Source: Lachnospiraceae bacterium
GTDB taxonomy: Bacteria > Bacillota > Clostridia > Lachnospirales > Lachnospiraceae
NCBI GenBank assembly: GCA_900199595.1
Contig: FZRB01000020.1
Location: forward strand, 1 to 64,000
Length of the DNA stretch: 64,000 nucleotides
Reading direction: 5' to 3'
Shown here: positions 1 to 64,000 of the stretch, piece after piece
Position numbering within the stretch: the first letter of the stretch is position 1
How the letters are laid out: each line of letters begins with the position of its first letter
The notes under the pieces: model-generated
The model's input: the letters and a program-made list of their open reading frames with translations, nothing else
Told to the model about the DNA's origin: nothing
The model's database searches: none
Position numbers and translations under genes: made by a program

Positions 1-48
1 ACACTAAATTCTAACAATTTTAAGAAAATTTTTGAGATATCGTTTTTC

Positions 49-405
49 TTATGCAAGTGCTGCCTTAGCAACTTCAACAAGCTTGGTAAATCCTTCAGGA
101 TCGCTTATAGCTACTTCAGAAAGCATCTTACGGTTCATGTCAACGCCTGCAACCTTAAGACCATGCATAAGCTGGCTGTATGATATATCGTTCATTCTTG
201 CTGCTGCATTGATACGAGCAATCCAAAGCTGACGGAAATCTCTCTTACGTTCCTTACGTCCTGCAAATGCAGTAGCCTGAGCTCTCATTACTGACTGCTT
301 AGCAACTCTATACTGTTTGCTTCTGGATCCACGATAACCCTTAGCTGCCTTTAATACTTTATTGTGCTTTTTCTTGGCATTAGCGCCACCTTTAATTCTT
401 GCCAT
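49..405 (-). CDS. rplT: 50S ribosomal protein L20
   Basis: L20 binds 23S rRNA early in large-subunit assembly and, in Firmicutes, represses its own infC-rpmI-rplT operon. The 118-residue protein starts [16 protein letters not shown] and is strongly basic, as the family is; its length is normal. I chose the ATG preceded by GGAGG eight bases upstream rather than an in-frame ATG five codons earlier, which would swallow that ribosome site. It is the last gene of the infC-rpmI-rplT operon; no convincing terminator is seen before the window edge. Confidence 0.98.
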
Positions 406-495
406 TTTTTTATCCTCCAATCATATTCCCATTTAGGGACAACTAAATTATTCTGATTATTATTCTACTGTGAATTACATCTTTAAGAAAATATC

Positions 496-693
496 TTACA
501 GATATGGAAGAATCTTCTTCATATTCTTCTCATTTGTCTTATCTGTCATAGTTGCTTTTCTAAGATTTCTCTTTCTCTTAGTTGTTTTCTTTGTAAGGAT
601 ATGGCTCTTGTAAGCCTTATTTCTCTTAAGCTTTCCTGTACCTGTAACCTTAAAACGCTTAGCTGCAGCTCTCTTTGTCTTTAACTTTGGCAT
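496..693 (-). CDS. rpmI: 50S ribosomal protein L35
   Basis: L35 is a small, basic component of the 50S subunit. The 65-residue product begins [20 protein letters not shown], a family signature, and ends IMKKILPYL-like ([10 protein letters not shown]). An AAGGAGG site ends nine bases before the chosen ATG; an upstream in-frame start would add 17 residues that do not look ribosomal. It sits between infC and rplT on the same strand, the standard bacterial order. Confidence 0.98.
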
Positions 694-777
694 TATAATT
701 TCCTCCTTATATACAATTTCGATATTTATCGAAATAATTATCATATATTAAATAATTCGTTTTCCATAAATGATATA

Positions 778-1299
778 TTACTTATTTTTTGCAGCAAGAA
801 ACATAGTCATGCTTCTTCCTTCAAACTTAGCAGGTTTATCAATTACAGATATATCAGAAAGTCTTTCTGCAAAATCATCAAGCATAGGCTTATTCTGATT
901 TACATATGCAAGCTCTCTTCCTCTGAATCTAAGTGTAACTTTTACACGATTTCCTTTAGCAAGGAATTTTCTTGCCTGATTTACCTTAGTGTTCATATCA
1001 TTTTCTTCGATATTCGGAGATAAACGGACTTCTTTAATCTCTACTATTTTTTGTTTTTTCTTGGCCTCTTTTTCTTTACGGGATATCTCATAACGGAATT
1101 TGCCGTAATCAATTATCTTGCATACAGGCGGTTTTGCATTTGGTGAAACTCTTACAAGATCAAGTCCTGCCTCTTCAGCGATCTTTCTTGCATCCTGTAC
1201 ACTCATTACTCCCAGCTGATTCCCTTCAGATCCAATTACTCTGACTTCTTTGTCGCGAATCTGTTCATTAATTAAATAATCTATTGTTTTACCCTCCAT
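778..1299 (-). CDS. infC: Translation initiation factor IF-3
   Basis: IF-3 binds the 30S subunit, prevents premature 50S joining and proofreads the start codon and initiator tRNA. The conserved opening INEQIRDKEVRVIG is followed by the N-domain, a lysine-rich linker (ISRKEKEAKKKQKIV) and the C-domain with RFRGRELAY. Coordinates use the first ATG, but this codon overlaps the sequence GGAGGG, which is itself an ideal Shine-Dalgarno site. Seven bases after it lies ATA at 1284-1282, in frame and just before INEQIRD. A rare AUA (or the nearby AUU) start is therefore likely, as known for infC in other bacteria; the protein would then be about 168 residues. First gene of the L20 operon. Confidence 0.95.
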   Translation of the reverse strand: MEGKTIDYLINEQIRDKEVRVIGSEGNQLGVMSVQDARKIAEEAGLDLVRVSPNAKPPVCKIIDYGKFRYEISRKEKEAKKKQKIVEIKEVRLSPNIEENDMNTKVNQARKFLAKGNRVKVTLRFRGRELAYVNQNKPMLDDFAERLSDISVIDKPAKFEGRSMTMFLAAKNK

Positions 1300-1505
1300 A
1301 GAACAAAAAAAGATATCACCGAAGCGATATCCACACAAAAATCAGCACACAACATAATAATCAAAGCGGCATAAACCCACTATGACTACACTTATTGACA
1401 AGATGTCAACTCTGCTAATATTCGACCCGACTGTTCATGACAATCCAAGGTGAGAGTGGATACTCTACTTCGTTTTCTTAAAGCTTTCGCTTAAACAACA
1501 TTAGT
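1300..1505 (-). promoter_or_regulatory. L20-type autoregulatory leader of infC-rpmI-rplT
   Basis: About 200 bases of untranslated leader precede infC. It contains several short stems: TTTAAGC-GAAA-GCTTTAA, AGAGT-atcc-ACTCT, and TTGACAT-ctt-GTCAA (imperfect), and it ends in an intrinsic terminator directly before the infC ribosome site. In Bacillus, L20 binding to such a leader promotes premature termination. The assignment rests on position, operon content and the terminator; I did not match a covariance model. Confidence 0.7.
1304..1331 (-). terminator. Attenuator hairpin before infC
   Basis: On the minus strand GATATCGC-TTCG-GTGATATC forms an eight-pair stem closed by a cUUCGg tetraloop and is followed at once by seven T. 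Because it lies upstream of infC and downstream of the operon promoter, it should act as an attenuator, not an end-of-operon terminator. Confidence 0.8.
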
Positions 1506-1534
1506 AAGATACCCTATTACAAGGGTTTTGTCAA
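1506..1534 (-). promoter_or_regulatory. infC operon promoter
   Basis: TTGACA, a 17-base spacer and TATCTT read on the minus strand upstream of the L20-type leader. The -35 box is consensus for a housekeeping sigma-A promoter. Confidence 0.75.
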
Positions 1535-1584
1535 GTAAAGATTACAAAAAATGTGAAAATTTGTTGGTTTTATTGAGTTTTCTG

Positions 1585-1613
1585 TTGTAAATTCGTCAAA
1601 AAAATGCTATGAT
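1585..1613 (+). promoter_or_regulatory. Promoter of the prepilin gene
   Basis: TTGTAA, 17 bases, TATGAT, about 60 bases before the prepilin start. Divergent to the infC promoter; the two share a spacer of about 50 bases. Confidence 0.65.
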
Positions 1614-1673
1614 GTTTACAGTTTATTCATATTTTATTCATTTTTTATTCAAGACCGACAGGAGAATTAATAT

Positions 1674-2405
1674 ATGAAGAATAATTTCGCTAAAAATAAA
1701 GGCTTTACTCTTGTAGAGCTTATAGTTGCAATAGCCATTATGGCTATACTTACCTCTGCAGTTGGTCTCGCTCTTATCAGATTCATAGATAAAGCAAGAA
1801 AGGCTGATGATATAGAAACTGCTGAAGTTATTTTTAAGGCTGCTCAGCTGGCATCCGCTTCCGCGCGTGATGAAGTATCTGAAGGCTGGACCGTAGCAGC
1901 AACTACAACTAATGGTAATTCGGTTGCCAGAACCACCGTTACTAATTCAGGCTTAAATGCAAGCAAAGTAAGTAATTATAATGGAGGAACCTACGAAATA
2001 AACTGTGTTGCCTGGGCAAGAGGACTTAATTATAATGCAGGTGGACGTGAATGGCAGAATGCACAGTTCAAAAGTACCATAGATACCGGAAAACAAGGTG
2101 ATAAACAAAGATTATATACAAATGAATTCCTTAAAATCCTCTGTCACGATGATGCAGTCGGCGGAATATATTATCCTCAGGGTAAAAATGTCTTTGATGG
2201 CAAAACCTCCGAAACTATGGAATTTAAATATAAAAAAGATGCCGGTATCGGAGTCGCTGAATGCTGGATGGTCTGTGTAAGAACTGACAATCTCAAATGT
2301 GAAATATGGATTGGCGATAAGAATCTTAACGGACGTGGATCCGGACAGCGCGTTCGACCACTTTACCGCATCTATCCGGAACCTTGCAGCAATTACAGAA
2401 ACTAG
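1674..2405 (+). CDS. Type IV pilin-like prepilin, orphan
   Basis: A 243-residue protein with a class III signal: short basic leader ending KNKG, then FTLVELIVAIAIMAILTSAV, the N-terminal hydrophobic helix of type IV pilins and pseudopilins. Prepilin peptidase should cleave between Gly10 and Phe11 and methylate Phe. The globular part holds six cysteines, suggesting disulfides after export, and has no family resemblance I recognise. AGGAG precedes the ATG. No prepilin peptidase, assembly ATPase or platform gene is nearby, so it must use machinery encoded elsewhere, if any. It converges on the folB-folK fusion gene with a 14-base gap and no visible terminator. Confidence 0.85.
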   Translation: MKNNFAKNKGFTLVELIVAIAIMAILTSAVGLALIRFIDKARKADDIETAEVIFKAAQLASASARDEVSEGWTVAATTTNGNSVARTTVTNSGLNASKVSNYNGGTYEINCVAWARGLNYNAGGREWQNAQFKSTIDTGKQGDKQRLYTNEFLKILCHDDAVGGIYYPQGKNVFDGKTSETMEFKYKKDAGIGVAECWMVCVRTDNLKCEIWIGDKNLNGRGSGQRVRPLYRIYPEPCSNYRN

Positions 2406-2419
2406 TAATCAACATAGTA

Positions 2420-4105
2420 TTAATATGTTCCCAGAATAATCATTTCATCAGTATTAGCCTTAAGTTCTCTTAAGGCTTTTATTACGTTTCGGTCTGTGAG
2501 CTTTCCCTCAAATGTAACATAAAACCAGTATTCCCATTTATGCTTTAATGATGGACGCGATTCTATGCTTGTCATATTCAGTTCATTGGCATCTATTATT
2601 CCAAGAACATCATAAAGAGCACCCACCTTGTGCTGAGTTGTAAAACAGATGCTGATATTTACTGATTCACTGAGATATACCTCTTCCTTTGTCAGAATAA
2701 CAAACTTTGTAGAATTGTCCGATGAAAAATTAATATTCTTATCTAATATTTTAAGTCCATATATCTCTGCTGCTCTCTCACTTGATATGGCAGCCTGACT
2801 GATAAGCCCATCTTCCTTTACTCTCTTAGCTGCTTTAGCAGTATTACTTACACTTTCAGCCTTAAATCCATATTGTTCTATATATTCCTTACATTGCATA
2901 AGCCCCTGAGGATGAGAATATACTTTAACAATATCATTTATTCTGGCCTCATTAACCGCTAAAAGGCAGTGATTTATATCTATAGTTACCTGAGCAACTA
3001 TTTTTACTTCTCCTGTACGGATAATATCAGAATTACCCGTCACAAAGCCTGCTGAACTGTTTTCTATAGGAATAACTCCATAATCAGCAGATCCGTCTGC
3101 AACAGCTTTAACTACATCTTCAAATTTTTTAACATTTGCATAATTAACTCCACCGCCAAAGAACTTTATGGCAGCCTCTTCTGCATAAGCCCCGGGAACT
3201 CCGGCATAAATAACAGTTTTATTCTTTGTAATCAGCGAATCTATTTCTGTAAAATCTTCGGTTTCCACATGATCTGCTGCAACATAACCACTGGTTCTGA
3301 GATCTTCCAGCATCTGAGAAACATTTTTCATCAGAGTCGGATGATATATATATGGAGCTATCTCAAACATAGGTTTAAGTACAAACTCTCTTTTATGCAT
3401 TTCCGGATGAGGAATGGTAAGCTTTTCAGTATTGATGATCATATCATCAAAAAGAAGTATATCTATATCAAGGGTTCTCGGTCCCCAGTGAATCAAACGC
3501 TCTCTTCCGGCTTCCTGTTCTATATCGTTAATAATCGATAAAAGCTCATATGGTTCAAGAGTGGTTTCTATCTCAATGACACCATTTAGAAAATCAGGCT
3601 GATCTACAGGTCCAACGGGTTCAGTTTCTATATAGGTCGATTTGTTTTTTAATACTATAGAGCTGTCTCTCTCCAGCTCCATTACAGCCATATCAAGATA
3701 AGCATGTCTGTCTCCAAGATTAGAACCTATACCAAGAAATACTCTGTGTTTTGACCTGGTAATCTCAACTGATACATCCCTGAAATCTGCATCTATCGGT
3801 GCATCAGGCTTTCTAACTTTTATAGTTGCTGACTTAATTATTGAATAATTATTAAGAATAGCCTCAAGGACAGCTTCTGCTGCAGCCTCAATAGTATCAT
3901 AATTTGTTTCTACAAATGTATCCTGTATCAGGTCAGTTACTTCAGCATAGTTTACTGTACATTTTAATTTATCAGATATACCGGCCTTTTTTAAATCAAG
4001 ACGAAGCTCAGCAGATACATAAAAATACTGGCCGTTTTTCTTTTCTTCAGGAAGAACGCCATGGTAAGCAAATATCTTTATGTCGTCTATTCTTATCTTA
4101 TCCAT
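2420..4105 (-). CDS. Fused dihydroneopterin aldolase / HPPK / prephenate dehydratase
   Basis: One uninterrupted 561-codon frame carries three enzymes. Residues 1-118 are FolB (YHGVLPEEK, NYAEV). Residues 121-275 are FolK, 6-hydroxymethyl-dihydropterin pyrophosphokinase (GSNLGD at 127, GPRTLDIDILLF at 208, PHPEMHKREFVL at 232). Residues 297-475 are prephenate dehydratase (GVPGAYAEEAA, GVIPIENSSAG, SHPQGLMQC, NTAKAA, STKF with the catalytic Thr). Residues 482-561 are a regulatory ACT domain with ESRP, the phenylalanine-binding motif. FolB-FolK fusions are common and PheA usually carries chorismate mutase or stands alone, so joining folate and phenylalanine steps is unusual. Last gene of the folC operon; RBS strength at the start is weak. 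Confidence 0.95.
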   Translation of the reverse strand: MDKIRIDDIKIFAYHGVLPEEKKNGQYFYVSAELRLDLKKAGISDKLKCTVNYAEVTDLIQDTFVETNYDTIEAAAEAVLEAILNNYSIIKSATIKVRKPDAPIDADFRDVSVEITRSKHRVFLGIGSNLGDRHAYLDMAVMELERDSSIVLKNKSTYIETEPVGPVDQPDFLNGVIEIETTLEPYELLSIINDIEQEAGRERLIHWGPRTLDIDILLFDDMIINTEKLTIPHPEMHKREFVLKPMFEIAPYIYHPTLMKNVSQMLEDLRTSGYVAADHVETEDFTEIDSLITKNKTVIYAGVPGAYAEEAAIKFFGGGVNYANVKKFEDVVKAVADGSADYGVIPIENSSAGFVTGNSDIIRTGEVKIVAQVTIDINHCLLAVNEARINDIVKVYSHPQGLMQCKEYIEQYGFKAESVSNTAKAAKRVKEDGLISQAAISSERAAEIYGLKILDKNINFSSDNSTKFVILTKEEVYLSESVNISICFTTQHKVGALYDVLGIIDANELNMTSIESRPSLKHKWEYWFYVTFEGKLTDRNVIKALRELKANTDEMIILGTY

Positions 4106-4147
4106 ACTTTTTTACCTCTTTTTGTTACTATCTACGGTATACTGTTT

Positions 4148-4639
4148 TTATATCAACGAATGGTTTTTCTTTTCCTCCGGCCAGTTGCATTCATCATATG
4201 CATCACAGATAAAGCATTCACGGGAAGCCTTGTCAGCCTTATATAATATACCGGCCAGGCTGTCTGGATCTGAAGTATTATCACCATGTCTTCTGATTGC
4301 ATCCAGTATCAATTCAGTTTCAACTTCTGAGAAACCTGAATCCCTGAGAATAGGTTCTGCTATAAAAGGACCGGCATTTCTATGATCCATCTTTTCTTCA
4401 AGATCGGTGAATCTTCCGATATCATGAAGCAATGCCGCTGCATATATTACCTCTTTACTTATAAGACCATCTTTTCCTATAATTCCCTTTTCAAGCGCAA
4501 AAATATAAGACAGTCTCGCAACCTCGAGTATATGATCATACCCATGCCTGCAGAATATCCTGTTTTTTTCTTCATTTCTAATAACATCTATTCTTGTTCT
4601 GAATCTTTTATCGTTTATTATGTTATCTATCCGCTGCAT
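4148..4639 (-). CDS. HD-domain phosphohydrolase in folate operon
   Basis: A 163-residue metal-dependent phosphohydrolase of the HD superfamily. The metal ligands are all present: His36, His72-Asp73 in LLHDIGRF, His118 in IRRHGD and Asp136 in YKADKASR. A cysteine-bearing tail (CFICDAYDECNW) follows. Its ATG lies two bases from the folC stop and its ribosome site GGAG overlaps the end of folC, so the two are translationally close. The substrate is not visible in the sequence. Since folC and folB-folK flank it, dephosphorylation of dihydroneopterin triphosphate, for which many genomes lack a known enzyme, is a plausible but unproven job. Confidence 0.85.
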   Translation of the reverse strand: MQRIDNIINDKRFRTRIDVIRNEEKNRIFCRHGYDHILEVARLSYIFALEKGIIGKDGLISKEVIYAAALLHDIGRFTDLEEKMDHRNAGPFIAEPILRDSGFSEVETELILDAIRRHGDNTSDPDSLAGILYKADKASRECFICDAYDECNWPEEKKNHSLI

Positions 4640-4641
4640 GT

Positions 4642-5919
4642 TTACTCCATATTTATTTTTTTATAATATCGTATAGCTTCACCTGTTATAGTAAGTGATC
4701 CGCAGACCACAATAATGTCACTTTCAAAGTCAGCATTATCCGTTGCCGATTTAATAGCTTCATTCACATTATCTGCCGGAAATGCCTTAATACCCTCTCT
4801 GTTAAAAAGCTCAGCAAGAGTTTCCTTTGAAAGAGCCCTTGGATTTGATGACTGAACCGTATAAACCTTATCTATAACAGGTGCAAGTATTTTGATCATT
4901 TTGTAGTATTCTTTATCAGCCAGCACACCTATTATAAATGTGATATTCCCACTTGTAAATAATGACTCCAGGCTTTCTCTCAGTTTTATCCAGGCATCTT
5001 CATTATGTGCACCATCAACTATTACCACAGGGTTATCATTTATAACTTCAAATCTTGCTTCCCAGCTTGTTTTTTCAAGACCTTTTCTTATTATATCTGT
5101 ATCAAGTCCCTGAATCCTCTGCAAAGCTTCTATTGCTGTAACAGCATTATATATCTGATAATGACCGCCCATATTTATCTTATATTCATTTCCATTATAA
5201 ATAAAGGCAGAACCATACATATTTTCATCTAATATGGAAAGTTTTGAAATGTCAGCCGAATAAAGCTGAACACTATTTTCTTTCGTATACTCAATTATCT
5301 GATTCATAACCTCATCAGTTTCCGGATATGTTATAAGAGTTGAGTCTTTTCTTACAATTCCAAGCTTTTCACTGGTTATGTCTGATATATCAGTTCCCAG
5401 AACATTCATATGGTCCATGCTTATAGATGCAAGGACATTGATAACATCTTCTTCTATTACATTTGTTGCATCCAGTCTTCCACCCATACCGCATTCTATG
5501 AGCATATAATCCACATCCCACTCTTTAAACAGCATAAATGCGGCAGCTGTTTCTATCTCAAAAGCTGTAGGACTGACATATCCATCTCTGATCATATCGC
5601 TGACTTTTTCTGAAATCTCTGTAATGACTCTGCTCACTTCCTCTTCAGTGGCCCATCTCTTATTCAGCTTCCATCTCTCACAATAATCAAATATAACAGG
5701 CGATATATATCTTCCGACCTTATATCCGGCCTGTATAAGAGCTTCCTCAATAAAAGCCATTATACTGCCCTTACCGTTTGTTCCAGCTATATGTATTGCT
5801 TTTATTCCCTTTTCAGGATTATTCAACCGAAAAAGAAGCTCGTTAATCGCTTCTAAACCGAAGACACTCCCGAGCTTTTCTTTTTCATGTATATATTTTA
5901 ATACTTCATTAAAATTCAA
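4642..5919 (-). CDS. folC: Bifunctional dihydrofolate synthase / folylpolyglutamate synthase
   Basis: FolC adds glutamate to dihydropteroate and then lengthens the polyglutamate tail of folates in the cytoplasm. The Mur-ligase-type P-loop IAGTNGKGS and the C-terminal region DGAHNEDAW are clear, and the 425-residue length is typical. I chose a TTG start (FNEVLKYIHEKEKLG follows) because GAGGT lies seven bases before it and it leaves a 16-base gap to the deacetylase stop. An ATG 18 codons upstream would overlap the deacetylase by 38 bases and has no better site. Confidence 0.95.
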   Translation of the reverse strand: MNFNEVLKYIHEKEKLGSVFGLEAINELLFRLNNPEKGIKAIHIAGTNGKGSIMAFIEEALIQAGYKVGRYISPVIFDYCERWKLNKRWATEEEVSRVITEISEKVSDMIRDGYVSPTAFEIETAAAFMLFKEWDVDYMLIECGMGGRLDATNVIEEDVINVLASISMDHMNVLGTDISDITSEKLGIVRKDSTLITYPETDEVMNQIIEYTKENSVQLYSADISKLSILDENMYGSAFIYNGNEYKINMGGHYQIYNAVTAIEALQRIQGLDTDIIRKGLEKTSWEARFEVINDNPVVIVDGAHNEDAWIKLRESLESLFTSGNITFIIGVLADKEYYKMIKILAPVIDKVYTVQSSNPRALSKETLAELFNREGIKAFPADNVNEAIKSATDNADFESDIIVVCGSLTITGEAIRYYKKINME

Positions 5920-5935
5920 AAAATGTACCTCATAC

Positions 5936-6943
5936 TTAATTTTCTCTATGATGGAATGGCGGTGTATTTTCATCTACCGGTGCAAGCTCATAACCTTCTT
6001 CTCTCAGAGCTTCTATAATCATAGGAAGAGCTTCTATAGTATTATAATGCTTGTCAAGATCATGCATAAGAACTATTGAATTGCCTTCATTATTACTTAC
6101 ATAGTGTAACACATTATCCTTAAGCTCTTCTGGAGTAAGACTCAGATCTTCAGCATCCTTGCTTTCAGCATTCCAGTCAAAATATGTATAACCATTATCC
6201 TTTAGGTATTTAATACATTTACTCATAGAAACAGTGGATACATCATTGGAGCTTCCACCAGGAAAACGATAGAATCTGGTATCTACACCGGTTATTCTTT
6301 CAACCAAGTCATGTACTCCGCTTACATCATCCACATAGGAATCATAATCCGCATAAAGCTTGCTATAGATATGAGACTTAGAATGAAGTCCCAGAGTATG
6401 ACCATCAGCTACGATTCTCTTTAATTCTTCGGTGTATTTATAACTGTTTACAACTACAAAAAATGTAGCCTTTACATCGTATTTATCCAGAACATCCAAA
6501 AGCTCCATAGTATACTTGGATGGACCGTCATCAAAAGTGAGGTAAACTGTTTTTCCGTTTTTCTTAACTGCATCAGAAGGTGTTGCCCTATCCTTTGAAG
6601 CATCTGTATCAGTTGAAACAACTGGCTTTGCATCATTATCAGATGCTTTATTATTCATAGCCATCATAAGATTACTAGGTTCAGTAACCATGGTTTCGGC
6701 TTTTTCCGGCTCAACTTCAATTATATCCTCAGTAGTAATAGAATGAACAAGACCTTGTGAGTTTTTGTTATCATTTGTTTTAGCAGCCGCACTAATATAC
6801 GCATTCCTCTTTACTTCAAGTCTATCAGCAGATCTTAAAACATAAAGAGTCATGATAAAAGGAAGAACAAGTAAAATTGCCGCAAATAATCCAAGTATCA
6901 GCTTCGTTTTATTCAGTTTTCTTATAAGTCCAAAAAGCTTCAT
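5936..6943 (-). CDS. Membrane-anchored polysaccharide deacetylase (NodB family)
   Basis: A 335-residue carbohydrate esterase family 4 enzyme, probably removing acetyl groups from peptidoglycan or another cell-surface glycan. Residues 15-35 form one membrane helix, so the catalytic part is outside. A linker rich in Asp/Ser/Lys follows. NodB motifs are in order: TFDDGPS, HSKSH (metal ligands), RFPGG, DWNAES and LMHD. The 5' end overlaps the upstream membrane-protein gene by four bases (ATGA), showing translational coupling. The reason for operon linkage to folate genes is not evident. Confidence 0.93.
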   Translation of the reverse strand: MKLFGLIRKLNKTKLILGLFAAILLVLPFIMTLYVLRSADRLEVKRNAYISAAAKTNDNKNSQGLVHSITTEDIIEVEPEKAETMVTEPSNLMMAMNNKASDNDAKPVVSTDTDASKDRATPSDAVKKNGKTVYLTFDDGPSKYTMELLDVLDKYDVKATFFVVVNSYKYTEELKRIVADGHTLGLHSKSHIYSKLYADYDSYVDDVSGVHDLVERITGVDTRFYRFPGGSSNDVSTVSMSKCIKYLKDNGYTYFDWNAESKDAEDLSLTPEELKDNVLHYVSNNEGNSIVLMHDLDKHYNTIEALPMIIEALREEGYELAPVDENTPPFHHREN

Positions 6944-7293
6944 ACTTTAAAATAACTTTCCTTTTTATTGATCATCTCATCGTACTGTTCATACATTCTC
7001 TGTACGCTGTTCTCAAGCAGGTAGTAATGCATACAGTAAGGAACAAGCAGAACAAACAATAATACTATCAGGGGAAGAATCATAATCTCATTATTTATAA
7101 CGAATGCCAGAATACACATTACAGTACACACTGCAACAAGCGCAAAAACAATAAGATGAATCAGTCTTTCATGCTGAAAGAATGCTATCTGATTAAGATG
7201 TTTTTCAATCTCTTTGTCCCAGTCTGTATCTTCCGGAGCTTCACTTAAAAGCTTATCTATATATAGCAGATATGATTGAATTCTTTTCTTCAT
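6940..7293 (-). CDS. Small two-helix membrane protein, unknown
   Basis: A 117-residue protein with a charged N-terminal helix, then two hydrophobic segments separated by a few polar residues (about residues 46-66 and 69-92) and a charged C-terminal tail. I do not recognise a family. It is the first gene of the operon that continues into the deacetylase, folC, the HD protein and the FolB-FolK-PDT fusion, and overlaps the deacetylase start by four bases. A partner role for the deacetylase is only a guess from coupling. The ribosome site (AGG) is weak. Confidence 0.75.
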   Translation of the reverse strand: MKKRIQSYLLYIDKLLSEAPEDTDWDKEIEKHLNQIAFFQHERLIHLIVFALVAVCTVMCILAFVINNEIMILPLIVLLFVLLVPYCMHYYLLENSVQRMYEQYDEMINKKESYFKV

Positions 7294-7340
7294 TTTTTTA
7301 ACCTGTAGTATATATTAACTTATTTATATAAGGGGTTTTT

Positions 7341-7369
7341 ATTATAAGCTTTTTATCAATTACTGTCCA
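7341..7369 (-). promoter_or_regulatory. Promoter of the deacetylase-folC operon
   Basis: TGGACA, 17 bases, TATAAT on the minus strand, about 50 bases before the small membrane-protein gene. The -10 box is consensus. Confidence 0.7.
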
Positions 7370-7417
7370 TACATAAATGGGAAGATTATTAAAATTGTTT
7401 AAAAAATCAGGGAATCT

Positions 7418-7446
7418 TTGCAAAAATATATATACTTTGATATACT
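7418..7446 (+). promoter_or_regulatory. Promoter of the ClpX paralogue
   Basis: TTGCAA, 17 bases, TATACT, ending about 45 bases before the coding start. It is divergent from the operon promoter at 7341-7369. Confidence 0.65.
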
Positions 7447-7490
7447 AACTTTGCTACTGAAAGCATAATGGCTATATGGAGGAAAATGTG

Positions 7491-8948
7491 TTGAATAATA
7501 ATGACGAATACGAAAAATATTGTTATATGTGCAGACGTCCTGAATCAGAAACAGGTAAGCTCATAAACTTCGCTCAGAATGTATATATATGTCCGGACTG
7601 TTTACAAAAAACTCTTAATCAGATACAGAACAGTCCTATACTTGATATTACAAATATGCCCGGCTTCAACAACCTGAATATGTTTACGCCAAATATGGAT
7701 ATTCCAAATTCTCAGAAGCTTAAAAGAAAGCAAAAAGCAGAAAACAGTAAACCAGAAGAAAATGAGGAAAGCGACAATTCATTTAAACTCACTTTAAAAA
7801 ATATACCTGCACCTCACCAGATAAAAAAGCTTTTAGACAGAGATGTTGTAGGTCAGGAATATGCAAAAAAAGTAATGTCTGTTGCCGTATACAATCACTA
7901 CAAAAGGGTTCTTTCCGAAGAGGAAGCACTGGCTAAAGAAGCAGATCATCCAAAGAAAAAATACTCCGCAAAAGAGCTGGCTACAATGAGCTTTGAGGAA
8001 AATCCCGAAGCTATCCTTGATGAAGTAAAAATAGAAAAATCAAATATGCTCATGATTGGACCCACCGGTTCAGGTAAAACCTATATGGTAAAAACCATAG
8101 CAAAGATACTTGATGTTCCACTTGCCATAACAGATGCTACATCCCTTACTGAAGCCGGTTACATCGGAGACGATGTGGAAAGCGTTCTGTCAAAGCTGCT
8201 TGCAGCTGCTGATAATGATCTTGAAAAGGCCGAACATGGAATCGTATTTATTGACGAGATAGATAAGCTGGCAAAGAAGCAGGAAACAAGATCCAGAGAC
8301 GTAAGTGGCGAAGCTGTACAGCAGGGTCTTCTGAAAATACTTGAAGGTTCTGATGTTGAGGTACCGATTGGTTCAGGCAGCAAAAATGCCATGACTCCGA
8401 CAACCATGATGAATACAAGCGGAATACTCTTTATATGTGGCGGCGCATTTCCGGATCTTGAAGAAATAATTAAAACAAGAATTGCAGCCCAGTCTTCTAT
8501 AGGTTTTGGTGCGAATCTCAGAGATGAGCTTGAAAATGATCCTAAGCTTCTTTCAAAGGTTACAACAGAGGATCTTAGGAACTTTGGTATGATTCCTGAA
8601 TTTATTGGAAGACTGCCTGTTATATTCACCTTTGAGGCTCTCGATGAGGATATGTATGTAAAAATCCTTAAAGAACCAAGAAGCTCAATAATCAAACAGT
8701 ATCAGAAGCTTTTCAGAATAGATGAAGTTAAACTTGAATTTGAGGAAGATGCATATAAGGAAATCGCGCGAATAGCCGCCGAAAGAAAAACAGGAGCCAG
8801 AGCACTCAGATCTATAATTGAAGAACTCCTTCTGGATATCATGTATCAGGTTCCAAGAGATAATACTATCGGTACCGTTATCATAACTGCCGAATACGTC
8901 TGCGGAAAAGGTTCTCCTATCATAAAACTAAGAGGCGCTGAAGACTGA
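7491..8948 (+). CDS. Divergent ClpX paralogue (AAA+ unfoldase)
   Basis: A second ClpX-type protein besides the canonical one at the window end. Counting from the TTG start (485 aa): zinc-finger Cys at 11, 14, 34 and 37; a long low-complexity linker; Walker A GPTGSGKT at 190; pore loop GYIGDD at 223; Walker B GIVFIDEIDK at 250; IGF loop at 337, which contacts ClpP in ClpX; sensor-2 region GARALRS. Canonical ClpX has an RKH pore-2 loop; here that stretch reads GSGSKNAMTP, and an extra segment of about 40 residues precedes Walker A. It should still dock on ClpP but choose substrates differently. GGAGG lies eight bases before TTG and overlaps the in-frame ATG at 7476, hence the start chosen. Confidence 0.9.
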   Translation: MNNNDEYEKYCYMCRRPESETGKLINFAQNVYICPDCLQKTLNQIQNSPILDITNMPGFNNLNMFTPNMDIPNSQKLKRKQKAENSKPEENEESDNSFKLTLKNIPAPHQIKKLLDRDVVGQEYAKKVMSVAVYNHYKRVLSEEEALAKEADHPKKKYSAKELATMSFEENPEAILDEVKIEKSNMLMIGPTGSGKTYMVKTIAKILDVPLAITDATSLTEAGYIGDDVESVLSKLLAAADNDLEKAEHGIVFIDEIDKLAKKQETRSRDVSGEAVQQGLLKILEGSDVEVPIGSGSKNAMTPTTMMNTSGILFICGGAFPDLEEIIKTRIAAQSSIGFGANLRDELENDPKLLSKVTTEDLRNFGMIPEFIGRLPVIFTFEALDEDMYVKILKEPRSSIIKQYQKLFRIDEVKLEFEEDAYKEIARIAAERKTGARALRSIIEELLLDIMYQVPRDNTIGTVIITAEYVCGKGSPIIKLRGAED

Positions 8949-8980
8949 TCATAATCACATTTTTTAATTTCTTTAAAACA

Positions 8981-9016
8981 AAAAAATGAAGCACGGTACA
9001 TAACCGTGCTTCTTTT
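8981..9016. terminator. Bidirectional terminator
   Basis: GAAGCACGGT-acata-ACCGTGCTTC has a perfect 10-base stem with an A-run before and a T-run after. It sits between the converging ends of the ClpX paralogue and the DUF6465 gene and can serve both. Confidence 0.9.
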
Positions 9017-9043
9017 ATATAATGGAATTTAGCTTGTCAAAAC

Positions 9044-9562
9044 TTAGAACTCGAAAGAACCCTCTGTTCCATCAGCTGTGAAATATACCATTCCGTTCTC
9101 TGGTTGATAATAAACGTTAAGAGTCTTTACTGACTTCTTTCCGCTTACTTCAAGAGCCTTAGCTACGATATCTTCTGTAGACTTCTGTCCACCAGCATAC
9201 TCTACAACAACGTTAACAGTCTGCTTTGCAGCAGGTGCCTTCTTAGCAGGTGCTACTTTCTTTGCAGGTGCCTTCTTAGCAGGTGCTTTCTTCTCAGCTG
9301 CCTTAGGAGCTTCCTTCTTTGCAGGAGCTGCCTTCTTAGCAGGTGCTGCTTTCTTTGCAGGTGCCTTCTTAGCAGGTGCTTTCTTCTCAGCTGCCTTAGG
9401 AGCTTCTTTCTTTGCAGGTGCTGCCTTAGGAGCCTCAACTTTCTTAGCTACTTCCTTCTTCTCTACCTTAACTACTTCCTTCTTCTCTGCTGCCTTAGCA
9501 TCTGTCTTAGCTGCAGCTGCCTTTTCAGCAAGATCCTTAACGCTAGCCTTCTTAACTGCCAT
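9044..9562 (-). CDS. Lys/Ala/Pro-repeat protein with DUF6465-like C-terminus
   Basis: A 172-residue protein. Residues 1-110 are a disordered, highly basic run built from AKKAPAKK, EAPKAAEKK and similar units, like histone H1 or AlgP tails. The last 60 residues form a small folded domain (VNVVVEYAGGQKSTEDIV, KTLNVYYQPENGMVYF) that I match from memory to DUF6465 of Clostridia. Nucleic-acid or ribosome binding by the tail is inference from charge. GGAGG lies before the chosen ATG (MAVKKASVK). It is monocistronic, with its own promoter and a shared terminator. Confidence 0.85.
   Translation of the reverse strand: MAVKKASVKDLAEKAAAAKTDAKAAEKKEVVKVEKKEVAKKVEAPKAAPAKKEAPKAAEKKAPAKKAPAKKAAPAKKAAPAKKEAPKAAEKKAPAKKAPAKKVAPAKKAPAAKQTVNVVVEYAGGQKSTEDIVAKALEVSGKKSVKTLNVYYQPENGMVYFTADGTEGSFEF
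9257..9417. repeat. 93-base internal repeat in DUF6465 gene
   Basis: Positions 9257-9324 and 9350-9417 are near-identical and offset by 93 bases (31 codons). They encode the repeated KKEAPKAAEKKAPAKK region, showing recent tandem expansion in frame. Confidence 0.85.
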
Positions 9563-9644
9563 CCTTGTTTTCCTCCATTTCATATTGATATGAATATTTA
9601 CACTAGGTTGCATTTACATTATGTACTTTATCTTACGAGTGCAT

Positions 9645-9673
9645 ATTTTAATATTTTTGTAAAAGTTTTGCAA
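9645..9673 (-). promoter_or_regulatory. Promoter of the DUF6465 gene
   Basis: TTGCAA, 17 bases, TAAAAT on the minus strand, about 80 bases before the ATG. Confidence 0.6.
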
Positions 9674-9750
9674 TACTTTTAGAAATTTTCTCCATATTCA
9701 ACAACCAAAGTATTCAATAAATAATTCTTTTGGATAATTTTCACATCAAA

Positions 9751-10728
9751 TCATGGCTTTGTATAAGCCCATATCTTACCTATCTCATTTTGTATTTCTT
9801 CATAGGTCCATTTTTTATTTGAGTTTTCTACACAGTTTGGATCATTAACAATGAACTTTCCATTAGTATAAATTCCATCTGTTGTATCTCCAACTTCATA
9901 GCCTGTAATAACTATAAAGTGACCGTTGCTTGTAAAATGTCCCTTACCCATAATGCATATGAGAGGTCTTCCTGCTAATAGCTGTGCTGCCATCTCGTCC
10001 TCAACAGGACTGACATCTATTGATAGAATTCCAAGGGACTCTGCACCTTCAGACATCAATGACCAGCTTGTGCCGCTTCCTTCTACAGCATAGCCCTCTT
10101 CTATAGCAAAATCAGCTATATAGTCCGGAGTATATTTTTTGTTTTTCAATATATATAGAGCAACCATGGAAAGAGCTGTAGGTCCGCAGCCTGTTATGCC
10201 CATTGCATCCGAACCATACATTTTATAACCCCATCTGGTATCCCACTGATAAAGATGAGGAACCTCTTTCTTAAATTCAATATCATCATAAGCAGACGGA
10301 TCTGCATCTGAAGCTGTTGCCTTTCCTTTTTTTATAGGATAATCAAATACAAAATCACGAGCCTCAAAATGATTCATAAGTAAATTACGAACTTCTTTTG
10401 TATAAGACTTTTCATCTATGCCGTAACAGGATGCAAAGTCAGCCAGTAATTCGTCAGCACGTTCTGATGAAATGCTATGACTATCTTTATCATATAGAGT
10501 CAGACCTCTGAGAGCATTGTCATAATCAAAGACTTTTTTCTGAGCTTCTGCAATCCTTGCTATTTCTGCTTCTATCATCTCTCTTTTATCCCGCTTAATA
10601 GAATAGATCATACATAGTATAAGTATGCTGAACATTACAAGCAGAAATAATATCATTCTGATCTTATATTTTTTCTTAAGTTTAAGCTCTTTTTGTAAAC
10701 GTTTTTTATTTTTACTTCTTCTGTCCAT
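9751..10728 (-). CDS. Membrane-anchored C39-like cysteine peptidase
   Basis: A 325-residue protein with a basic N-terminus, one membrane helix (about residues 24-43) and an extracellular papain-fold domain of the peptidase C39-like type. The catalytic Cys lies in TGCGPTALSMV, the His in NGHFIVITGY and the Asn/Asp in VNDPN. A transporter ATPase is absent, so this is not a bacteriocin exporter. It is last in an operon with a response regulator, histidine kinase and an anchored protein, three bases after the previous gene, so its expression is probably set by that system. The substrate is unknown. Confidence 0.85.
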   Translation of the reverse strand: MDRRSKNKKRLQKELKLKKKYKIRMILFLLVMFSILILCMIYSIKRDKREMIEAEIARIAEAQKKVFDYDNALRGLTLYDKDSHSISSERADELLADFASCYGIDEKSYTKEVRNLLMNHFEARDFVFDYPIKKGKATASDADPSAYDDIEFKKEVPHLYQWDTRWGYKMYGSDAMGITGCGPTALSMVALYILKNKKYTPDYIADFAIEEGYAVEGSGTSWSLMSEGAESLGILSIDVSPVEDEMAAQLLAGRPLICIMGKGHFTSNGHFIVITGYEVGDTTDGIYTNGKFIVNDPNCVENSNKKWTYEEIQNEIGKIWAYTKP

Positions 10729-10730
10729 TT

Positions 10731-11570
10731 TTATTCGTCCGATGTAACCGTATCGTTTGTTATTATATTTTCATTATTTAATGAATCTACACTGGAATCA
10801 AAAACAAGATATGATTCATCCAGGAAATTGTAATATATAGTATATGAATCATATGAATCCACAACTATCATTTTAAGGTCTATGAAAGAAAATGTATTTT
10901 CTATACTGTCTTCATTAAAAAACATTTCATACATAGTCAGGTAATCATTATCTGTTTTTTTAATATTATGAAGATTTAAATTGTAATAGCTTCCCATTCT
11001 TCCTGTCAAGTCTTTTGATTCAATATCCTTTATAAAACTATCTCTGAAAGCTTTATTTACATTAATACGGAAGCTGAGCAATTTACCTGATTCATCATCG
11101 ATTATAAATTCAGTACTTCCCATATCATCATAAAAAACAACCATATCCCATACAAGATACATGTCCCTGTTAAATGTACGGATCATATATACAGGTGATA
11201 TAGAATAATCAAGATTTGAATACGAATTAATGAGCTTTGAAGAAGGCACATTACCAACGAAAACATCTGCAAAATCCTTTAATGCTTTCTCATATACCTC
11301 TTTTGGTGTCATCCTGGAATCAAGGGTTCCAGGAATATCGGAATTATTCAGATATACAAATGAACCATCTGAATAGTTTTCTGAAACAGAATTCAGTTTT
11401 TCATAAAATGCTATACTTTCATCCTCCAGAGTTACATTTTCGGCAGTATAATGTATATCATAATTGCTTGTTCTTCTATCCTCATATAAAAATACAAAAT
11501 AAGGAATACAGAAGGCAAAAAGTATAAGAAGAACTGCAATAATGTATATGGAAGTATTATTCTTTTTCAT
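10731..11570 (-). CDS. Anchored extracytoplasmic protein, unknown
   Basis: A 279-residue protein with one N-terminal membrane helix (about residues 8-28) and a large acidic, Tyr- and Ser-rich outside region. No family is recognised. It overlaps the end of the histidine kinase gene by 14 bases and abuts the C39-like peptidase gene. The arrangement kinase, anchored protein, peptidase suggests it could be an accessory sensor, a regulator of the kinase or a substrate of the peptidase; nothing in the sequence decides among these. Confidence 0.75.
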   Translation of the reverse strand: MKKNNTSIYIIAVLLILFAFCIPYFVFLYEDRRTSNYDIHYTAENVTLEDESIAFYEKLNSVSENYSDGSFVYLNNSDIPGTLDSRMTPKEVYEKALKDFADVFVGNVPSSKLINSYSNLDYSISPVYMIRTFNRDMYLVWDMVVFYDDMGSTEFIIDDESGKLLSFRINVNKAFRDSFIKDIESKDLTGRMGSYYNLNLHNIKKTDNDYLTMYEMFFNEDSIENTFSFIDLKMIVVDSYDSYTIYYNFLDESYLVFDSSVDSLNNENIITNDTVTSDE

Positions 11571-12984
11571 CAGAAGAATTACCTCCTTTCAACGTTACAG
11601 TTACAACAGTTCCTATACCCTGTTCACTTGAAAAGGAGATATTGCCGTCATGAAGCTCGACTATTTTTGAAACAAGAGAAAGTCCCAGTCCGGCTCCTCC
11701 CTGAGCTCTGGATCTTGATTTGTCAACTCTGTAAAATGCCTCTGTTACATGTTCAATAGCCTCTTTAGGCATACCTTTACCATTATCTGTAATGATAAAA
11801 ACAACATCATCATCCTTAAACTTCTGATCAACTCTGATTCTGCCCTTTTTATCCATAGCTTTTCTGGCATTATCTATCAGATTAATGATAAGTGTCCGGA
11901 CAAGATCCGGTTCCAGATAACATGTACCCTCTTCAGTTCTACATATGATTTTGATATTTTGTTCTTCAAGTGTAGGTCTGAGATGGGTTACTATATCCTC
12001 AACCATCTCCTTTGGTGAAACCATTTTTAACTCAAGCTTATCTTTATCAGCAACAAAAAGCTGAAGCAGTTTAAGGGACATACTTTCAAGTCTTTTAGAC
12101 TCAGAATAAATATATTGCAGTGCATCATCTCTATCCTCATCACTGAGTTCCTGAGTTCTGAGCAGCTCAGAATATCCAATAATTGATGTCATAGGAGTTT
12201 TCAGTTCATGAGTAAAGGCTCCCATGAACATATCTTTTTCTTTCGCATTTTTCTTGAGAAGATTTACATTATTATCAAGTTCTTCAGCCATTTTATCAAA
12301 AGTAGCTGATAACTCACCTATCTCATCATTTGTTCGAATATCTGATCTGTATGACAGATTACCATCAGCAATTTCTTTGGTAGCCTTTTTCAGTTTATTA
12401 ATCGGCTGAACAATGAATAAAGACAATATCCATGATGTAATAGCCGTTACAACAAGCATAACAAGAAACGATTTTACATATAGGTTATATAGCTTCTTTC
12501 TGAGTGCAAGCACATTATCTATATCTCTGCAGACGCAGATTATATAATCATCATCTCCGATTGATATTACAGAAGAGCTTATTATATATTTTAGACCATC
12601 GTTATCAGATTTGTAATTTACAGCTATACCATCATCCGGTCCCGTACCATCAAGTATGGAATTGAGATCAACATTAATTATCTTATTCTGTATATTTCCA
12701 TATATGAGTTCTTTTCCTTTGTACAACAAAAAGACATCCGTAGATGTCTTATATGTTCCCAGTCTTCTGAGTATCTTCAGAAGCTGATCCTCGCTGAATT
12801 TTCCGCTGTTTTCATACGATAATCTAAAAACAGAATTTACCATCTGAAGATTATCAACAGCCTCCTGCTCTTCTCTGTCAAGAGAAGACATATATGATCT
12901 ATGTATAATGATCGTAGATCCAAGACTAAATACTATAGCCATAAGAACTGTCATTATAATAGATAAACGCATTCTAAAGCTCAA
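11557..12984 (-). CDS. Sensor histidine kinase (HAMP, HisKA, HATPase)
   Basis: A 475-residue kinase. Membrane helices lie at about residues 8-27 and 171-191, enclosing an outside sensor region of roughly 140 residues with PAS-like spacing. HAMP follows, then the H box THELKTPMTS with His259, the N box (NLIDNARKAM), and G boxes DNGKGMP and GGAGLGLS. It should phosphorylate the response regulator encoded just upstream. The apparent start is TTG with a weak AAAGG site; an ATG four codons on is possible. Confidence 0.95.
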   Translation of the reverse strand: MSFRMRLSIIMTVLMAIVFSLGSTIIIHRSYMSSLDREEQEAVDNLQMVNSVFRLSYENSGKFSEDQLLKILRRLGTYKTSTDVFLLYKGKELIYGNIQNKIINVDLNSILDGTGPDDGIAVNYKSDNDGLKYIISSSVISIGDDDYIICVCRDIDNVLALRKKLYNLYVKSFLVMLVVTAITSWILSLFIVQPINKLKKATKEIADGNLSYRSDIRTNDEIGELSATFDKMAEELDNNVNLLKKNAKEKDMFMGAFTHELKTPMTSIIGYSELLRTQELSDEDRDDALQYIYSESKRLESMSLKLLQLFVADKDKLELKMVSPKEMVEDIVTHLRPTLEEQNIKIICRTEEGTCYLEPDLVRTLIINLIDNARKAMDKKGRIRVDQKFKDDDVVFIITDNGKGMPKEAIEHVTEAFYRVDKSRSRAQGGAGLGLSLVSKIVELHDGNISFSSEQGIGTVVTVTLKGGNSSDEKE

Positions 12985-13008
12985 AGTAATTCAACCTTTC
13001 AGATTACA

Positions 13009-13662
13009 TTACACATCAAGTCTGTAGCCGACTTTACTAACAGACTTAAGTTCCTTTGTAAGACCTGCTTTTTTACGAAGTCTCTGTACATGAAGATCAA
13101 CGGTTTTACTTCCAAATTCAAGTTCTCCGCCCCATACCTTTTCGTATATAACATCTCTATATAACGCTGTATTTGGAGTTCTTAAAAACAGTAATAACAA
13201 CTCGAACTCCTTAGGAGTAAGATTTATTTCTTTACCATCTCTTGTCGCAACCATAGAAACCGCATTTACATGCAGACCATTAAGATCAAATGTATCTTCT
13301 GTCTTATTATATCTTCTGAGAACAACTTCAACCCTGGCTATAAGCTCAGCAACCTCAAATGGCTTTACTATATAATCCTCAGCCCCCATTTTAAGGCCTT
13401 TAACCCTGTCATCAAGAGCATCCTTTGCAGTTAAGAAAATAACAGGAATTCCCAGCGGTCTGATATACTCCATGATTTCAAATCCATCAACTCCGGGAAG
13501 CATGATATCAAGAAGAATTATATCATACGGCTTTTCATCTATTTTATCGAGCGCTTCGTTACCGTCATACGCAGTATCACAGTTATAGCCGACATTTTTG
13601 AGACTTAGTCTTATCAGATTGGATATAGGTTTTTCATCTTCAACAATAAGAATATTAATCAT
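13009..13662 (-). CDS. OmpR/PhoB-family response regulator
   Basis: A 217-residue regulator with a receiver domain (acidic ED pair near residue 8, phospho-acceptor Asp52 in LLDIMLPG, Lys in VKPFE) and a winged-helix DNA-binding domain (LTPKEFELLLLF, VDLHVQRLRKK). GAGGG precedes its ATG. It is first in the operon with the kinase, anchored protein and C39-like peptidase. Eleven-base direct repeats in its promoter region suggest it controls itself. Confidence 0.97.
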   Translation of the reverse strand: MINILIVEDEKPISNLIRLSLKNVGYNCDTAYDGNEALDKIDEKPYDIILLDIMLPGVDGFEIMEYIRPLGIPVIFLTAKDALDDRVKGLKMGAEDYIVKPFEVAELIARVEVVLRRYNKTEDTFDLNGLHVNAVSMVATRDGKEINLTPKEFELLLLFLRTPNTALYRDVIYEKVWGGELEFGSKTVDLHVQRLRKKAGLTKELKSVSKVGYRLDV

Positions 13663-13680
13663 ACTTTTATCCCTCTTCTT

Positions 13681-13716
13681 GTATAATCACATGTTATGTA
13701 ACAAAATTGTAACAAA
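13681..13716 (-). promoter_or_regulatory. Response-regulator promoter with 11-base direct repeats
   Basis: On the minus strand TTTGTTACAAT and TTTGTTACATA are contiguous 11-base direct repeats (13716-13695), ending about ten bases before a TTATAC -10 box at 13686-13681. No good -35 box is present. This is the geometry of PhoB-type boxes that replace the -35 element, so autoactivation is inferred. Confidence 0.55.
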
Positions 13717-13753
13717 GATGACAACGCGAACCTGGTTCAATCTGTCATCTTTT
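13714..13753. repeat. GATGACA palindrome, copy 1
   Basis: AAAGATGACA and TGTCATCTTT arms enclose an imperfect centre with GAAC-ctg-GTTC. It has the same arms as the other copies in this window, but lies between divergent genes, where a simple end-of-gene terminator is not expected. The rest of the 339-base spacer from 13663 to 14001 is AT-rich, holding only the two promoters. Confidence 0.8.
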
Positions 13754-13936
13754 GTAATGGTACATAAAAACACCATCTGTATGACATCAACTATATAACA
13801 TCATCATAAAGTATAAGTTTTTATATTACATTTTGCAAGAACGGATATAAGTTTTACTAATAATAATATTTTATTTTTCTCATGTTTGTGATATATTATT
13901 GTATGTTTTTTACAGCTCATATCGCTGAATCGTATT

Positions 13937-13965
13937 TTGATTCATGTGTCATATGATGATATTAT
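13937..13965 (+). promoter_or_regulatory. metY promoter
   Basis: TTGATT, 17 bases, TATTAT, giving a short leader of about 30 bases. No SAM-riboswitch-like terminator or stem set lies in the leader. Confidence 0.6.
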
Positions 13966-14001
13966 TAAAAAAGATAAATATATAACAGGGAGGAATCTCA
14001 A

Positions 14002-15267
14002 ATGAAAGACGAAACACTATGCTTACATGCAGGCTATACTCCGAAAAACTCAGAACCAAGTGCAATTCCTATCGTTCAGAGTACAACTTACAGATTCGAT
14101 AAGACACAGGACATAGCTGATGTATTTGATGATCCTACAAAGGCTCTCATCTATTCAAGATTTGCTAATCCTACAGTAATGGCTGTTGAGGAAAAGATCA
14201 ATCAGCTTGAGGGTGGCGTAGGCGCTATGGCTACTTCATCAGGGCAGGCTGCATCTCTTCTTTCTATACTGAATATATGTCAGGCAGGCGACAGCTTTGT
14301 ATCTGTATCAGAGATCTACGGAGGAACAGTTAATCTTTTCGCTTATACACTTAAGAAGCTTGGCATCGAGTGCATCTTCGTAAGCCAGAACGATTCAGAC
14401 GAAAAGATAAATGCAGCATTTAAACCTAACACAAAGGCTGTATTCGGAGAGACAATCGCAAATCCTGCTCTTACAGTTTTCGATATCGAGAGATTTGCAA
14501 ATATCGCACATGCACATGGTGTTCCGCTTATCGTTGATAATACATTTGCTACACCTATTCTCTGCAAGCCATTTGATTTCGGTGCAGATATAGTTGTTCA
14601 TTCAACTACAAAATATATGGACGGACATGCTGTACAGGGCGGCGGTATCATCGTAGACAGCGGAAAGTTCGACTGGACAAACGGAAACTTCCCTGAGCTG
14701 GTTGAGCCTGACGAAAGCTACCATGGAATCTCATATGTTAAGACCTATGGAAAGCTTGCATACATTCTTAAAGCACGTATGCAGCTCATGAGAGACTTCG
14801 GCTGCTATCCTGCTGCACATTCAGCATTCCTGCTTAATCTTGGACTTGAGACACTTCATATCAGAATGAAGCAGTATTTCGAAAATGCGATGAAGGTCGC
14901 TGAGTTCCTTGAGCAGAGTGAATATGTTGAGAAGATAACCTTCCCTGCTCTCAAAAACGATAAGAATTACGAACTCTGCCAGAAGTACCTTGGTGGAAAG
15001 TCCTGTGGAGTTATCTCCTTCGTAATAAAGGGCGGACGTAACGCAGCAATGAAGTTTATGGACAGCCTGAAGCTTGCTTCAAACGAAGTACATGTAGCTG
15101 ATATCCGTACCTGCGTACTTCATCCCGCAAGCGAGACACACAGACAGCTAACAGATGAGCAGCTTGTTGCGGCCGGCATTGAAGGCGGCATGATAAGATT
15201 CTCAGTTGGACTCGAGAACGTAGACGACATCATCGAAGACATCAAAACAGGCTTCGCAGCAATGTAA
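14002..15267 (+). CDS. metY: O-acetylhomoserine sulfhydrylase (PLP-dependent)
   Basis: A 421-residue Cys/Met-metabolism PLP enzyme. It makes homocysteine from O-acetylhomoserine and sulfide. Family marks are YSRFANPTV, the PLP phosphate-binding ATSSGQAA, DNTFATP, and the PLP lysine in HSTTKYMDGH, where the extra Tyr-Met-Asp-Gly-His stretch fits the MetY group rather than cystathionine synthases. Length fits MetY (about 420-430). GGGAGG stands eight bases before the ATG. It is monocistronic. Some homologues also act as cysteine synthase or methionine gamma-lyase, so exact specificity is moderately sure. Confidence 0.93.
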   Translation: MKDETLCLHAGYTPKNSEPSAIPIVQSTTYRFDKTQDIADVFDDPTKALIYSRFANPTVMAVEEKINQLEGGVGAMATSSGQAASLLSILNICQAGDSFVSVSEIYGGTVNLFAYTLKKLGIECIFVSQNDSDEKINAAFKPNTKAVFGETIANPALTVFDIERFANIAHAHGVPLIVDNTFATPILCKPFDFGADIVVHSTTKYMDGHAVQGGGIIVDSGKFDWTNGNFPELVEPDESYHGISYVKTYGKLAYILKARMQLMRDFGCYPAAHSAFLLNLGLETLHIRMKQYFENAMKVAEFLEQSEYVEKITFPALKNDKNYELCQKYLGGKSCGVISFVIKGGRNAAMKFMDSLKLASNEVHVADIRTCVLHPASETHRQLTDEQLVAAGIEGGMIRFSVGLENVDDIIEDIKTGFAAM

Positions 15268-15268
15268 C

Positions 15269-15312
15269 AAAAAAGATGACAGTTTGAACAAAAGTTCAAC
15301 TGTCATCTTTTT
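15269..15312. terminator. GATGACA palindrome, copy 2 (metY/C11 terminator)
   Basis: AAAAAAGATGACAGTTTGAAC pairs nearly perfectly with GTTCAACTGTCATCTTTTTT around an AAAA loop. It lies between converging metY and the clostripain gene and, with A- and T-runs on the two sides, should terminate both. Confidence 0.92.
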
Positions 15313-15317
15313 TATGT

Positions 15318-17789
15318 TTATTTCTGATCAAGGGCCGGTGTCCAGTATTCTGAGTTGTATATATCTGTTAAGAGATATGATACCTTTGAATTGGAACCTA
15401 CGTCCTCGTAGCTGAGTACGGCGTTCTTGCTGTAGTTCCACTTATCTCCGAGGTAATAGCTGTCCTGATAGTTTCCGTTATAATCATAGAAATCACAAAT
15501 GAAATCAATTGATGTTCCTTCTGCTATCTCTGTAACACCCTTAGCTGTTGTCATCTCTGAGAGATCACTTATTCCGATATCCTTCATTTCATCTGAATAA
15601 TCGAATCTTGCTCCGGCGATATAGCCTGAAGGGTGATCCTTATCAAATACAATAATAAGGTTACTTCTGACTCCATCAACAAAGGCAGGTACGCGGGCTG
15701 TAACTATTGTATCGCCGTCCTCAGTCTCTGTTGTATCTTCATAATAAAATGCAACCGGCTGTCCATCGATACTGAACCATGTATTGTCTGTCTCACCGAT
15801 GAGCTTTCCGTCTTCGGTAAAATAATACAGATTATCAAGACCCATATCAACATAGCCCTGACCATCGTCTACGAACATATTTACCTGAAGATTCTGTATG
15901 AGACTCCAGTCAGTCTTTGACATTTCCAGTAAATGTGTTCCATCGCTCTGCTGTTTCCATACAAGCTTTGAAGGATCAAACTGATTATCAGCTACATACT
16001 GTGCTGCTCCATCAGCATCATATACTGCGCTGTCACTCATGAACTGTGCATCTGCGCTGTTCATTCCTTCGATGCTTCTGTCACCGGAAAGAAATGCACT
16101 AAGGAGTGCTCCGATGGCATCTGAGCCTGTTGTAGTACTTGAAGATGTTCCTGTACCGCCCATACCCAGAAGTGAGCTGTATGCTGAACCCTGTCCACCG
16201 GCTGATGCCTGACCAGTAGTTTCAAGTCCGGCAAATGCCTGCATACATTTATTTAAATCATCATCCACGCCTATATTCTTGTTTATAGCAGAAACTATAC
16301 CAACCTTAGAAGCCTTCTTATAAGGGAAGTACATAGAAACGCCGTAAGCATTTGTCATGGATCTGGATGTCTTGTTATATTTAACTGCTTCAAGAACTGT
16401 TTCTGAAAGTGCCTTAGCCTCTTCTGTTCCGATGGAATTTGCGAAATTTACAAGGTCAATCTGATCAATCTTCGAAGATGTTGCAAATTCTCTTGTTCCG
16501 GCTCTTGCATCTGAAACTGTCTTATATTCTTTTCCTTTGATAAGCTCTGTAGTAGCTGTGGAAAATGCCTTCAACTTCGAAGGTACTGTCTGTGAGAACT
16601 CTGCAAGATCGATAACTGAAAGTGTTGTCTTCTGACCACCGCAGACTCTGTTACACTCTTCTACAAAGCTGTCTACGATTATCTGTCCAAGCTCAAGAGT
16701 CGGGATAGATGTATTCTCACCGATTGCATTTACCCACTTAGTATGATACCAGCCTACACCCGGCTCAGTCTCTTCTGAAGCAATGAGGTAATCTGCATAA
16801 TTGCTGCACATCTGAGCTGTTTCAAGTGTAGCCATAAGACATGCATCAAAACCAATCCAGTCAAAGGTCTGACCTGAAGCCTTAAGTGCCTGATTTATCT
16901 CTGAAAGGTCCATGGAACCTTCGTTCTTATGCTTCTCATCATAGCCGTAGCCTGTGATTGAGCCGCCGCCGTGATCCCAGAAAATAAGAGCCTTTCTGTT
17001 TGCTTCATAGTTGCTTCCGCAATAATCTAGGAAATGTATCAGTGTGTTAGGGTCTGTCATAGGCTTGTCGCCGTCATCTGCTACAAGCTGTTCCATCTTG
17101 CCACTGTGAAGTCTGAATATCTGATTAGTCTTATTGCTAATTCCACTAGTCTTCCAGCCGTTACATCCACCTGTGTAAACAATAAGATTTACATTTTCCG
17201 GTATATTAGCTGATGCCATCTCACCAAGATCACTTGAAGCCATTCCGCTTCTTGATTCAAGGTCAGTACCGCACATATATACCATGATTGTCCAGGTATC
17301 CTGTCCGTTTCCGAGGATCTTAGTTCTCTTCTCACGAGCCTGGCTTGATACTTCTTTATTAAGCTTACCTGTATTATCTAGACCGTTCTGCCAGCCTGAT
17401 GATGTAGAAGCACCGGAGAAACCTCCGAAGAGACTTGTTACATCGCCAAAGGATGTTGTGCTGGCACCGCTTCCTACGTTACTTGTACTTGAGGAAGAAT
17501 AATCATTCATTCCTGAACCAAGTCCTGTTGTAGAAACACCTGATGAACCTGTTCCAGATCCACCGCCTCTTCCGAATAAGAGGAATAATACAATGATAAT
17601 TATAACTAATGTTCCAGAGCCTCCGCCTATCTTGGCAGCTCTGTTACCCCCACCTGATGAAGAAGTCTTTCTTCCGGAATAAGCATCCTGTCTTCCTACA
17701 GGACCGGTTCCGAGTCCTTCACCACGACGATGAACGCCTTTAGAATTACCTGTTGTAGTTTTTTGTCTGTTACTACTTCTCGGATCCAT
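15318..17789 (-). CDS. Membrane-anchored clostripain-family (C11) peptidase
   Basis: An 823-residue protein. A basic, Gly/Ser-rich cytoplasmic N-terminus precedes one helix (TLVIIIIVLFLLFG, about residues 59-72), then a Gly/Ser-rich stalk and a C11 domain starting TWTIMVYMCGTDLES. The catalytic His is in FWDHGGGSITG and the Cys in GFDACLMATLET, both typical of clostripain. A further region of about 250 residues after the catalytic domain is beta-rich by composition and unassigned. Clostripain cleaves after Arg; whether this one does is not shown. The gene is monocistronic, between the etfA end and metY. Confidence 0.92.
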   Translation of the reverse strand: MDPRSSNRQKTTTGNSKGVHRRGEGLGTGPVGRQDAYSGRKTSSSGGGNRAAKIGGGSGTLVIIIIVLFLLFGRGGGSGTGSSGVSTTGLGSGMNDYSSSSTSNVGSGASTTSFGDVTSLFGGFSGASTSSGWQNGLDNTGKLNKEVSSQAREKRTKILGNGQDTWTIMVYMCGTDLESRSGMASSDLGEMASANIPENVNLIVYTGGCNGWKTSGISNKTNQIFRLHSGKMEQLVADDGDKPMTDPNTLIHFLDYCGSNYEANRKALIFWDHGGGSITGYGYDEKHKNEGSMDLSEINQALKASGQTFDWIGFDACLMATLETAQMCSNYADYLIASEETEPGVGWYHTKWVNAIGENTSIPTLELGQIIVDSFVEECNRVCGGQKTTLSVIDLAEFSQTVPSKLKAFSTATTELIKGKEYKTVSDARAGTREFATSSKIDQIDLVNFANSIGTEEAKALSETVLEAVKYNKTSRSMTNAYGVSMYFPYKKASKVGIVSAINKNIGVDDDLNKCMQAFAGLETTGQASAGGQGSAYSSLLGMGGTGTSSSTTTGSDAIGALLSAFLSGDRSIEGMNSADAQFMSDSAVYDADGAAQYVADNQFDPSKLVWKQQSDGTHLLEMSKTDWSLIQNLQVNMFVDDGQGYVDMGLDNLYYFTEDGKLIGETDNTWFSIDGQPVAFYYEDTTETEDGDTIVTARVPAFVDGVRSNLIIVFDKDHPSGYIAGARFDYSDEMKDIGISDLSEMTTAKGVTEIAEGTSIDFICDFYDYNGNYQDSYYLGDKWNYSKNAVLSYEDVGSNSKVSYLLTDIYNSEYWTPALDQK

Positions 17790-17817
17790 ATTAACCTCCT
17801 TATCTTAAAAGCAATAC

Positions 17818-17862
17818 TCCCCACACAAAAGTCAGTAATACTGACAGTTAAGGTGTGGGGAA
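17818..17862 (-). other. Stable stem-loop between etfA and the C11 peptidase gene
   Basis: CCCCACAC and GTGTGGGG (with an inner GTCAGT/ACTGAC stem) form a two-tier hairpin. On the minus strand the following bases are not a T-run, so it is not a canonical terminator for the etf operon. It could protect the 3' end of the butyrate mRNA or shape the leader of the peptidase gene. Confidence 0.7.
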
Positions 17863-17871
17863 ATAATATAC

Positions 17872-18933
17872 TTAATCTTCTTCAGATAAATTTGCTTTAC
17901 GTGCTTTGATTCCTTCAGTTAACAGTGGAACTATCTTATTTAAATCACCAACTATTCCATAGTCAGCTACATCAAAAATCGGAGCTGATTCATCCTTGTT
18001 AATAGCAATGATTATCTCTGATTCCTCCATACCTGCAGTATGCTGTATAGCACCTGAGATACCGATAGCAAAGTATACAAGTGGTCTAACTGTTTTACCA
18101 GTCTGACCTACCTGATGATCCTTTGGCATCCAGCCATTATCTACAGCTGCACGGGAACATGCTACCTCACCACCGAGAGCATCAGCAAGATCCTTAAGGA
18201 TCTGGAAGTTCTCAGCAGAACCAACACCACGTCCACCGGCTACAAGTATCTTAGCCTTCTGAATATCAATTGTCTCTGATACAGACTTAATGATATCAAG
18301 AATCTCAACATATTTATTATCAGGAGTGAATCCGGGGTTGAACTTAACAACCTCGCACTCTCTTCCAACTTCCTTAGGAGATCTCTTCATAACTCCAGGT
18401 CTTACAGTAGCCATCTGAGGTCTGAATTCAGGACATGCGATTGTAGCGATTGTATTTCCACCAAAAGCAGGTCTAGTCATGAGAAGCTGATTATGCTTCT
18501 GCTCATCCTCTTTGCCCGGAATAGGATTAAGAGGAAAATCACCTATCTCAAGTGAAGTACAGTCAGCTGTAAGTCCTGTATGTACTCTTGCACATACACG
18601 AGGTGCAAGGTCACGGCCGATTGCAGTAGCTCCGATAAGGAACACATCCGGCTTAAACTCGTTAATAACTGATGAAAGAGCATGTGCATATGGCTCTGTT
18701 CTGTATTCCTTGAGTTCTGGATCATCGATAAGAATTACACGGTCTGCACCATGTTCCTTAAGATGAAATACTTTATTTTCAATATCTGAACCACAAAGCA
18801 CAGCTACAACCTCAGTGTTAAGGTCATTAGCAAGCTCTATAGCCTTTCCCATGAGTTCGTATGTAATCTCAGTGATATGATTGTCTATCTGCTGAGCAAA
18901 GACATACACACCCTTATATTCTTCTAAAGACAT
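17872..18933 (-). CDS. etfA: Electron transfer flavoprotein subunit alpha
   Basis: EtfA carries FAD and pairs with EtfB to pass electrons between NADH, ferredoxin and butyryl-CoA dehydrogenase. The 353-residue protein shows the C-terminal FAD region: VAGGRGVGSAENF, DNGWMPKDHQVGQTGKTVRP, AIGISGAIQHTAGM and INKDESAPIF. GGAGG lies before the ATG. It follows etfB by 12 bases and ends the cluster. In clostridia this ETF works with Bcd in flavin-based electron bifurcation; that is family knowledge, not visible here. Confidence 0.98.
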   Translation of the reverse strand: MSLEEYKGVYVFAQQIDNHITEITYELMGKAIELANDLNTEVVAVLCGSDIENKVFHLKEHGADRVILIDDPELKEYRTEPYAHALSSVINEFKPDVFLIGATAIGRDLAPRVCARVHTGLTADCTSLEIGDFPLNPIPGKEDEQKHNQLLMTRPAFGGNTIATIACPEFRPQMATVRPGVMKRSPKEVGRECEVVKFNPGFTPDNKYVEILDIIKSVSETIDIQKAKILVAGGRGVGSAENFQILKDLADALGGEVACSRAAVDNGWMPKDHQVGQTGKTVRPLVYFAIGISGAIQHTAGMEESEIIIAINKDESAPIFDVADYGIVGDLNKIVPLLTEGIKARKANLSEED

Positions 18934-18945
18934 AATCTAATCCTC

Positions 18946-19740
18946 CTATATAACAAACTTCTCAGCAAGTTTGCCAAGTATGTAGTCAGCTGCTTCATTA
19001 GCGGTTTCAGGTGAAACTTTTTCACCTGCACCTTTTGCAACCTTATCGGATGCTTTGGCAATCTGTGTAGGAGAACCTTTTAGTCCCATATTTGAGTCAT
19101 CAAGTGTATCAAGTGCGTCTCTGTCCCACACTGTAATTTCTTTTTCAAATGCATCGAATATTCCACCAGGAGTCATATATCTTGGCTCATTTAACTCTGA
19201 AAGTGCTGTAATAAGACATGGCATCTTAGCCTTAAGAATATGATGTCTGTCATCATACTGCCTCTTTACTATTACATAATCACCTTCAATCTTAAGCTCT
19301 TCAGCATAAGAAATGAGTGGAAGATTCAAATGTTCTGATATCTGCGGACCAACCTGTGCTGTATCACCATCGATAGCCTGACGTCCGGTTATAATAAGAT
19401 CGTAATCAAGCTTTCTGATTGCAGCTGCGATGGTCTGGGATGTAGCCCATGTATCTGCTCCTGCAAGTCTTCTATCTGTAACAAGAACCGCATTGTCTGC
19501 TCCCATAGCATATGCTTCACGAAGAACATCCTCAGCTTTTGGAAGACCCATAGTAACTACTGTTATCTCAACATTTTCTGAGCCCATCTGATCTTTAATT
19601 CTAAGAGCAGCTTCAAGTCCGGCTTTGTCATCAGGATTCATAATTGAAACCATTGCATTTCTATCGAGAGTACCATCCGGCTTAAACTTTACTCCTGCTT
19701 TAGTATCAGGTACCTGTTTTATACAAACAACTATTTTCAT
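18946..19740 (-). CDS. etfB: Electron transfer flavoprotein subunit beta
   Basis: A 264-residue EtfB. It starts MKIVVCIKQVPDT, then NPDDKAGLEAALRIKD, a nucleotide-binding VTMGLPKAEDVLREAYAMGAD and the family segment TGRQAIDGDTAQVGPQ. EtfB binds a flavin or nucleotide and forms the heterodimer with EtfA. It lies 13 bases after bcd and 12 before etfA, with a good ribosome site (GGAGG), so bcd-etfB-etfA is one translation-balanced unit. Confidence 0.98.
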   Translation of the reverse strand: MKIVVCIKQVPDTKAGVKFKPDGTLDRNAMVSIMNPDDKAGLEAALRIKDQMGSENVEITVVTMGLPKAEDVLREAYAMGADNAVLVTDRRLAGADTWATSQTIAAAIRKLDYDLIITGRQAIDGDTAQVGPQISEHLNLPLISYAEELKIEGDYVIVKRQYDDRHHILKAKMPCLITALSELNEPRYMTPGGIFDAFEKEITVWDRDALDTLDDSNMGLKGSPTQIAKASDKVAKGAGEKVSPETANEAADYILGKLAEKFVI

Positions 19741-19753
19741 GCCTGTACCCTCC

Positions 19754-20920
19754 TTATGCTAATATATTTCCTGAGATAACCATACGCTGAACTTCGCTGG
19801 TTCCCTCATATATTTCAGTAATCTTTGCATCACGCATCATACGCTCTATCTCATATTCCTTGATATAACCATATCCACCATGAAGCTGAACAGCCTTGGT
19901 AGTAACCTCCATAGCTGTCTCTGCTGCGAAAAGCTTAGCCATGGCAGCTTCTACGCTGTAGGAAACCTTTGCTCCGTCAGCGAACTCCTGCTTCTTCATA
20001 GCAGCCTTATAAACGAGCATCTTAGCAGCTTCAACCTTAGTAGCCATATCAGCCAGCTGGAACTGAGTATTCTGGAATGCAGAAATACTTCTGCCGAACT
20101 GCTTTCTCTCCTTTGTATATGCAATAGTTCTCTCAAGAGCACCTTCTGCTATACCGAGAGCCTGTGCAGCTATACCGATACGTCCACCATCAAGTGTATG
20201 CATAGCTATACCGAAGCCCTTGCCCTGAGCACCGAGAAGTGCATTCTTAGGTATACGGGCATCTTCAAATATAAGTTCATATGTGGATGAACCACAGATT
20301 CCCATCTTGTTTTCCTTAGTACCGAATGAGAAGCCCGGAGTATCCTTATCTACGATGAAAGCAGATATTTCCTTCATCTTGCGGCCGCGCTTTTCAATTA
20401 TACCTGTAACAGCAATAACGATATAAACATCAGCAACCTTACCATTTGTGATGAAGCACTTGGAACCGTTAAGTACCCATTCTTCACCATCAAGTACAGC
20501 CTTGGTCTGCTGCATCTGAGCATCAGTACCAGCGCCAGGCTCAGTAAGGGCAAATGCACCCAGCTTTCTTCCTGTAGCAAGATCAGCCACATATTTATCC
20601 TTCTGCTCCTGTGTTCCGTAAGTAAGAATCGGATCAATACATAGTGAGGTATGAGCAGAAAGAATAACTGAGGTTGTAGCACAAACCTTAGCCATTTCTT
20701 CTACAGCCATTATGTAAGTAAGGACATCGCATCCCTGACCACCATATTCCTTTGGTACAGGAATTCCCATAAATCCGGCTTTAGCCATCTTCTCAACTGT
20801 CTCACTTGGGAATCTATGCTCTTCGTCGATTTCCATAGCAAGAGGCTTTACTTCATTTTCAGCAAAATCTTTGAAAAGATTTCTGGCCATCTCATGTTTT
20901 TTATCAAGTGTGAAATCCAT
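19754..20920 (-). CDS. bcd: Butyryl-CoA dehydrogenase
   Basis: A 388-residue acyl-CoA dehydrogenase that reduces crotonyl-CoA to butyryl-CoA. FAD and substrate segments FALTEPGAGTDAQ and CFITNG are present, as are the C-terminal signature QLHGGYGYIKEYEIERMMRD and the catalytic Glu in IYEGTSE. Position with etfBA directly downstream fixes the identity over other acyl-CoA dehydrogenases. GGAGG precedes the ATG. A GATGACA palindrome stands just upstream, separating bcd from hbd, and leaves no room for a promoter between hairpin and ribosome site. Confidence 0.97.
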   Translation of the reverse strand: MDFTLDKKHEMARNLFKDFAENEVKPLAMEIDEEHRFPSETVEKMAKAGFMGIPVPKEYGGQGCDVLTYIMAVEEMAKVCATTSVILSAHTSLCIDPILTYGTQEQKDKYVADLATGRKLGAFALTEPGAGTDAQMQQTKAVLDGEEWVLNGSKCFITNGKVADVYIVIAVTGIIEKRGRKMKEISAFIVDKDTPGFSFGTKENKMGICGSSTYELIFEDARIPKNALLGAQGKGFGIAMHTLDGGRIGIAAQALGIAEGALERTIAYTKERKQFGRSISAFQNTQFQLADMATKVEAAKMLVYKAAMKKQEFADGAKVSYSVEAAMAKLFAAETAMEVTTKAVQLHGGYGYIKEYEIERMMRDAKITEIYEGTSEVQRMVISGNILA

Positions 20921-20948
20921 GATTATTCCTCCATAAATTTTTAACTAT

Positions 20949-20992
20949 CAAAAGATGACAACTTGAATCAGGTTCAAACTGTCATCTTTTTT
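20949..20992 (-). repeat. GATGACA palindrome, copy 3, between hbd and bcd
   Basis: AAAAGATGACAACTTGAATC and GGTTCAAACTGTCATCTTTT fold into a long imperfect hairpin with a flanking T-run in the direction of transcription. It resembles an intrinsic terminator placed inside the butyrate cluster. Confidence 0.85.
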
Positions 20993-20999
20993 GTGTTAT

Positions 21000-21872
21000 T
21001 TACAGTGCATCTACAGGTGTCTTTGTGCGGTCTTCGTTATACTGATAGAAACCACGACCAGACTTAACACCGAGATTACCGCCACGTACCATCTTACGAA
21101 GGAGTGGACATGCACGATACTTGCTGTCGCCTGTCTCTGCATAAAGAACATCCATGATTGCAAGACAGATATCAAGACCTACGAAATCACCAAGTTCCAG
21201 CGGTCCCATAGGATGATTAGCACCAAGCTTCATAGCAGCATCGATACCTGCTATGTCTGATACACCTTCCATCTTGATAAATGCAGCTTCATTTATCATA
21301 GGAATAAGGATTCTGTTTACAACGAAACCTGCAGCTTCATTAACCTGTACAGGTGTCTTACCGATAGCTTCAGCTATCTTTACGATTGTATCTACAGTCT
21401 CTGCAGGAGTGTTAACTCCGGCAATAACCTCAACAAGCTTCATTCTGTCAGCAGGATTGAAGAAATGCATTCCTACCATAGGTCTTGAAAGACCATTCCC
21501 GATTTCAGTAATTGAAAGGCTTGATGTGTTGGAAGCAAATATACATTCAGCCTTACAGATCTTGTCAAGCTCAGCAAATGTAGTCTTCTTAACTTCCATA
21601 TTCTCAAATGCAGCTTCTACGATAAGATCGCAGTCTGCACATATATCTTCTTTAAGTCCAGGTGTGATCTTTGCAAGGATAGCATCAACCTGCTCCTGAG
21701 TCATCTTTTCTTTAGCAACAAGTCTAGCATAACCCTTAGCTATCTTATCCTTACCACCATCAGCCCACTCCTGCTTGATATCGCAAAGTGCAACTTCATA
21801 TCCGTCAACCTGAGCAAATGCCTTAGCGATGCCCTGGCCCATTGTTCCTGCGCCGATAACGCCAACCTTCAT
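21000..21872 (-). CDS. hbd: 3-hydroxybutyryl-CoA dehydrogenase
   Basis: A 290-residue NAD(P)-dependent enzyme reducing acetoacetyl-CoA to 3-hydroxybutyryl-CoA. The Rossmann motif VIGAGTMGQGIAKAFAQ opens the protein; the family signature GMHFFNPADRMKLVEVI carries the catalytic His, and NRILIPMINEA and HPMGPLELGDFVGLD follow. Length is about that of clostridial Hbd (282). GGAGG precedes the ATG. Third gene after thl and crt, followed by a terminator-like palindrome. Confidence 0.98.
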   Translation of the reverse strand: MKVGVIGAGTMGQGIAKAFAQVDGYEVALCDIKQEWADGGKDKIAKGYARLVAKEKMTQEQVDAILAKITPGLKEDICADCDLIVEAAFENMEVKKTTFAELDKICKAECIFASNTSSLSITEIGNGLSRPMVGMHFFNPADRMKLVEVIAGVNTPAETVDTIVKIAEAIGKTPVQVNEAAGFVVNRILIPMINEAAFIKMEGVSDIAGIDAAMKLGANHPMGPLELGDFVGLDICLAIMDVLYAETGDSKYRACPLLRKMVRGGNLGVKSGRGFYQYNEDRTKTPVDAL

Positions 21873-21893
21873 TTATAAGTCCTCCTGAATAAT

Positions 21894-22688
21894 TTATTTG
21901 TTCTTGAAAGGTACAACCTTAAGTTTCTTTTCTTTATCCTTCTCAAGGAAGTTAGCCATTGCAGCTCTCTGATCTTCTGTTTCGAAGCAGTCACCAAACA
22001 GCTTTTCTTCTATTACAATTGCTTCATCCATTGAAGCATCAAGTCCGTCATTAATCGCCTTCTTACAGTTTCTTACAGCTATAGGAGCATTTGCAGCTAT
22101 GATAGATGCAAGTTTCTTAGCCTGCTCAAGAAGCTCTTCCTGTGGATATACATCATTTACAAGTCCGATAGCCTTAGCCTGCTCAGCCTTGATATTACGT
22201 GCTGTGTAAATAAGCTGTTTAGCCATTCCAACACCAATGATACGTGCAAGTCTCTGTGTACCGCCGAATCCAGGTGTGATTCCAAGACCAACCTCAGGCT
22301 GACCAAAAAGTGCATTTTCAGAACAGATTCTGATATCGCAGCTCATAGCTATCTCACAGCCACCGCCAAGTGCGAAACCGTTAACAGCAGCAATTACAGG
22401 AATAGGAAATGTCTCGATCATTCTGAAGATATCGTTTCCCTTCTTTCCAAAAGCTTCACCTTCTGCCTTAGTAAGTGTAGACATCTCTCCGATATCTGCT
22501 CCGGCAACAAATGATTTCTCGCCTGCACCTGTAAGTACAAGTGCACGTGTTGATTCAAGATCAACTGCTTTAAATGTCTCCTCAAGGTCTTCAAGAACCT
22601 GAGAATTAAGAGCGTTAAGAGCCTGTGGACGATTGATTGTTATAACACCAACAAATCCGTCCTGCTCATAAGTTACAAATTCAGCCAT
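21894..22688 (-). CDS. crt: 3-hydroxybutyryl-CoA dehydratase (crotonase)
   Basis: A 264-residue enoyl-CoA hydratase family protein that dehydrates 3-hydroxybutyryl-CoA to crotonyl-CoA. It contains the oxyanion-hole segments SFVAGADIGEM and NGFALGGGCEIAMSCDIRI, and the two catalytic Glu-bearing segments (GGCE and PEVGLGITPGFGGTQRL). Neighbours thl and hbd fix the role. It is followed by hbd after 21 bases. Confidence 0.97.
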   Translation of the reverse strand: MAEFVTYEQDGFVGVITINRPQALNALNSQVLEDLEETFKAVDLESTRALVLTGAGEKSFVAGADIGEMSTLTKAEGEAFGKKGNDIFRMIETFPIPVIAAVNGFALGGGCEIAMSCDIRICSENALFGQPEVGLGITPGFGGTQRLARIIGVGMAKQLIYTARNIKAEQAKAIGLVNDVYPQEELLEQAKKLASIIAANAPIAVRNCKKAINDGLDASMDEAIVIEEKLFGDCFETEDQRAAMANFLEKDKEKKLKVVPFKNK

Positions 22689-22723
22689 TTTTATATCTCC
22701 TTTTATAGAGTGGTAATCGAGCC

Positions 22724-23917
22724 CTATCTCTCAACTATTGTTGCGCAGCCCATACCGCCACCGATACAAAGTGTTGCAAGACCCTTCTTGAGATCCATAT
22801 CTTCCATCTCATGAAGAAGTGTTACAAGGATACGGCATCCTGAAGCACCAACAGGGTGTCCAAGTGCGATAGCGCCACCACGTGGGTTAAGCTGCTTCTC
22901 AACATCTATTCCGAGGTCCTTACCAACTGCAACTGACTGTGCAGCAAAAGCTTCATTAGCTTCGATTACATCGAAATCTTCAATCTTATAACCTGTCTTA
23001 GCCATAACTTTCTTTGTAGCAGCAACTGGACCAACACCCATAATCTCAGGTGCAACACCTGCAAGTGCTCCGCCAACAAATGTAGCCATAGGCTTAACAC
23101 CGAGCTCCTCTGCCTTCTCAGCAGACATAACAACGATTGCTGCTGCTCCGTCGTTAATACCTGAAGCGTTACCAGCAGTAACAAATCCATCAGGATTGAT
23201 AGCTCTCATCTTAGCAAGACCTTCTGCTGTGATACCTGCTCTAGGGTTCTCGTCTGTATCAAATACTACAGTCTCTTTCTTCTTCTTTATCTCTACAGGA
23301 ACAATTTCTCTCTTAAACGCGCCTGACTCCATAGCCTTCTGGCACTTCTGCTGTGAATTAGCTGCAAACTCATCAAGCTCTTCACGTGTAAGTCCCCACT
23401 GCTCAGCTACATTATCAGCAGTTTTAATCATATGATAGTCGTTAAATGCATCCCAAAGCGCGTCCTTAACCATTGTGTCTACAAGAGCGCCCTGGCTGTT
23501 TGATGGCCATGTCATTCTGTATCCGTAACGTCCGTTAGGAAGTGCAAATGGAGCCATTGACATATTCTCCATACCACCGGCAACAACGATATCAGCATCG
23601 CAAGCCTGGATCATCTGTGCAGCCATATTTACGCAGTTAAGACCTGAACCACAGACAACATTTACAGTTACTGCAGGAGTCTCAACAGGAAGACCTGCTT
23701 TGATAGATGACTGACGTGCAACATTCTGACCCTGTCCGGCCTGAATAACACACCCCATATATACATGGTCTACCTGATCTGCAGGAACTCCTGCACGATT
23801 TAAGGCTTCCTTAATAACGATTGCACCGAGATCAACAACCGGTGTAGTACTAAGTGAACCGCCCATAGTACCAATGGCTGTACGACATGCACCTGCTAAA
23901 ACGACTTTCTTTGACAT
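22724..23917 (-). CDS. thl: Acetyl-CoA acetyltransferase (thiolase)
   Basis: A 397-residue biosynthetic thiolase condensing two acetyl-CoA to acetoacetyl-CoA. The acyl-binding Cys lies in [26 protein letters not shown], the His in [11 protein letters not shown] and the second Cys in [13 protein letters not shown] complete the site. I start at [13 protein letters not shown] because GGAGG stands eight bases before; a start five codons earlier would include it. First gene of the butyryl-CoA cluster. Confidence 0.98.
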
Positions 23918-23982
23918 AAATTGTTCCTCCATTAAATTGTAAAAATTATATTGTTTATTGTTAATATTACTACATTAAAGCA

Positions 23983-23996
23983 ATTAAACGCTTTCA
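23983..23996 (-). promoter_or_regulatory. cre-like CcpA site in thl leader
   Basis: TGAAAGCGTTTAAT on the minus strand matches 13 of 14 positions of the catabolite-responsive element TGWAARCGYTWNCW. It lies about 40-50 bases after the predicted start of transcription, where bound CcpA would block elongation. Confidence 0.6.
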
Positions 23997-24041
23997 CACA
24001 TTAAAGTGTTAAATCGGGTATAAACCCAAAGACGCTTTTTA

Positions 24042-24070
24042 ATAATATCATAATCCTTTTTAAACCGCAA
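24042..24070 (-). promoter_or_regulatory. Candidate thl promoter
   Basis: TTGCGG, 17 bases, TATTAT on the minus strand. The -35 box is only a half match. The 228 bases between pflA and thl contain this, the cre-like site and a short GGGT-ttat-ACCC stem, and no gene. Confidence 0.5.
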
Positions 24071-24145
24071 TAAGTTTGATATTTCTTATTTGTTAATAAT
24101 ATGGAGATTTACAAAAGATTTTATAGACATATTTCACAAACAAAA

Positions 24146-24922
24146 TCAACATTTGCAAAGAATATCTCTTGCTTTTTTGATTTCTTCCTCAGAAGGCGGG
24201 TTTACATCAGGCAATGGATAACTTATCCCAAGCCTCTCATATTCAGGCACACCCAGCCTATGATATGGAAGCACTTCAACCTTAGATACAGTTTTCAGAC
24301 CACTGATAAAATCCGCCAGTTTTTTAAGATCAGATACATCGGTTGTGATTCCCGGAACAAGAACATGACGTATCCACATATCCTTGCCGGCTTCAGATAG
24401 ATACTGAGCCATATCAAGAATATTCTTATTAGTAAAGCCAGTCAGTTCTCTATGTGCTTCATCATTTATATGTTTTATATCAAGAATAAAAAGATCGGTA
24501 TATTCACACAAAGTTTTGAATTTATCAAAGAAATCAGCTTCATATGTAAAGGGATTGCCTGATGTATCCAGGCAGGTATTAACTCCCTCTTCTTTAGCCA
24601 ATTTAAAAAGTTCAGTAACAAAATCAATCTGCAGGAGAGCCTCTCCGCCACTAACTGTTATGCCACCTCCGTTTTTCCAGTAAGGCTTATACCGCTTAGC
24701 CTGCATAAAAACATCCTCGGGAGTACGGGCAGAAACCTGAATCCCCTTATTCTTACACTCCTCAAGACTGCTCTCACTGTTTACAACACGCCAAGTTTCC
24801 GGGTTATGGCAATATTTACAGCGCATATAACAGCCCTGGAGAAAAACTATAAATCTGATTCCCGGGCCATCTACTGCGCCAAAGCTCTCTGTTGAATGAA
24901 TATAACCTACTATTTCTTTCAT
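24146..24922 (-). CDS. pflA: Pyruvate formate-lyase activating enzyme
   Basis: A 258-residue radical SAM enzyme that installs the glycyl radical on PFL. The [4Fe-4S] motif CYMRCKYCHNPETW has the usual CxxxCxxC order, and the SAM-binding VSGGEAL and LDTSGN segments follow, as does LVPGITTD. Length fits PflA (about 245-265). It is 18 bases downstream of pflB on the same strand, the usual pair order. Confidence 0.98.
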   Translation of the reverse strand: MKEIVGYIHSTESFGAVDGPGIRFIVFLQGCYMRCKYCHNPETWRVVNSESSLEECKNKGIQVSARTPEDVFMQAKRYKPYWKNGGGITVSGGEALLQIDFVTELFKLAKEEGVNTCLDTSGNPFTYEADFFDKFKTLCEYTDLFILDIKHINDEAHRELTGFTNKNILDMAQYLSEAGKDMWIRHVLVPGITTDVSDLKKLADFISGLKTVSKVEVLPYHRLGVPEYERLGISYPLPDVNPPSEEEIKKARDILCKC

Positions 24923-24940
24923 CTTATTCCTTTAAATAAA

Positions 24941-27208
24941 TTATAAAGAATCATGGAATGTACGATTAATTACATCCATCTGCTGTTCCTTAGTAAGATT
25001 AATAAACTTAACAGCATAACCGGATACACGGATTGTAAAGTTGGCATATTCCGGCTTATCCGGATGTTCCATAATATCCTCAAGAACCTCACGGCTGAAT
25101 ACATTTACGTTCAGATGATGCGCTCCCTGATCGAAGTACCCATCCATAGCATTCACCAAATTATTCACTCTTTCATCTTCTGTATTACCAAGAGCAGACG
25201 GATTCATTGACTGAGTATTAGATATACCATCAAGGGCCCAAACATAAGGAATCTTGGCAACCGAATTAAGTGAAGCAAGAAGTCCGGACTTCTCAGCTCC
25301 ATAGCTGGGATTAGCACCAGGAGCAAGCGGTGTCCAGGCTTTACGTCCATCAGGCAGACTTCCGGTAAACTTACCGTATACAACATTCGACGTTATAGTA
25401 AGTATAGATGTGGTAGGTTCTGAATTTCTGTAGGTATGTCTCTTCTTTATATCATCGAGAAATGTCTTCAAAAGCCATACTCCTATCGAGTCAGCTCTGT
25501 CATCATCATTACCATACTTAGGGAACTCTCCTTCAGCCTTATAATCCACTGCAAAGCCATCTTCATCACGAATAACCCTGACCTTAGAGTATTTAATAGC
25601 AGAAAGTGAATCTATGACATGTGAAAATCCAGCTATACCTGTAGCAAATGTACGACGTACATCAGTATCTATAAGTGCCATCTCAGCTGCTTCATAATAA
25701 TATTTATCATGCATGTAATGTATAAGATTCAGAGTATTCACATACAGTCCGGCAAGCCAGTCCATCATAAATTCAAATCGTTCAATCACTTCATTATAAT
25801 CAAGATACTCAGAAGTAATTGGTCTGGCAGCAGGTCCCACCTGAACACGGGACTTGGCATCTACTCCACCATTAATTGCAAATAGAAGACATTTTGCAAG
25901 ATTGGCACGAGCACCAAAGAACTGTATCTCCTTACCTGTCTGTGTTGCTGATACACAGCAGCAGATAGAATAATCATCACCCCACACAGGCTTCATTACA
26001 TCATCATTTTCATACTGAATAGAACTTGTCTTAACAGAAATCCTTGCAGCATACTTTTTAAATGCCTCTGGAAGCTGTGATGAATAAAGTACAGTAAGAT
26101 TTGGTTCCGGTGATGGTCCCATATTTTCAAGTGTATGCAGGAATCTGAAACAGGTCTTTGTAACATGAGGACGTCCATCCATACCGATGCCGCCGACCTC
26201 AAGAGTTGCCCATACAGGATCACCCGAGAACAGTTCATTATAAGACTGGATTCGAGCAAACTTCACCATCCTGAGTTTCATAACAAAATGGTCAATCAGT
26301 TCCTGGGCTTCTTTCTCAGTTATAATTCCCTTTTTAAGATCTCTGTCAATATATATATCAAGAAATGTAGAAACACGACCTACAGACATAGCTGCACCAT
26401 TCTGTGTTTTAACCGCAGCCAGATATCCAAAATACAGCCACTGCACAGCTTCTTTAGCATTCTTTGCAGGACGGGATATATCACAGCCGTAGATTTCAGC
26501 CATTTTCTTCATTCCTTCAAGTGCCTTGATCTGCTCTGCTAATTCCTCACGGAGACGAATAACATCATCAGTCATGACACCATGACCACAATTCTGCTTA
26601 TCTTCCTTCTTCCATTCAATAAGCTGATCTATACCATAAAGAGCAATTCTTCTGTAATCACCTACTATACGGCCTCTTCCATAAGTGTCAGGAAGACCGG
26701 TAATAATGTGACTTTTTCTGGCTGCTCTCATCTCATCAGTATAAGCATCAAAAACAGCCTGATTATGAGTTTTATGATAATCAGTAAATACTTTATGCAG
26801 TTCAGGATTAGGTTCATAACCATACATTTTAAGAGATTCTTCCGCCATCTTGATTCCACCAAATGGCATGAACGCTCTTTTCAGCGGTTTATCAGTCTGA
26901 AGTCCCACTATCTTTTCAAGATCCTTCATGGATTCATCAATATAACCGGGGCCATAAGAAGTAAGAGTTGATACAACATCAGTCTCTTCATCTAATACTC
27001 CACCCTTATTATGTTCTTCTTTTTGAAGCTGCTGAAGTCTGTCCCAAAGCTTATCTGTAGCTTCAGTGGGTCCCTCAAGAAAGCTCTCATCTCCTGTATA
27101 TGGGGTATAATTATAGGTAATGAATTCTCTGACATTACACTCTTCTTTCCAGAGATGCCCTTTGAAACCATCCCACTCACTAAAATAAAGCATTAAATCC
27201 TTCTGCAT
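24941..27208 (-). CDS. pflB: Formate C-acetyltransferase (pyruvate formate-lyase)
   Basis: A 755-residue glycyl radical enzyme that splits pyruvate plus CoA into acetyl-CoA and formate. The opening [10 protein letters not shown] and [11 protein letters not shown] matches PFL; the active-site cysteine pair lies in [12 protein letters not shown], followed by [12 protein letters not shown], and the glycyl radical site is RVSGYAVKF near the C-terminus. GGAGGAAATAATA leads into the chosen ATG. Three consecutive Cys rather than two occur at the active site. It feeds acetyl-CoA to the thl pathway encoded downstream. Confidence 0.98.
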
Positions 27209-27259
27209 TATTATTTCCTCCTAATAGTCTTCCTAACCAAAACATTAAAACGCAAATCA

Positions 27260-27288
27260 ACTTTACTACTATATAAAGTAGAAGTCAA
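27260..27288 (-). promoter_or_regulatory. pflB promoter with palindromic spacer
   Basis: TTGACT, 17 bases, TAAAGT on the minus strand. The spacer is filled by the palindrome CTACT-ATATAA-AGTAG (27266-27281), which may be a repressor site. Confidence 0.55.
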
Positions 27289-27318
27289 TCTTAACAACAC
27301 ATTATATAGTATTATCAT

Positions 27319-27360
27319 AAAAAAAGAACACTCCAACGCGAAGTTCGAATGTCCTTTTTG
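27319..27360 (-). terminator. Terminator after the mreB-like gene
   Basis: On the minus strand GGACATTCGAAC and GTTGGAGTGTTC pair with wobbles and one mismatch and are followed by seven T. It is a looser relative of the GATGACA palindromes in layout. Confidence 0.8.
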
Positions 27361-27394
27361 TACATATTACCCATAAATAAGCATATGTTTTTTA

Positions 27395-28399
27395 CTATTT
27401 TTTGTTTTCTTCATCCTGAACCATTATATACTCTCCGGCCATTCCTGCTCCGGCAGCAACAACACTGTCAGGTTCATCGGCAATGGATACTTTGATACCC
27501 GTTCTGGCAGTAATAACTTTATCCATACCATAGATCAGACTTCCTCCACCTGAGAGGAGAATTCCTTCTTTGCCAACATCAGCAATCAATTCAGTTTCTG
27601 CCTGGTCTAATACTTTCATTATTCCATCAATGATCTGATTAACAAGATCATCGAAGGCTTCAACAGTTTCATTAGCACCCAGATCCAGTCTGACAGGAAG
27701 TCCATTTATCTGACTTTTCCCTTTTATCTCATAAGACGAATCAACTGTTCTTGGATATACACCTGCTATTTCTACCTTAGCATCTTCAGCAGAAAGTTCA
27801 CCAAGCTCAATATTATATTTACGTCTTACAAATCTGGCTAAAGCATCTGTAAAATCATCGCCGCCAATTTTAAGTGAAATACCATAGGCTATATCTCCGG
27901 CTGATATAATGGCTATTTCAGTAGTACCACCACCTATATCCACAATCATATGGCCGGTAGTTTCCATTATATCGACGCCAGTTCCCAATGCAGAAGCTAT
28001 CGGTGATTCCAGAAGAAATATTTCCTTTGCTCCTGTTTTTACTATAGCATCCTCTACAGCTCTTCTTTCAACCTCTGTGATACCTTGTGGAACAGTCACA
28101 CATACATTCGGTCTTCCAAGAAGTCTTCTTTTTCTGAGCGCATTTTTTATAAATGCCTTTATCATTCTCTCAGCTATAGCATATTCAGATATAACACCAT
28201 GCTGCATAGGTTTTTCAACAACGATAGCTTCGGTAGTTTTACCAAGCATCTTTTTTGCTTTATAACCTACAGCAATAATCTTTTTTTCCTTACGCTCATA
28301 TGCAAGAACTGAAGGCTGATTAATAACAATACCTTTATCCCGCATATATATACAAACCTTGGAAGTACCAAGATCTATACCCATGTCAATACGATACAT
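27395..28399 (-). CDS. MreB-family actin homologue
   Basis: A 334-residue bacterial actin. Phosphate-1 motif GIDLGTSKVCIY, the connect segment, phosphate-2 motif VDIGGGTTEIAII and adenosine motif LLSGGGSLIYGMD are present. MreB proteins polymerise under the membrane and steer wall synthesis. mreC and mreD do not follow, so this is not the standard mre locus; it could be an Mbl/MreBH-like paralogue. Its ATG overlaps the stop of the giant coiled-coil gene by one base (TAATG), implying coupled translation and a shared function with that protein. Confidence 0.93.
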   Translation of the reverse strand: MYRIDMGIDLGTSKVCIYMRDKGIVINQPSVLAYERKEKKIIAVGYKAKKMLGKTTEAIVVEKPMQHGVISEYAIAERMIKAFIKNALRKRRLLGRPNVCVTVPQGITEVERRAVEDAIVKTGAKEIFLLESPIASALGTGVDIMETTGHMIVDIGGGTTEIAIISAGDIAYGISLKIGGDDFTDALARFVRRKYNIELGELSAEDAKVEIAGVYPRTVDSSYEIKGKSQINGLPVRLDLGANETVEAFDDLVNQIIDGIMKVLDQAETELIADVGKEGILLSGGGSLIYGMDKVITARTGIKVSIADEPDSVVAAGAGMAGEYIMVQDEENKK

Positions 28400-31300
28400 T
28401 AATTAAAATCCTCAGGTGTAACCTTTTTCTTTTCATTGTCTCTCTTTGATGCCTTTTCAAGTGCAGAATCAACCTCTTTTATAAGTCTGTCAAGATTACC
28501 TGTTTCCATACCCATAATAAGATTGTCGAGTTTGTTCTTAACCTCTGCAACATACTTAAAGCCTCTGTTCTCGATATATGTGAGAGCTACCTTAGCCATA
28601 TTCTCTTTAGTAATCTTTGTCATATCAATAAGGTATTCAAATTCAGAAAGGATTTCTGAAGTATTACCAAACAGTCTTGATATGGAATCAATCTCACCTG
28701 TAAGAATAACAACAAAGTCCTTTACGTCCTTAGCAGAAAGATTAACTATCTCTATAAGCTTTTCAGGCTTTACAAGACCAGCGTTCTCCACTACAAGACA
28801 TCCACCCTTAAGCTTATCAAGAGCATCCAGCTTAACCTTGTTAAGAGCCTGAGCTTTTATCTTAGCAATAGTCTTTTCACTGCAGATACCCATATCGTAG
28901 AAGCTTCGTGCAAAGTCTTCACCTACACATACAGAACCAAATCCATACTGTCCTAAAATAACTATGTTTCTGGATCTTATTGTTTCTTCCATATTTGCAG
29001 CTATATCATTAAAGGTATCAACTATTTCATCAGCTGATGCTTCAATGTAGAGATACTTTTCAAGATAATTAGCAGCAAGTGGAAGTCTTTGGCCAGGTGC
29101 AGTCTTAGTAAGATCGATATCCATACTGTCAACTGAGGCAGCTTTCTTTTCTGCATCCTTTATGGCAGCCTTAGCTTTTTCAAGTCTCTTCTTAGCATCA
29201 TCTATAACAGAAGCAGACTCTTTACTCTTATTTGCAGCTTCCTTTTCTGCTTTCTTCTTAGCATCTGCAAGCTCTTTTTCTACTGATATAATACCAGCTT
29301 CTTTTTCTTTTAATTCTTTTTCTTTTGATTTTACATTATCCTCAGCATCTTTAATTGATGCATCTGCAAGAGATACTGCTTCCATAAGCTGAGCCTTGAT
29401 AGCTTCCTGCTCCATAGCTCTGGCTTCTATTTCAGCTTTACTCTTTTCAAATTCTGCATCTATAGCAGAATTCTTCTCATCGATAATCGCTTTAATATCA
29501 GCATCAGCCTTTGAATCAGCTTCCTTCTCAGCACCGGCAATAAAATCACTTATAAATGCAGCCGAACCACTTACGATTGTTTCAAGAACAGATGCTAAAG
29601 AGTTTTCTCTTTCTTTTGCAGCATTGGCACGTCTCTCATCAATATCAGAAGCTTTTGCACTGATAGCAGCAACAGCTTCCTTTCTCTTCTCAACCTCTGC
29701 CTTTGCATCTTCTACTGAATCAGTAATCTTCTGAAGCTTATTTTTAGCTTCTTCAGCTGCTTTCTTCTTCTTATCTACTTCAGCTACCGCATCATCTACT
29801 AAAGCTTTCTGCTTATCAACATTAGCCTCAAGATCACTGACCTTAGATTTAGCCTCTTCAAGTTCATCAGCTATCTCAATAACTCTTCTCTTTGCAGATT
29901 CGAGTGCTTCTTCGGCTTTCTTGACATTTTCATTAGCCTCAGCAAGAGAACCTTCTATTCCAACAAGATCAGCATTAGCCATCTCAACATCAGACTCAGC
30001 AAACTTAACATTTTCTTTAGCCTTTTCAACTTCTTCTTCAGCTAATACAATTGCTTCCTCTGCATTTTCTTCGTCAGTCTTAAGACTCTTAATACTGCTC
30101 TTTATATCAGCAACCTTATCTTCAGCTTCTTTAACTCTGAGTTCAGCAGCCTCAATCTCACCCTTTAAGCTAACTTCTTCATCATTAAATCTTCTCTCAT
30201 CCTCAGCTGCTTTTTCTTCTGCTTCCTTTTCAGCATTGGCACGCTCTTCAGCTTCTTTTTCTTTAGCTTTGATTTCAGCAGTTTTTTGAGCTTCCTCTAT
30301 TAAGCCGGCTACTATAGCCGCCCTTCCTTTTTCAGCCTCTTCCTTAGCTACAGCCTTTTCTGCGTCAGCCTTTTCTGATGCTTTATCGATTTCAGCTCTT
30401 ATTGTTGCTATCTCATCATCCTGAGCCTTAACATCATTTTCAGCTTTATCTTTTCCTTCTTTAGCTGTTTCAACAGCTTTTTTAGCATCTTCTATAGCTT
30501 TTTCTGCATCTTCTTTTTCCTTCTTAGCAGCTTCAAGCTTAGCTTCTAATTCAATCTCAAGATCACTCTTTTCAACAGGAACATCCTTTTTGTCCTTAAG
30601 AGCTTCTTCAAGTTCTTCAATCTCTTTAATAATAGAAGCCTCTAATGCTTTAGCTTCTTCTATCTCTTTAGCTGCATCTTCTTTTGCCTTTTCTTTAAAT
30701 GCCTTAGCAGCAGCCTTACGTGCCTCATCAGCAGCCTTCTTTCTCTGCTCTTCAAGAACACGTCTCTTTTCAGCTTCTTCAGCCTGACGCTTAGCAGCTT
30801 CCTCAGCCTTCTTAGCTGCACGCTCCTCAGCCTGACGCTTAGCTTCTTCTTCAGCCTTACGCTTTTCTTCAGCAGCCTTAGCTTTAGCTTCCTCAGCCTT
30901 CTTAGCCTCTTCTTCTTCAGATTTTTCCTTTTCAAACTGAGCTTTCTTACGAGCAGCAGCCTTTTCTCTAGCTGCAGCAAGACGTCTCTCCTGATCGTCT
31001 ATGCCACTAGACATTTTCTTCTTTCTGGCTTTCTCATCCTTAAGCTCTTCTTCGATTTCAGATGTCTTATCCTTTGAGCCTTCTCCTTCTGATTTTTTAT
31101 CATGATTATCAGCAGAGATATCCTGGAAACCATCCATTTTAGATGCCTGAGCAGCGAATGATGCATCATCGTCATCATCAATATCATACATACTGTCAAC
31201 ATCATTAGAAGGAGTTTCTCTGTTTGTAGGAATAATACTGTCTAAATCATCACCAGATTTCTTCTCCTCTCTTTCATCTGAAACCCAGCCGTTATCTGTA

Positions 31301-31824
31301 CTAACAGTCTTAGTTCCATCAGCAGAGAATGATGATCCACCATGAAGAGTTATCTTATCTGAATCTTTATCTTTATTTGATTTAATATCAGCATTAAGTC
31401 CACCACCTGAAGGAATGCTTCCCAAACCACCTGAAGGTGTACTTCCGAGACCACCCTTTGAAGTATCTTTTCCCCCAAGACCTTCTCCTAACTTCATGTC
31501 AGCGGTAAGAACTACAGTTTGATCATCAGCTCCTGCTTCAAAACCAGAACCTTCTGCTGATTTCTGTTCCTCTTTCTTCTCAGCATCCAAATCAATACCG
31601 AGTTCCTCGGCTCTTTTTCTCCTCTTTTTCTCTTCAATCCGCGCAAGTTCTTCAGGGGAGAGAGTTTTAAAATGCTTTTTCTCCTCTGTTTTCTTCTTTT
31701 CGCCTTTCTTGGAAAATGCCATAGCTTCCTGTTCTCTTTCGAGCTTCTTCTGCTTTTCAGCACGTTCCTTCTCTACTTGTGCTCGAACGGCAGCTATTAG
31801 CGCCTCTCTCTGATCTACAGCCAC
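28399..31824 (-). CDS. Giant coiled-coil protein with degenerate AAA-like C-terminus
   Basis: An 1141-residue protein of no named family known to me. Residues 1-70 are basic helices; 90-280 are low complexity with GGLGSTPSGGLGS repeats and acidic runs; about 285-900 are Glu/Lys/Ala-rich heptads, a very long coiled coil. Residues 908-1141 look folded: NIVILGQYGFGSV resembles a P-loop lacking the Lys-Thr/Ser, GGCLVVENAG resembles Walker B, and VVILTGEID a sensor-1 strand. I read it as a degenerate nucleotide-binding AAA-like domain. No signal peptide or membrane helix is seen, so it is cytoplasmic. It is coupled to the MreB homologue and follows the TPR protein, suggesting a scaffold of a cytoskeletal assembly. 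Confidence 0.8.
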   Translation of the reverse strand: MAVDQREALIAAVRAQVEKERAEKQKKLEREQEAMAFSKKGEKKKTEEKKHFKTLSPEELARIEEKKRRKRAEELGIDLDAEKKEEQKSAEGSGFEAGADDQTVVLTADMKLGEGLGGKDTSKGGLGSTPSGGLGSIPSGGGLNADIKSNKDKDSDKITLHGGSSFSADGTKTVSTDNGWVSDEREEKKSGDDLDSIIPTNRETPSNDVDSMYDIDDDDDASFAAQASKMDGFQDISADNHDKKSEGEGSKDKTSEIEEELKDEKARKKKMSSGIDDQERRLAAAREKAAARKKAQFEKEKSEEEEAKKAEEAKAKAAEEKRKAEEEAKRQAEERAAKKAEEAAKRQAEEAEKRRVLEEQRKKAADEARKAAAKAFKEKAKEDAAKEIEEAKALEASIIKEIEELEEALKDKKDVPVEKSDLEIELEAKLEAAKKEKEDAEKAIEDAKKAVETAKEGKDKAENDVKAQDDEIATIRAEIDKASEKADAEKAVAKEEAEKGRAAIVAGLIEEAQKTAEIKAKEKEAEERANAEKEAEEKAAEDERRFNDEEVSLKGEIEAAELRVKEAEDKVADIKSSIKSLKTDEENAEEAIVLAEEEVEKAKENVKFAESDVEMANADLVGIEGSLAEANENVKKAEEALESAKRRVIEIADELEEAKSKVSDLEANVDKQKALVDDAVAEVDKKKKAAEEAKNKLQKITDSVEDAKAEVEKRKEAVAAISAKASDIDERRANAAKERENSLASVLETIVSGSAAFISDFIAGAEKEADSKADADIKAIIDEKNSAIDAEFEKSKAEIEARAMEQEAIKAQLMEAVSLADASIKDAEDNVKSKEKELKEKEAGIISVEKELADAKKKAEKEAANKSKESASVIDDAKKRLEKAKAAIKDAEKKAASVDSMDIDLTKTAPGQRLPLAANYLEKYLYIEASADEIVDTFNDIAANMEETIRSRNIVILGQYGFGSVCVGEDFARSFYDMGICSEKTIAKIKAQALNKVKLDALDKLKGGCLVVENAGLVKPEKLIEIVNLSAKDVKDFVVILTGEIDSISRLFGNTSEILSEFEYLIDMTKITKENMAKVALTYIENRGFKYVAEVKNKLDNLIMGMETGNLDRLIKEVDSALEKASKRDNEKKKVTPEDFN

Positions 31825-31875
31825 GTTGCTACTACCTCCTTAAACTCCGGTTTCTATACCTTCTAAATAAATATC

Positions 31876-34050
31876 TTATAATTTTATTCCCAGAGAAGCC
31901 AGAAGAGCTTCTGCTTCTTTCATCTTTTCTTCTTCTTCTCTAAGTCCCTCATTTATTTTACTTTGTTCAGTTGAAATAACTTTATCAAATTTATTCTCTA
32001 TCTTGCTTTCTTCCTTGCCAAGACTTGGGAATAAATCAGAACTGAATTTAGAGAAATCCATCTTTGGATAATCAAATGTATCCGAAGCAAATGTATATTT
32101 CTCTTCAACTACTGGTTCCTGAACAGGTTCCGGTTCAACAATCGGTTCTGGTTCAGGTTCTGATTCAATAACCTCAGGCTCTGGTTCTGGTTCAGCTTCT
32201 ACAATTGGTTCCGGTTCGAAGTCTTCCTCAACTTCTGGAACGAACTCTTCAACTTCAGGTTCCGGTTCAGGCTCTAAAATCGGCTCCGGTTCTGATTCGA
32301 ACTCTGATTCCGGCTCGAAGTTTTCCTCTACTTCCGGAACGAACGCTGCTTCTGGCTCGAAGTCTTCTTCTACTTCCGGAACAAATTCTTCAACCTCGGG
32401 CTCCGGCTCTACAAGCGGTTCAGATTCAACTACCGGTTCTGGCTCTGGCTCTGGTTCAACTTCCTGTTCAGGCTCTGATTCCACAACTTCAGCTTCATGC
32501 TCCGGTTCTACAATTGGTTCTGGTTCCGGCTCAAACGCTGCTTCCGGTTCGAAGTCTTCCTCTACCTCCGGAACGAACTCTTCTTCATGTTCAAAGTCTT
32601 CCTCAACTTCCGGAACGAACTCTTCAACCTCATGCTCAGGTTCTACAACCGGTTCTGATTCAACCTCTGGCTCTACAACCGGCTCAGGTTCTGGCTCTAC
32701 AGCCACAGGTTCTGGCACCGGTACAGGTTCAGGAATATGTCTTGGTTCCGGAATTGGTTCCGGTTCCGGCTCTGGTTCAGGTACTAGCTCTGGTTCAGGT
32801 ACTAGCTCTGGTTCAGGTTCTGGTTCAGGTTCCGGAAGAGTCTCCTTAAATGCTTCAAAATCTACGAATACATTTTCATCTGGATCTTCTTCAAACTCAA
32901 AGTCCACTTCGCTTAATCCTGCAATCGTATCTGATTCAGGAGCAAATCCATCATCATAGTTATAAGTAACAAAATCTCTGAATTTATATTCCGATTCTTC
33001 CGTTTCAACATTATCAGATACATTATCATCTTTTTGAGAAACATCAGAAGGATTATTCTCAACTGTCACTTCAGAACTAACATTCTCTTTTGAAGAATCC
33101 ATTGTTGTATCCACTGTTTCAGTATTATTATCAACCTTAGAATCTGAAACAGCTTCTGAAGTAGATTCACTCTGCTCCTTTTCATTTTTATCAGATGTAT
33201 CTGATTCTTTTTCAGATTTATCCTTATCTTCTTCAGGAGCTTTTTTCTTAAACTTCTTTTTTATAAATACCTTAAGACCTTTTTCTACATCATCGATTGA
33301 TTTAATACCTGTTTCTTCACCACTAACCATGGAAGTAATTACAGCTTCATTTTCCTCAGGAGGATTCATTCTGTAATAATCCTGTTCAAGCTGTTCCTTT
33401 TCAAGCACACGGGTAGCTTCATCCTCCGGTTTATCATCAGGATGTTCTTCCTCAGCATAAATGAAAAAGCTGTCCCATGATGTACTTTTTTCTACCATGG
33501 CACTATCTATAAGTGGTAAATAAGGACTGGTTTTAAATGTAGCTTTATAATCATTTGCTATTACATCAATATCCCCTTTGTCCAGAAGCCTGGAGAGAAT
33601 AAGTAATTCATAGCTCCATTCAATATCCATATTATCTCTGTAATATGGATAGATCATATCATAAAGCTCTAAAAGATCAGGCTTTCTTGCCTTTTTCATG
33701 ATATATCGTATATTTTTAAGCTCTCTTTCAGATCCATTGCTGAAATATATATATTCTTCAAAGTATCTTTCAGCCAGCTTAAAATATCCGAGTTTTAAAT
33801 AATAATTTATGAGAGAATAAATTATTCTTGTGGCTTCAGGAGCCATAGAATGCGCCTTCACATAATAATATCTGGCTTCTCTCAGCCTGCCTACATTTTC
33901 ATATATCTCGCCACAAGTATGAAGAAACTGCGGATTATAAGACTTCTCAAGATCTTGAGAATCCAAAATACCAACCGCAAGTTCATATTCGTGAGCTGCA
34001 GCAAGTTCCTTTATTTTGTTAACACTGGTCATACTTAATCCGGAACTCAA
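31876..34050 (-). CDS. TPR protein with long Glu-Pro repeat region
   Basis: A 724-residue cytoplasmic protein. Residues 1-200 carry tetratricopeptide-like helix pairs ([24 protein letters not shown], given here as its key spacing Gly-Tyr-Ala). A short basic patch ([14 protein letters not shown]) follows near 260. About 400-650 is a highly acidic region of EPEPEP and [12 protein letters not shown] units. The last 70 residues ([11 protein letters not shown] onward) look like a conserved helical tail. The repeat region resembles spacers in TonB or cytoskeletal linkers; function is unknown. It lies between the YbjQ/zinc-ribbon gene and the giant coiled-coil gene in one operon. Confidence 0.8.
32100..32840. 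repeat. Degenerate tandem repeats coding Glu-Pro units
   Basis: The coding strand repeats GAACCAGAACC-like units of 6-12 bases and longer blocks for [14 protein letters not shown]. The DNA is prone to slippage, so copy number may vary among strains. Confidence 0.85.
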
Positions 34051-34108
34051 ACTATTACCTCTAAGTTACTGTAAAAGTAACATCCTTTCTAAAAAAACAA
34101 TGAATTAT

Positions 34109-35212
34109 TTAGTCATCTACAGAAGCATCTTCAAATACTTTTTCAACTTTTTCTATAACTGTTTCCTTCATGTTTCCACGAGTCTTCTCATACTGAAGTC
34201 CTGATTCCATGATTTCAAGAAGTTCAAGACGTACTCCCGAATCAATTTCCTTGATATACTGCATAAGTACATCTTTTATCTCGACAACATATTCCTTTTC
34301 TTTCATGCGGTCGATCATTTCCTCGTAATTAAATGTTGCCTTCGTCATTATATCCTTCTGCTTACGTCCGCAGACAATACATTCCTCAGAACCAGCTTCA
34401 TTAACATGACCACAGTTACAGGTCCAGATCATGCCATCTGTTTTATACTTCTCAACAGCATCAATACCACGTTTTTCTTTAAGTGTCTGAAGTCTTCTTG
34501 AACTTAGAGTTACATTAATAGGAACATCATTACATGCATATACCCCACGAGGTGTAGCATATTTATTAAGTGTAACCTTAGCATCCTTCAGAAGAAGCAG
34601 ATCACTTGGTGCTATTTTACTCTGAATAAAATCAGACTCTATAACTGAAAGATTAATATTCTCACTAAAAACAAAATCCACGTTCTTTACTACAAGTCTC
34701 TCATCATAGAGATTTGTATATTCAACATCACACCTTAAAGCCTGAATATCTTCATGATTATAATTGTAACATACAAGCTTCATATTAATGCTCTGTGAAT
34801 TACCATCCAGAACAACCTTTACAGGTCTCGGTACAAGACGTGTATAATAATTTGTTACATAAAGTTCTTTATGAACGTTATCGGTGACATTTGCAATCTT
34901 ATTCACCTTAACTGCAGTACCGGAAACAATTATTCCAAATGAACCTGCTTCAAAAGGTGCATAAGTCATGCTCATACCTATAATTGCATTTGCCCCTCTC
35001 TTCTTAGCTGTTTTGATCAGCTGATTTTCAGCGTCCTCACGACACTGTTCAAGCTTAGCTGTATCCTTACGTGCAACGTCAGCAACATTGGCAGCTATTC
35101 CAGAAATAAAATTGGAACCAAGAATTGCCTGACTGGAAATAAATCCCAGGTACTCATGGATGCTATACCCCTCTATACTGGAACCTGTTGTAACTAAAAT
35201 AGACTCCGCCAT
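34109..35212 (-). CDS. YbjQ-family protein with C-terminal zinc ribbon
   Basis: A 367-residue protein. Residues 1-107 match the YbjQ/DUF74 family (LVTTGSSIEGYSIHEYLG, ANAIIGMSMTYAP), which forms pentameric rings and is called a putative heavy-metal-binding domain. The centre is beta-rich and unassigned. Near residue 260 is a zinc ribbon, WTCNCGHVNEAGSEECIVCG, of the RanBP2-like type. A C-terminal helical part follows. YbjQ proteins are normally about 105 residues and free-standing, so this is an extended form. It leads the operon with the TPR, coiled-coil and MreB-like genes. Confidence 0.85.
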   Translation of the reverse strand: MAESILVTTGSSIEGYSIHEYLGFISSQAILGSNFISGIAANVADVARKDTAKLEQCREDAENQLIKTAKKRGANAIIGMSMTYAPFEAGSFGIIVSGTAVKVNKIANVTDNVHKELYVTNYYTRLVPRPVKVVLDGNSQSINMKLVCYNYNHEDIQALRCDVEYTNLYDERLVVKNVDFVFSENINLSVIESDFIQSKIAPSDLLLLKDAKVTLNKYATPRGVYACNDVPINVTLSSRRLQTLKEKRGIDAVEKYKTDGMIWTCNCGHVNEAGSEECIVCGRKQKDIMTKATFNYEEMIDRMKEKEYVVEIKDVLMQYIKEIDSGVRLELLEIMESGLQYEKTRGNMKETVIEKVEKVFEDASVDD

Positions 35213-35244
35213 TATATACCCCTCCTATTTCAAACTCAAACTTA

Positions 35245-35273
35245 ATTATAACCTTTAGACAGATTTATTTCAA
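35245..35273 (-). promoter_or_regulatory. Promoter of the YbjQ-TPR-coiled-coil-MreB operon
   Basis: TTGAAA, 17 bases, TATAAT on the minus strand; the -35 box overlaps the folA stop codon. It separates the four-gene module from thyA-folA, although readthrough from thyA-folA is also possible. Confidence 0.7.
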
Positions 35274-35776
35274 GGCATTTCAAGCTTAGATTCATTCTTA
35301 TATCTGACGAAATGATATTCAATACTGAAACAGGTCTGTTCCTCACTTACGTCAACAATTTTCCAGTTTTCCTTCTTGTCAAGATCAGGAAAAAATGTAT
35401 CTGCCTGATAGCTGTAATCAAGCCTTGTGATGATAGCTTCATCGCAGTACGGCTCCATCATATTGTATATACTTCCACCTCCGATTATGTATATATCGTC
35501 ACTGTCTATTCCCTTTAAAATGTCAAACAGCTCCTGTGTACTATGCGCTATTATGGCATCCCTGGCAGTAAAATCCTCTTTTGTGCTGAGAACTATATTT
35601 CTTCTTCCCTTAAGTGGAAGTCCTCCGGGAAAACCGGCAAGAGTTTTTCTACCACAAACAACAGTATGTCCCATTGTTTCGTTTCTGAAATGTTTCATAT
35701 CCTCAGGGATTGAAACAAGCAGCTTGTCTTTATATCCTATACCCCAGTTTTGATCAGCATTGGCGATTAATGTCAT
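35270..35776 (-). CDS. folA: Dihydrofolate reductase
   Basis: A 168-residue DHFR reducing dihydrofolate to tetrahydrofolate with NADPH. Family marks are NQNWGIG-type ADQNWGIGYKDKLL, SIPEDMKHFRNETMG, VVCGRKTLAGFPGG, and the NADPH-binding IYIIGGGSIYNMM. Thirteen bases separate it from thyA upstream; the two enzymes form a cycle since ThyA produces dihydrofolate. The acidic residue of the active site (Glu in SIPED) is present. Confidence 0.97.
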   Translation of the reverse strand: MTLIANADQNWGIGYKDKLLVSIPEDMKHFRNETMGHTVVCGRKTLAGFPGGLPLKGRRNIVLSTKEDFTARDAIIAHSTQELFDILKGIDSDDIYIIGGGSIYNMMEPYCDEAIITRLDYSYQADTFFPDLDKKENWKIVDVSEEQTCFSIEYHFVRYKNESKLEMP

Positions 35777-35788
35777 AATTATTCCTTT

Positions 35789-36619
35789 CTATATAGCAAT
35801 CGGGATGTCTTTGATCTGTGGTCCCGTTACATAATCCTCAACGGTAAAGTCTTCCACTTTAAAGTCATAAAAATTCTTCACCTCAGGGTTCAGTGTAACC
35901 TTCGGAGCCGAATAAGTTTCTCTTTTAATCAGTTCCTTGATAATCGGAACATGTTTATCATATATATGTGCATCAGCAATAACATGAACGAGCTCTCCCG
36001 GCTTGAAGCCAGTAGCCTGAGCCATCATCATTAAAAGAGCTGCATATTGCACCACATTCCAGTTTCCTGCAGCCAGAACATCCTGAGAACGTTGATTAAG
36101 AATCGCATTAAGCTTATCACCCGTAACATTAAAAGTCATACTATAAGCACATGGATAAAGATGCATTTCTGACAAATCCTGATGTACATAGATATTAGTC
36201 ATGATTCTACGGCTGTATGGATTATTCTTTAAGTCATAAATAACCCTGTCAACCTGATCCATATCACCTTCTTTATAATGGTGCTTAACTCCAAGCTGAT
36301 AACCATAAGCCTTACCAATTGAACCCTCCTCATCAGCCCACTCATCCCATATAGATGATTTTAAATCATGAATATTATTGGATTTTTTCTGCCAGATCCA
36401 AAGTATTTCATCTATGGCCGACTTAATATATGTTTTCCTAAGTGTTATGGCAGGAAATTCTTCCTGAAGATCATATCTGTTAACTATTCCGAACTTTTTA
36501 ATAGTATATGCAAAACTGCCATCAGGCCACTTCGGTCTGACCTTTTCTCCCTCGGTACTAACACCATCCTGCAATATACTATTACACATAGCAATAAAAA
36601 TCTCATCAGCTTTACTCAT
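35789..36619 (-). CDS. thyA: Thymidylate synthase
   Basis: A 276-residue ThyA making dTMP from dUMP and methylene-tetrahydrofolate. IWIWQKKSNNIHDL, GSIGKAYGYQLG, the catalytic Cys in YPCAYSMTFNV, NQRSQDVLAAGNWNV and the C-terminal DFYDFKVEDF are present. The Cys is followed by Ala rather than the His seen in E. coli; this matches the Bacillus subtilis ThyA group, which also lacks that His, so it is not a defect. Transcribed with folA. The spacer upstream, to the XRE gene, is 173 bases of AT-rich DNA with TATAAT-like boxes but no certain promoter. Confidence 0.96.
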   Translation of the reverse strand: MSKADEIFIAMCNSILQDGVSTEGEKVRPKWPDGSFAYTIKKFGIVNRYDLQEEFPAITLRKTYIKSAIDEILWIWQKKSNNIHDLKSSIWDEWADEEGSIGKAYGYQLGVKHHYKEGDMDQVDRVIYDLKNNPYSRRIMTNIYVHQDLSEMHLYPCAYSMTFNVTGDKLNAILNQRSQDVLAAGNWNVVQYAALLMMMAQATGFKPGELVHVIADAHIYDKHVPIIKELIKRETYSAPKVTLNPEVKNFYDFKVEDFTVEDYVTGPQIKDIPIAI

Positions 36620-36792
36620 AGCGAACCTCCCATGTACTATTCTGTTTTACCTTCAAATACAGCGTTTTCACGTACCATATCCGGAAAACAAAAAAATAAA
36701 TGCTATAATCAATATATCCCGCAAAGCATACTATGTGATTATAACATAAAATCAGCAAAAAATATAAAAAATTTTAATAAGGAGCATGTATT

Positions 36793-37119
36793 ATGACAAA
36801 TATTAATAAACAAAGAATATTCTGGGGAAATATCCTCAGAAAGCTTCGTTATGATCATGAACTGACTCAAAACGAAATTGCAGAAATACTTCATATGACA
36901 AGACAGAATTACAGCAATATTGAATGTGGAAAAAGGCAACCATCTGCAGAGACGATTGCCATTTTATCTGATCTTTATGAAGTTGATTTATATAATTATA
37001 TAATTAATCTGATGCCAAATAACTACGTTGCTGAACTAGACAATTATAAAGTATATGTAAAAAATGTAAAAAAACCCAGAAAGAAGAAAAGTTCTACCGG
37101 AGATCAGCAGGATAATTAA
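36793..37119 (+). CDS. XRE-family transcriptional regulator
   Basis: A 108-residue protein with an N-terminal helix-turn-helix of the Cro/C1 type (GNILRKLRYDHELTQNEIAE, then MTRQNYSNIECGKRQPS) and a basic, lysine-rich tail. No sensor domain is present. AAGGAG precedes the ATG. It is a singleton, divergent from thyA and convergent with the receiver-like gene, whose stop codon overlaps its own by four bases. Confidence 0.9.
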   Translation: MTNINKQRIFWGNILRKLRYDHELTQNEIAEILHMTRQNYSNIECGKRQPSAETIAILSDLYEVDLYNYIINLMPNNYVAELDNYKVYVKNVKKPRKKKSSTGDQQDN

Positions 37120-38273
37120 AGCATTCCCTTAAGTATATCAACAGCAATATTGATATTATTCTTTTCAAATGCTCTCTTGACCTGATCTATCTTTCTACGT
37201 ATTTCAGCATCAAGATCATATTCAGCAAGCTTGGAAAGCTTCTTTTCAGCTTCTTCCTTATTATTCTGTTCAAGAGACGCAAGAACATCTTCAGCTCTTT
37301 CTTTAATATCTGCTGATTTAAGCTTTATACCATTTGTTTTTAAGATAAGAATCTCAGTGGAGTTGGAAACCTCAGTTGTTTTTCCAAGCCACTTTGATAT
37401 TCCGGCCACTACCTTCTCCCACTCAGTTACAAGAGACTGCCAGTTGCTTTCAGCAACATCGAGGGTATCGGCTTTTGCCATATTAACATGGTCATCAAAA
37501 CAATCTGCAAGATATATAGCACCTATTTTCCTGGCAGCTTCACGACAGGAACGCATCATATTCATATAATCATTATTTTTTGAAGTATATAAAGCATCCA
37601 GAAGATCCGCACTGTATACTTCATACTCCTCACAGAATCTTTCTGCAGCTTTCATGTAAGCACTCATATCACCCTTAAAGAGCTTAAGACCTTCTATAAG
37701 CCTTACATCACAGCCCTTGAGAGCTTCCGCATCCTCAGCTATTTCACGGATATCTTCAATAAGATCATCATCATCTGGAAGCATTTTTTCAGGAACCAGA
37801 CTAATAATAATATTTTGAAGAATAGCCTTGTCAATAGGTTTACGAAGAATCCCGTCAAAGCCCGCATTTTCAAAATAAATGTCAGGCTCATCAACCTTTT
37901 CATCCAGAATTATATAGATTTTTGCATCACGGCATTTGCTCTGGTTACTTGATTTGATATTTCTTAAAGTCTGAATGCCATCCATTCTTGGCATATTTCT
38001 CGACAGAAGTATCAGATTATACATATCCTTGGTAACTTCCATCATGCATTCCATGCCACTGGATACAGAGGTTACAAAGCAGCCAGTCTGATCGATCATT
38101 CTTTCAATAGTTATTCTTTCTTCATTATCAGCATCTGCCAACAACACATAAAACTGACCTTCTCTTGTATAAAGATTCAATTGTTTCTCTATATCGACAG
38201 GACGATCCTCGAAGCCGGTCAGCTCGACATTTTCACGTTTTCTTATCAGATCAAACTTATCTAAAAGAGACAT
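37116..38273 (-). CDS. Receiver-like plus HPt-like protein lacking phospho-residues
   Basis: A 385-residue protein. Residues 41-160 are a receiver domain: acidic pocket ADADNEE (Asp47, Asp49) and Lys145 in LRKPID are kept, but the phospho-acceptor position in LILLSRNMPRMDG is Ser91 instead of Asp. Residues about 190-290 look like a histidine phosphotransfer domain (SCREAARKIGAIYLAD compared with AHxLKGxAxxIGA), with Arg241 where the His should be. The C-terminal 90 residues are Lys/Glu-rich helices. It is thus probably a phosphorylation-independent signalling or scaffold protein. No partner kinase is adjacent. Confidence 0.8.
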   Translation of the reverse strand: MSLLDKFDLIRKRENVELTGFEDRPVDIEKQLNLYTREGQFYVLLADADNEERITIERMIDQTGCFVTSVSSGMECMMEVTKDMYNLILLSRNMPRMDGIQTLRNIKSSNQSKCRDAKIYIILDEKVDEPDIYFENAGFDGILRKPIDKAILQNIIISLVPEKMLPDDDDLIEDIREIAEDAEALKGCDVRLIEGLKLFKGDMSAYMKAAERFCEEYEVYSADLLDALYTSKNNDYMNMMRSCREAARKIGAIYLADCFDDHVNMAKADTLDVAESNWQSLVTEWEKVVAGISKWLGKTTEVSNSTEILILKTNGIKLKSADIKERAEDVLASLEQNNKEEAEKKLSKLAEYDLDAEIRRKIDQVKRAFEKNNINIAVDILKGML

Positions 38274-38314
38274 AGCTTTTCCCCTTTCATATATATTTCA
38301 GACTCTTCAACAAT

Positions 38315-39541
38315 TTATAATACTATTTTACGATAACTCTTCTTTCCTCTACGAATAACAAACTCTTCTTTAAATACTTCCTTCTCGTATTCTGTATGAA
38401 TATCTGTAATTTTTTCGTTATTTACAGCTACTCCATTCTGTTCAATTGCACGGCGGCCCTCACCTCTGGAAGTAACAAGTCCTGCTTTAACAAGAATACT
38501 TATAGCATCTATTTTACCGTCCTTGAAATCATCATCATTAAGAACAGTCTCCGGCATATTCTCAGAGCCACCACCGCCAAAAATGGATTTAGCAGCTGTC
38601 TCAGCCTTTTTAGCCTCTTCTTCACCATGAACAAGTTCAGTAAGCTGATAAGCCAGAATTTCCTTTGCCTTGTTTAACTCAGCTCCTTCCCAGCTTTCCA
38701 TAGCCTTAATTTCATCAAGAGGAAGAAATGTAAGCATCTTGATACAGTTAAGTACATCTGCATCGTCAACATTTCTCCAGTACTGATAAAACTCATATGG
38801 AGTGGTTTTCTCCGGATCAAGCCATACAGCACCCTTTCCGGTCTTACCCATTTTCTTTCCTTCAGAATTAAGAAGAAGTGTGATTGTCATAGCCTGAGCA
38901 TCATCCTTACCCAGTTTCTTATGTATAAGTTCTCTACCACCGAGCATGTTGGACCACTGGTCATCTCCACCGAATTCCAGATTACATCCATATTCCTCAT
39001 AAAGCTTAAGGAAGTCATAGCTCTGCATAAGCATATAGTTAAATTCAAGGAAAGTAAGTCCCTCCTCACTTGCAAGACGCTGCTTATAGCACTCTGCACG
39101 GAGCATATTATTTACCTTGAAACATGATCCGATATCACGTATAAACTCTATATAATTAAGGTCTCTAAGCCAGTCAGCATTGTTAACCATCATGGCCTTG
39201 CCCTCACCGAATTCAATAAATCTGCTCATCTGCTTCTTAAAGCATTCACAGTTATGATCGATCATTTCAGTAGTCATCATTTTTCTGAGATCAGTTCTTC
39301 CCGAAGGATCTCCTATCATACCTGTTCCACCACCAACTAATGCTATAGGTCTGTTGCCGGCCATCTGGAGTCTCTTCATGAGACAAAGCGCCATAAAATG
39401 ACCAACGTGCAGAGAATCTGCAGTAGGATCAAAGCCAATGTAAAATGTAGCTTTTCCATTATTTATAAGATTCTTTACACCCTCTACATCTGTAACCTGA
39501 GCAATCAGTCCACGTTCAACAAGTTCTTCATATATTTCCAT
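38315..39541 (-). CDS. tyrS: Tyrosyl-tRNA synthetase
   Basis: A 408-residue class I synthetase charging tRNA-Tyr. Found in order: FYIGFDPTADSLHVGH (HIGH signature), GGGTGMIGDPSGR, tyrosine-binding QSYDFLKLY and GGDDQWSNMLGG, the KMSKS-type loop KKMGKTGKG, and a C-terminal S4 RNA-binding domain (GRRAIEQNGVAVNNEKI). GGGAG precedes the ATG. The leader is only about 40 bases long, so there is no T-box. Confidence 0.98.
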   Translation of the reverse strand: MEIYEELVERGLIAQVTDVEGVKNLINNGKATFYIGFDPTADSLHVGHFMALCLMKRLQMAGNRPIALVGGGTGMIGDPSGRTDLRKMMTTEMIDHNCECFKKQMSRFIEFGEGKAMMVNNADWLRDLNYIEFIRDIGSCFKVNNMLRAECYKQRLASEEGLTFLEFNYMLMQSYDFLKLYEEYGCNLEFGGDDQWSNMLGGRELIHKKLGKDDAQAMTITLLLNSEGKKMGKTGKGAVWLDPEKTTPYEFYQYWRNVDDADVLNCIKMLTFLPLDEIKAMESWEGAELNKAKEILAYQLTELVHGEEEAKKAETAAKSIFGGGGSENMPETVLNDDDFKDGKIDAISILVKAGLVTSRGEGRRAIEQNGVAVNNEKITDIHTEYEKEVFKEEFVIRRGKKSYRKIVL

Positions 39542-39586
39542 GTTTATTCTCCCATAATATCATTTATAATCATACCAATCGATGGT

Positions 39587-39615
39587 ATTATAACTAACTT
39601 TTTTAAATGTGTCAA
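39587..39615 (-). promoter_or_regulatory. Consensus tyrS promoter
   Basis: TTGACA, 17 bases, TATAAT: a perfect sigma-A promoter. A small stem ATACCA-ATCGA-TGGTAT covers the -10 box and start region (39572-39588). Confidence 0.85.
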
Positions 39616-39630
39616 AACACTGTTATAAAT

Positions 39631-41190
39631 CTATACATTTTTTCCGTATTCCTGGTCTCTATATCGTATATATCCTATACCAACAGCAAGTATAACAAAG
39701 AAATACGGTGTGGTAATTGGCTGGTTAAGATTAACCATACCCTGTGCAAAATAAGATACAGCTCCAGCCAGACATCCTATGGCTATAGGATCTTCCTTCA
39801 TTCTTTTTCCAATATATGCAAATGAAGTACTAACAAAGCCAAGATAGCTTATCAGTCCAAACAAACCGGTTGTAACAAGATACTGAAGAAGCTCATTATG
39901 CAGATTATCATATTTTCTAAAAGTGATTGCTATCATCTGCTCAAAATAATAATCATACATGAGCTTACCTATAGTTTCATTTCCGTTTCCGAATATTTTA
40001 TGAAGTACCGAAGAATCCCTGAAAAGATACCAGCCTCTGGTCCATATAAAACCTCTGAAAGTTCCCCATTTATCATTAAATACAAAAAGCTCATTTCCGG
40101 ATCTTACCCCAAGTACAATTGTAACAACAAGCGCTATAACAAATATAATCGAAAAGATAATAAGCAGCTTAGGACTTTGAATTTTCTTATAAGCGTCATA
40201 ATTAAGCTTTCTGAAAAGCATTGAACAGACAAGAATAACGACTATGACTAAAGTTAGCATAAGCATAACCTTTGGATTTTCAACTATTTTAGCTATACCA
40301 TTTATATGCTTCTGACTTCCTTTAAATACACTGTTTAAAACAGCCATAGTTTCAAGTCCGACAAACAACATAAGCACTGCAAAAATGTATTCCGTAAAAT
40401 CTTTTCTCAGAATTGTAACGTAGAAAAGAAAGATAAATGCCACACCAAGTCCAAGATATACGTTATCACTCTTTGCTGGTATAATAGCCATTCCAGCCAT
40501 AACAATACTTAACCCTGATACTACCCTTTTCCATATACTTTTACTAAAGATAAATATGGATACAAAAACAGGGAGTGCGATACATATATAGGAACCATAT
40601 GTATTAATATTTCCAAACAGCGAGATAAACATTTCTTTCTGTTTATCAGTTACTCTTTCCCTGAGTGAAAAAGGATCAAATCCGAAATGTTGTAAATAAG
40701 CAAGCACATAAGCAAATCCGGAAACAAGGAAGAAAAGAACAAAAATCAGATCATTTACACTTGCTTCCCTACTAAGACAAATAAACATCAGAGTTAAGAC
40801 GATTACCATAGATAAACCGAAACATCTTCCTGAGCTGCCCGACCATGACGCTAATCTGTCAGGAGACATGAAAAGTGCGCATGTATTAGCAATCATAAAC
40901 AGAAAAATCCATATTTCAGGCATAAGGATAATCGGAGAATCCTTATAAAAAATAGGTTTATCACTGCCATAGTATCTGATCATAACAACTTCAAGAATAA
41001 AAGATACAACAAAAAGAACAACATAAAGCAGAGAACCATAAGTAAATACCTTGGCACGCGTACCTGTTATATCAAAATACATGTTGTGCATATAAATAGT
41101 ATAAACAGTAACTACAAACATAATAAAACCTAAATTAACTATATCAATAGGTCTGTTTTTTCTATATCTGTTAAAAGTCTCTTCATTCAT
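39631..41190 (-). CDS. O-antigen-ligase-like polytopic membrane protein
   Basis: A 519-residue membrane protein with about twelve hydrophobic segments. A large loop near the C-terminus carries GFIWTRGWYLFRD, IFGNGNETIG and HNELLQYLVTTGLFGLISY, the pattern of the WaaL/RfaL O-antigen ligase and polymerase superfamily (Arg..Trp, Gly-Asn-Gly, His-Asn-Glu). In Gram-positives such proteins polymerise or attach surface glycans. No glycan cluster is nearby, so its substrate is open. It sits downstream of the tRNA array and has a TATAAT-like box but no sure -35. Confidence 0.85.
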   Translation of the reverse strand: MNEETFNRYRKNRPIDIVNLGFIMFVVTVYTIYMHNMYFDITGTRAKVFTYGSLLYVVLFVVSFILEVVMIRYYGSDKPIFYKDSPIILMPEIWIFLFMIANTCALFMSPDRLASWSGSSGRCFGLSMVIVLTLMFICLSREASVNDLIFVLFFLVSGFAYVLAYLQHFGFDPFSLRERVTDKQKEMFISLFGNINTYGSYICIALPVFVSIFIFSKSIWKRVVSGLSIVMAGMAIIPAKSDNVYLGLGVAFIFLFYVTILRKDFTEYIFAVLMLFVGLETMAVLNSVFKGSQKHINGIAKIVENPKVMLMLTLVIVVILVCSMLFRKLNYDAYKKIQSPKLLIIFSIIFVIALVVTIVLGVRSGNELFVFNDKWGTFRGFIWTRGWYLFRDSSVLHKIFGNGNETIGKLMYDYYFEQMIAITFRKYDNLHNELLQYLVTTGLFGLISYLGFVSTSFAYIGKRMKEDPIAIGCLAGAVSYFAQGMVNLNQPITTPYFFVILAVGIGYIRYRDQEYGKNV

Positions 41191-41220
41191 TGTAATACAC
41201 CTGATAAATTATAGTTTAAA

Positions 41221-41247
41221 ATAACAAAAGGACAGACTGCTCTGCCC
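41221..41247 (-). terminator. Terminator after tRNA-Leu
   Basis: GGGCAGA-gcag-TCTGTCC followed by TTTTGTTATTTT on the minus strand; it closes the tRNA array. Confidence 0.85.
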
Positions 41248-41254
41248 TCCCAAG

Positions 41255-41336
41255 TGCGGATAACAGGAGTTGAACCTGCACGGGTATTCCCACTAGAACC
41301 TAAATCTAGCGCGTCTGCCAATTCCGCCATATCCGC
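41255..41336 (-). tRNA. tRNA-Leu (anticodon TAG)
   Basis: Acceptor GCGGATA/TATCCGC, anticodon stem CTAGA/TCTAG with loop TTTAGGT, a short variable arm, and T arm GGTTCAACTCC. The last gene of the array; CCA is not encoded. Confidence 0.93.
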
Positions 41337-41409
41337 TGATTATTGTTACCAAACGGCAACTTCAAAATTCTGACATGTAAATAATACAGCCTGTAAAAAT
41401 AGATTAATT

Positions 41410-41439
41410 AAAAATGATTACAGACAAAAGCCTGTAATC
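41410..41439 (-). terminator. Hairpin between tRNA-Lys and tRNA-Leu
   Basis: GATTACAG and CTGTAATC arms with an eight-base loop, followed by ATTTTT on the minus strand. It may stop part of the transcripts before tRNA-Leu. Confidence 0.7.
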
Positions 41440-41443
41440 AGAG

Positions 41444-41516
41444 TGAGCCACGGGGGAATCGAACCCCCGACAACTTGATTAAAAGTCAAGTGCTCTACCG
41501 ACTGAGCTAGTGGCTC
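41444..41516 (-). tRNA. tRNA-Lys (anticodon TTT)
   Basis: Acceptor GAGCCAC/GTGGCTC, D arm AGCTCAGTCGGTAGAGC, anticodon loop CTTTTAA, T arm GGGTTCGATTCCC. Confidence 0.97.
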
Positions 41517-41573
41517 AAATAAACATTATCATCTAGGAGACCTCGGCACTCCGTGCCGTATCCTAGAACTAAT

Positions 41574-41645
41574 CTGGGCTAGTTGGATTCGAACCAACGA
41601 ATGCAGGAGTCAAAGTCCTGTGCCTTACCGCTTGGCTATAGCCCA
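41574..41645 (-). tRNA. tRNA-Gln (anticodon TTG)
   Basis: Acceptor TGGGCTA/TAGCCCA, anticodon stem CAGGA/TCCTG with loop CTTTGAC, T arm GGTTCGAATCC. Between it and tRNA-Lys is a bulged hairpin, CTAGGA...TCCTAG. Confidence 0.96.
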
Positions 41646-41659
41646 AGACATTTAACAAG

Positions 41660-41734
41660 GGTGGGTAGAGGGACTTGAACCCTCGGCCTCCAGAGCCACA
41701 ATCTGGCGCGCTAGCCAACTGCGCCATACCCACC
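41660..41734 (-). tRNA. tRNA-His (anticodon GTG)
   Basis: Acceptor GTGGGTA/TACCCAC with the extra G at the 5' end facing C73, which is the His identity element; anticodon loop TTGTGGC. Confidence 0.96.
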
Positions 41735-41764
41735 ATATGTGCAGATTACGTATTAATCTGTGCA

Positions 41765-41850
41765 CTAGCATTTTTTTCAAAGAAAAAAATGCCTAGTAAG
41801 CTGCAGATTGTGCTTGCACATCCGTGCAAGTGCAAGCAGGCAGCATACAC
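41765..41850. repeat. tRNA-spacer repeat, copy A
   Basis: About 85 bases in the His-Arg spacer. It contains CATTTTTTTC-aaa-GAAAAAAATG and GCTTGCAC-atcc-GTGCAAG stems and matches copy B at 42338-42420 closely. The rest of this 200-base spacer holds another long palindrome (CACACGATTTTC-ttt-GAAAATCG). Confidence 0.8.
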
Positions 41851-41934
41851 TGCAGATTCGCTCCGTAAATCATTAAAAAGCATTTTTTCTGAAAACGCTA
41901 CTCACACGATTTTCTTTGAAAATCGTAGTGTGAA

Positions 41935-42008
<74 letters not shown>

Positions 42009-42037
42009 ATAAAGATTATCCTAATAGACAATCTAAA

Positions 42038-42108
42038 AGCGGGTGATGGGAATCGAACCCACATATCCAGCTTGGAAGGCTGGTGTTCTACCACTGAACT
42101 ACACCCGC
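42038..42108 (-). tRNA. tRNA-Gly (anticodon TCC)
   Basis: Acceptor GCGGGTG/CACCCGC with discriminator T, short D arm AGTTCAGTGGTAGAAC, anticodon loop CTTCCAA. Confidence 0.97.
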
Positions 42109-42153
42109 ATACCGTAAACCATCGTAATAGTATATCTCTGTGACAGCTACTGT

Positions 42154-42182
42154 ATTGTATAAAGTTTTAATCACTTTGTCAA
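42154..42182 (-). promoter_or_regulatory. Internal promoter of the tRNA array
   Basis: TTGACA, 17 bases, TACAAT on the minus strand upstream of tRNA-Gly. The perfect palindrome AATCACTT-tgtc-AAGTGATT (42169-42188) covers the -35 box. Confidence 0.75.
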
Positions 42183-42229
42183 GTGATTTTCCCTAATCCT
42201 TATCATTTATTTTTAAGAATCAGGTTAAG

Positions 42230-42304
42230 TCGGGGTGACAGGATTCGAACCTGCGACCTCTTGATCCCAAATCAAGCGCTCTAGCCAAGCTGAGCCACAC
42301 CCCG
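42230..42304 (-). tRNA. tRNA-Pro (anticodon TGG)
   Basis: Acceptor CGGGGTG/CACCCCG, anticodon stem CTTGA/TCAAG with loop TTTGGGA, T arm GGTTCGAATCC. Confidence 0.97.
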
Positions 42305-42337
42305 TAGGTAAAGATTTTACGAAGTAAAATCTTTGCC

Positions 42338-42420
42338 CTAGCTTTTTTCAAAGAAAAAAGCTTAGTTAGTTGCGGTTAGTGCTTGCACATCCGTGCAAGT
42401 ACAAGCAGGCAACGTAAACT
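42338..42420. repeat. tRNA-spacer repeat, copy B
   Basis: Homologue of copy A in the Pro-Met spacer: GCTTTTTTC-aaa-GAAAAAAGC and GCTTGCAC-atcc-GTGCAAG stems, then GCAGGCAACGTAAACT. It is preceded by the palindrome AAAGATTTTAC-gaa-GTAAAATCTTT. Confidence 0.8.
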
Positions 42421-42464
42421 GTTACAGCTTGTAAAGACTTTACTTCCATCTTTTTTATTGTAAA

Positions 42465-42538
42465 TAGCGGGAGGGGGACTTGAACCCTCGACACTACGGG
42501 TATGAACCGTATGCTCTAGCCAGCTGAGCTATCCCGCC
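42465..42538 (-). tRNA. tRNA-Met (anticodon CAT), probably elongator
   Basis: Acceptor GGCGGGA paired with TCCCGCT, anticodon stem TACGG/CCGTA with loop TTCATAC. The lack of three G-C pairs in the anticodon stem and the paired first base exclude initiator tRNA. A lysidine-modified Ile tRNA is less likely. Confidence 0.9.
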
Positions 42539-42578
42539 ACAGTCAAAGATTTTGCTCTGAAAAATCTTTTCATATAAT

Positions 42579-42651
42579 TGGGGCCTACAGGGCTCGAACC
42601 TGTGACCCTCTGCTTGTAAGGCAGATGCTCTCCCAGCTGAGCTAAGACCCC
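42579..42651 (-). tRNA. tRNA-Val (anticodon TAC)
   Basis: Acceptor GGGGTCT/AGGCCCC, D arm AGCTCAGCTGGGAGAGC, anticodon loop CTTACAA, T arm AGGTTCGAGCCCT. First gene of the array. Confidence 0.97.
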
Positions 42652-42687
42652 GTAAAAAAGTGACTGTCTCTCAACAGCACTTTTTCA

Positions 42688-42716
42688 ATTATAGTGATGT
42701 GCCTATACTTTGTCAA
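42688..42716 (-). promoter_or_regulatory. Main promoter of the tRNA array
   Basis: TTGACA, 17 bases, TATAAT, perfect consensus, about 36 bases upstream of tRNA-Val. Confidence 0.9.
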
Positions 42717-42745
42717 GTTATTTTTTCAGCTTTTTTAAGATATTT

Positions 42746-45436
42746 TTAGTCATTTTGTACAGTATTATTATTCTCAGCCAGCGGAAGTGAAATTATAACC
42801 GTAAACAGATCTCCGTCTATATTTATCTTAAATGTTCCATCGTGCAATTCAGTTAAATTCTTCGCAATCGAAAGTCCGAGTCCTGAGCCTTCTGTATGAC
42901 GCGCCTTATCTCCCCGCACAAATCTTTCTGTAAGTTCATCTGCAGATATATTAAGCATTTCCTTACTTACATTTTTAAGACTCAAGATAACATTTTTCTT
43001 ATCTGCATCAAAACCAAGATTCAGATATACCCTTGTACCATCCTGCGCATACTTATATACATTTCCAAATACATTATCAATAATTCTGAATACTCTTCTG
43101 CCATCTGCATATACACAGGCGTTATCAGTTGATATATTTTTTACAAGTTCCAGATTTTTTTCTGCAAATTTATCCTCATATTCTCCTATGATCTGACCAG
43201 TTAATTCAACAATGTTCAGATTCATTTTCTCCAGTTCTATATTTCCAGTACTGGTTTTTGAAGCCTCTATAAGATCCAGTATAAGCTGCTTTAGTCTTTC
43301 AGACTTTTTATCAAGGACATCGATATATTCCTTTGCCTTCGGACTTTCTATATTCTCTCTTTTAAGAAGATCTACATAGTTAATAATAGATGTGAGCGGA
43401 GTTTTTATATCATGAGATACATTTGTAATAAGCTCTGCCTTTGTACGTTCATCTCTGACTGATGCTTCCACTGCTTTAGATAAACCTTCGCCCAGATTAT
43501 TCAGATTTGCTCCAAGTTCTTTATTATTAAAGGATAATTTTTGTGTATCTATCTTGGCATCTAGTTCGCCCGATTGAATTCTTTCGCTTACTTCTATCAG
43601 TTTCTGAGTATCTGACATGTATTTAATCACGATCATAACAAAAGCCAGATCTAATAACAGCATAAGTGCAACAACGAGCATTATTTCATTAAATTCACAG
43701 ACAGTTCCAATCAATAAAGCTATTAATAATGAAGCCAGACAGAAGGAACCCACAAATATGATCAGTCTCTTATCGCCCTTCAGGTACTTCCTGAAGTATC
43801 TGATGATTTTTACAGTAATAAAACCATCCAGGAATTTTCCGCATTTAATTCTTCTTATAAACGACAGATATATAACTGCACATATTAAATATATGATTAA
43901 TGCTACTGTTATAATTCCAATCAGAACTCCTGCAGGTTCTGTCATAATAACACTGAATATGCTGATACTGTTTCTAAATACTTCTTCCAGTAAGCAGAGA
44001 ACACCGATAAACAGTAGCACAAAAGCACCAACCAGGAATAAATATGGTATCTTATCGAACCAGATAAGCTTTTTGGGCTCACCTATCGTAAGAATAACAA
44101 CAGCCAGAAGAAATGCTATGAATCCAATGATTGCCAGAGTAATAGGTGACGGAATCTGACGACTTATTTCATATGCAGCATACATACTGCCATATGATGA
44201 AGATGCTCCATATAGTCTTGTACCAATCACAAACGAAACATTGTTATTTTTAATTGTATTAATCTGTTGAACAGATAAATAATTAAAATCCTTTATTTCT
44301 CCATTCGGAGTTTTGTAACGTTGAATAAGATTCCCAGTATACTTATCATATTTCACATATACATCAGATACATTTTCAAGCTTATCAGAAAAGTCTTTAT
44401 AGGATATATTATACTTATCATTATCGAGTTTATATATTTCATCAATCTCATACATATCAGACAGATAGAGATTTTGAATATTTTTATCATCAAAACTGTA
44501 TGCCGAATTAGCTCCTTCTGAGTATAAATATGTATTCAGGTTATTATTCTTGATAATCTGTTTGCTATCTACCGGAAGTGTACCGAACACAGCCTCTGCT
44601 GCCGAACAGTACATAAACGAATCCATAAAGTCTTCCTTAGTCATTTTTTCTTTATAATCAAGATAAATGTAATCAGAAGTAACTTTCTCAAGATCCTGAT
44701 GACCGGTCTGAGCAAAATCCCCTTCTCTGTATATATAATTTTCCGAAACAAAATACATCAGAAGATTTGAATTCTTACTATCATATAAGTAATAAATAAT
44801 TCCGGATTCCGAGTCAGTATATATTTTACCTTCCGCGAATAATCCATTAATTATCTGATATGCTTTTTCTGTATCATCTTTAGGAGAAAAGTCACCCTTA
44901 TCATTCCATTTTTCCTGATACTGATTCATAAGAGATACATCATATCTTTCACCATTTTCCTTGATATATCTCAGATAATCCTTTAATGACATGCGGTAAA
45001 ATGTACCGGAAACATTATCCGGAATCGAATCCACATAACTTTTATCAAAATAGCTATAGAAAGAATTATTATCAGAACCTATAACACCTGTATAAATAGC
45101 ATTATAATATTCGTCGGTTCCGAGAATAGTTTTGACATCAACACTCTCCTTCTTATCAGGAGTATTAAAATCATAAAAAGTAAGATCCATACTGTCAAAA
45201 TCTATTTCGTTTAATTCTTTATCTATCGAAGTCTTATTGTTTATTTCAAATACAGTAGAACTGATAACTGATTTAATATATTCAGACTCAGCAAAAGGTG
45301 TATTTGAATCTGTGCCGTCATCAAAATACTCATAAGCAGTTACAGCATCAAACAAAAAGAATAACGCTGCAATGATGCCTGCAAAGCCTATAATAAAGAA
45401 TAACAGTCTAAATGCTTTATTTTTAATAACCTTCAT
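42746..45436 (-). CDS. Large sensor histidine kinase
   Basis: An 896-residue kinase. One N-terminal membrane helix (about 10-30), a long outside domain of about 370 residues rich in Asp/Tyr/Asn, then a block of six or so membrane helices (about 410-610), a HAMP-like linker, the H box NVSHDIKTPLTS, and HATPase motifs (GSGLGLSIAKNL). The outside domain is not one I know. It lies 14 bases after an OmpR-type regulator and should pair with it. The N-box region (IDNVFGNVYKYA) departs a little from consensus but keeps the key Asn. Confidence 0.93.
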   Translation of the reverse strand: MKVIKNKAFRLLFFIIGFAGIIAALFFLFDAVTAYEYFDDGTDSNTPFAESEYIKSVISSTVFEINNKTSIDKELNEIDFDSMDLTFYDFNTPDKKESVDVKTILGTDEYYNAIYTGVIGSDNNSFYSYFDKSYVDSIPDNVSGTFYRMSLKDYLRYIKENGERYDVSLMNQYQEKWNDKGDFSPKDDTEKAYQIINGLFAEGKIYTDSESGIIYYLYDSKNSNLLMYFVSENYIYREGDFAQTGHQDLEKVTSDYIYLDYKEKMTKEDFMDSFMYCSAAEAVFGTLPVDSKQIIKNNNLNTYLYSEGANSAYSFDDKNIQNLYLSDMYEIDEIYKLDNDKYNISYKDFSDKLENVSDVYVKYDKYTGNLIQRYKTPNGEIKDFNYLSVQQINTIKNNNVSFVIGTRLYGASSSYGSMYAAYEISRQIPSPITLAIIGFIAFLLAVVILTIGEPKKLIWFDKIPYLFLVGAFVLLFIGVLCLLEEVFRNSISIFSVIMTEPAGVLIGIITVALIIYLICAVIYLSFIRRIKCGKFLDGFITVKIIRYFRKYLKGDKRLIIFVGSFCLASLLIALLIGTVCEFNEIMLVVALMLLLDLAFVMIVIKYMSDTQKLIEVSERIQSGELDAKIDTQKLSFNNKELGANLNNLGEGLSKAVEASVRDERTKAELITNVSHDIKTPLTSIINYVDLLKRENIESPKAKEYIDVLDKKSERLKQLILDLIEASKTSTGNIELEKMNLNIVELTGQIIGEYEDKFAEKNLELVKNISTDNACVYADGRRVFRIIDNVFGNVYKYAQDGTRVYLNLGFDADKKNVILSLKNVSKEMLNISADELTERFVRGDKARHTEGSGLGLSIAKNLTELHDGTFKINIDGDLFTVIISLPLAENNNTVQND

Positions 45437-45450
45437 AATAAAGTCCTTTC

Positions 45451-46146
45451 CTAAAGTTTTTCAAGCTTGTAGCCCTGACCCCAGACCACCTTCAAATATC
45501 TTGGTTCCTTAGGATTTATTTCTATTTTTTCTCTGATATGTCTTATATGTACGGCAATTATATTGTCTGCTCCGAGAGCATCTTCCTTCCAGACCGCCTC
45601 ATATATCTGTCCGGTTGTAAATACTCTGCCCTGGTTTTCCATGAGATAATAAAGAATGTCGTATTCAATAGGCGTAAGCTTTATCTCTTCACCATCAACA
45701 GTTACGAGCTTTGCGCTGTCATTTATCTCCAGGCCGCCGCTTCTTAAGATCTTATCATTTGAAGTCATCGCTATATTTCCAAGCTCTGTATATCTTCTAA
45801 GCTGTGATTTGACTCTTGCAACCAATTCAAGAGGATTAAAAGGTTTTGTGACATAATCATCTGCACCGATATTAAGTCCCAGAATTTTATCTGCATCTTC
45901 TGATTTTGCTGAAAGAAAAATGACAGGAACACTGCTTGTCTCCCTAATCATCCGGGTAGCTCTTATACCGTCCATTTCAGGCATCATTATATCGATAACG
46001 ATTAAATGAATTTCCTTACTCTTAACAGCTTCAACAGCTTCGATACCATTATAGGCTTTTATTACATTATATCCGGACGTCTCCAGATATATGCTTATTG
46101 CCTCAACGATATCACTGTCATCATCACATACCAGAATATTATACAT
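45451..46146 (-). CDS. OmpR-family response regulator
   Basis: A 231-residue regulator: receiver domain with acidic DDD at 8-10, phospho-acceptor Asp52 in VIDIMMPEMDG and Lys in VTKPFNPLE; then a winged-helix domain (LTPIEYDILYYLMENQG, AVHIRHIREKIE, VWGQGYKLEKL). It resembles the VanR/BceR-like clostridial group. It is translated with the large histidine kinase downstream. GGAGG precedes its ATG. Confidence 0.96.
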   Translation of the reverse strand: MYNILVCDDDSDIVEAISIYLETSGYNVIKAYNGIEAVEAVKSKEIHLIVIDIMMPEMDGIRATRMIRETSSVPVIFLSAKSEDADKILGLNIGADDYVTKPFNPLELVARVKSQLRRYTELGNIAMTSNDKILRSGGLEINDSAKLVTVDGEEIKLTPIEYDILYYLMENQGRVFTTGQIYEAVWKEDALGADNIIAVHIRHIREKIEINPKEPRYLKVVWGQGYKLEKL

Positions 46147-46183
46147 TACTTACCTCCACATAGCTTTCCTAAGGATTAACCAT

Positions 46184-46233
46184 ACTATAGGAAAATGATT
46201 TTAATAAAAGGTTATTAAAATTCTTAAAGAATT
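46184..46233 (-). promoter_or_regulatory. Putative operator/promoter of the second two-component system
   Basis: On the minus strand TATAGT (46189-46184) is preceded, after nine bases, by two 11-base units TTTTAATAACC and TTTTATTAAAA, and these by the palindrome AATTCTTTAAGAATT. It resembles autoregulatory boxes of OmpR-type proteins. Confidence 0.4.
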
Positions 46234-46297
46234 ATTAAGTTAAGAAAAACACTTGTTAATAAAATAAAAAAAAGCTAAAAATACATGATATTATAAC

Positions 46298-46326
46298 GCA
46301 AAAAGGGGTTGTACTGGACAACCCCT
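46298..46326 (-). terminator. Terminator of the small acidic membrane-protein gene
   Basis: AGGGGTTGT-ccagt-ACAACCCCT, a perfect nine-base stem, then TTTTT on the minus strand. Confidence 0.93.
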
Positions 46327-46347
46327 CAAAAACTTACAGTTTATGAT

Positions 46348-46593
46348 TTATGCTTCTGCAGGTGCAGCTTCAACCGCATCATCTTCAAAATCCTGATCAT
46401 CATCGAAGAAATCATCATCAAAATCATCATCGAACTCATCAAAATCATCAAGATAATCCGGTGTAAGATACTTATAAACTGCAACAGCAATTCCAACTAT
46501 AAGTGTTATCACACCAACAATGATACATACTGCTATTATGGCATTCTTTGCAGCCTCAACAGCATCATCCTTAACAACTATCTCGTTTCTCAT
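46348..46593 (-). CDS. Small membrane protein with Asp-rich tail
   Basis: An 81-residue protein: a charged N-terminus (MRNEIVVKDDAVEAAKN), one long hydrophobic helix (about residues 18-41) and a cytoplasmic-or-outer tail in which nearly half of residues 50-72 are Asp, followed by AVEAAPAEA. No family is recognised. A GGGGG ribosome site precedes the ATG and a strong terminator follows, so this is a real transcription unit or the end of one with pcrA upstream. Confidence 0.75.
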   Translation of the reverse strand: MRNEIVVKDDAVEAAKNAIIAVCIIVGVITLIVGIAVAVYKYLTPDYLDDFDEFDDDFDDDFFDDDQDFEDDAVEAAPAEA

Positions 46594-46648
46594 ATCAAGA
46601 AACCCCCTTTCAAAGTAATTGCTTTATTTATGTATGAAATCTAGTGTA

Positions 46649-48853
46649 TTATAACACAACCTTCTTAAGCTTTGCAAGAGATGCAAACATTTTCTTTTCG
46701 CCTACTTTTTCAAAATCAACAGTGATTTCATAATCATTTCCGCCCTTTATCATTTCAGTCACAACCCCCTTACCGAACTTGATATGACGAACTGTATCTC
46801 CTACAGTATAATTAATCTCATCAGAACCGGAAGGTTCACTTTTTTTAACCGGCGAAATGTTTTTGGAAAAGAACGGTTTCTCTGTTGTAGAATAATTCGG
46901 GGTAAAACTTTCAAGCTTAACCCTGTTTACCTTAACACCTGATTTTTCAAGAAATTCATCAGGTATTTCTTCTATAAATCTGGATTCTGCGGGATACAGT
47001 CTGTTACCATTAACCATCCTGGTAGTTGCACTGCTGAGAAAGAGTTCCTTTTTAGCTCTTGTAATACCTACATAGCAGAGTCTTCTTTCTTCTTCCACAG
47101 CATCAGGATCATCTGAATCAATTGAAAGCCCGCTAGGAAACAGTCTTTCCTCCATACCAACTATAAATACTATAGGAAACTCCAGTCCCTTTGCGCTATG
47201 AAGCGTCATAAGAGTAACCTTATTTTCATTTTCATTATCTTCATCAGTATCAGCAACCAGAGATATTTCTTCCAGAAGTTCCATAAGCGAAGGTTCTTCT
47301 GATTCGCTCATGTATGAAGCTATTTTATTCTTCAGTTCCTCTATGTTTTCTATTCTCGCCTTAGCCTCATCAGTTCCTTCATTCAAAAGAAGTGTTTTAT
47401 AACCCGTTTTTTCCATGAGTGTATCAAAAAGATCTGTCAGTTCTCCTGTTGAAGCAGTATCCTTTAATTCAGATATCAGCTTCACAAAACCTTTAAGCTT
47501 TTCTGCAGAACGTCCAAGCGTATTAATATGATCTTCATCAAGGCAGTAATCATACATGGAAAGACCGGATTCAAATGCACTATCTCTAAGCTTATTTACG
47601 GTAGTCTGACCTATTCCTCTTTTAGGTACATTTACTATACGGGCAAAGGATACCTCATCATCTGAATTGGCTATAAGCTTCAGATAAGCCAGGATATCTC
47701 TGATCTCCTTACGACTGTAAAAACCTGTTCCACCAAATAGTCTGTATGGCACATTTCCATATATCAGCTTTTCCTCCAAGACTCTTGACTGAGCATTGGT
47801 TCTATAGAGAATAGCCATATCAGACAGGCTGTAGCCCTGTAAGGTTTTATCCAGAATAATATTAACTACCCCCTGAGCCTCTTCATACTCAGAGTCATAA
47901 ACCACATATCTGATTCTGTCACCACTGACGCTGTCAGTCCACAGACTCTTCTTTTTTCTTCCGATATTATTCGCTACCACAGCATTAGCAGCATTCAGAA
48001 TATTTGAGGTGGAACGATAATTCTGTTCAAGCTTAACAACCTTTGTATCGGAATATACATTTTCAAAATCAAGAATATTACTGATATCCGCTCCCCGGAA
48101 TTTATATATCGACTGATCATCATCACCAACAACACAAAGGTTCTTCCATTTATCAGCAAGCATCTTGATAAGAAGGAACTGAGAATGGTTTGTATCCTGA
48201 TACTCATCAACCATAATATATTTGAATCTGTTCTGATAAACCTCCAGAACCTCTTTATCCTTGTCAAAGAGTTCAAGAGTCTTAAAGATCAGATCATCAA
48301 AGTCCAGAGCATTATTCTGCTTCATCCTTATCTGATATTCACGGTATACGCGGGCCATCTGTGATATCCTGTATTCACCAGCATATACTCTGTCCATATC
48401 CTCCGGAGTAAGAAAATCCTCTTTAGCCTTGGAAATGGCACTGATACAAGCCTTTTCAGGATACTGCTTTGTATCAAGCTGGAGATTCTTCAGCACCTCC
48501 TTGATGACAGCCTTCTGATCATCAGTATCATATATGGTAAAGTTATTATTCCCACCTATCCGATCATAGAATCTCCTGAGTATTCTTACGCACATGGAAT
48601 GAAATGTGCTGACCCAGATACTTTCCGAGCCAAAGCCTATCTGCTCTTCAACTCTGTCGCGCATCTCTCTTGCAGCCTTATTGGTAAATGTAATAGCGAG
48701 AATATTATATGGATTGACTCCCATCTCTTCTATCAGATACGCAATTCTATGAACTATAACGCGGGTTTTACCACTGCCCGCACCGGCAAGAATAAGAAGA
48801 GGCCCCTCTGTATACGAGCAGGCCTCCCATTGTTTATCATTTAATCCGAACAT
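46649..48853 (-). CDS. pcrA: ATP-dependent DNA helicase PcrA (UvrD/Rep family)
   Basis: A 734-residue superfamily 1A helicase used in repair and rolling-circle replication. Q motif LNDKQWEAC, Walker A LAGAGSGKTRV, motif Ia FTNKAAREM, Walker B VDEYQDT, motif III VGDDDQSIYKFRGAD, motif IV QNYRST, motif V TLMTLHSAKGLEFP and motif VI VGITRAKK are all present. The C-terminal YTVGDTVRHIKFGKGVV segment is the Tudor-like tail typical of PcrA. Its ATG overlaps the pspA stop by one base (TAATG), so the two are coupled. Confidence 0.97.
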   Translation of the reverse strand: MFGLNDKQWEACSYTEGPLLILAGAGSGKTRVIVHRIAYLIEEMGVNPYNILAITFTNKAAREMRDRVEEQIGFGSESIWVSTFHSMCVRILRRFYDRIGGNNNFTIYDTDDQKAVIKEVLKNLQLDTKQYPEKACISAISKAKEDFLTPEDMDRVYAGEYRISQMARVYREYQIRMKQNNALDFDDLIFKTLELFDKDKEVLEVYQNRFKYIMVDEYQDTNHSQFLLIKMLADKWKNLCVVGDDDQSIYKFRGADISNILDFENVYSDTKVVKLEQNYRSTSNILNAANAVVANNIGRKKKSLWTDSVSGDRIRYVVYDSEYEEAQGVVNIILDKTLQGYSLSDMAILYRTNAQSRVLEEKLIYGNVPYRLFGGTGFYSRKEIRDILAYLKLIANSDDEVSFARIVNVPKRGIGQTTVNKLRDSAFESGLSMYDYCLDEDHINTLGRSAEKLKGFVKLISELKDTASTGELTDLFDTLMEKTGYKTLLLNEGTDEAKARIENIEELKNKIASYMSESEEPSLMELLEEISLVADTDEDNENENKVTLMTLHSAKGLEFPIVFIVGMEERLFPSGLSIDSDDPDAVEEERRLCYVGITRAKKELFLSSATTRMVNGNRLYPAESRFIEEIPDEFLEKSGVKVNRVKLESFTPNYSTTEKPFFSKNISPVKKSEPSGSDEINYTVGDTVRHIKFGKGVVTEMIKGGNDYEITVDFEKVGEKKMFASLAKLKKVVL

Positions 48854-49542
48854 TACTCAGCTGATGTCATTCCCATCTTTGCTTTAAGTGCTGCGAGTTC
48901 ATCCTGTACGGCTGCATCAGGTGAACCGTCATACTTAGCAGCAAGATTATCAACTTCAGAAGAAGCGGTTGTTGCATTAAGCTCAGCCTCAGCAGCAGCA
49001 ACATCAAGCATTGCATCTGCCTTATCTTCCATTCTCTGGAATGAAGCAAAGCTGGATTCTGAATTAACCTTTGATGTCATCTTATTAATATCCTGCTGTG
49101 CCTTAGCAAGTCTTATCTTAGCCTTAATAGCATCCTTACGAGAATCAAGCTCAGCTATATCATTAACAAGCTTATCGTGCATCTGACGCATCTTCATCGC
49201 ATTTGCAGCTGATACATCATATACCTGCTGAAGTGTTGCCTGCTTAGCAACCAGCTTAGACTTTTCTGTTAAGAATCTTGTAGCATCAGCATCATTTCCT
49301 GCAACTACAGCCTTCTCAGCATACTGCTGCATTCTTGCTATCTCTGCATTACACTCATCGAGATTACGCTTAGCCTTAGCTTCATCAGCCATAACCTCAG
49401 CTGTTTCCTCTTTAACCTTCGCAAGATCATTGTTGAGATTTCTGAGTGTCTGATCGATCATCTTCTCAGGATCCTCTGCCTTGTCAAGAAGAGCGTTGAT
49501 GTTTGATGACATGATGTCCTTAAATCTTGATAAAATACCCAC
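48853..49542 (-). CDS. pspA: PspA/IM30-family protein
   Basis: A 229-residue ESCRT-III-like protein that binds and stabilises the inner membrane under stress. It starts GILSRFKDIMSSNINALLDKAEDPEKMID, shown here as the amphipathic helix and family signature, and continues as a long helical hairpin of Ala/Glu/Lys heptads. The start codon is GTG, with GGGAGG upstream. It has a consensus promoter and is coupled to pcrA. Confidence 0.95.
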   Translation of the reverse strand: MGILSRFKDIMSSNINALLDKAEDPEKMIDQTLRNLNNDLAKVKEETAEVMADEAKAKRNLDECNAEIARMQQYAEKAVVAGNDADATRFLTEKSKLVAKQATLQQVYDVSAANAMKMRQMHDKLVNDIAELDSRKDAIKAKIRLAKAQQDINKMTSKVNSESSFASFQRMEDKADAMLDVAAAEAELNATTASSEVDNLAAKYDGSPDAAVQDELAALKAKMGMTSAE

Positions 49543-49613
49543 TTTTGTATCCTCCCTGTTACTTTTAATTATTTGATTCAGATCTATAAATCTGATTTAA
49601 AAACCCAAAGCTA

Positions 49614-49642
49614 ATTATACATTATCGTAATACCAGTGTCAA
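49614..49642 (-). promoter_or_regulatory. Consensus promoter of pspA-pcrA
   Basis: TTGACA, 17 bases, TATAAT on the minus strand; perfect match, leader about 65 bases. Confidence 0.85.
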
Positions 49643-49690
49643 AAAAATGTTACGGACTGATGTATCAAAAAATATCAGCGAATTGATGTA

Positions 49691-51019
49691 TCAGTCAAGC
49701 AGCTTAAGGATTGGAGACTGCACATATATAGCTTCATCTCCTATGACGATTTCTATTCCTTCTAAGAATATTTCTTCAGCTTCCTTTATTCTTTCCTTAC
49801 TGCTCGAATAAAGTGTTGCAATGCTATCATCAGCCGATAATACATCATACATTTTTTTATCAAATACGATACCGGCATCCATATCTATATCATCTTCTTT
49901 TTTTAGCCTTCCGGCACCAAGAGATAGAGATACCCTTCCCATTACACCGGCATCGATTTTTTTAAATATAAAGCTGTCTCCTTCAGACATTATATCTTTA
50001 ACGGTTATGTTTTTGTTGTATACACTGCGATTATTGAATTTTTCCTGGAAAAGATCAAAATCACCACCCTGGGCTCTTACAAATTCAATAAACTTTTCAT
50101 AGGCTTTGCCCGAGCTGATAACATCTTCTACTATAGCTACGGAATCCTCACCATCCTTATAGACATCAGACAGCCTGTACATTTCCGAACAGAGGCAGAC
50201 AACTACCTCTTTAAGATTCTTTTCCTGTCTGGTGCCCTTCAGAAATTCAGCTGCCTCATATACCTCCAGTACATTTCCTACACTATACCCGAGAGGCTCA
50301 TTCATATCAGTAACTACCGCAACAGTCTTTCTTCCGGCTCTTTTACCTATATCAATCATAGTATTTGCAAGAAGCACAGCCGATTCATAATCCTTCATAA
50401 AAGCCCCGCTCCCGCATTTTACATCAAGCACTATAGCATCAGCGCCTGAGGCAAGCTTCTTGCTCATAATACTTGAGGCAATCAGAGGAAGACTTTCCAC
50501 AGTCCCGGTAACATCCCTAAGTGCATAAAGTATCTTATCAGCAGGCGCAAGACTGAGAGTCTGTGCCGCATCTACAAAGCCTACAGTCTTAAGGTGCTCC
50601 ATAAAGCTTTCCATATCAAGACTGGAGCTAAAGCCCGGAATACTATCAAGCTTATCTATGGTTCCTCCTGTAATACCAAGACCTCTGCCGCTCATTTTAC
50701 CTACAGGAACACCAAGCGCAGCCATAATAGGTCCAACGATAAGCGTTGTCTTATCCCCGACTCCACCGGTGGAATGTTTATCAAGAACCGTCCTTCCCAG
50801 CGACGACATATCAACCACATCACCGCTATAAGCCATAGCCATAGTCAGATGGAAGGTTTCCTCATAATCCATGCCATTTATACATATAGCCATAAGCAGA
50901 GCCGACGACTGATAATCAGCTATAGAACCATTAACAATACCTTCAATAAAAAATCTTATTTCTTCTTCCGTGAGTTTTTCCGCACGTTTCTTCTTCTCAA
51001 TAATTTCTATTATATTCAT
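49691..51019 (-). CDS. pdp: Pyrimidine-nucleoside phosphorylase
   Basis: A 442-residue enzyme splitting thymidine, uridine or deoxyuridine with phosphate for pyrimidine salvage. Signature KHSTGGVGDKTTL and SGRGLGITGGTIDKLDSIPG are present, as is the KCGSGAFMK loop. Length and the C-terminal domain fit Firmicutes Pdp rather than the deoA-specific thymidine phosphorylase, though the two are close. A GGGGG ribosome site lies before the ATG. The GATGACA palindrome directly upstream separates it from the M29-like peptidase gene. Confidence 0.95.
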   Translation of the reverse strand: MNIIEIIEKKKRAEKLTEEEIRFFIEGIVNGSIADYQSSALLMAICINGMDYEETFHLTMAMAYSGDVVDMSSLGRTVLDKHSTGGVGDKTTLIVGPIMAALGVPVGKMSGRGLGITGGTIDKLDSIPGFSSSLDMESFMEHLKTVGFVDAAQTLSLAPADKILYALRDVTGTVESLPLIASSIMSKKLASGADAIVLDVKCGSGAFMKDYESAVLLANTMIDIGKRAGRKTVAVVTDMNEPLGYSVGNVLEVYEAAEFLKGTRQEKNLKEVVVCLCSEMYRLSDVYKDGEDSVAIVEDVISSGKAYEKFIEFVRAQGGDFDLFQEKFNNRSVYNKNITVKDIMSEGDSFIFKKIDAGVMGRVSLSLGAGRLKKEDDIDMDAGIVFDKKMYDVLSADDSIATLYSSSKERIKEAEEIFLEGIEIVIGDEAIYVQSPILKLLD

Positions 51020-51036
51020 GCTGCCCCCATATCCTC

Positions 51037-51080
51037 AAAAAGATGACAGTCGAACTTTTGTTCAAAGTGTCATCTATTTT
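51037..51080 (-). terminator. GATGACA palindrome, copy 4
   Basis: On the minus strand AGATGACACTTTGAAC-aaaa-GTTCGACTGTCATCTTTTTG. It directly follows the M29-like peptidase gene and precedes pdp, fitting an intrinsic terminator. Confidence 0.9.
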
Positions 51081-51087
51081 ATGTAAA

Positions 51088-53214
51088 CTACAATGCTTCG
51101 TTCAGTTCTTCTGTACCCGAAAGTACGAAACGCCCTTCAACTATAATGTCTGTTTCTTTTCCTGCAGAATCGACCGTATAAAGTCTCCCCAGTTCATTAT
51201 ACGGAATGGTTATATCCGTGTGACAATTGAAATATGCTTTTTCCGGCTGCGAATATCTCAGAACAGAAAAATCATTTTCTCTGCTGATTATTTCTTTACC
51301 ATCCGGATTATATACAGCATGATCCTCTGCATGGCTGTAGCAGGTATCTCCCAAAGCAAAATGTGGTCCAGTTTTTTCAACTATCAGTATAGGGAGTTTC
51401 TCAAGAATATTATACTTAAGCGCCATACAGTAGGCGGTTGTATTTGTCCCTATAGCAAACTCACCTATTGGAAGAGTTTCATGATTAAAAAGGATATTCT
51501 CCTTTATGTATTTTCGTCCGTCCGCCTTAAGCTCTTCTGCATTTTTATCAGGCGATACAAGACTCATGTCACAGTCATAATCAGAAACAACTCCATCTTC
51601 GAAGACTATCTTTAAATCCTTAAAGCTGTAACCGTTAAGGTATGATCTGCTTACGTGAAGTGTTCCCCTGGAACCTTTAAGAACAGGTGAAGTAAATACT
51701 TCTCCCAGCGGTATATTCACATCCGCTGTACAGTTTTCAAACTGTGTTTCTTTATCAGGATTTTTAAGTTTTCTCATTTTAACAGTCATATCCGTGAGAT
51801 TTCCATTCATTCCTATCACTCTCACAACATCAGCCTTATCAAGAACATCTATAATATCCTGCTGAATTTTAATATATTTATCATTATCCAGAGTATTGAC
51901 TCTCATCGTATCTCTGAATATGTCCTCGAACTGTTCTCCTATATCCGGCACAGGAAATGCAATTATAGTAAAGCTGTAGCTGTCCCCCGGCAGGTAATCA
52001 TTTGAGATCATACCGAGCCTGTTGTACATTTCAATGAACAGAGCATTCTTATCATCGGACAGGCCTTCAACGCTGTCCTTAACAACAGGAGTAAAGCTTT
52101 TTTCTCCGAAGGTCTCAATAACTGCCGGTCCGGCATAACCTTTAATATCCTCAGCACAGCCTTCAAATGTATCCTTTACAACATCCAGTCTTCGCTGAAC
52201 ATATCTTTTATCAAGGAAAAATCTGTCATCAAGCCGATGATCAAATTCAAACTGCATATTAGGCGAGGTACTCTCTATTCCCGGCTTCACAGTACCCTTT
52301 CTTGTAAGTCTGCTGGTTATGCTTCTGCTGAGAACGGGTTCGAGTCCCATTTCCCTGAACTGTTTTATGGCCGTTCTCACTATTCTTTCCTGTCCTATAT
52401 GATATCTGATATTTACATATTTCTTCCCCTCGAAGCTTATATTCATAACATCAAAGCCACGTCTGAAGCCATCTGTAAATGTAAAGGCCATCCTGTCGAT
52501 CTCATTATCTGATAGTGACGAAAGATACCTGGAAAGCTTTATCTCATTATCAGATATATAATCCCCATACATATAGAGATATCTGGTATCACTCAGATCA
52601 CACTCTTCAAGTATCCTTGCTGCAGCTGACCTTTTATTAGGAAATGTATTCTCCAGTATACGGTCCGAAGCTATTTCCTCTATATAATCAAATGCATAAT
52701 AATATACTGCCGATTCAACCTCGGAAATGTTCGGTTTTTCGCCATCCTTAAACAGTCCGTAGATATACAGGAACAGTTCAAGAAGATAAGTGACCTTACT
52801 CAGCTCATTATCTCCATCCTCACCATTGATCTGCGTGAGCATCACAGGAATAGTCATAAGCTCTGCAGAAAGAAACGAAAGAATGCCTCCATATATGCCC
52901 AGTCTGTCTTCTGCATAGTCGGGATTTGAATATGATTCTTCATAATTCTGAGGAAGTATATCCTCATATATTTTTTTGTTCCTTCGCAACAACTGTTCCT
53001 CAGATAAGTCATTTAACTTATCTATACCATATTCTCTGAAATCCTTTAGCAAAAAGCTTAGTTCCTCTGCTTTTTTCATAAAAAAATCCGGATAATAATA
53101 ATCGCCCTCATAAGAAGGGTTATTACATTCATCCGGTATATCATTTAATCTTTCTACCGCCAGGGTAAATCTTTCTCTAATTTCTGATTCGTACTGATCA
53201 ACTGCTTTGTTCAT
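51088..53214 (-). CDS. M29-like aminopeptidase with long N-terminal extension
   Basis: A 708-residue cytoplasmic protein. The C-terminal part (about 480-700) matches peptidase family M29: NIPLGEVFTSPVLKGSRG and FAIGTNTTAY carry the two Glu ligands, and KTGPHFALGDTCYSH with AEDH gives the His/Asp ligands. These are Zn or Co aminopeptidases of usually about 410 residues. The first 300 or so residues have no family I recognise and are rich in Asp, Glu and Tyr. The gene is monocistronic with a palindromic terminator. Confidence 0.85.
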   Translation of the reverse strand: MNKAVDQYESEIRERFTLAVERLNDIPDECNNPSYEGDYYYPDFFMKKAEELSFLLKDFREYGIDKLNDLSEEQLLRRNKKIYEDILPQNYEESYSNPDYAEDRLGIYGGILSFLSAELMTIPVMLTQINGEDGDNELSKVTYLLELFLYIYGLFKDGEKPNISEVESAVYYYAFDYIEEIASDRILENTFPNKRSAAARILEECDLSDTRYLYMYGDYISDNEIKLSRYLSSLSDNEIDRMAFTFTDGFRRGFDVMNISFEGKKYVNIRYHIGQERIVRTAIKQFREMGLEPVLSRSITSRLTRKGTVKPGIESTSPNMQFEFDHRLDDRFFLDKRYVQRRLDVVKDTFEGCAEDIKGYAGPAVIETFGEKSFTPVVKDSVEGLSDDKNALFIEMYNRLGMISNDYLPGDSYSFTIIAFPVPDIGEQFEDIFRDTMRVNTLDNDKYIKIQQDIIDVLDKADVVRVIGMNGNLTDMTVKMRKLKNPDKETQFENCTADVNIPLGEVFTSPVLKGSRGTLHVSRSYLNGYSFKDLKIVFEDGVVSDYDCDMSLVSPDKNAEELKADGRKYIKENILFNHETLPIGEFAIGTNTTAYCMALKYNILEKLPILIVEKTGPHFALGDTCYSHAEDHAVYNPDGKEIISRENDFSVLRYSQPEKAYFNCHTDITIPYNELGRLYTVDSAGKETDIIVEGRFVLSGTEELNEAL

Positions 53215-53263
53215 TATTATTTCCTTTATAAATCAGTTGTGAATTATTACATAGACTATCATG

Positions 53264-53572
53264 CTACAAAATATATAAAAGGACAATGAGAATAATATCA
53301 ATAAAAGAAATAAGTACTGATGTCCTTTTACCAAGAACTCCTCCGTCCTGATCCCTGTAACCGAGAAATGCGAAGAATACTCCTGTTATTCCCATTAATA
53401 GTGATGCAAATAACAGTGTTCCGATGTAATCGGGAATATTACCTTTTAAAACAACGGATAGAATTATCGAAAATATAATAATTACCAAAGCCAATATCCC
53501 GAATACAAAAGAAAATATAGTATCCTTTGCCATCAGCTCATCGGAAAATTTATAAACCTTTTTCTTTCTCAT
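53264..53572 (-). CDS. Small membrane protein downstream of pyrD
   Basis: A 102-residue protein with a basic N-terminal tail and three hydrophobic stretches (about 17-43, 50-70 and 84-102) separated by GYRDQDGGVLGKRTS. It resembles small DUF6142-like clostridial proteins, though I could not check. It overlaps the pyrD stop by four bases (ATGA), so it is part of the pyrimidine operon. It has no known pyrimidine role. Confidence 0.75.
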   Translation of the reverse strand: MRKKKVYKFSDELMAKDTIFSFVFGILALVIIIFSIILSVVLKGNIPDYIGTLLFASLLMGITGVFFAFLGYRDQDGGVLGKRTSVLISFIDIILIVLLYIL

Positions 53573-54495
53573 TTAACACAGCCTCTTATTTCGTCAAGAC
53601 TCTTTATGCCTTCCTTTTTCATAAATGCTTCTATTCCTTCGATAATATGAATAGTTGCATACGGATCAAAGAAATTTGCAGTTCCGACTGAAACCATAGA
53701 AGCACCGGCCATTATGAATTCAAGCGCATCCTCAGCAGATGAAATACCGCCCATACCGATTATAGGAACAGAAACTGCATTAGCCACCTGATATACCATT
53801 CTGACAGCAACAGGCTTAACAGCAGGTCCTGACAGTCCGCCTGTTCTGTTTGCAACTGCAAAAGTTCTTCTGTTAATATCTATCTTCATTCCGGTTATCG
53901 TATTAATAAGAGACAGTGCATCTGCCCCTCCATCCACTGCCGCCCTTGCCATCTCAGCTATATCGGTAACATTGGGACTGAGTTTCATAATAACCGGCTG
54001 CTTTGCCTTTTTTTTGATCTCTTTTGTAATGTTATTAAGCGCAGAAGGATCCACGCCAAAAGCTATACCGCCTTCTTTGACATTAGGACATGAAACATTT
54101 ATCTCCAGAAGATCAACACCTGACACTTCGGAAAGTCTCTCAACAGCTTCAACATATTCAGCTACACTATGACCGCAGACATTTACAATAACTCTGGTAT
54201 CAAAGTCCTTCAGGAACTCAAGGTCTCTTTTGACAAATATATCCATTCCGGGATTCTGAAGACCAATGGCATTTATCATACCACCATATACTTCTGCAAT
54301 ACGAGGTGTAGGATTACCTTCCCAGGGTGTTATGGCAACACCCTTAGTAGTTACAGCACCGAGTCTGTTCAGATCAACAAAGTCCTTATATTCCATACCC
54401 GAACCAAAGGTTCCCGAGGCAACGGTAACAGGATTTTTCATGCTGACTCCACAGAAATCCACAGACATATCAACCAAATTCTGATTATCCATCAA
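53569..54495 (-). CDS. pyrD: Dihydroorotate dehydrogenase B, catalytic subunit
   Basis: A 308-residue class 1B DHOD that oxidises dihydroorotate to orotate with FMN. FMN- and substrate-binding segments NPVTVASGTFGSG, NAIGLQNPG, and the catalytic-Cys loop NVSCPNVKEGG are present. Cys at the active base position and the adjacent pyrK fix class 1B (NAD-linked). It starts MMDNQNLVD and overlaps pyrK by four bases. Confidence 0.97.
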   Translation of the reverse strand: MMDNQNLVDMSVDFCGVSMKNPVTVASGTFGSGMEYKDFVDLNRLGAVTTKGVAITPWEGNPTPRIAEVYGGMINAIGLQNPGMDIFVKRDLEFLKDFDTRVIVNVCGHSVAEYVEAVERLSEVSGVDLLEINVSCPNVKEGGIAFGVDPSALNNITKEIKKKAKQPVIMKLSPNVTDIAEMARAAVDGGADALSLINTITGMKIDINRRTFAVANRTGGLSGPAVKPVAVRMVYQVANAVSVPIIGMGGISSAEDALEFIMAGASMVSVGTANFFDPYATIHIIEGIEAFMKKEGIKSLDEIRGCVK

Positions 54496-55268
54496 AGCTC
54501 TACCTCCTCAGCATAAAATACAGGTCCATCAACACAGATTCTTCTGTTCTTAACCTGCGAATGTTCATCAACCTCTGTTGTTCTGGTAACGCATGCAAGA
54601 CATGCACCGATTCCACAGGCCATTCTCTCCTCGAGAGATATCTGAGTCTTTATGGAATTCTCTGAAGAATACTGCTGTATAGCTCTGAGCATTGGCTTTG
54701 GACCACAGGCATATATCATATCACCTGTAATATCATAATGCTTTGTGGCATCAATTACATTTCCTTTTATCCCCACCGAACCGGAATCACTGGATATATA
54801 AACCGTTGCAATTTTTTCAAATTCATCTACAAGAAATGTACCATCACGAAAACCAAGAACGACTGCTATATCATCTCTGGATAGTCCCTTCTCAGACAGC
54901 TCCTTTGCAAGAAGAAGCATAGGAGGTATACCGATACCACCGCCCATAAGGACAGCTTTAGAAGCATTTAATTCGTAACCATTTCCAACAGGACCGGTAA
55001 CCTCTATATTATCTCCTGACTTAAGAGTACTGAACTGTCTCGTTCCTTCACCAGCTGTTCTGTATACGATACGGAGTAATCCTTCTTCCCTGTTAACATC
55101 ACATATACTTATGGGACGCGGCAGAAGTCTGGAACTATCCTTTGTATAAAGATTGACAAACTGACCGCTGTGTGCCTCATCAGTAATATCAGGGCATTTA
55201 AGCCACATACTGAATATATCCTCGATCAGATATTTTTGTTCTATAATTGTTGCATTTATTTTTTTCAT
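54492..55268 (-). CDS. pyrK: Dihydroorotate dehydrogenase electron transfer subunit
   Basis: A 258-residue iron-sulfur flavoprotein that passes electrons from PyrD to NAD. FAD-binding LPRPISICDV and GPVGNGYEL, NAD-binding GGGIGIPPMLLLAKEL, and the [2Fe-2S] cysteines of MACGIGACLACVTRT with a fourth Cys in RRICVDG are present. Between pyrF (17 bases upstream) and pyrD (overlap). Confidence 0.97.
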   Translation of the reverse strand: MKKINATIIEQKYLIEDIFSMWLKCPDITDEAHSGQFVNLYTKDSSRLLPRPISICDVNREEGLLRIVYRTAGEGTRQFSTLKSGDNIEVTGPVGNGYELNASKAVLMGGGIGIPPMLLLAKELSEKGLSRDDIAVVLGFRDGTFLVDEFEKIATVYISSDSGSVGIKGNVIDATKHYDITGDMIYACGPKPMLRAIQQYSSENSIKTQISLEERMACGIGACLACVTRTTEVDEHSQVKNRRICVDGPVFYAEEVEL

Positions 55269-55285
55269 AAACTCATCCTATCAAA

Positions 55286-56245
55286 CTAAAATGCGTTCTC
55301 ACGAATATCTTTAAGCATATCTTCAACTGCTGCTCTGGATGCATCAGCATATCCGGCACTTCCAAAGGAAGCATATTTCTCATTCTTATAAGCTGCTATA
55401 ATACCACGTGACGAATTAACAATTGCTCCAAGGCCGTCCTCATTAAAGTAACCTTTAAGATCCTTTCCGCTTCCGCCCTGAGCGCCATAGCCAGGTACAA
55501 GTATATAAGCCTTTGGCATAAGCTTTCTGAGAACAATGCCCATTTCCGGGTAGGTAGCTCCTACAACAGCACCAACATTGCTGTAATCGCCATCCATACA
55601 ATCACTGCCCCATACATTTACCATATCAGCTACTATCTCATATAAAGGTCTTGAGCCTTCGATGGAAAAATCCCCCTCTGCCCCGGATGTATCCAGAACA
55701 CTCTTATCCTGGAATTCACCAGAGGAAGGATTGGATGTTTTTACAAGAACAAATATTCCCTTATCCTCTTTATTGCACACATCTATAAATGGCTTTACAC
55801 CATCAGAGCCAAGATAAGGATTAACTGTAACGATATCCTCATCAAAAGGCTTGATAACATTATCACCAAGGGTTACTGAACCGATATGTCCTATAGCATA
55901 GGATTCAGAGGTAGATCCAATATCACCTCTTTTTATATCGCCTATTACTACAAGCCCTTTCTCGTGTGCATAATCAACAGTTTTCTTATATGCTATGATT
56001 CCAGGAATACCATACTGCTCATACATTGCAATCTGCGGCTTAACTGCAGGAATCAGATCTGCCACATCATCAAGTATCCCTTTGTTGAATTCAAAAAATG
56101 CTTCTCCTACAGCTTCAAGACTGAAACCGAGCTCTTTATACCATTTATTAAGAATTTCCTCAGGAATGAATTTAAGCTGAGGATCAAGTCCGACAACGAT
56201 TGGAGCTGATTTTGATTTTATATTATCAATAAGTTTTGCTATCAT
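55286..56245 (-). CDS. pyrF: Orotidine 5'-phosphate decarboxylase (type 2)
   Basis: A 319-residue enzyme converting OMP to UMP. The active-site DIKRGDIGSTSESYA holds the Asp-Lys-Asp set; SPIVVGLDPQL-type SAPIVVGLDPQLKFIPEE opens the barrel, and LVPGYGAQGGSG is the phosphate-binding end. Length is that of type 2 enzymes (about 300) rather than 230. I start at MIAKLIDN because AGGAG precedes it and the promoter lies directly upstream, inside the longer frame. Confidence 0.96.
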   Translation of the reverse strand: MIAKLIDNIKSKSAPIVVGLDPQLKFIPEEILNKWYKELGFSLEAVGEAFFEFNKGILDDVADLIPAVKPQIAMYEQYGIPGIIAYKKTVDYAHEKGLVVIGDIKRGDIGSTSESYAIGHIGSVTLGDNVIKPFDEDIVTVNPYLGSDGVKPFIDVCNKEDKGIFVLVKTSNPSSGEFQDKSVLDTSGAEGDFSIEGSRPLYEIVADMVNVWGSDCMDGDYSNVGAVVGATYPEMGIVLRKLMPKAYILVPGYGAQGGSGKDLKGYFNEDGLGAIVNSSRGIIAAYKNEKYASFGSAGYADASRAAVEDMLKDIRENAF

Positions 56246-56285
56246 AAAAATCTCCTTATCTAATAAGTTTTTATACACACATGAC

Positions 56286-56314
56286 ATTCTACAACATAAT
56301 AACATATGTGTCAA
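56286..56314 (-). promoter_or_regulatory. pyrF-pyrK-pyrD promoter
   Basis: TTGACA, 17 bases, TAGAAT on the minus strand; leader of about 35 bases with no PyrR-type attenuator. Confidence 0.8.
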
Positions 56315-56336
56315 AAGCTAGAGTTCGTTCGTACTT

Positions 56337-56756
56337 TCATTTTACATCGTTAATTCCAAGCATTCTGAGTACATTTGGCATATATTTTTCACCTATGGGA
56401 CGAGCCAGGCTTTCATTGTATAAATACAGGCCTTTATCATTTACTTCTCTTACATAGGCTTTATTTACAATATCACTTCTGTTGATCTGAAAGAATCCAT
56501 AAGGAACTTTATCTCCCAAAAGAGATTTACCATATTTCGAGCTGTAATTTACCTTTTTATCAATATAAACAAATATATAATTTTGATCATGTTTTTCATA
56601 ACATTTCAGAAGCCTGAGATTTACAGCACGAAGAACACCTGATGAATCATCGATTACATAAGGATCATCTATAAGCATAATATCATTTATCAGATCTCGT
56701 AAACATAACATCATATCACTACATTTCCGGGTATCATACATAAGAATCTTATTCAT
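56337..56756 (-). CDS. LytTR-like DNA-binding protein
   Basis: A 139-residue protein whose C-terminal half matches the LytTR domain pattern: FFQINRSDIVNKAYVREV, then GLYLYNESLARPIGEKY, like the Arg-Ser-...-Asn and R-R-Y positions of that family. The N-terminal half has no receiver domain or known fold. I start at MNKILMYDTR because an upstream start would lie inside the preceding terminator. It is a lone regulator between the PBP and pyrimidine genes; targets unknown. Confidence 0.75.
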   Translation of the reverse strand: MNKILMYDTRKCSDMMLCLRDLINDIMLIDDPYVIDDSSGVLRAVNLRLLKCYEKHDQNYIFVYIDKKVNYSSKYGKSLLGDKVPYGFFQINRSDIVNKAYVREVNDKGLYLYNESLARPIGEKYMPNVLRMLGINDVK

Positions 56757-56771
56757 ATAAATTTTCCTCTC

Positions 56772-56804
56772 AAAAAAAGGTCTACACATAAGTATAGACC
56801 TTTT
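56772..56804 (-). terminator. Terminator after the class A PBP gene
   Basis: GGTCTATA-cttatg-TGTAGACC followed by seven T on the minus strand. Confidence 0.88.
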
Positions 56805-56827
56805 CACTAATATGTTGTTTTAGATAA

Positions 56828-59821
56828 TTATTCAGATTGATCTTCCGGCGGAGGAGGTGGTGTTTCCTCTGATGGCTCCTCGGTCGGAGGTTCTGTTGTT
56901 TCCTCTGTCGGAGGTTCTGTTGTTTCCTCTGTCGGAGGTTCTGTTGTTTCCTCTGTAGTAGCCTTAGTAGGTTTCTCCGTAGTTTCCTCTTCAGTTTTCT
57001 TTTTCTTGGTTGTTGGTTCATCATCGTCATCATCGTCATCATCGTCATCATCGTCGTCATGACCATCAACCTTCTCAAATTTGGCATTAATCGTATGAGA
57101 TTTCTTTACCTTTTTGAATTTATATTCTGTAACAGGTCCAACACTCTTACCGTCTACCGTAACATCTTTTATCTTGTATCCACTTTTCGGAACTATATAG
57201 ATAGTAACATCATCACCAGGCTTAACAACTACTGTATCTGATATTGAACCACCTTTTCCTGCAGATGTTTCCAGCTTGAGTCCACCATCTACCTGAGGAT
57301 GAAGCGGACAGGTTGTAGTAAACAGAGAATCATCATACTTGAAATTGGCATCAACCAGCTTCATCTTTCCCTTGTCATCATAAGTTATGTAATAATCAGT
57401 AGTTTTAGGACAAGTATTTGTAGCAAGGAAATGTGATTCATTACATACAGTTACCTTAGTAATATGACCCTTGCAGGATTTTTTAGGTACATTCTTCTCA
57501 TCAAACCAGTCAGTACTTGTGGGACAGCCGGTTCCCGGAAGAAGTCCCGTCAGCTTACAAACAGTTGCTTTTGTCAGTCCTTCAGGCTGAGCCCAGTCAG
57601 CTTCCGGATCCTGATTTTCAAGCTCGGCTATTCTGTCGTTTATATCTCTCCACATAGCCTTATGCTCATTTGTATTTATAGTGATCTGGGAATCATAACC
57701 AAACCATACAGAACTTGTATAATATGGAGTCATTCCGCAGAACCATAAGTCATATGAATCAGATGTAGTACCGGTTTTACCTGCACATTTGATCCCGGAC
57801 TCAAGAAGCGCTCTTGTTCCTGTACCGGAGGTAACAACATCCTTCATCGCATCTATTAATTCATAAGCAGTTGTTGCTTTACACATACGATGTGAATGTG
57901 TCTTCGGATCAGTATTATCGATGATCAGATTTCCATCATGATCATAAACCTTTGAATAGAATACAGGCTTTACATATGTACCCATATTAGCTATTCCGGC
58001 ATAAGCTGCCGTTATCTCAAGATTAGTAACACCATAGGTAAGTCCACCCAGAGCAGTTGCCTGCTGAATATCCGAGAATATTTCACCATCAGAGCTTATT
58101 TCTTTATCTACAAGTGTAGTAAAGCCCTCATTCATAAGGTACTCATAAGCTACTGCAGGCGTAACGGCAGTAATAGTCTGAACCGCTATAATATTCATGG
58201 AATCCCTGATAGCATCTCTCATGGAGCTCGGGCCCCTGTAACCTCCATACCAGTTATTTACAGGAGAACCATTAGCATAATCATATGGCTTATCCTCAAA
58301 ACATGAACCCAGACCGCCAGTCTTATCAATGTACGGAAGGAACGCCGCAAGAACCTTAAATGTCGAACCGGGCTGTCTCGTGGACATAGATGCCCTGTCA
58401 AGACCCAGATTCTCTCTCTTCTCTCCACGACCTCCGCCGATAGCCTTTACATATCCTGTTTTCTGATCTATGACAGTAAATGATGCCTGTGGTTCAATAA
58501 ATGTCTTGAATTCCTCATTAAGGAAGGTAGCTCCGGTTTCGTTGATCATAGCCTCTTTATAGGTATTTGCTGAAGCTCTGGCATCCTCCTCACTCGGATA
58601 TATATTGTTATATAAATAATTCTCGGTAAGATTTCTGTAATAAGTAAGAAGTGTATTGGTATCATAATTGTAAGTTGTTATCTCATCCTTATCCAGAAGT
58701 GTAAGCTTGTATTCAAGAGCAACTGAAGTGGATTCAGGATAATATACCGGATCATTTATAGCCTCATCGACTATCTTCTGAATATCATAATCCTGAACAG
58801 AATATATACTGTATCCGCCTGTATACATCTCGTCAAATGCTTCCTCTTCGCTCAGATCATAAAGATCCATAAGGTCAGCAACAAAGGCTCTCATCAGATC
58901 ATCAGTATAATAGGAATTATATCTGAAGTTCTCATCATTTTTCTTTTCGACCTTCTTTATACGATCGTATACATTATCATTAAGTGCCTGATCATATTGA
59001 GCCTGATCTATATATCCAAGCTCAAGCATCTTATCAAGTACGTCTTCTCTTCTGTATTTGTTGTATTCAGGGAAAACAACAGGATCAAATCTGTATGGAT
59101 TCTTGGTAATTCCAGCTATAACTGATATTTCTGAAACAGTAAGCTTATCTGCTGTTTTATCAAAATACCTTTCTGCTGCAGCCTCTACACCATTAACACC
59201 CTGGCCCAGATAAATAGTATTAAGATAATATTCAAGCAGCTGTTCCTTTGTATATTCCTTTTCAAGAGCTATCGCAAGATACTGCTCCTGAATCTTACGC
59301 TCTATCTTCTGGAGCTTGGTTGTTTCATTCATACCAACATCAAACACCTGGTTCTTGATCAGCTGCTGAGTGATGGTTGAAGCACCCTCGTTAAAATTAC
59401 CTGCTATAACGTCTTTTACAAATGCTCTGAATATACCTCTGACATCTATACCATTATGTTTCCAGAAACGTTCATCCTCGATAGCTACAAAAGCATTAAT
59501 CATCTGTTCCGGAATATCATCATAATAAATATATATACGGTTTGAATTGATGGTAGACAATGTATCCCGTTCATTATTATCAGAATCATAAATAACTGTC
59601 TTAAATCCCTTTGGCTTGATACTAATAGATGATACATTTGGACAATCATCAAGGATTCCCTTCATCATTCCAAATCCGGCTCCGGCCATGATAAGTATCA
59701 AAAGAACAAAAACAGCAAGAATGATCTTGAAAAAATCAACAAATACGCGTCTTTCAATTCTTTGAGCTTTTGATTTTAATTTTTTTTGTCTTTTTTTAAC
59801 ACTTTCCTTACTGAAATTCAA
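56828..59821 (-). CDS. Class A penicillin-binding protein with repeat-rich tail
   Basis: A 997-residue bifunctional peptidoglycan glycosyltransferase and DD-transpeptidase anchored by one helix (about 31-52). The GT51 domain shows EDERFWKHNGID and GASTITQQL, KEYTKEQLLEYYLNT and GQGVNGVEAAA. The transpeptidase has SxxK in RQPGSTFK, SMN in DSMNIIAV and KTGT in AGKTGTTSD. After the catalytic part come a beta-type repeat domain, a run of 13 Asp, KKKK, and TEPPTEET repeats to a Pro-rich end. The tail may span or bind the wall. It has its own promoter and terminator. Confidence 0.96.
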   Translation of the reverse strand: MNFSKESVKKRQKKLKSKAQRIERRVFVDFFKIILAVFVLLILIMAGAGFGMMKGILDDCPNVSSISIKPKGFKTVIYDSDNNERDTLSTINSNRIYIYYDDIPEQMINAFVAIEDERFWKHNGIDVRGIFRAFVKDVIAGNFNEGASTITQQLIKNQVFDVGMNETTKLQKIERKIQEQYLAIALEKEYTKEQLLEYYLNTIYLGQGVNGVEAAAERYFDKTADKLTVSEISVIAGITKNPYRFDPVVFPEYNKYRREDVLDKMLELGYIDQAQYDQALNDNVYDRIKKVEKKNDENFRYNSYYTDDLMRAFVADLMDLYDLSEEEAFDEMYTGGYSIYSVQDYDIQKIVDEAINDPVYYPESTSVALEYKLTLLDKDEITTYNYDTNTLLTYYRNLTENYLYNNIYPSEEDARASANTYKEAMINETGATFLNEEFKTFIEPQASFTVIDQKTGYVKAIGGGRGEKRENLGLDRASMSTRQPGSTFKVLAAFLPYIDKTGGLGSCFEDKPYDYANGSPVNNWYGGYRGPSSMRDAIRDSMNIIAVQTITAVTPAVAYEYLMNEGFTTLVDKEISSDGEIFSDIQQATALGGLTYGVTNLEITAAYAGIANMGTYVKPVFYSKVYDHDGNLIIDNTDPKTHSHRMCKATTAYELIDAMKDVVTSGTGTRALLESGIKCAGKTGTTSDSYDLWFCGMTPYYTSSVWFGYDSQITINTNEHKAMWRDINDRIAELENQDPEADWAQPEGLTKATVCKLTGLLPGTGCPTSTDWFDEKNVPKKSCKGHITKVTVCNESHFLATNTCPKTTDYYITYDDKGKMKLVDANFKYDDSLFTTTCPLHPQVDGGLKLETSAGKGGSISDTVVVKPGDDVTIYIVPKSGYKIKDVTVDGKSVGPVTEYKFKKVKKSHTINAKFEKVDGHDDDDDDDDDDDDDEPTTKKKKTEEETTEKPTKATTEETTEPPTEETTEPPTEETTEPPTEEPSEETPPPPPEDQSE
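56886..57058. repeat. 24-base and 9-base tandem repeats in the PBP tail
   Basis: Three 24-base units (56886-56957) encode TEPPTEET; an ATCATCGTC array (57020-57058) encodes 13 Asp. Both are prone to in-frame slippage. Confidence 0.9.
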
Positions 59822-59856
59822 AGTGTGCCTCCACTATTATTTTTATACCAACGCTC

Positions 59857-59885
59857 AGTATATCACTTGGTATATATATAATCAA
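59857..59885 (-). promoter_or_regulatory. Promoter of the PBP gene
   Basis: TTGATT, 17 bases, TATACT on the minus strand, 36 bases before the start codon. Confidence 0.65.
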
Positions 59886-59900
59886 GTTATCTTATCTTAA

Positions 59901-61547
59901 TTATCTTCTAGTCTGAAAAAGCTTTCTTGCAACTCCAATAAACTGTTCATTGTTTTTTGTCTGATAAAACAGCTTTAACAGATCTTCTGTAACATCCTCA
60001 TTCTTCATACTGTGAAATCTTGAATGAATTATATCGAGAATCTCCTGTTCATCCTTTGATAAAAGAAGATCATCCTTTCTTGTACCGGATTTGGATATAT
60101 CAATTGCAGGAAATACTCTTTTTTCCTGAAGATTCCTGTCTAATACAAGTTCCATATTTCCGGTTCCTTTGAATTCCTCAAATACAACATCATCCATACG
60201 GCTTCCTGTATCAATAAGTGCTGTAGCGAGAATTGTAAGGGATCCGCCTTCACGCATATTTCTTGCAGCACCGAAAAACTTCTTCGGCATATGAAGTGCT
60301 GCCGGATCAAGACCACCGGAAAGAGTTCTTCCACTTGGTGAAACAGTAAGATTATAAGCTCTGGCAAGTCTTGTTATCGAATCTACAAGAATTACCACAT
60401 CCTGACCGCTTTCCACCAGACGTTTTGCTCTTTCAATAACCATCTCAGATACCCGCTTATGATGTTCCGGAAGTTCATCAAATGTTGAATAAATGACCTC
60501 AGCATTCTTTCCCTCTATATATTCCTTAATATCCGTAACCTCTTCAGGTCTTTCATCAATAAGAAGTACCAGCAGATTCATATCCGGATTAGCAACACTG
60601 ATCCTTTTAGCAATCTGCTTCAGAAGAGTTGTTTTTCCTGCCTTAGGAGGAGAAACTATCATTCCTCTCTGACCCTTGCCTATAGGTGAGAAAAGATCAA
60701 CTATTCTGAGGGATACAGGTGCGCCTGTATAATCAAGATGAATCCTTTCATTTGGAAATACAGGAGTCATATCTTCAAACTTATATCTTTTTAGTATCTG
60801 GGCAGGAGTATAACCATTAACAGACTCAATATATAAAAGAGCACTGAACTTTTCATTCGGAGAATTCTTTTTTCTTACAGGTCCTTTCACTATATCACCT
60901 GTACGAAGTCTGAACTTACGAATCTGAGAAGGAGCCACATAGATATCCCTGTCACCAGGCATATAATTATCACTTCTTATAAATCCAAATCCGTCAGCCA
61001 TCACTTCCAGAATACCTTCAGCCACATCAGGCTCTTCTGAAACATCTTCTGAAGAATTCTCTGAAGAAGTCTCTGAAGAAGTCTCTGAAACATTTTCTGA
61101 AACTTCGACATCCATATTCTCAGTTTCGCTCTCAGAGATTTTTTCTACCGGCTCTTCTACTTTTTTATCTGCATCTCCGGATACAGATTTTACTTCAGTC
61201 TTATCTGTAACATCCTTTGCTGTCTTATCTGAAGCCTTAGCTGTATCATTTTCTGGAGTTTTTTTTGAAACCATTTTTGCAGACTTTACTGACGTTTTCT
61301 TTTTCGGTTTCTTTTTCGCCTTCTCATTATCAGAAGTTTTCTCAGATGTCTCCTGTTTCGTATCAGTCTTAGCTTCTTCAGCCTTATTTTCCTCAGACTT
61401 AACTTCCTCAGCCTTATTCTTTCTCATTTTATCGATATTTTCCAAAAGCTGCACCAGCTCGTTCTTTTTAATATCGGTAACGCCCCTTATACCTTTTTCT
61501 TCAGCAAGAGCCCTAAGCTCTGCAACCTTCATCTTTTTGTAATCCAT
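59901..61547 (-). CDS. rho: Transcription termination factor Rho with disordered insert
   Basis: A 548-residue hexameric RNA helicase. A SAP-like start ([17 protein letters not shown]) is followed by a Lys/Glu/Ser/Thr-rich, disordered segment of about 130 residues, then the RNA-binding cold-shock domain ([20 protein letters not shown]), Walker [15 protein letters not shown], Walker [14 protein letters not shown], the Q loop and R loop ([13 protein letters not shown]). E. coli Rho is 419 residues; the insert explains the difference. I start at the ATG with GAGG seven bases before; an in-frame GTG four codons earlier overlaps that site. Confidence 0.97.
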
Positions 61548-61590
61548 ATAAAACCTCACTTTTATTAATTTATAACATTAAAACATCATT

Positions 61591-61620
61591 TTAACTTCAA
61601 ACTTGCAAATGGAATATAAT
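61591..61620 (+). promoter_or_regulatory. Promoter of the DUF4364 gene
   Basis: TTAACT, 18 bases, TATAAT, ending about 40 bases before the ATG. The 5' ends of rho and this gene are divergent. Confidence 0.5.
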
Positions 61621-61659
61621 TGTTATATTCTTATCAATATCAATTCGTATGGAGCAGTT

Positions 61660-62187
61660 ATGGAAAATCAAAATCTAATGCTTTATAAGCTTATAATTTT
61701 ATATATGCTTGACAGAACAGACGAGTATACAATAACAAACTCACAAATAATAAGTTTTATACTCGATAGAAATTATACGAATCTGTTTAATATTCATGAA
61801 TCATTAAGTGAGCTGATAGATAAGAACTTCATTTCGGTAAGCACCATCAGAAATACCCAGCACTATCAGATCACCAACGAGGGTGAGGAAGCTCTTTCAT
61901 ATTTTGAAAACAGAATTTCCAATAATATTAAACAGGAAATCCGCGAATATTTCAAGAAGGAAAAAATAAATCTGAAAAATGAATCCGAGATATTTTCGGA
62001 TTATACATTAAACGATCACAACGAATATACAGTAGAATGTGCAATTAGAGAAAAAAGAGAAACCCTTGTTGATATCAAAATAAATGTACCAACAAAGGAT
62101 CTTGCCAGATCAATATGTGACAACTGGAGAACTAAAAGCACAGATATCTATAAAATGCTGGTAAATGAATTATGGGATAAGAACTAA
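61660..62187 (+). CDS. DUF4364-family winged-helix-like protein
   Basis: A 175-residue protein that I match to DUF4364 of Clostridia by its opening (NQNLMLYKLIILYMLDR), the helix-turn-helix region and INEGEEAL-type TNEGEEALSYF wing, and its length. Members are small DNA-binding-like proteins of unknown role. GGAG precedes the chosen ATG; a longer frame begins 19 codons upstream, inside the promoter. It converges on ysxC with a seven-base gap. Confidence 0.85.
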   Translation: MENQNLMLYKLIILYMLDRTDEYTITNSQIISFILDRNYTNLFNIHESLSELIDKNFISVSTIRNTQHYQITNEGEEALSYFENRISNNIKQEIREYFKKEKINLKNESEIFSDYTLNDHNEYTVECAIREKRETLVDIKINVPTKDLARSICDNWRTKSTDIYKMLVNELWDKN

Positions 62188-62194
62188 ACTATCC

Positions 62195-62776
62195 CTATAA
62201 ATACCTTTCCAGATGATCAAGTATCTCATCTCTTCCGCTCTTATCAAGGGCAGAATGCGGAATAATCACAGTATCTTTCGGAGCCTTAAGAGTTTCGCGG
62301 ATAAGCTTAAGCTGTTTATCCCTCTGGCTCCTTTTTATTTTATCAAGCTTAGTAGCCACTATAACAGGCTGGAATCCACTTGAAACGATAAAATCATACA
62401 TCATGATATCGTCCTTGGTGGGAGCATGTCTGATATCGATCAAAAGAACAATGAGCTTAAGATTCTCTCTGGTCTTAAGATACTTTTCAATCATTTTGCC
62501 CCACTTTGCCCTTTCAGTTTCCGATGCCTTGGCATATCCGTACCCCGGAAGATCCACCAGATAGAATTCATTATTGATAAGATAAAAATTTATCGTAACA
62601 GTCTTTCCCGGACTAGAGGAAGTCCTGGCAAGATTCTTACGATTAAGAAGCGAATTAATTAGTGAGGATTTGCCTACATTTGACCTTCCGGCAAAGGCTA
62701 TTTCAGTCTCCTCTATCTCCGGGAACCTGGAAGTAGGTCCGCACACATGTATTAATTCAGAAGTTTTTATTTTCAT
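62195..62776 (-). CDS. ysxC: Ribosome biogenesis GTPase YsxC/EngB
   Basis: A 193-residue GTPase needed for late 50S assembly. G1 GRSNVGKSSLIN, G2 SSPGKTVTINF, G3 DLPGYGYA, G4 ATKLDK and G5 HSALDKSG are present. I start at MKIKTSELI; a GTG nine codons earlier lies in the clpX terminator. It follows clpX; lon, which often lies between the two in Firmicutes, is absent here. Confidence 0.97.
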   Translation of the reverse strand: MKIKTSELIHVCGPTSRFPEIEETEIAFAGRSNVGKSSLINSLLNRKNLARTSSSPGKTVTINFYLINNEFYLVDLPGYGYAKASETERAKWGKMIEKYLKTRENLKLIVLLIDIRHAPTKDDIMMYDFIVSSGFQPVIVATKLDKIKRSQRDKQLKLIRETLKAPKDTVIIPHSALDKSGRDEILDHLERYL

Positions 62777-62791
62777 AATTATCCACTTTCC

Positions 62792-62837
62792 AAAAGATGA
62801 CACTTTTTCACCTGATGAAAAAGTGTCATCTTTTTTT
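62792..62837 (-). terminator. GATGACA palindrome, copy 5 (after clpX)
   Basis: AAAAGATGACACTTTTTCA-cctga-TGAAAAAGTGTCATCTTTT is a perfect inverted repeat with a T-run on the minus strand, overlapping the clpX stop by two bases and ending 16 before ysxC. Confidence 0.92.
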
Positions 62838-64000
62838 ATTTATCTCCAATTCTTTCAACGTATGGGTCTGCGCCCTCAGATACGGTTTCCTTCTTTATGA
62901 TAACTTTCTTTATTGTGTCATCGGAAGGAATCTCATACATAACATCGGTCATGGCATTTTCAAGAATCGCACGAAGTCCTCTGGCTCCTGTAGCACGCTG
63001 CATAGCTTCCTTTGCAACTTCTCTAAGTGCATCCTCTTCAAAATCAAGCTCAACATTATCAAACTCAAAGAGTTTCTGATACTGTTTTACGATTGATGAT
63101 TTAGGCTCTGTAAGGATACTTACAAGTGCCTCTTCATCCAGCTGATCAAGGGTTACTACTACAGGTACACGGCCTACAAACTCCGGTATTATACCGAACT
63201 TTACAAGATCCTGTGGCTGTACCTGACGAAGCAGTTCTGAATCAACTATATTCTTCTCATGCTGTATATCAGCATTAAATCCTATGGACTTCTTACCTAC
63301 ACGGTTTTCGATAACCTTATCAAGGCCGTCAAATGCGCCGCCGCAGATAAATAGTATATTGGATGTATCTATTTCTATAAACTCCTGCTGAGGATGCTTA
63401 CGTCCGCCCTGAGGTGGAACTGAAGCTATTGTTCCCTCAACTATCTTAAGAAGTGCCTGCTGAACGCCTTCACCTGAAACATCTCTGGTAATGGATACAT
63501 TTTCGGACTTCTTAGAAATCTTGTCTATCTCATCGATGTAAATGATACCCTTTTCAGCCTTATCTATATCATAATCAGCTGCCTGGATAAGCTTGAGGAG
63601 TATGTTCTCAACGTCCTCACCTACGTATCCGGCTTCTGTAAGAGTTGTAGCATCAGCTATGGCAAATGGTACATTTAACATCTTTGCAAGTGTCTGTGCC
63701 ATATATGTCTTACCTGAACCTGTTGGTCCGATAAGCAGAATGTTACTCTTCTGAAGTTCAACATCAAAGCTCTTACCTGCTATAACTCTCTTGTAATGAT
63801 TATATACAGCAACTGAAAGAGCCTTCTTTGCTGCTTCCTGACCGATAACATAGTCATCCAGGAAAGCCTTTATTTCTTTAGGTTTTGGAAGATTCAGATC
63901 ACCAAGAGCGTTTTCTATATCTCCAAGTTCCTCATCGATTATGTCTCTGCATATCTGAACACAATCATCACATATATATACTTCCGGTCCAGCTATAAGC
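62836..64000 (-). CDS. clpX: ATP-dependent Clp protease ATP-binding subunit ClpX (5' end cut)
   Basis: The canonical ClpX, which unfolds tagged proteins and feeds ClpP. The window shows 388 codons and lacks the first 20-30 residues. Seen in order: second half of the zinc finger ([14 protein letters not shown]), [11 protein letters not shown], Walker [13 protein letters not shown], pore loop GYVGEDVEN, Walker [11 protein letters not shown], the RKH loop in [13 protein letters not shown], and sensor-2 GARGLRA. Presence of RKH separates it from the paralogue in the first part of the window. Confidence 0.97.

Follow-up and report, generated by a model that had tools for sequence, protein, structure and literature searches.

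A candidate cytoskeletal gene module built on a second MreB in a clade of Lachnospiraceae

A set of four genes encoding a YbjQ protein, a TPR protein, a long helical protein (COIL) and an MreB homologue (MreB2) was analysed in the window, the whole 64,000-nucleotide stretch of Lachnospiraceae DNA under study. The set is read here, with a probability of about 0.5, as a cytoskeletal module of a Lachnospiraceae clade, built on a second MreB. Most likely, its products would form a membrane-bound MreB2 filament that turns over slowly and has its own non-enzymatic adaptor, a complex and function that we infer. The set looks like an undescribed internal scaffold; no description of it was found in searches of an open-access library, in agreement with the preliminary description, which knew of no named system with these genes. 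As a whole that description was partly supported, and the cell-shape or polar scaffold role it proposed is conjectural.

The four minus-strand genes were all present at 27395–35212 (Table 1). The small gaps and one-base overlap noted earlier were measured as 58 nt (gene 1/gene 2), 51 nt (gene 2/gene 3) and a 1-nt stop/start overlap of COIL and mreB2. The single shared promoter that had been proposed is present as a TTGAAA-17-TATAAT match (11/12), but such sites were not in clear excess over shuffled sequences (32 in the region versus 25.5 ± 5.2). A hairpin with a U run lies directly 3′ of mreB2 (−20.6 kcal/mol, z −5.1; 66 nt folded), and its strength agrees with a transcription unit. Among 70 other loci with both genes, the 1-nt overlap recurred only in L048 and L049; a 61-nt overlap was called in L110, and the gap was 2–469 nt in the remaining loci and 2257 nt in L117, so that co-transcription is not guaranteed everywhere.

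Table 1. Features of the four-gene locus, in window coordinates.
Feature	Position	Strand	Basis or details
Gene 1, YbjQ protein	34109..35212	(-)	367 aa, ATG
Zinc-ribbon-like CxCG...CxxC (C265, C267, C278, C281)	34370..34420	(-)	Cysteine conservation
Gene 2, TPR protein	31876..34050	(-)	724 aa, TTG
Conserved TPR-type domain, residues 1–240	33331..34050	(-)	Alignment A9, 41 sequences
Acidic Glu-Pro linker, residues about 405–647	32110..32838	(-)	Composition
Partly conserved C-terminal 19-residue peptide of gene 2	32020..32076	(-)	Alignment A3, 8 rows
Gene 3, COIL, long helical protein	28399..31824	(-)	1141 aa, GTG
N-terminal motif of gene 3, REALIAAVRAQVEKERAEK	31753..31809	(-)	Near-copy in G131 fused protein
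Heptad (coiled-coil-like) part of rod, residues 511–750	29575..30294	(-)	Periodicity 3.5 residues
CbbX/EccA-type pseudo-AAA+ domain, residues 905–1141	28402..29112	(-)	Profile, AlphaFold, Foldseek
Degenerate Walker A GQYGFGS	28933..28953	(-)	Alignment A7
Gene 4, MreB2	27395..28399	(-)	334 aa, ATG
Loop with hydrophobic tip NALRKRRLLGRP at MreB membrane-binding loop	28109..28144	(-)	Alignment
Ser132 codon at place of catalytic Glu (T. maritima E131)	28004..28006	(-)	Alignments and tree
Promoter-like TTGAAA-17-TATAAT	35245..35273	(-)	Consensus match only, 11/12
Intrinsic-terminator-like hairpin after mreB2	27319..27359	(-)	Folding calculation

Conservation of the gene order in relatives, which had been left as a check, was borne out: the genes are regular neighbours, with the same order and strand in 53/53 other loci with enough contig. 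Of the 200 family genomes, an identical set of 9 contained the YbjQ orthologue, MreB2 (> 500 bits) and the split adaptor (as read in the loci of these nine module genomes), a figure that ignores shared ancestry; FlhA, SpoIVA and YukC did not follow this distribution in the family genomes. About 70 loci with the module are known from Lachnospiraceae-type genomes of the rumen and gut, and cultured strains are among the sources, e.g., Eubacterium ruminantium ATCC 17233 (L077). All four conserved domains were under purifying selection, with dN/dS of about 0.03–0.08, the linkers being looser. A rhomboid gene stands just before the TPR gene in earlier-branching versions and is part of the earlier form of the module.

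Gene 4 is firmly an MreB homologue, as claimed before (MreB_Mbl, PF06723, 2e-108; 362 bits, cut-off 27); it passed PRK13927 (4.5e-108; 361 bits, cut-off 293) and missed the NCBI TIGR00904 mreB model (337 bits, cut-off 365.75). In a tree without Bacillus Mbl/MreBH, MreB2 formed its own clade on its own side (100/100), indicating a paralogue separate from housekeeping MreB. Its dN/dS against L048 was 0.028, with dS near saturation. The preliminary description had considered that the gene might be the sole MreB of the organism; the window genome has a second, full mreB elsewhere, and canonical MreB accompanied MreB2 in 8/9 module genomes. In genome G002 (assembly 94% complete), no canonical MreB was found and the MreB2-type gene was the only full-length MreB detected. 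It may therefore do the ordinary job there, and the MreB-like gene is not necessarily a second copy in every genome. The reported absence of mreC holds for the locus but not for the genome: the only copy found is on another contig (G000:C10), and the mreB–mreC/mreD adjacency of a Rod-complex mre operon is thus lacking at the locus.

The MreB active-site motif is E...T-x-[D/E] (passages of PMC9597168). Window MreB2 keeps the T and D/E and carries Ser132 in place of the Glu, a change that bears on activity and not on fold membership. The catalytic Glu was kept in 22/22 canonical MreB copies examined and in 44/71 MreB2, and a single loss maps to the base of the 27-row subclade of the window (100/96); with the loss limited to 27/71, slow turnover cannot hold for the whole MreB2 family. 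D9, T159 and D/E161 were kept in 71/71 and D154 in 70/71. Alignment also places a predicted hydrophobic membrane loop in MreB2, at the position described as membrane-binding in MreB (passages of PMC10718530 and PMC9195046).

Gene 3 consists of an N-terminal motif, a Gly-rich stretch, a long helical rod and a pseudo-AAA+ domain, and gave no Pfam match. The "giant coiled coil" first described holds within residues 511–750, where windows showed heptad periodicity (power 8–16 at 3.5), but residues 271–390 peaked near 4.0. Period 4.0 was dominant in the rods of L103, L105, L107, L114 and L125, and the rod of early-branching members has an 8-residue, ER/K-like repeat. The C-terminal domain is an AAA+ fold nearest CbbX: its profile matched CbbX (3zuh, 5.1e-9) and EccA1 (9lur, 4.8e-6), and the AlphaFold monomer (pLDDT 93.8) had CbbX 3syk as best Foldseek match (8.6e-11), a fit that is only moderate given a TM of about 0.58 over the query. 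The Walker A GxxxxGK[ST] of an active ATPase was not matched, the lysine being missing in 50/50 rows of alignment A7 (S in 23, T in 16, L in 10, N in 1); six of the nine module genomes also encode further CbbX-type proteins, nine in total, which had GNPGTGKT. The alignment indicates that the AAA+ domain of the module has lost the Walker-A lysine, and the degenerate nucleotide-binding end proposed for gene 3 stands.

Gene 2 combines an N-terminal TPR-type domain with an acidic Glu-Pro linker, and its TTG start is backed by a conserved N-terminus, SSGLSM. Its naming as a TPR/Glu-Pro protein agrees with the conserved domain and with 49 EP dipeptides in the whole protein (residues 211–665, 36% D/E), but the best TPR repeat model was weak (4.2e-4) and below Pfam's cut-off. 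Linker length differs among relatives, gene 2 measuring 451–1359 aa in complete loci, and the C-terminal peptide could not be recognised in L040 or L042.

In relatives that lack the module, a single gene encodes a fused TPR-linker-AAA protein (27/27 read; 7 plus 20 further). This protein is widespread in Lachnospiraceae, and a search of the 9 module genomes found it in none of them. The TPR-type domain profile (A9) matched the N-terminal part of the 20/20 further proteins, and a near-identical copy of the gene 3 motif lies within the linker of the G131 fused protein, at residue 548. Like genes 2 and 3, the fused protein has both end domains, an acidic or helical linker and, in most, a C-terminal DF-type tail; unlike them, it is one gene, with Walker A intact in some members. 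Three that were scanned received no Pfam family name, and no MreB or YbjQ gene stood beside the seven genes whose surroundings were read. As judged from these comparisons, genes 2 and 3 represent the two ends of one TPR-linker-AAA protein that is a single gene elsewhere in the family.

Gene 1 belongs to YbjQ/UPF0145 by profile and fold. A YbjQ (UPF0145/DUF74) domain is followed by a beta-rich middle, the zinc-ribbon-like CxCG...CxxC and C-terminal helices. The YbjQ part of its earlier naming is firm (Pfam YbjQ_1, 6.6e-19; profile match to 2gtc, 6.2e-22), and the AlphaFold model (pLDDT 81.5, pTM 0.52) matched the YbjQ-family structures 1y2i (1.5e-8) and 1vr4 in Foldseek. For the zinc ribbon, the four cysteines were invariant in 41 sequences, but a zinc-ribbon model was not reached (E 0.17). 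The dN/dS of gene 1 against L048 was 0.045.

In the proposed mechanism, MreB2 would bind ATP and polymerise on the membrane via its hydrophobic loop; in the clade of the window, loss of the catalytic Glu would slow hydrolysis and yield long-lived filaments. The pseudo-AAA+ head of gene 3 may dock on the filament or close to it without acting as an enzyme, the long rod serving as a spacer that keeps the N-terminal motif away from the membrane, and this motif would hold the TPR protein off the membrane. The YbjQ protein could be a multivalent hub collecting clients, its family having been crystallised with five chains per entry (three matched entries), and in earlier forms a rhomboid protease may have been tied to the module. 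The module would probably determine where a membrane or envelope process takes place, acting in parallel to the canonical Rod complex. A bolder version, tentative and doubtful, is that both motors are off: Glu-less MreB2 filaments, decorated by a Walker-A-Lys-less AAA+ adaptor with its spacer rod, would then have a structural role only, as a membrane scaffold organising an envelope function separately from the Rod complex. Such a scaffold would descend from a duplicated MreB and a TPR-AAA chaperone resembling EccA.

Treating the genes as one system rests on their constant order, their presence in the same nine genomes and the retention in G002 of an MreB2 at a locus separate from rhomboid-TPR-COIL. 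Linkage by itself proves little, since the neighbourhood is syntenic in general: the housekeeping flanks are nearly as conserved (folA/thyA upstream in 47/52 loci, thl/crt/pflB downstream in 38/41), as expected if the genes were together through regional synteny and descent only. That explanation is improbable in view of the co-occurrence, the dispersed yet complete G002 set and the five of 52 loci that have all four genes with no folA/thyA ≤ 2 kb upstream.

A reading of MreB2 as an ordinary Rod (elongation) isoform, comparable to Bacillus Mbl/MreBH, with genes 1–3 as accessory wall-synthesis regulators, would fit its closeness to MreB in PRK13927 and its place as the only full-length MreB found in G002. 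Multiple MreB isoforms are usual in Gram-positives (passages of PMC10718530), and MurG is activated by SpoVK, a member of the AAA+ clade that the gene 3 domain resembles (passages of the preprint PMC10659427). We regard this reading as rather unlikely, because the Glu kept in canonical copies is lost in the clade of the window and the co-inherited partners of MreB2 were not beside the canonical gene in four contexts read. A chaperone or secretion assembly resembling EccA, in which a TPR-AAA adaptor passes clients to a membrane machine and MreB2 is the track, is very improbable: EccA joins TPRs to a CbbX-clade AAA domain (PMC10659427, in part) and the gene 3 profile matches EccA1, but the Walker-A lysine is lost in the AAA domain of the module (50/50 rows) and YukC/EssB, a type VII marker above cut-off in 9/200 genomes, was so in 0/9 module genomes, with a sub-threshold match only in G002.

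On the preferred reading of a module built on MreB2, a second MreB is linked to a fixed adaptor gene set across about 70 loci. The order of events is readable from genomes: a family-wide TPR-AAA protein exists in the module clade as two genes with a long rod, the split form is found with a second MreB, and the catalytic residue was lost a single time, in one MreB2 subclade. This allows a direct test of the ways in which an AAA+ chaperone and a dynamic actin can turn into structural parts.

Most of what is known about bacterial actins concerns the Rod complex, plasmid partition, magnetosomes and Spiroplasma motility. Coiled-coil cytoskeletal proteins such as crescentin and bactofilins are long and helical, serve as filaments or spacers and are connected with cell shape; set beside them by description, gene 3 differs in its AAA+ head. 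With Rod-complex MreB/Mbl/MreBH, MreB2 shares the MreB fold and motifs, the hydrophobic membrane loop and the actin-type nucleotide site; it differs in its own clade, a dedicated gene set without mreC and, in the clade of the window, the lost Glu. The AAA+ domain of gene 3 resembles the CbbX/EccA/SpoVK clade by sequence and fold, and genes 2 and 3 share the TPR plus AAA layout of EccA; these chaperones act on dedicated targets (passages of PMC10659427), whereas the module has no Walker-A lysine, two genes, a long helical rod and a link to an actin. Spiroplasma MreB5 and MreB3 are described as paralogues working independently of wall synthesis (passages of PMC9195046 and PMC9597168). Their loop tip, as there described, is Ile-Trp, which many MreB2 also have, and MreB3 has a changed active-site Glu, as in the MreB2 of the window. 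MreB3, as there described, is without the Thr-x-Asp/Glu that MreB2 keeps, and the window genome also differs from Spiroplasma in its partners and in having canonical MreB and mreC.

All four minus-strand open reading frames of the preliminary description were found in the window. It had also given them a shared promoter; a promoter-like site does precede the set, but the region is not clearly enriched in such sites.

Coordinates of the four module genes and of the adjoining transcription signals in the window
Feature	Position	Strand	Remark
YbjQ/zinc-ribbon protein	34109-35212	-	
TPR protein	31876-34050	-	
COIL, long helical protein	28399-31824	-	
MreB2	27395-28399	-	
Promoter-like site	35273-35245	-	precedes the four genes
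Terminator-like hairpin, strong	27359-27319	-	after mreB2; z -5.1

Comparison with the loci of two relatives, L048 and L050, gave dN/dS ratios of 0.028 and 0.036 for MreB2, 0.045 and 0.044 for the YbjQ protein, 0.047 and 0.081 for the pseudo-AAA domain of COIL, and 0.23 and 0.21 for COIL outside that domain, respectively. The TPR domain gave 0.057 against L050 and was not computable against L048, and dS of the linker of the TPR protein was saturated. The ratios are rough because dS was 1.2-2.0 where computed, near saturation; as rough ratios they point to strong purifying selection on the conserved domains of the four genes, by which chance open reading frames were ruled out.

The gene neighbourhood was followed in relatives. 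Among twelve loci read, seven held all four genes in order (L036 with COIL in two open reading frames), one lay at a contig edge, and four (L043-L046, distant YbjQ loci from four genomes) held none of the other three genes in the stretches read. One genome per species was scanned with two short peptide patterns of the COIL C-terminal domain, and 80 of 83 loci were retained, comprising nine short unlinked paralogues and 71 others, 18 of which were cut by a contig end; four record names occur twice among the 80, each time with a module locus and a short paralogue from one assembly. Because only two peptide patterns were used, this set is a sample of recognisable copies, and divergent ones such as that of genome G002 were missed. 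All four genes stood on one strand and in the same order in every locus with enough contig (53/53), and mreB2 lay downstream of COIL wherever this could be tested (70/70 loci); in L117 the two are 2257 nt apart. In loci L036/L062 and L051 COIL is interrupted and reads as two open reading frames; these were counted as holding it. The housekeeping flanks were likewise kept (upstream in 47 of 52 loci, downstream in 38 of 41), so gene order alone is no proof of function. Searches of open-access papers turned up no description of the four-gene set, in agreement with the preliminary statement that no named system with this composition is known to its author.

We take the genes upstream of the module in the window to be folA and thyA, and those downstream are presumably pflB, pflA and a butyrate-type thl-crt-hbd set. 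The pflB-pflA-like pair (24146-27208), between mreB2 and the thl-crt-hbd genes, also occurs in a few relatives (pflB in L053, L054, L055 and L057), and in many other loci this stretch holds a radical-SAM gene or nothing recognised. A response-regulator receiver protein (37116-38273) lies upstream of thyA in the window's clade; some relatives carry a longer version at that place (670 aa in L098; 655 aa in L073, where the stretch read ends within the gene). The window also encodes a bifunctional penicillin-binding protein with an InlB B-repeat-like domain (56828-59821) and a Mur-ligase family protein (4642-5973).

MreB2 and YbjQ were searched in 200 family genomes and the AAA domain of COIL in 397. 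The window-type MreB profile matched in 199 of the 200 genomes and exceeded 500 bits in only nine (G000, the window's genome, and G002, G040, G070, G106, G129, G160, G180 and G188). Full-length YbjQ orthologues numbered nine and came from precisely these nine genomes, with 47-67% identity for those other than the window's own; the chance of two identical nine-genome sets would be 8.5e-16 if they were independent, a figure that shared ancestry makes far too strong. YbjQ matches occurred in 38 of the 200 genomes, 29 of which hold only distant or short YbjQ proteins and no MreB2 over 500 bits; YbjQ homologues alone were rejected on these grounds.

The MreB profile had four matches in the window's genome. 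The strongest, at 452 bits, is a housekeeping MreB encoded on contig 11, and the next, at 362 bits, is the one in the window; the other two are weak (78 and 68 bits) and lie within longer open reading frames of 626 and 577 aa. The mreC gene is on contig 10. The possibility raised earlier, that the MreB-like gene is the organism's only MreB, was rejected for the window's genome by the housekeeping copy. Canonical MreB was found in eight of the nine module genomes, all but G002. In a tree of 71 MreB2 and 22 housekeeping sequences the two groups stood on opposite sides of one branch (100/100), and in a further tree, built from 21 MreB2 rows plus 32 others, the ordinary housekeeping copies, 31 rows, fell on one branch (100/100). 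The second change in that further tree is due to L206, a very divergent MreB-like row of genome G330 (G330:C1:504695-505630) that had been entered as canonical. L206 scores 239 bits to the MreB2 profile, and G330 has a housekeeping copy besides.

In G002 all module genes are present though COIL and MreB2 are unlinked. Its YbjQ gene adjoins thyA at a contig end; a rhomboid-like gene, TPR and COIL lie on a second contig, followed by a gene reading as argG; and the MreB2-type gene lies on a third, where the next gene shares 65% identity over 645 residues with the radical-SAM gene after MreB2 in locus L035. The G002 MreB groups with the early MreB2 sequences L121-L127 with modest support (90/67). 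Canonical MreB was not found in this assembly, which is 94% complete, so the MreB2-type protein may do the ordinary MreB job there and may be the sole MreB of G002.

Phosphate-binding Asp9 and the Thr-x-Asp/Glu pair are kept in all 71 MreB2 sequences and Asp154 in 70. The catalytic Glu, corresponding to E131 of T. maritima and E140 of Caulobacter and with a role described in PMC9195046 and PMC9597168, is kept in 22 of 22 housekeeping copies and in 44 of 71 MreB2. It is replaced by Ser, Thr, Ala or Arg in the other 27, which form one clade (100/96) including the window.

Residue loss was also seen in COIL. Its AAA profile matched CbbX (5.1e-9) and EccA1 (4.8e-6) in the PDB, and the domain model (pLDDT 93.8) had CbbX chains as its best structural matches (8.6e-11, TM 0.58). 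In 50 of 50 aligned copies, among which five are unlinked paralogues, Ser, Thr, Leu or Asn takes the place of the Walker-A lysine, in line with the earlier reading of a degenerate nucleotide-binding domain at the end of the coiled coil. A DF pair lies within the last six residues in 67 of 81 sequences, the 14 without it being nine short paralogues, four module copies and one truncated row. This tail occurs in most module proteins and in seven fused proteins, in which one gene encodes TPR, linker and AAA; it is not present in all of twenty further fused proteins and is lost in most unlinked paralogues. The distribution does no more than hint at a binding peptide.

The short pseudo-AAA+ paralogues (about 380-440 aa) number 11: L128, L090, L095, L096, L100, L102, L104, L106, L112, L119 and L129, that is, nine of the 80 scanned loci plus copies at G000:C15 and G160:C1. 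L128 (G000:C15:54860-55540) adjoins a small Hpt-domain gene in the window's genome. They were rejected as a second module, since the stretches read showed neither MreB2, TPR, YbjQ nor a long rod next to them and no neighbourhood that all have in common, and are treated here as a dispersed paralogue clade.

The COIL AAA profile matched, mostly weakly, in 347 of the 397 family genomes. All 27 proteins read among the better-scoring matches outside the module had an N-terminal TPR-type domain, a long linker and a C-terminal AAA domain within a single gene; they were chosen, not taken at random, and some other matches were ordinary CbbX-type proteins. Since the reading covered only these 27, another genome may hold a low-scoring split adaptor. 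Fused proteins (L133-L137, L221-L240) are about 560-1080 aa long and widespread in Lachnospiraceae, and most end in a DF-type tail; their Walker A varies, GKT- or GKS-type loops still being present in some, and the members scanned carried no Pfam family name. In 245 genomes drawn from the class, AAA-profile matches beyond the family stayed at or below 60 bits. Further AAA matches in module genomes were the short paralogues (G000, G160) and nine CbbX-type proteins with GNPGTGKT in six of the nine genomes; none had a TPR-type domain in a test that used 21 fused proteins as positive controls and took in a more complete G180 stretch. The fused proteins of G131 and G330 scored highest and were placed next to the split clade by a quick, long-branched tree, and a near-copy of the COIL N-terminal motif (REALIAAVRAQVEKER) was found within the G131 protein at residue 548. 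Given the fused form elsewhere and the near-copied motif, TPR and COIL are most simply read as two halves of one split protein. Fused to split is the simpler direction and the reverse is possible, as the AAA tree is quick and its long branches meet.

The COIL rod is a charged Ala/Glu/Lys/Arg helix. An 8-residue repeat with a period of 4.0 dominates the early-branching rods (L103, L105, L107, L114, L125), a pattern comparable to that of single-helix ER/K rods, and the window rod has acquired a heptad stretch of about 240 residues. The earlier term "giant coiled coil" suits the window protein only in part. Among 58 proteins, the longest run free of Gly and Pro measured 104-506 residues; as a continuous helix it would span roughly 15-75 nm. 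The rod is much less conserved in sequence than the end domains, which fits a spacer.

The N-terminal domain of the YbjQ protein matched UPF0145 structures (2gtc, 6.2e-22) and did so by Foldseek as well; three of the entries contain five chains apiece. Its four zinc-ribbon-type cysteines are invariant in 41 sequences, and the whole-chain model was moderate (pLDDT 81.5, pTM 0.52). Wherever YbjQ and TPR lie more than 500 nt apart (12/12 loci), and in G002, a rhomboid-like gene stands directly before TPR. It was seen in the early-branching modules L097, L101, L103, L105, L107, L114, L121, L122, L124-L127 and L131. Pfam recognised a rhomboid domain in L040, L042 and L131, the L097 and L101 versions are short (214 and 208 aa), and neither the window, nor its clade, nor the other loci searched yielded a rhomboid-like gene.

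The sequences themselves show the gene set, the paralogy of MreB2, the fused counterpart of TPR and COIL, and the loss of residues. Three functional settings were rejected: FlhA (PF00771, flagellar export), taken for a curved-cell or motility module, occurs in four of nine module genomes (G002, G106, G180, G188) against 110 of 200; SpoIVA (PF09547), for sporulation, in four of nine (G040, G070, G106, G188) against 134 of 200 (133 over cut-off); and YukC/EssB, for type VII secretion, is over cut-off in none of nine against 9 of 200. By these counts the module does not track motility, sporulation or type VII secretion. The chief competing view places MreB2 inside wall synthesis, as a specialised isoform. 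In its favour, a preprint (PMC10659427) reports that SpoVK activates MurG, so this AAA+ clade can act in wall synthesis. The reading put forward here is a dedicated scaffold, in which a membrane-bound MreB2 would be combined with the split TPR-AAA protein as a non-enzymatic adaptor and with YbjQ as a multimeric hub; we infer its complex formation, filament stability and function. In most MreB2 sequences, the counterpart of the membrane-inserting loop of other MreBs is hydrophobic at its tip, and an Ile-Trp tip was detected by pattern in 32 of 71, plus two that the pattern missed. Many MreB2 proteins thereby share their tip with Spiroplasma MreB5, in which, according to PMC9195046, Ile-Trp are the residues tested.
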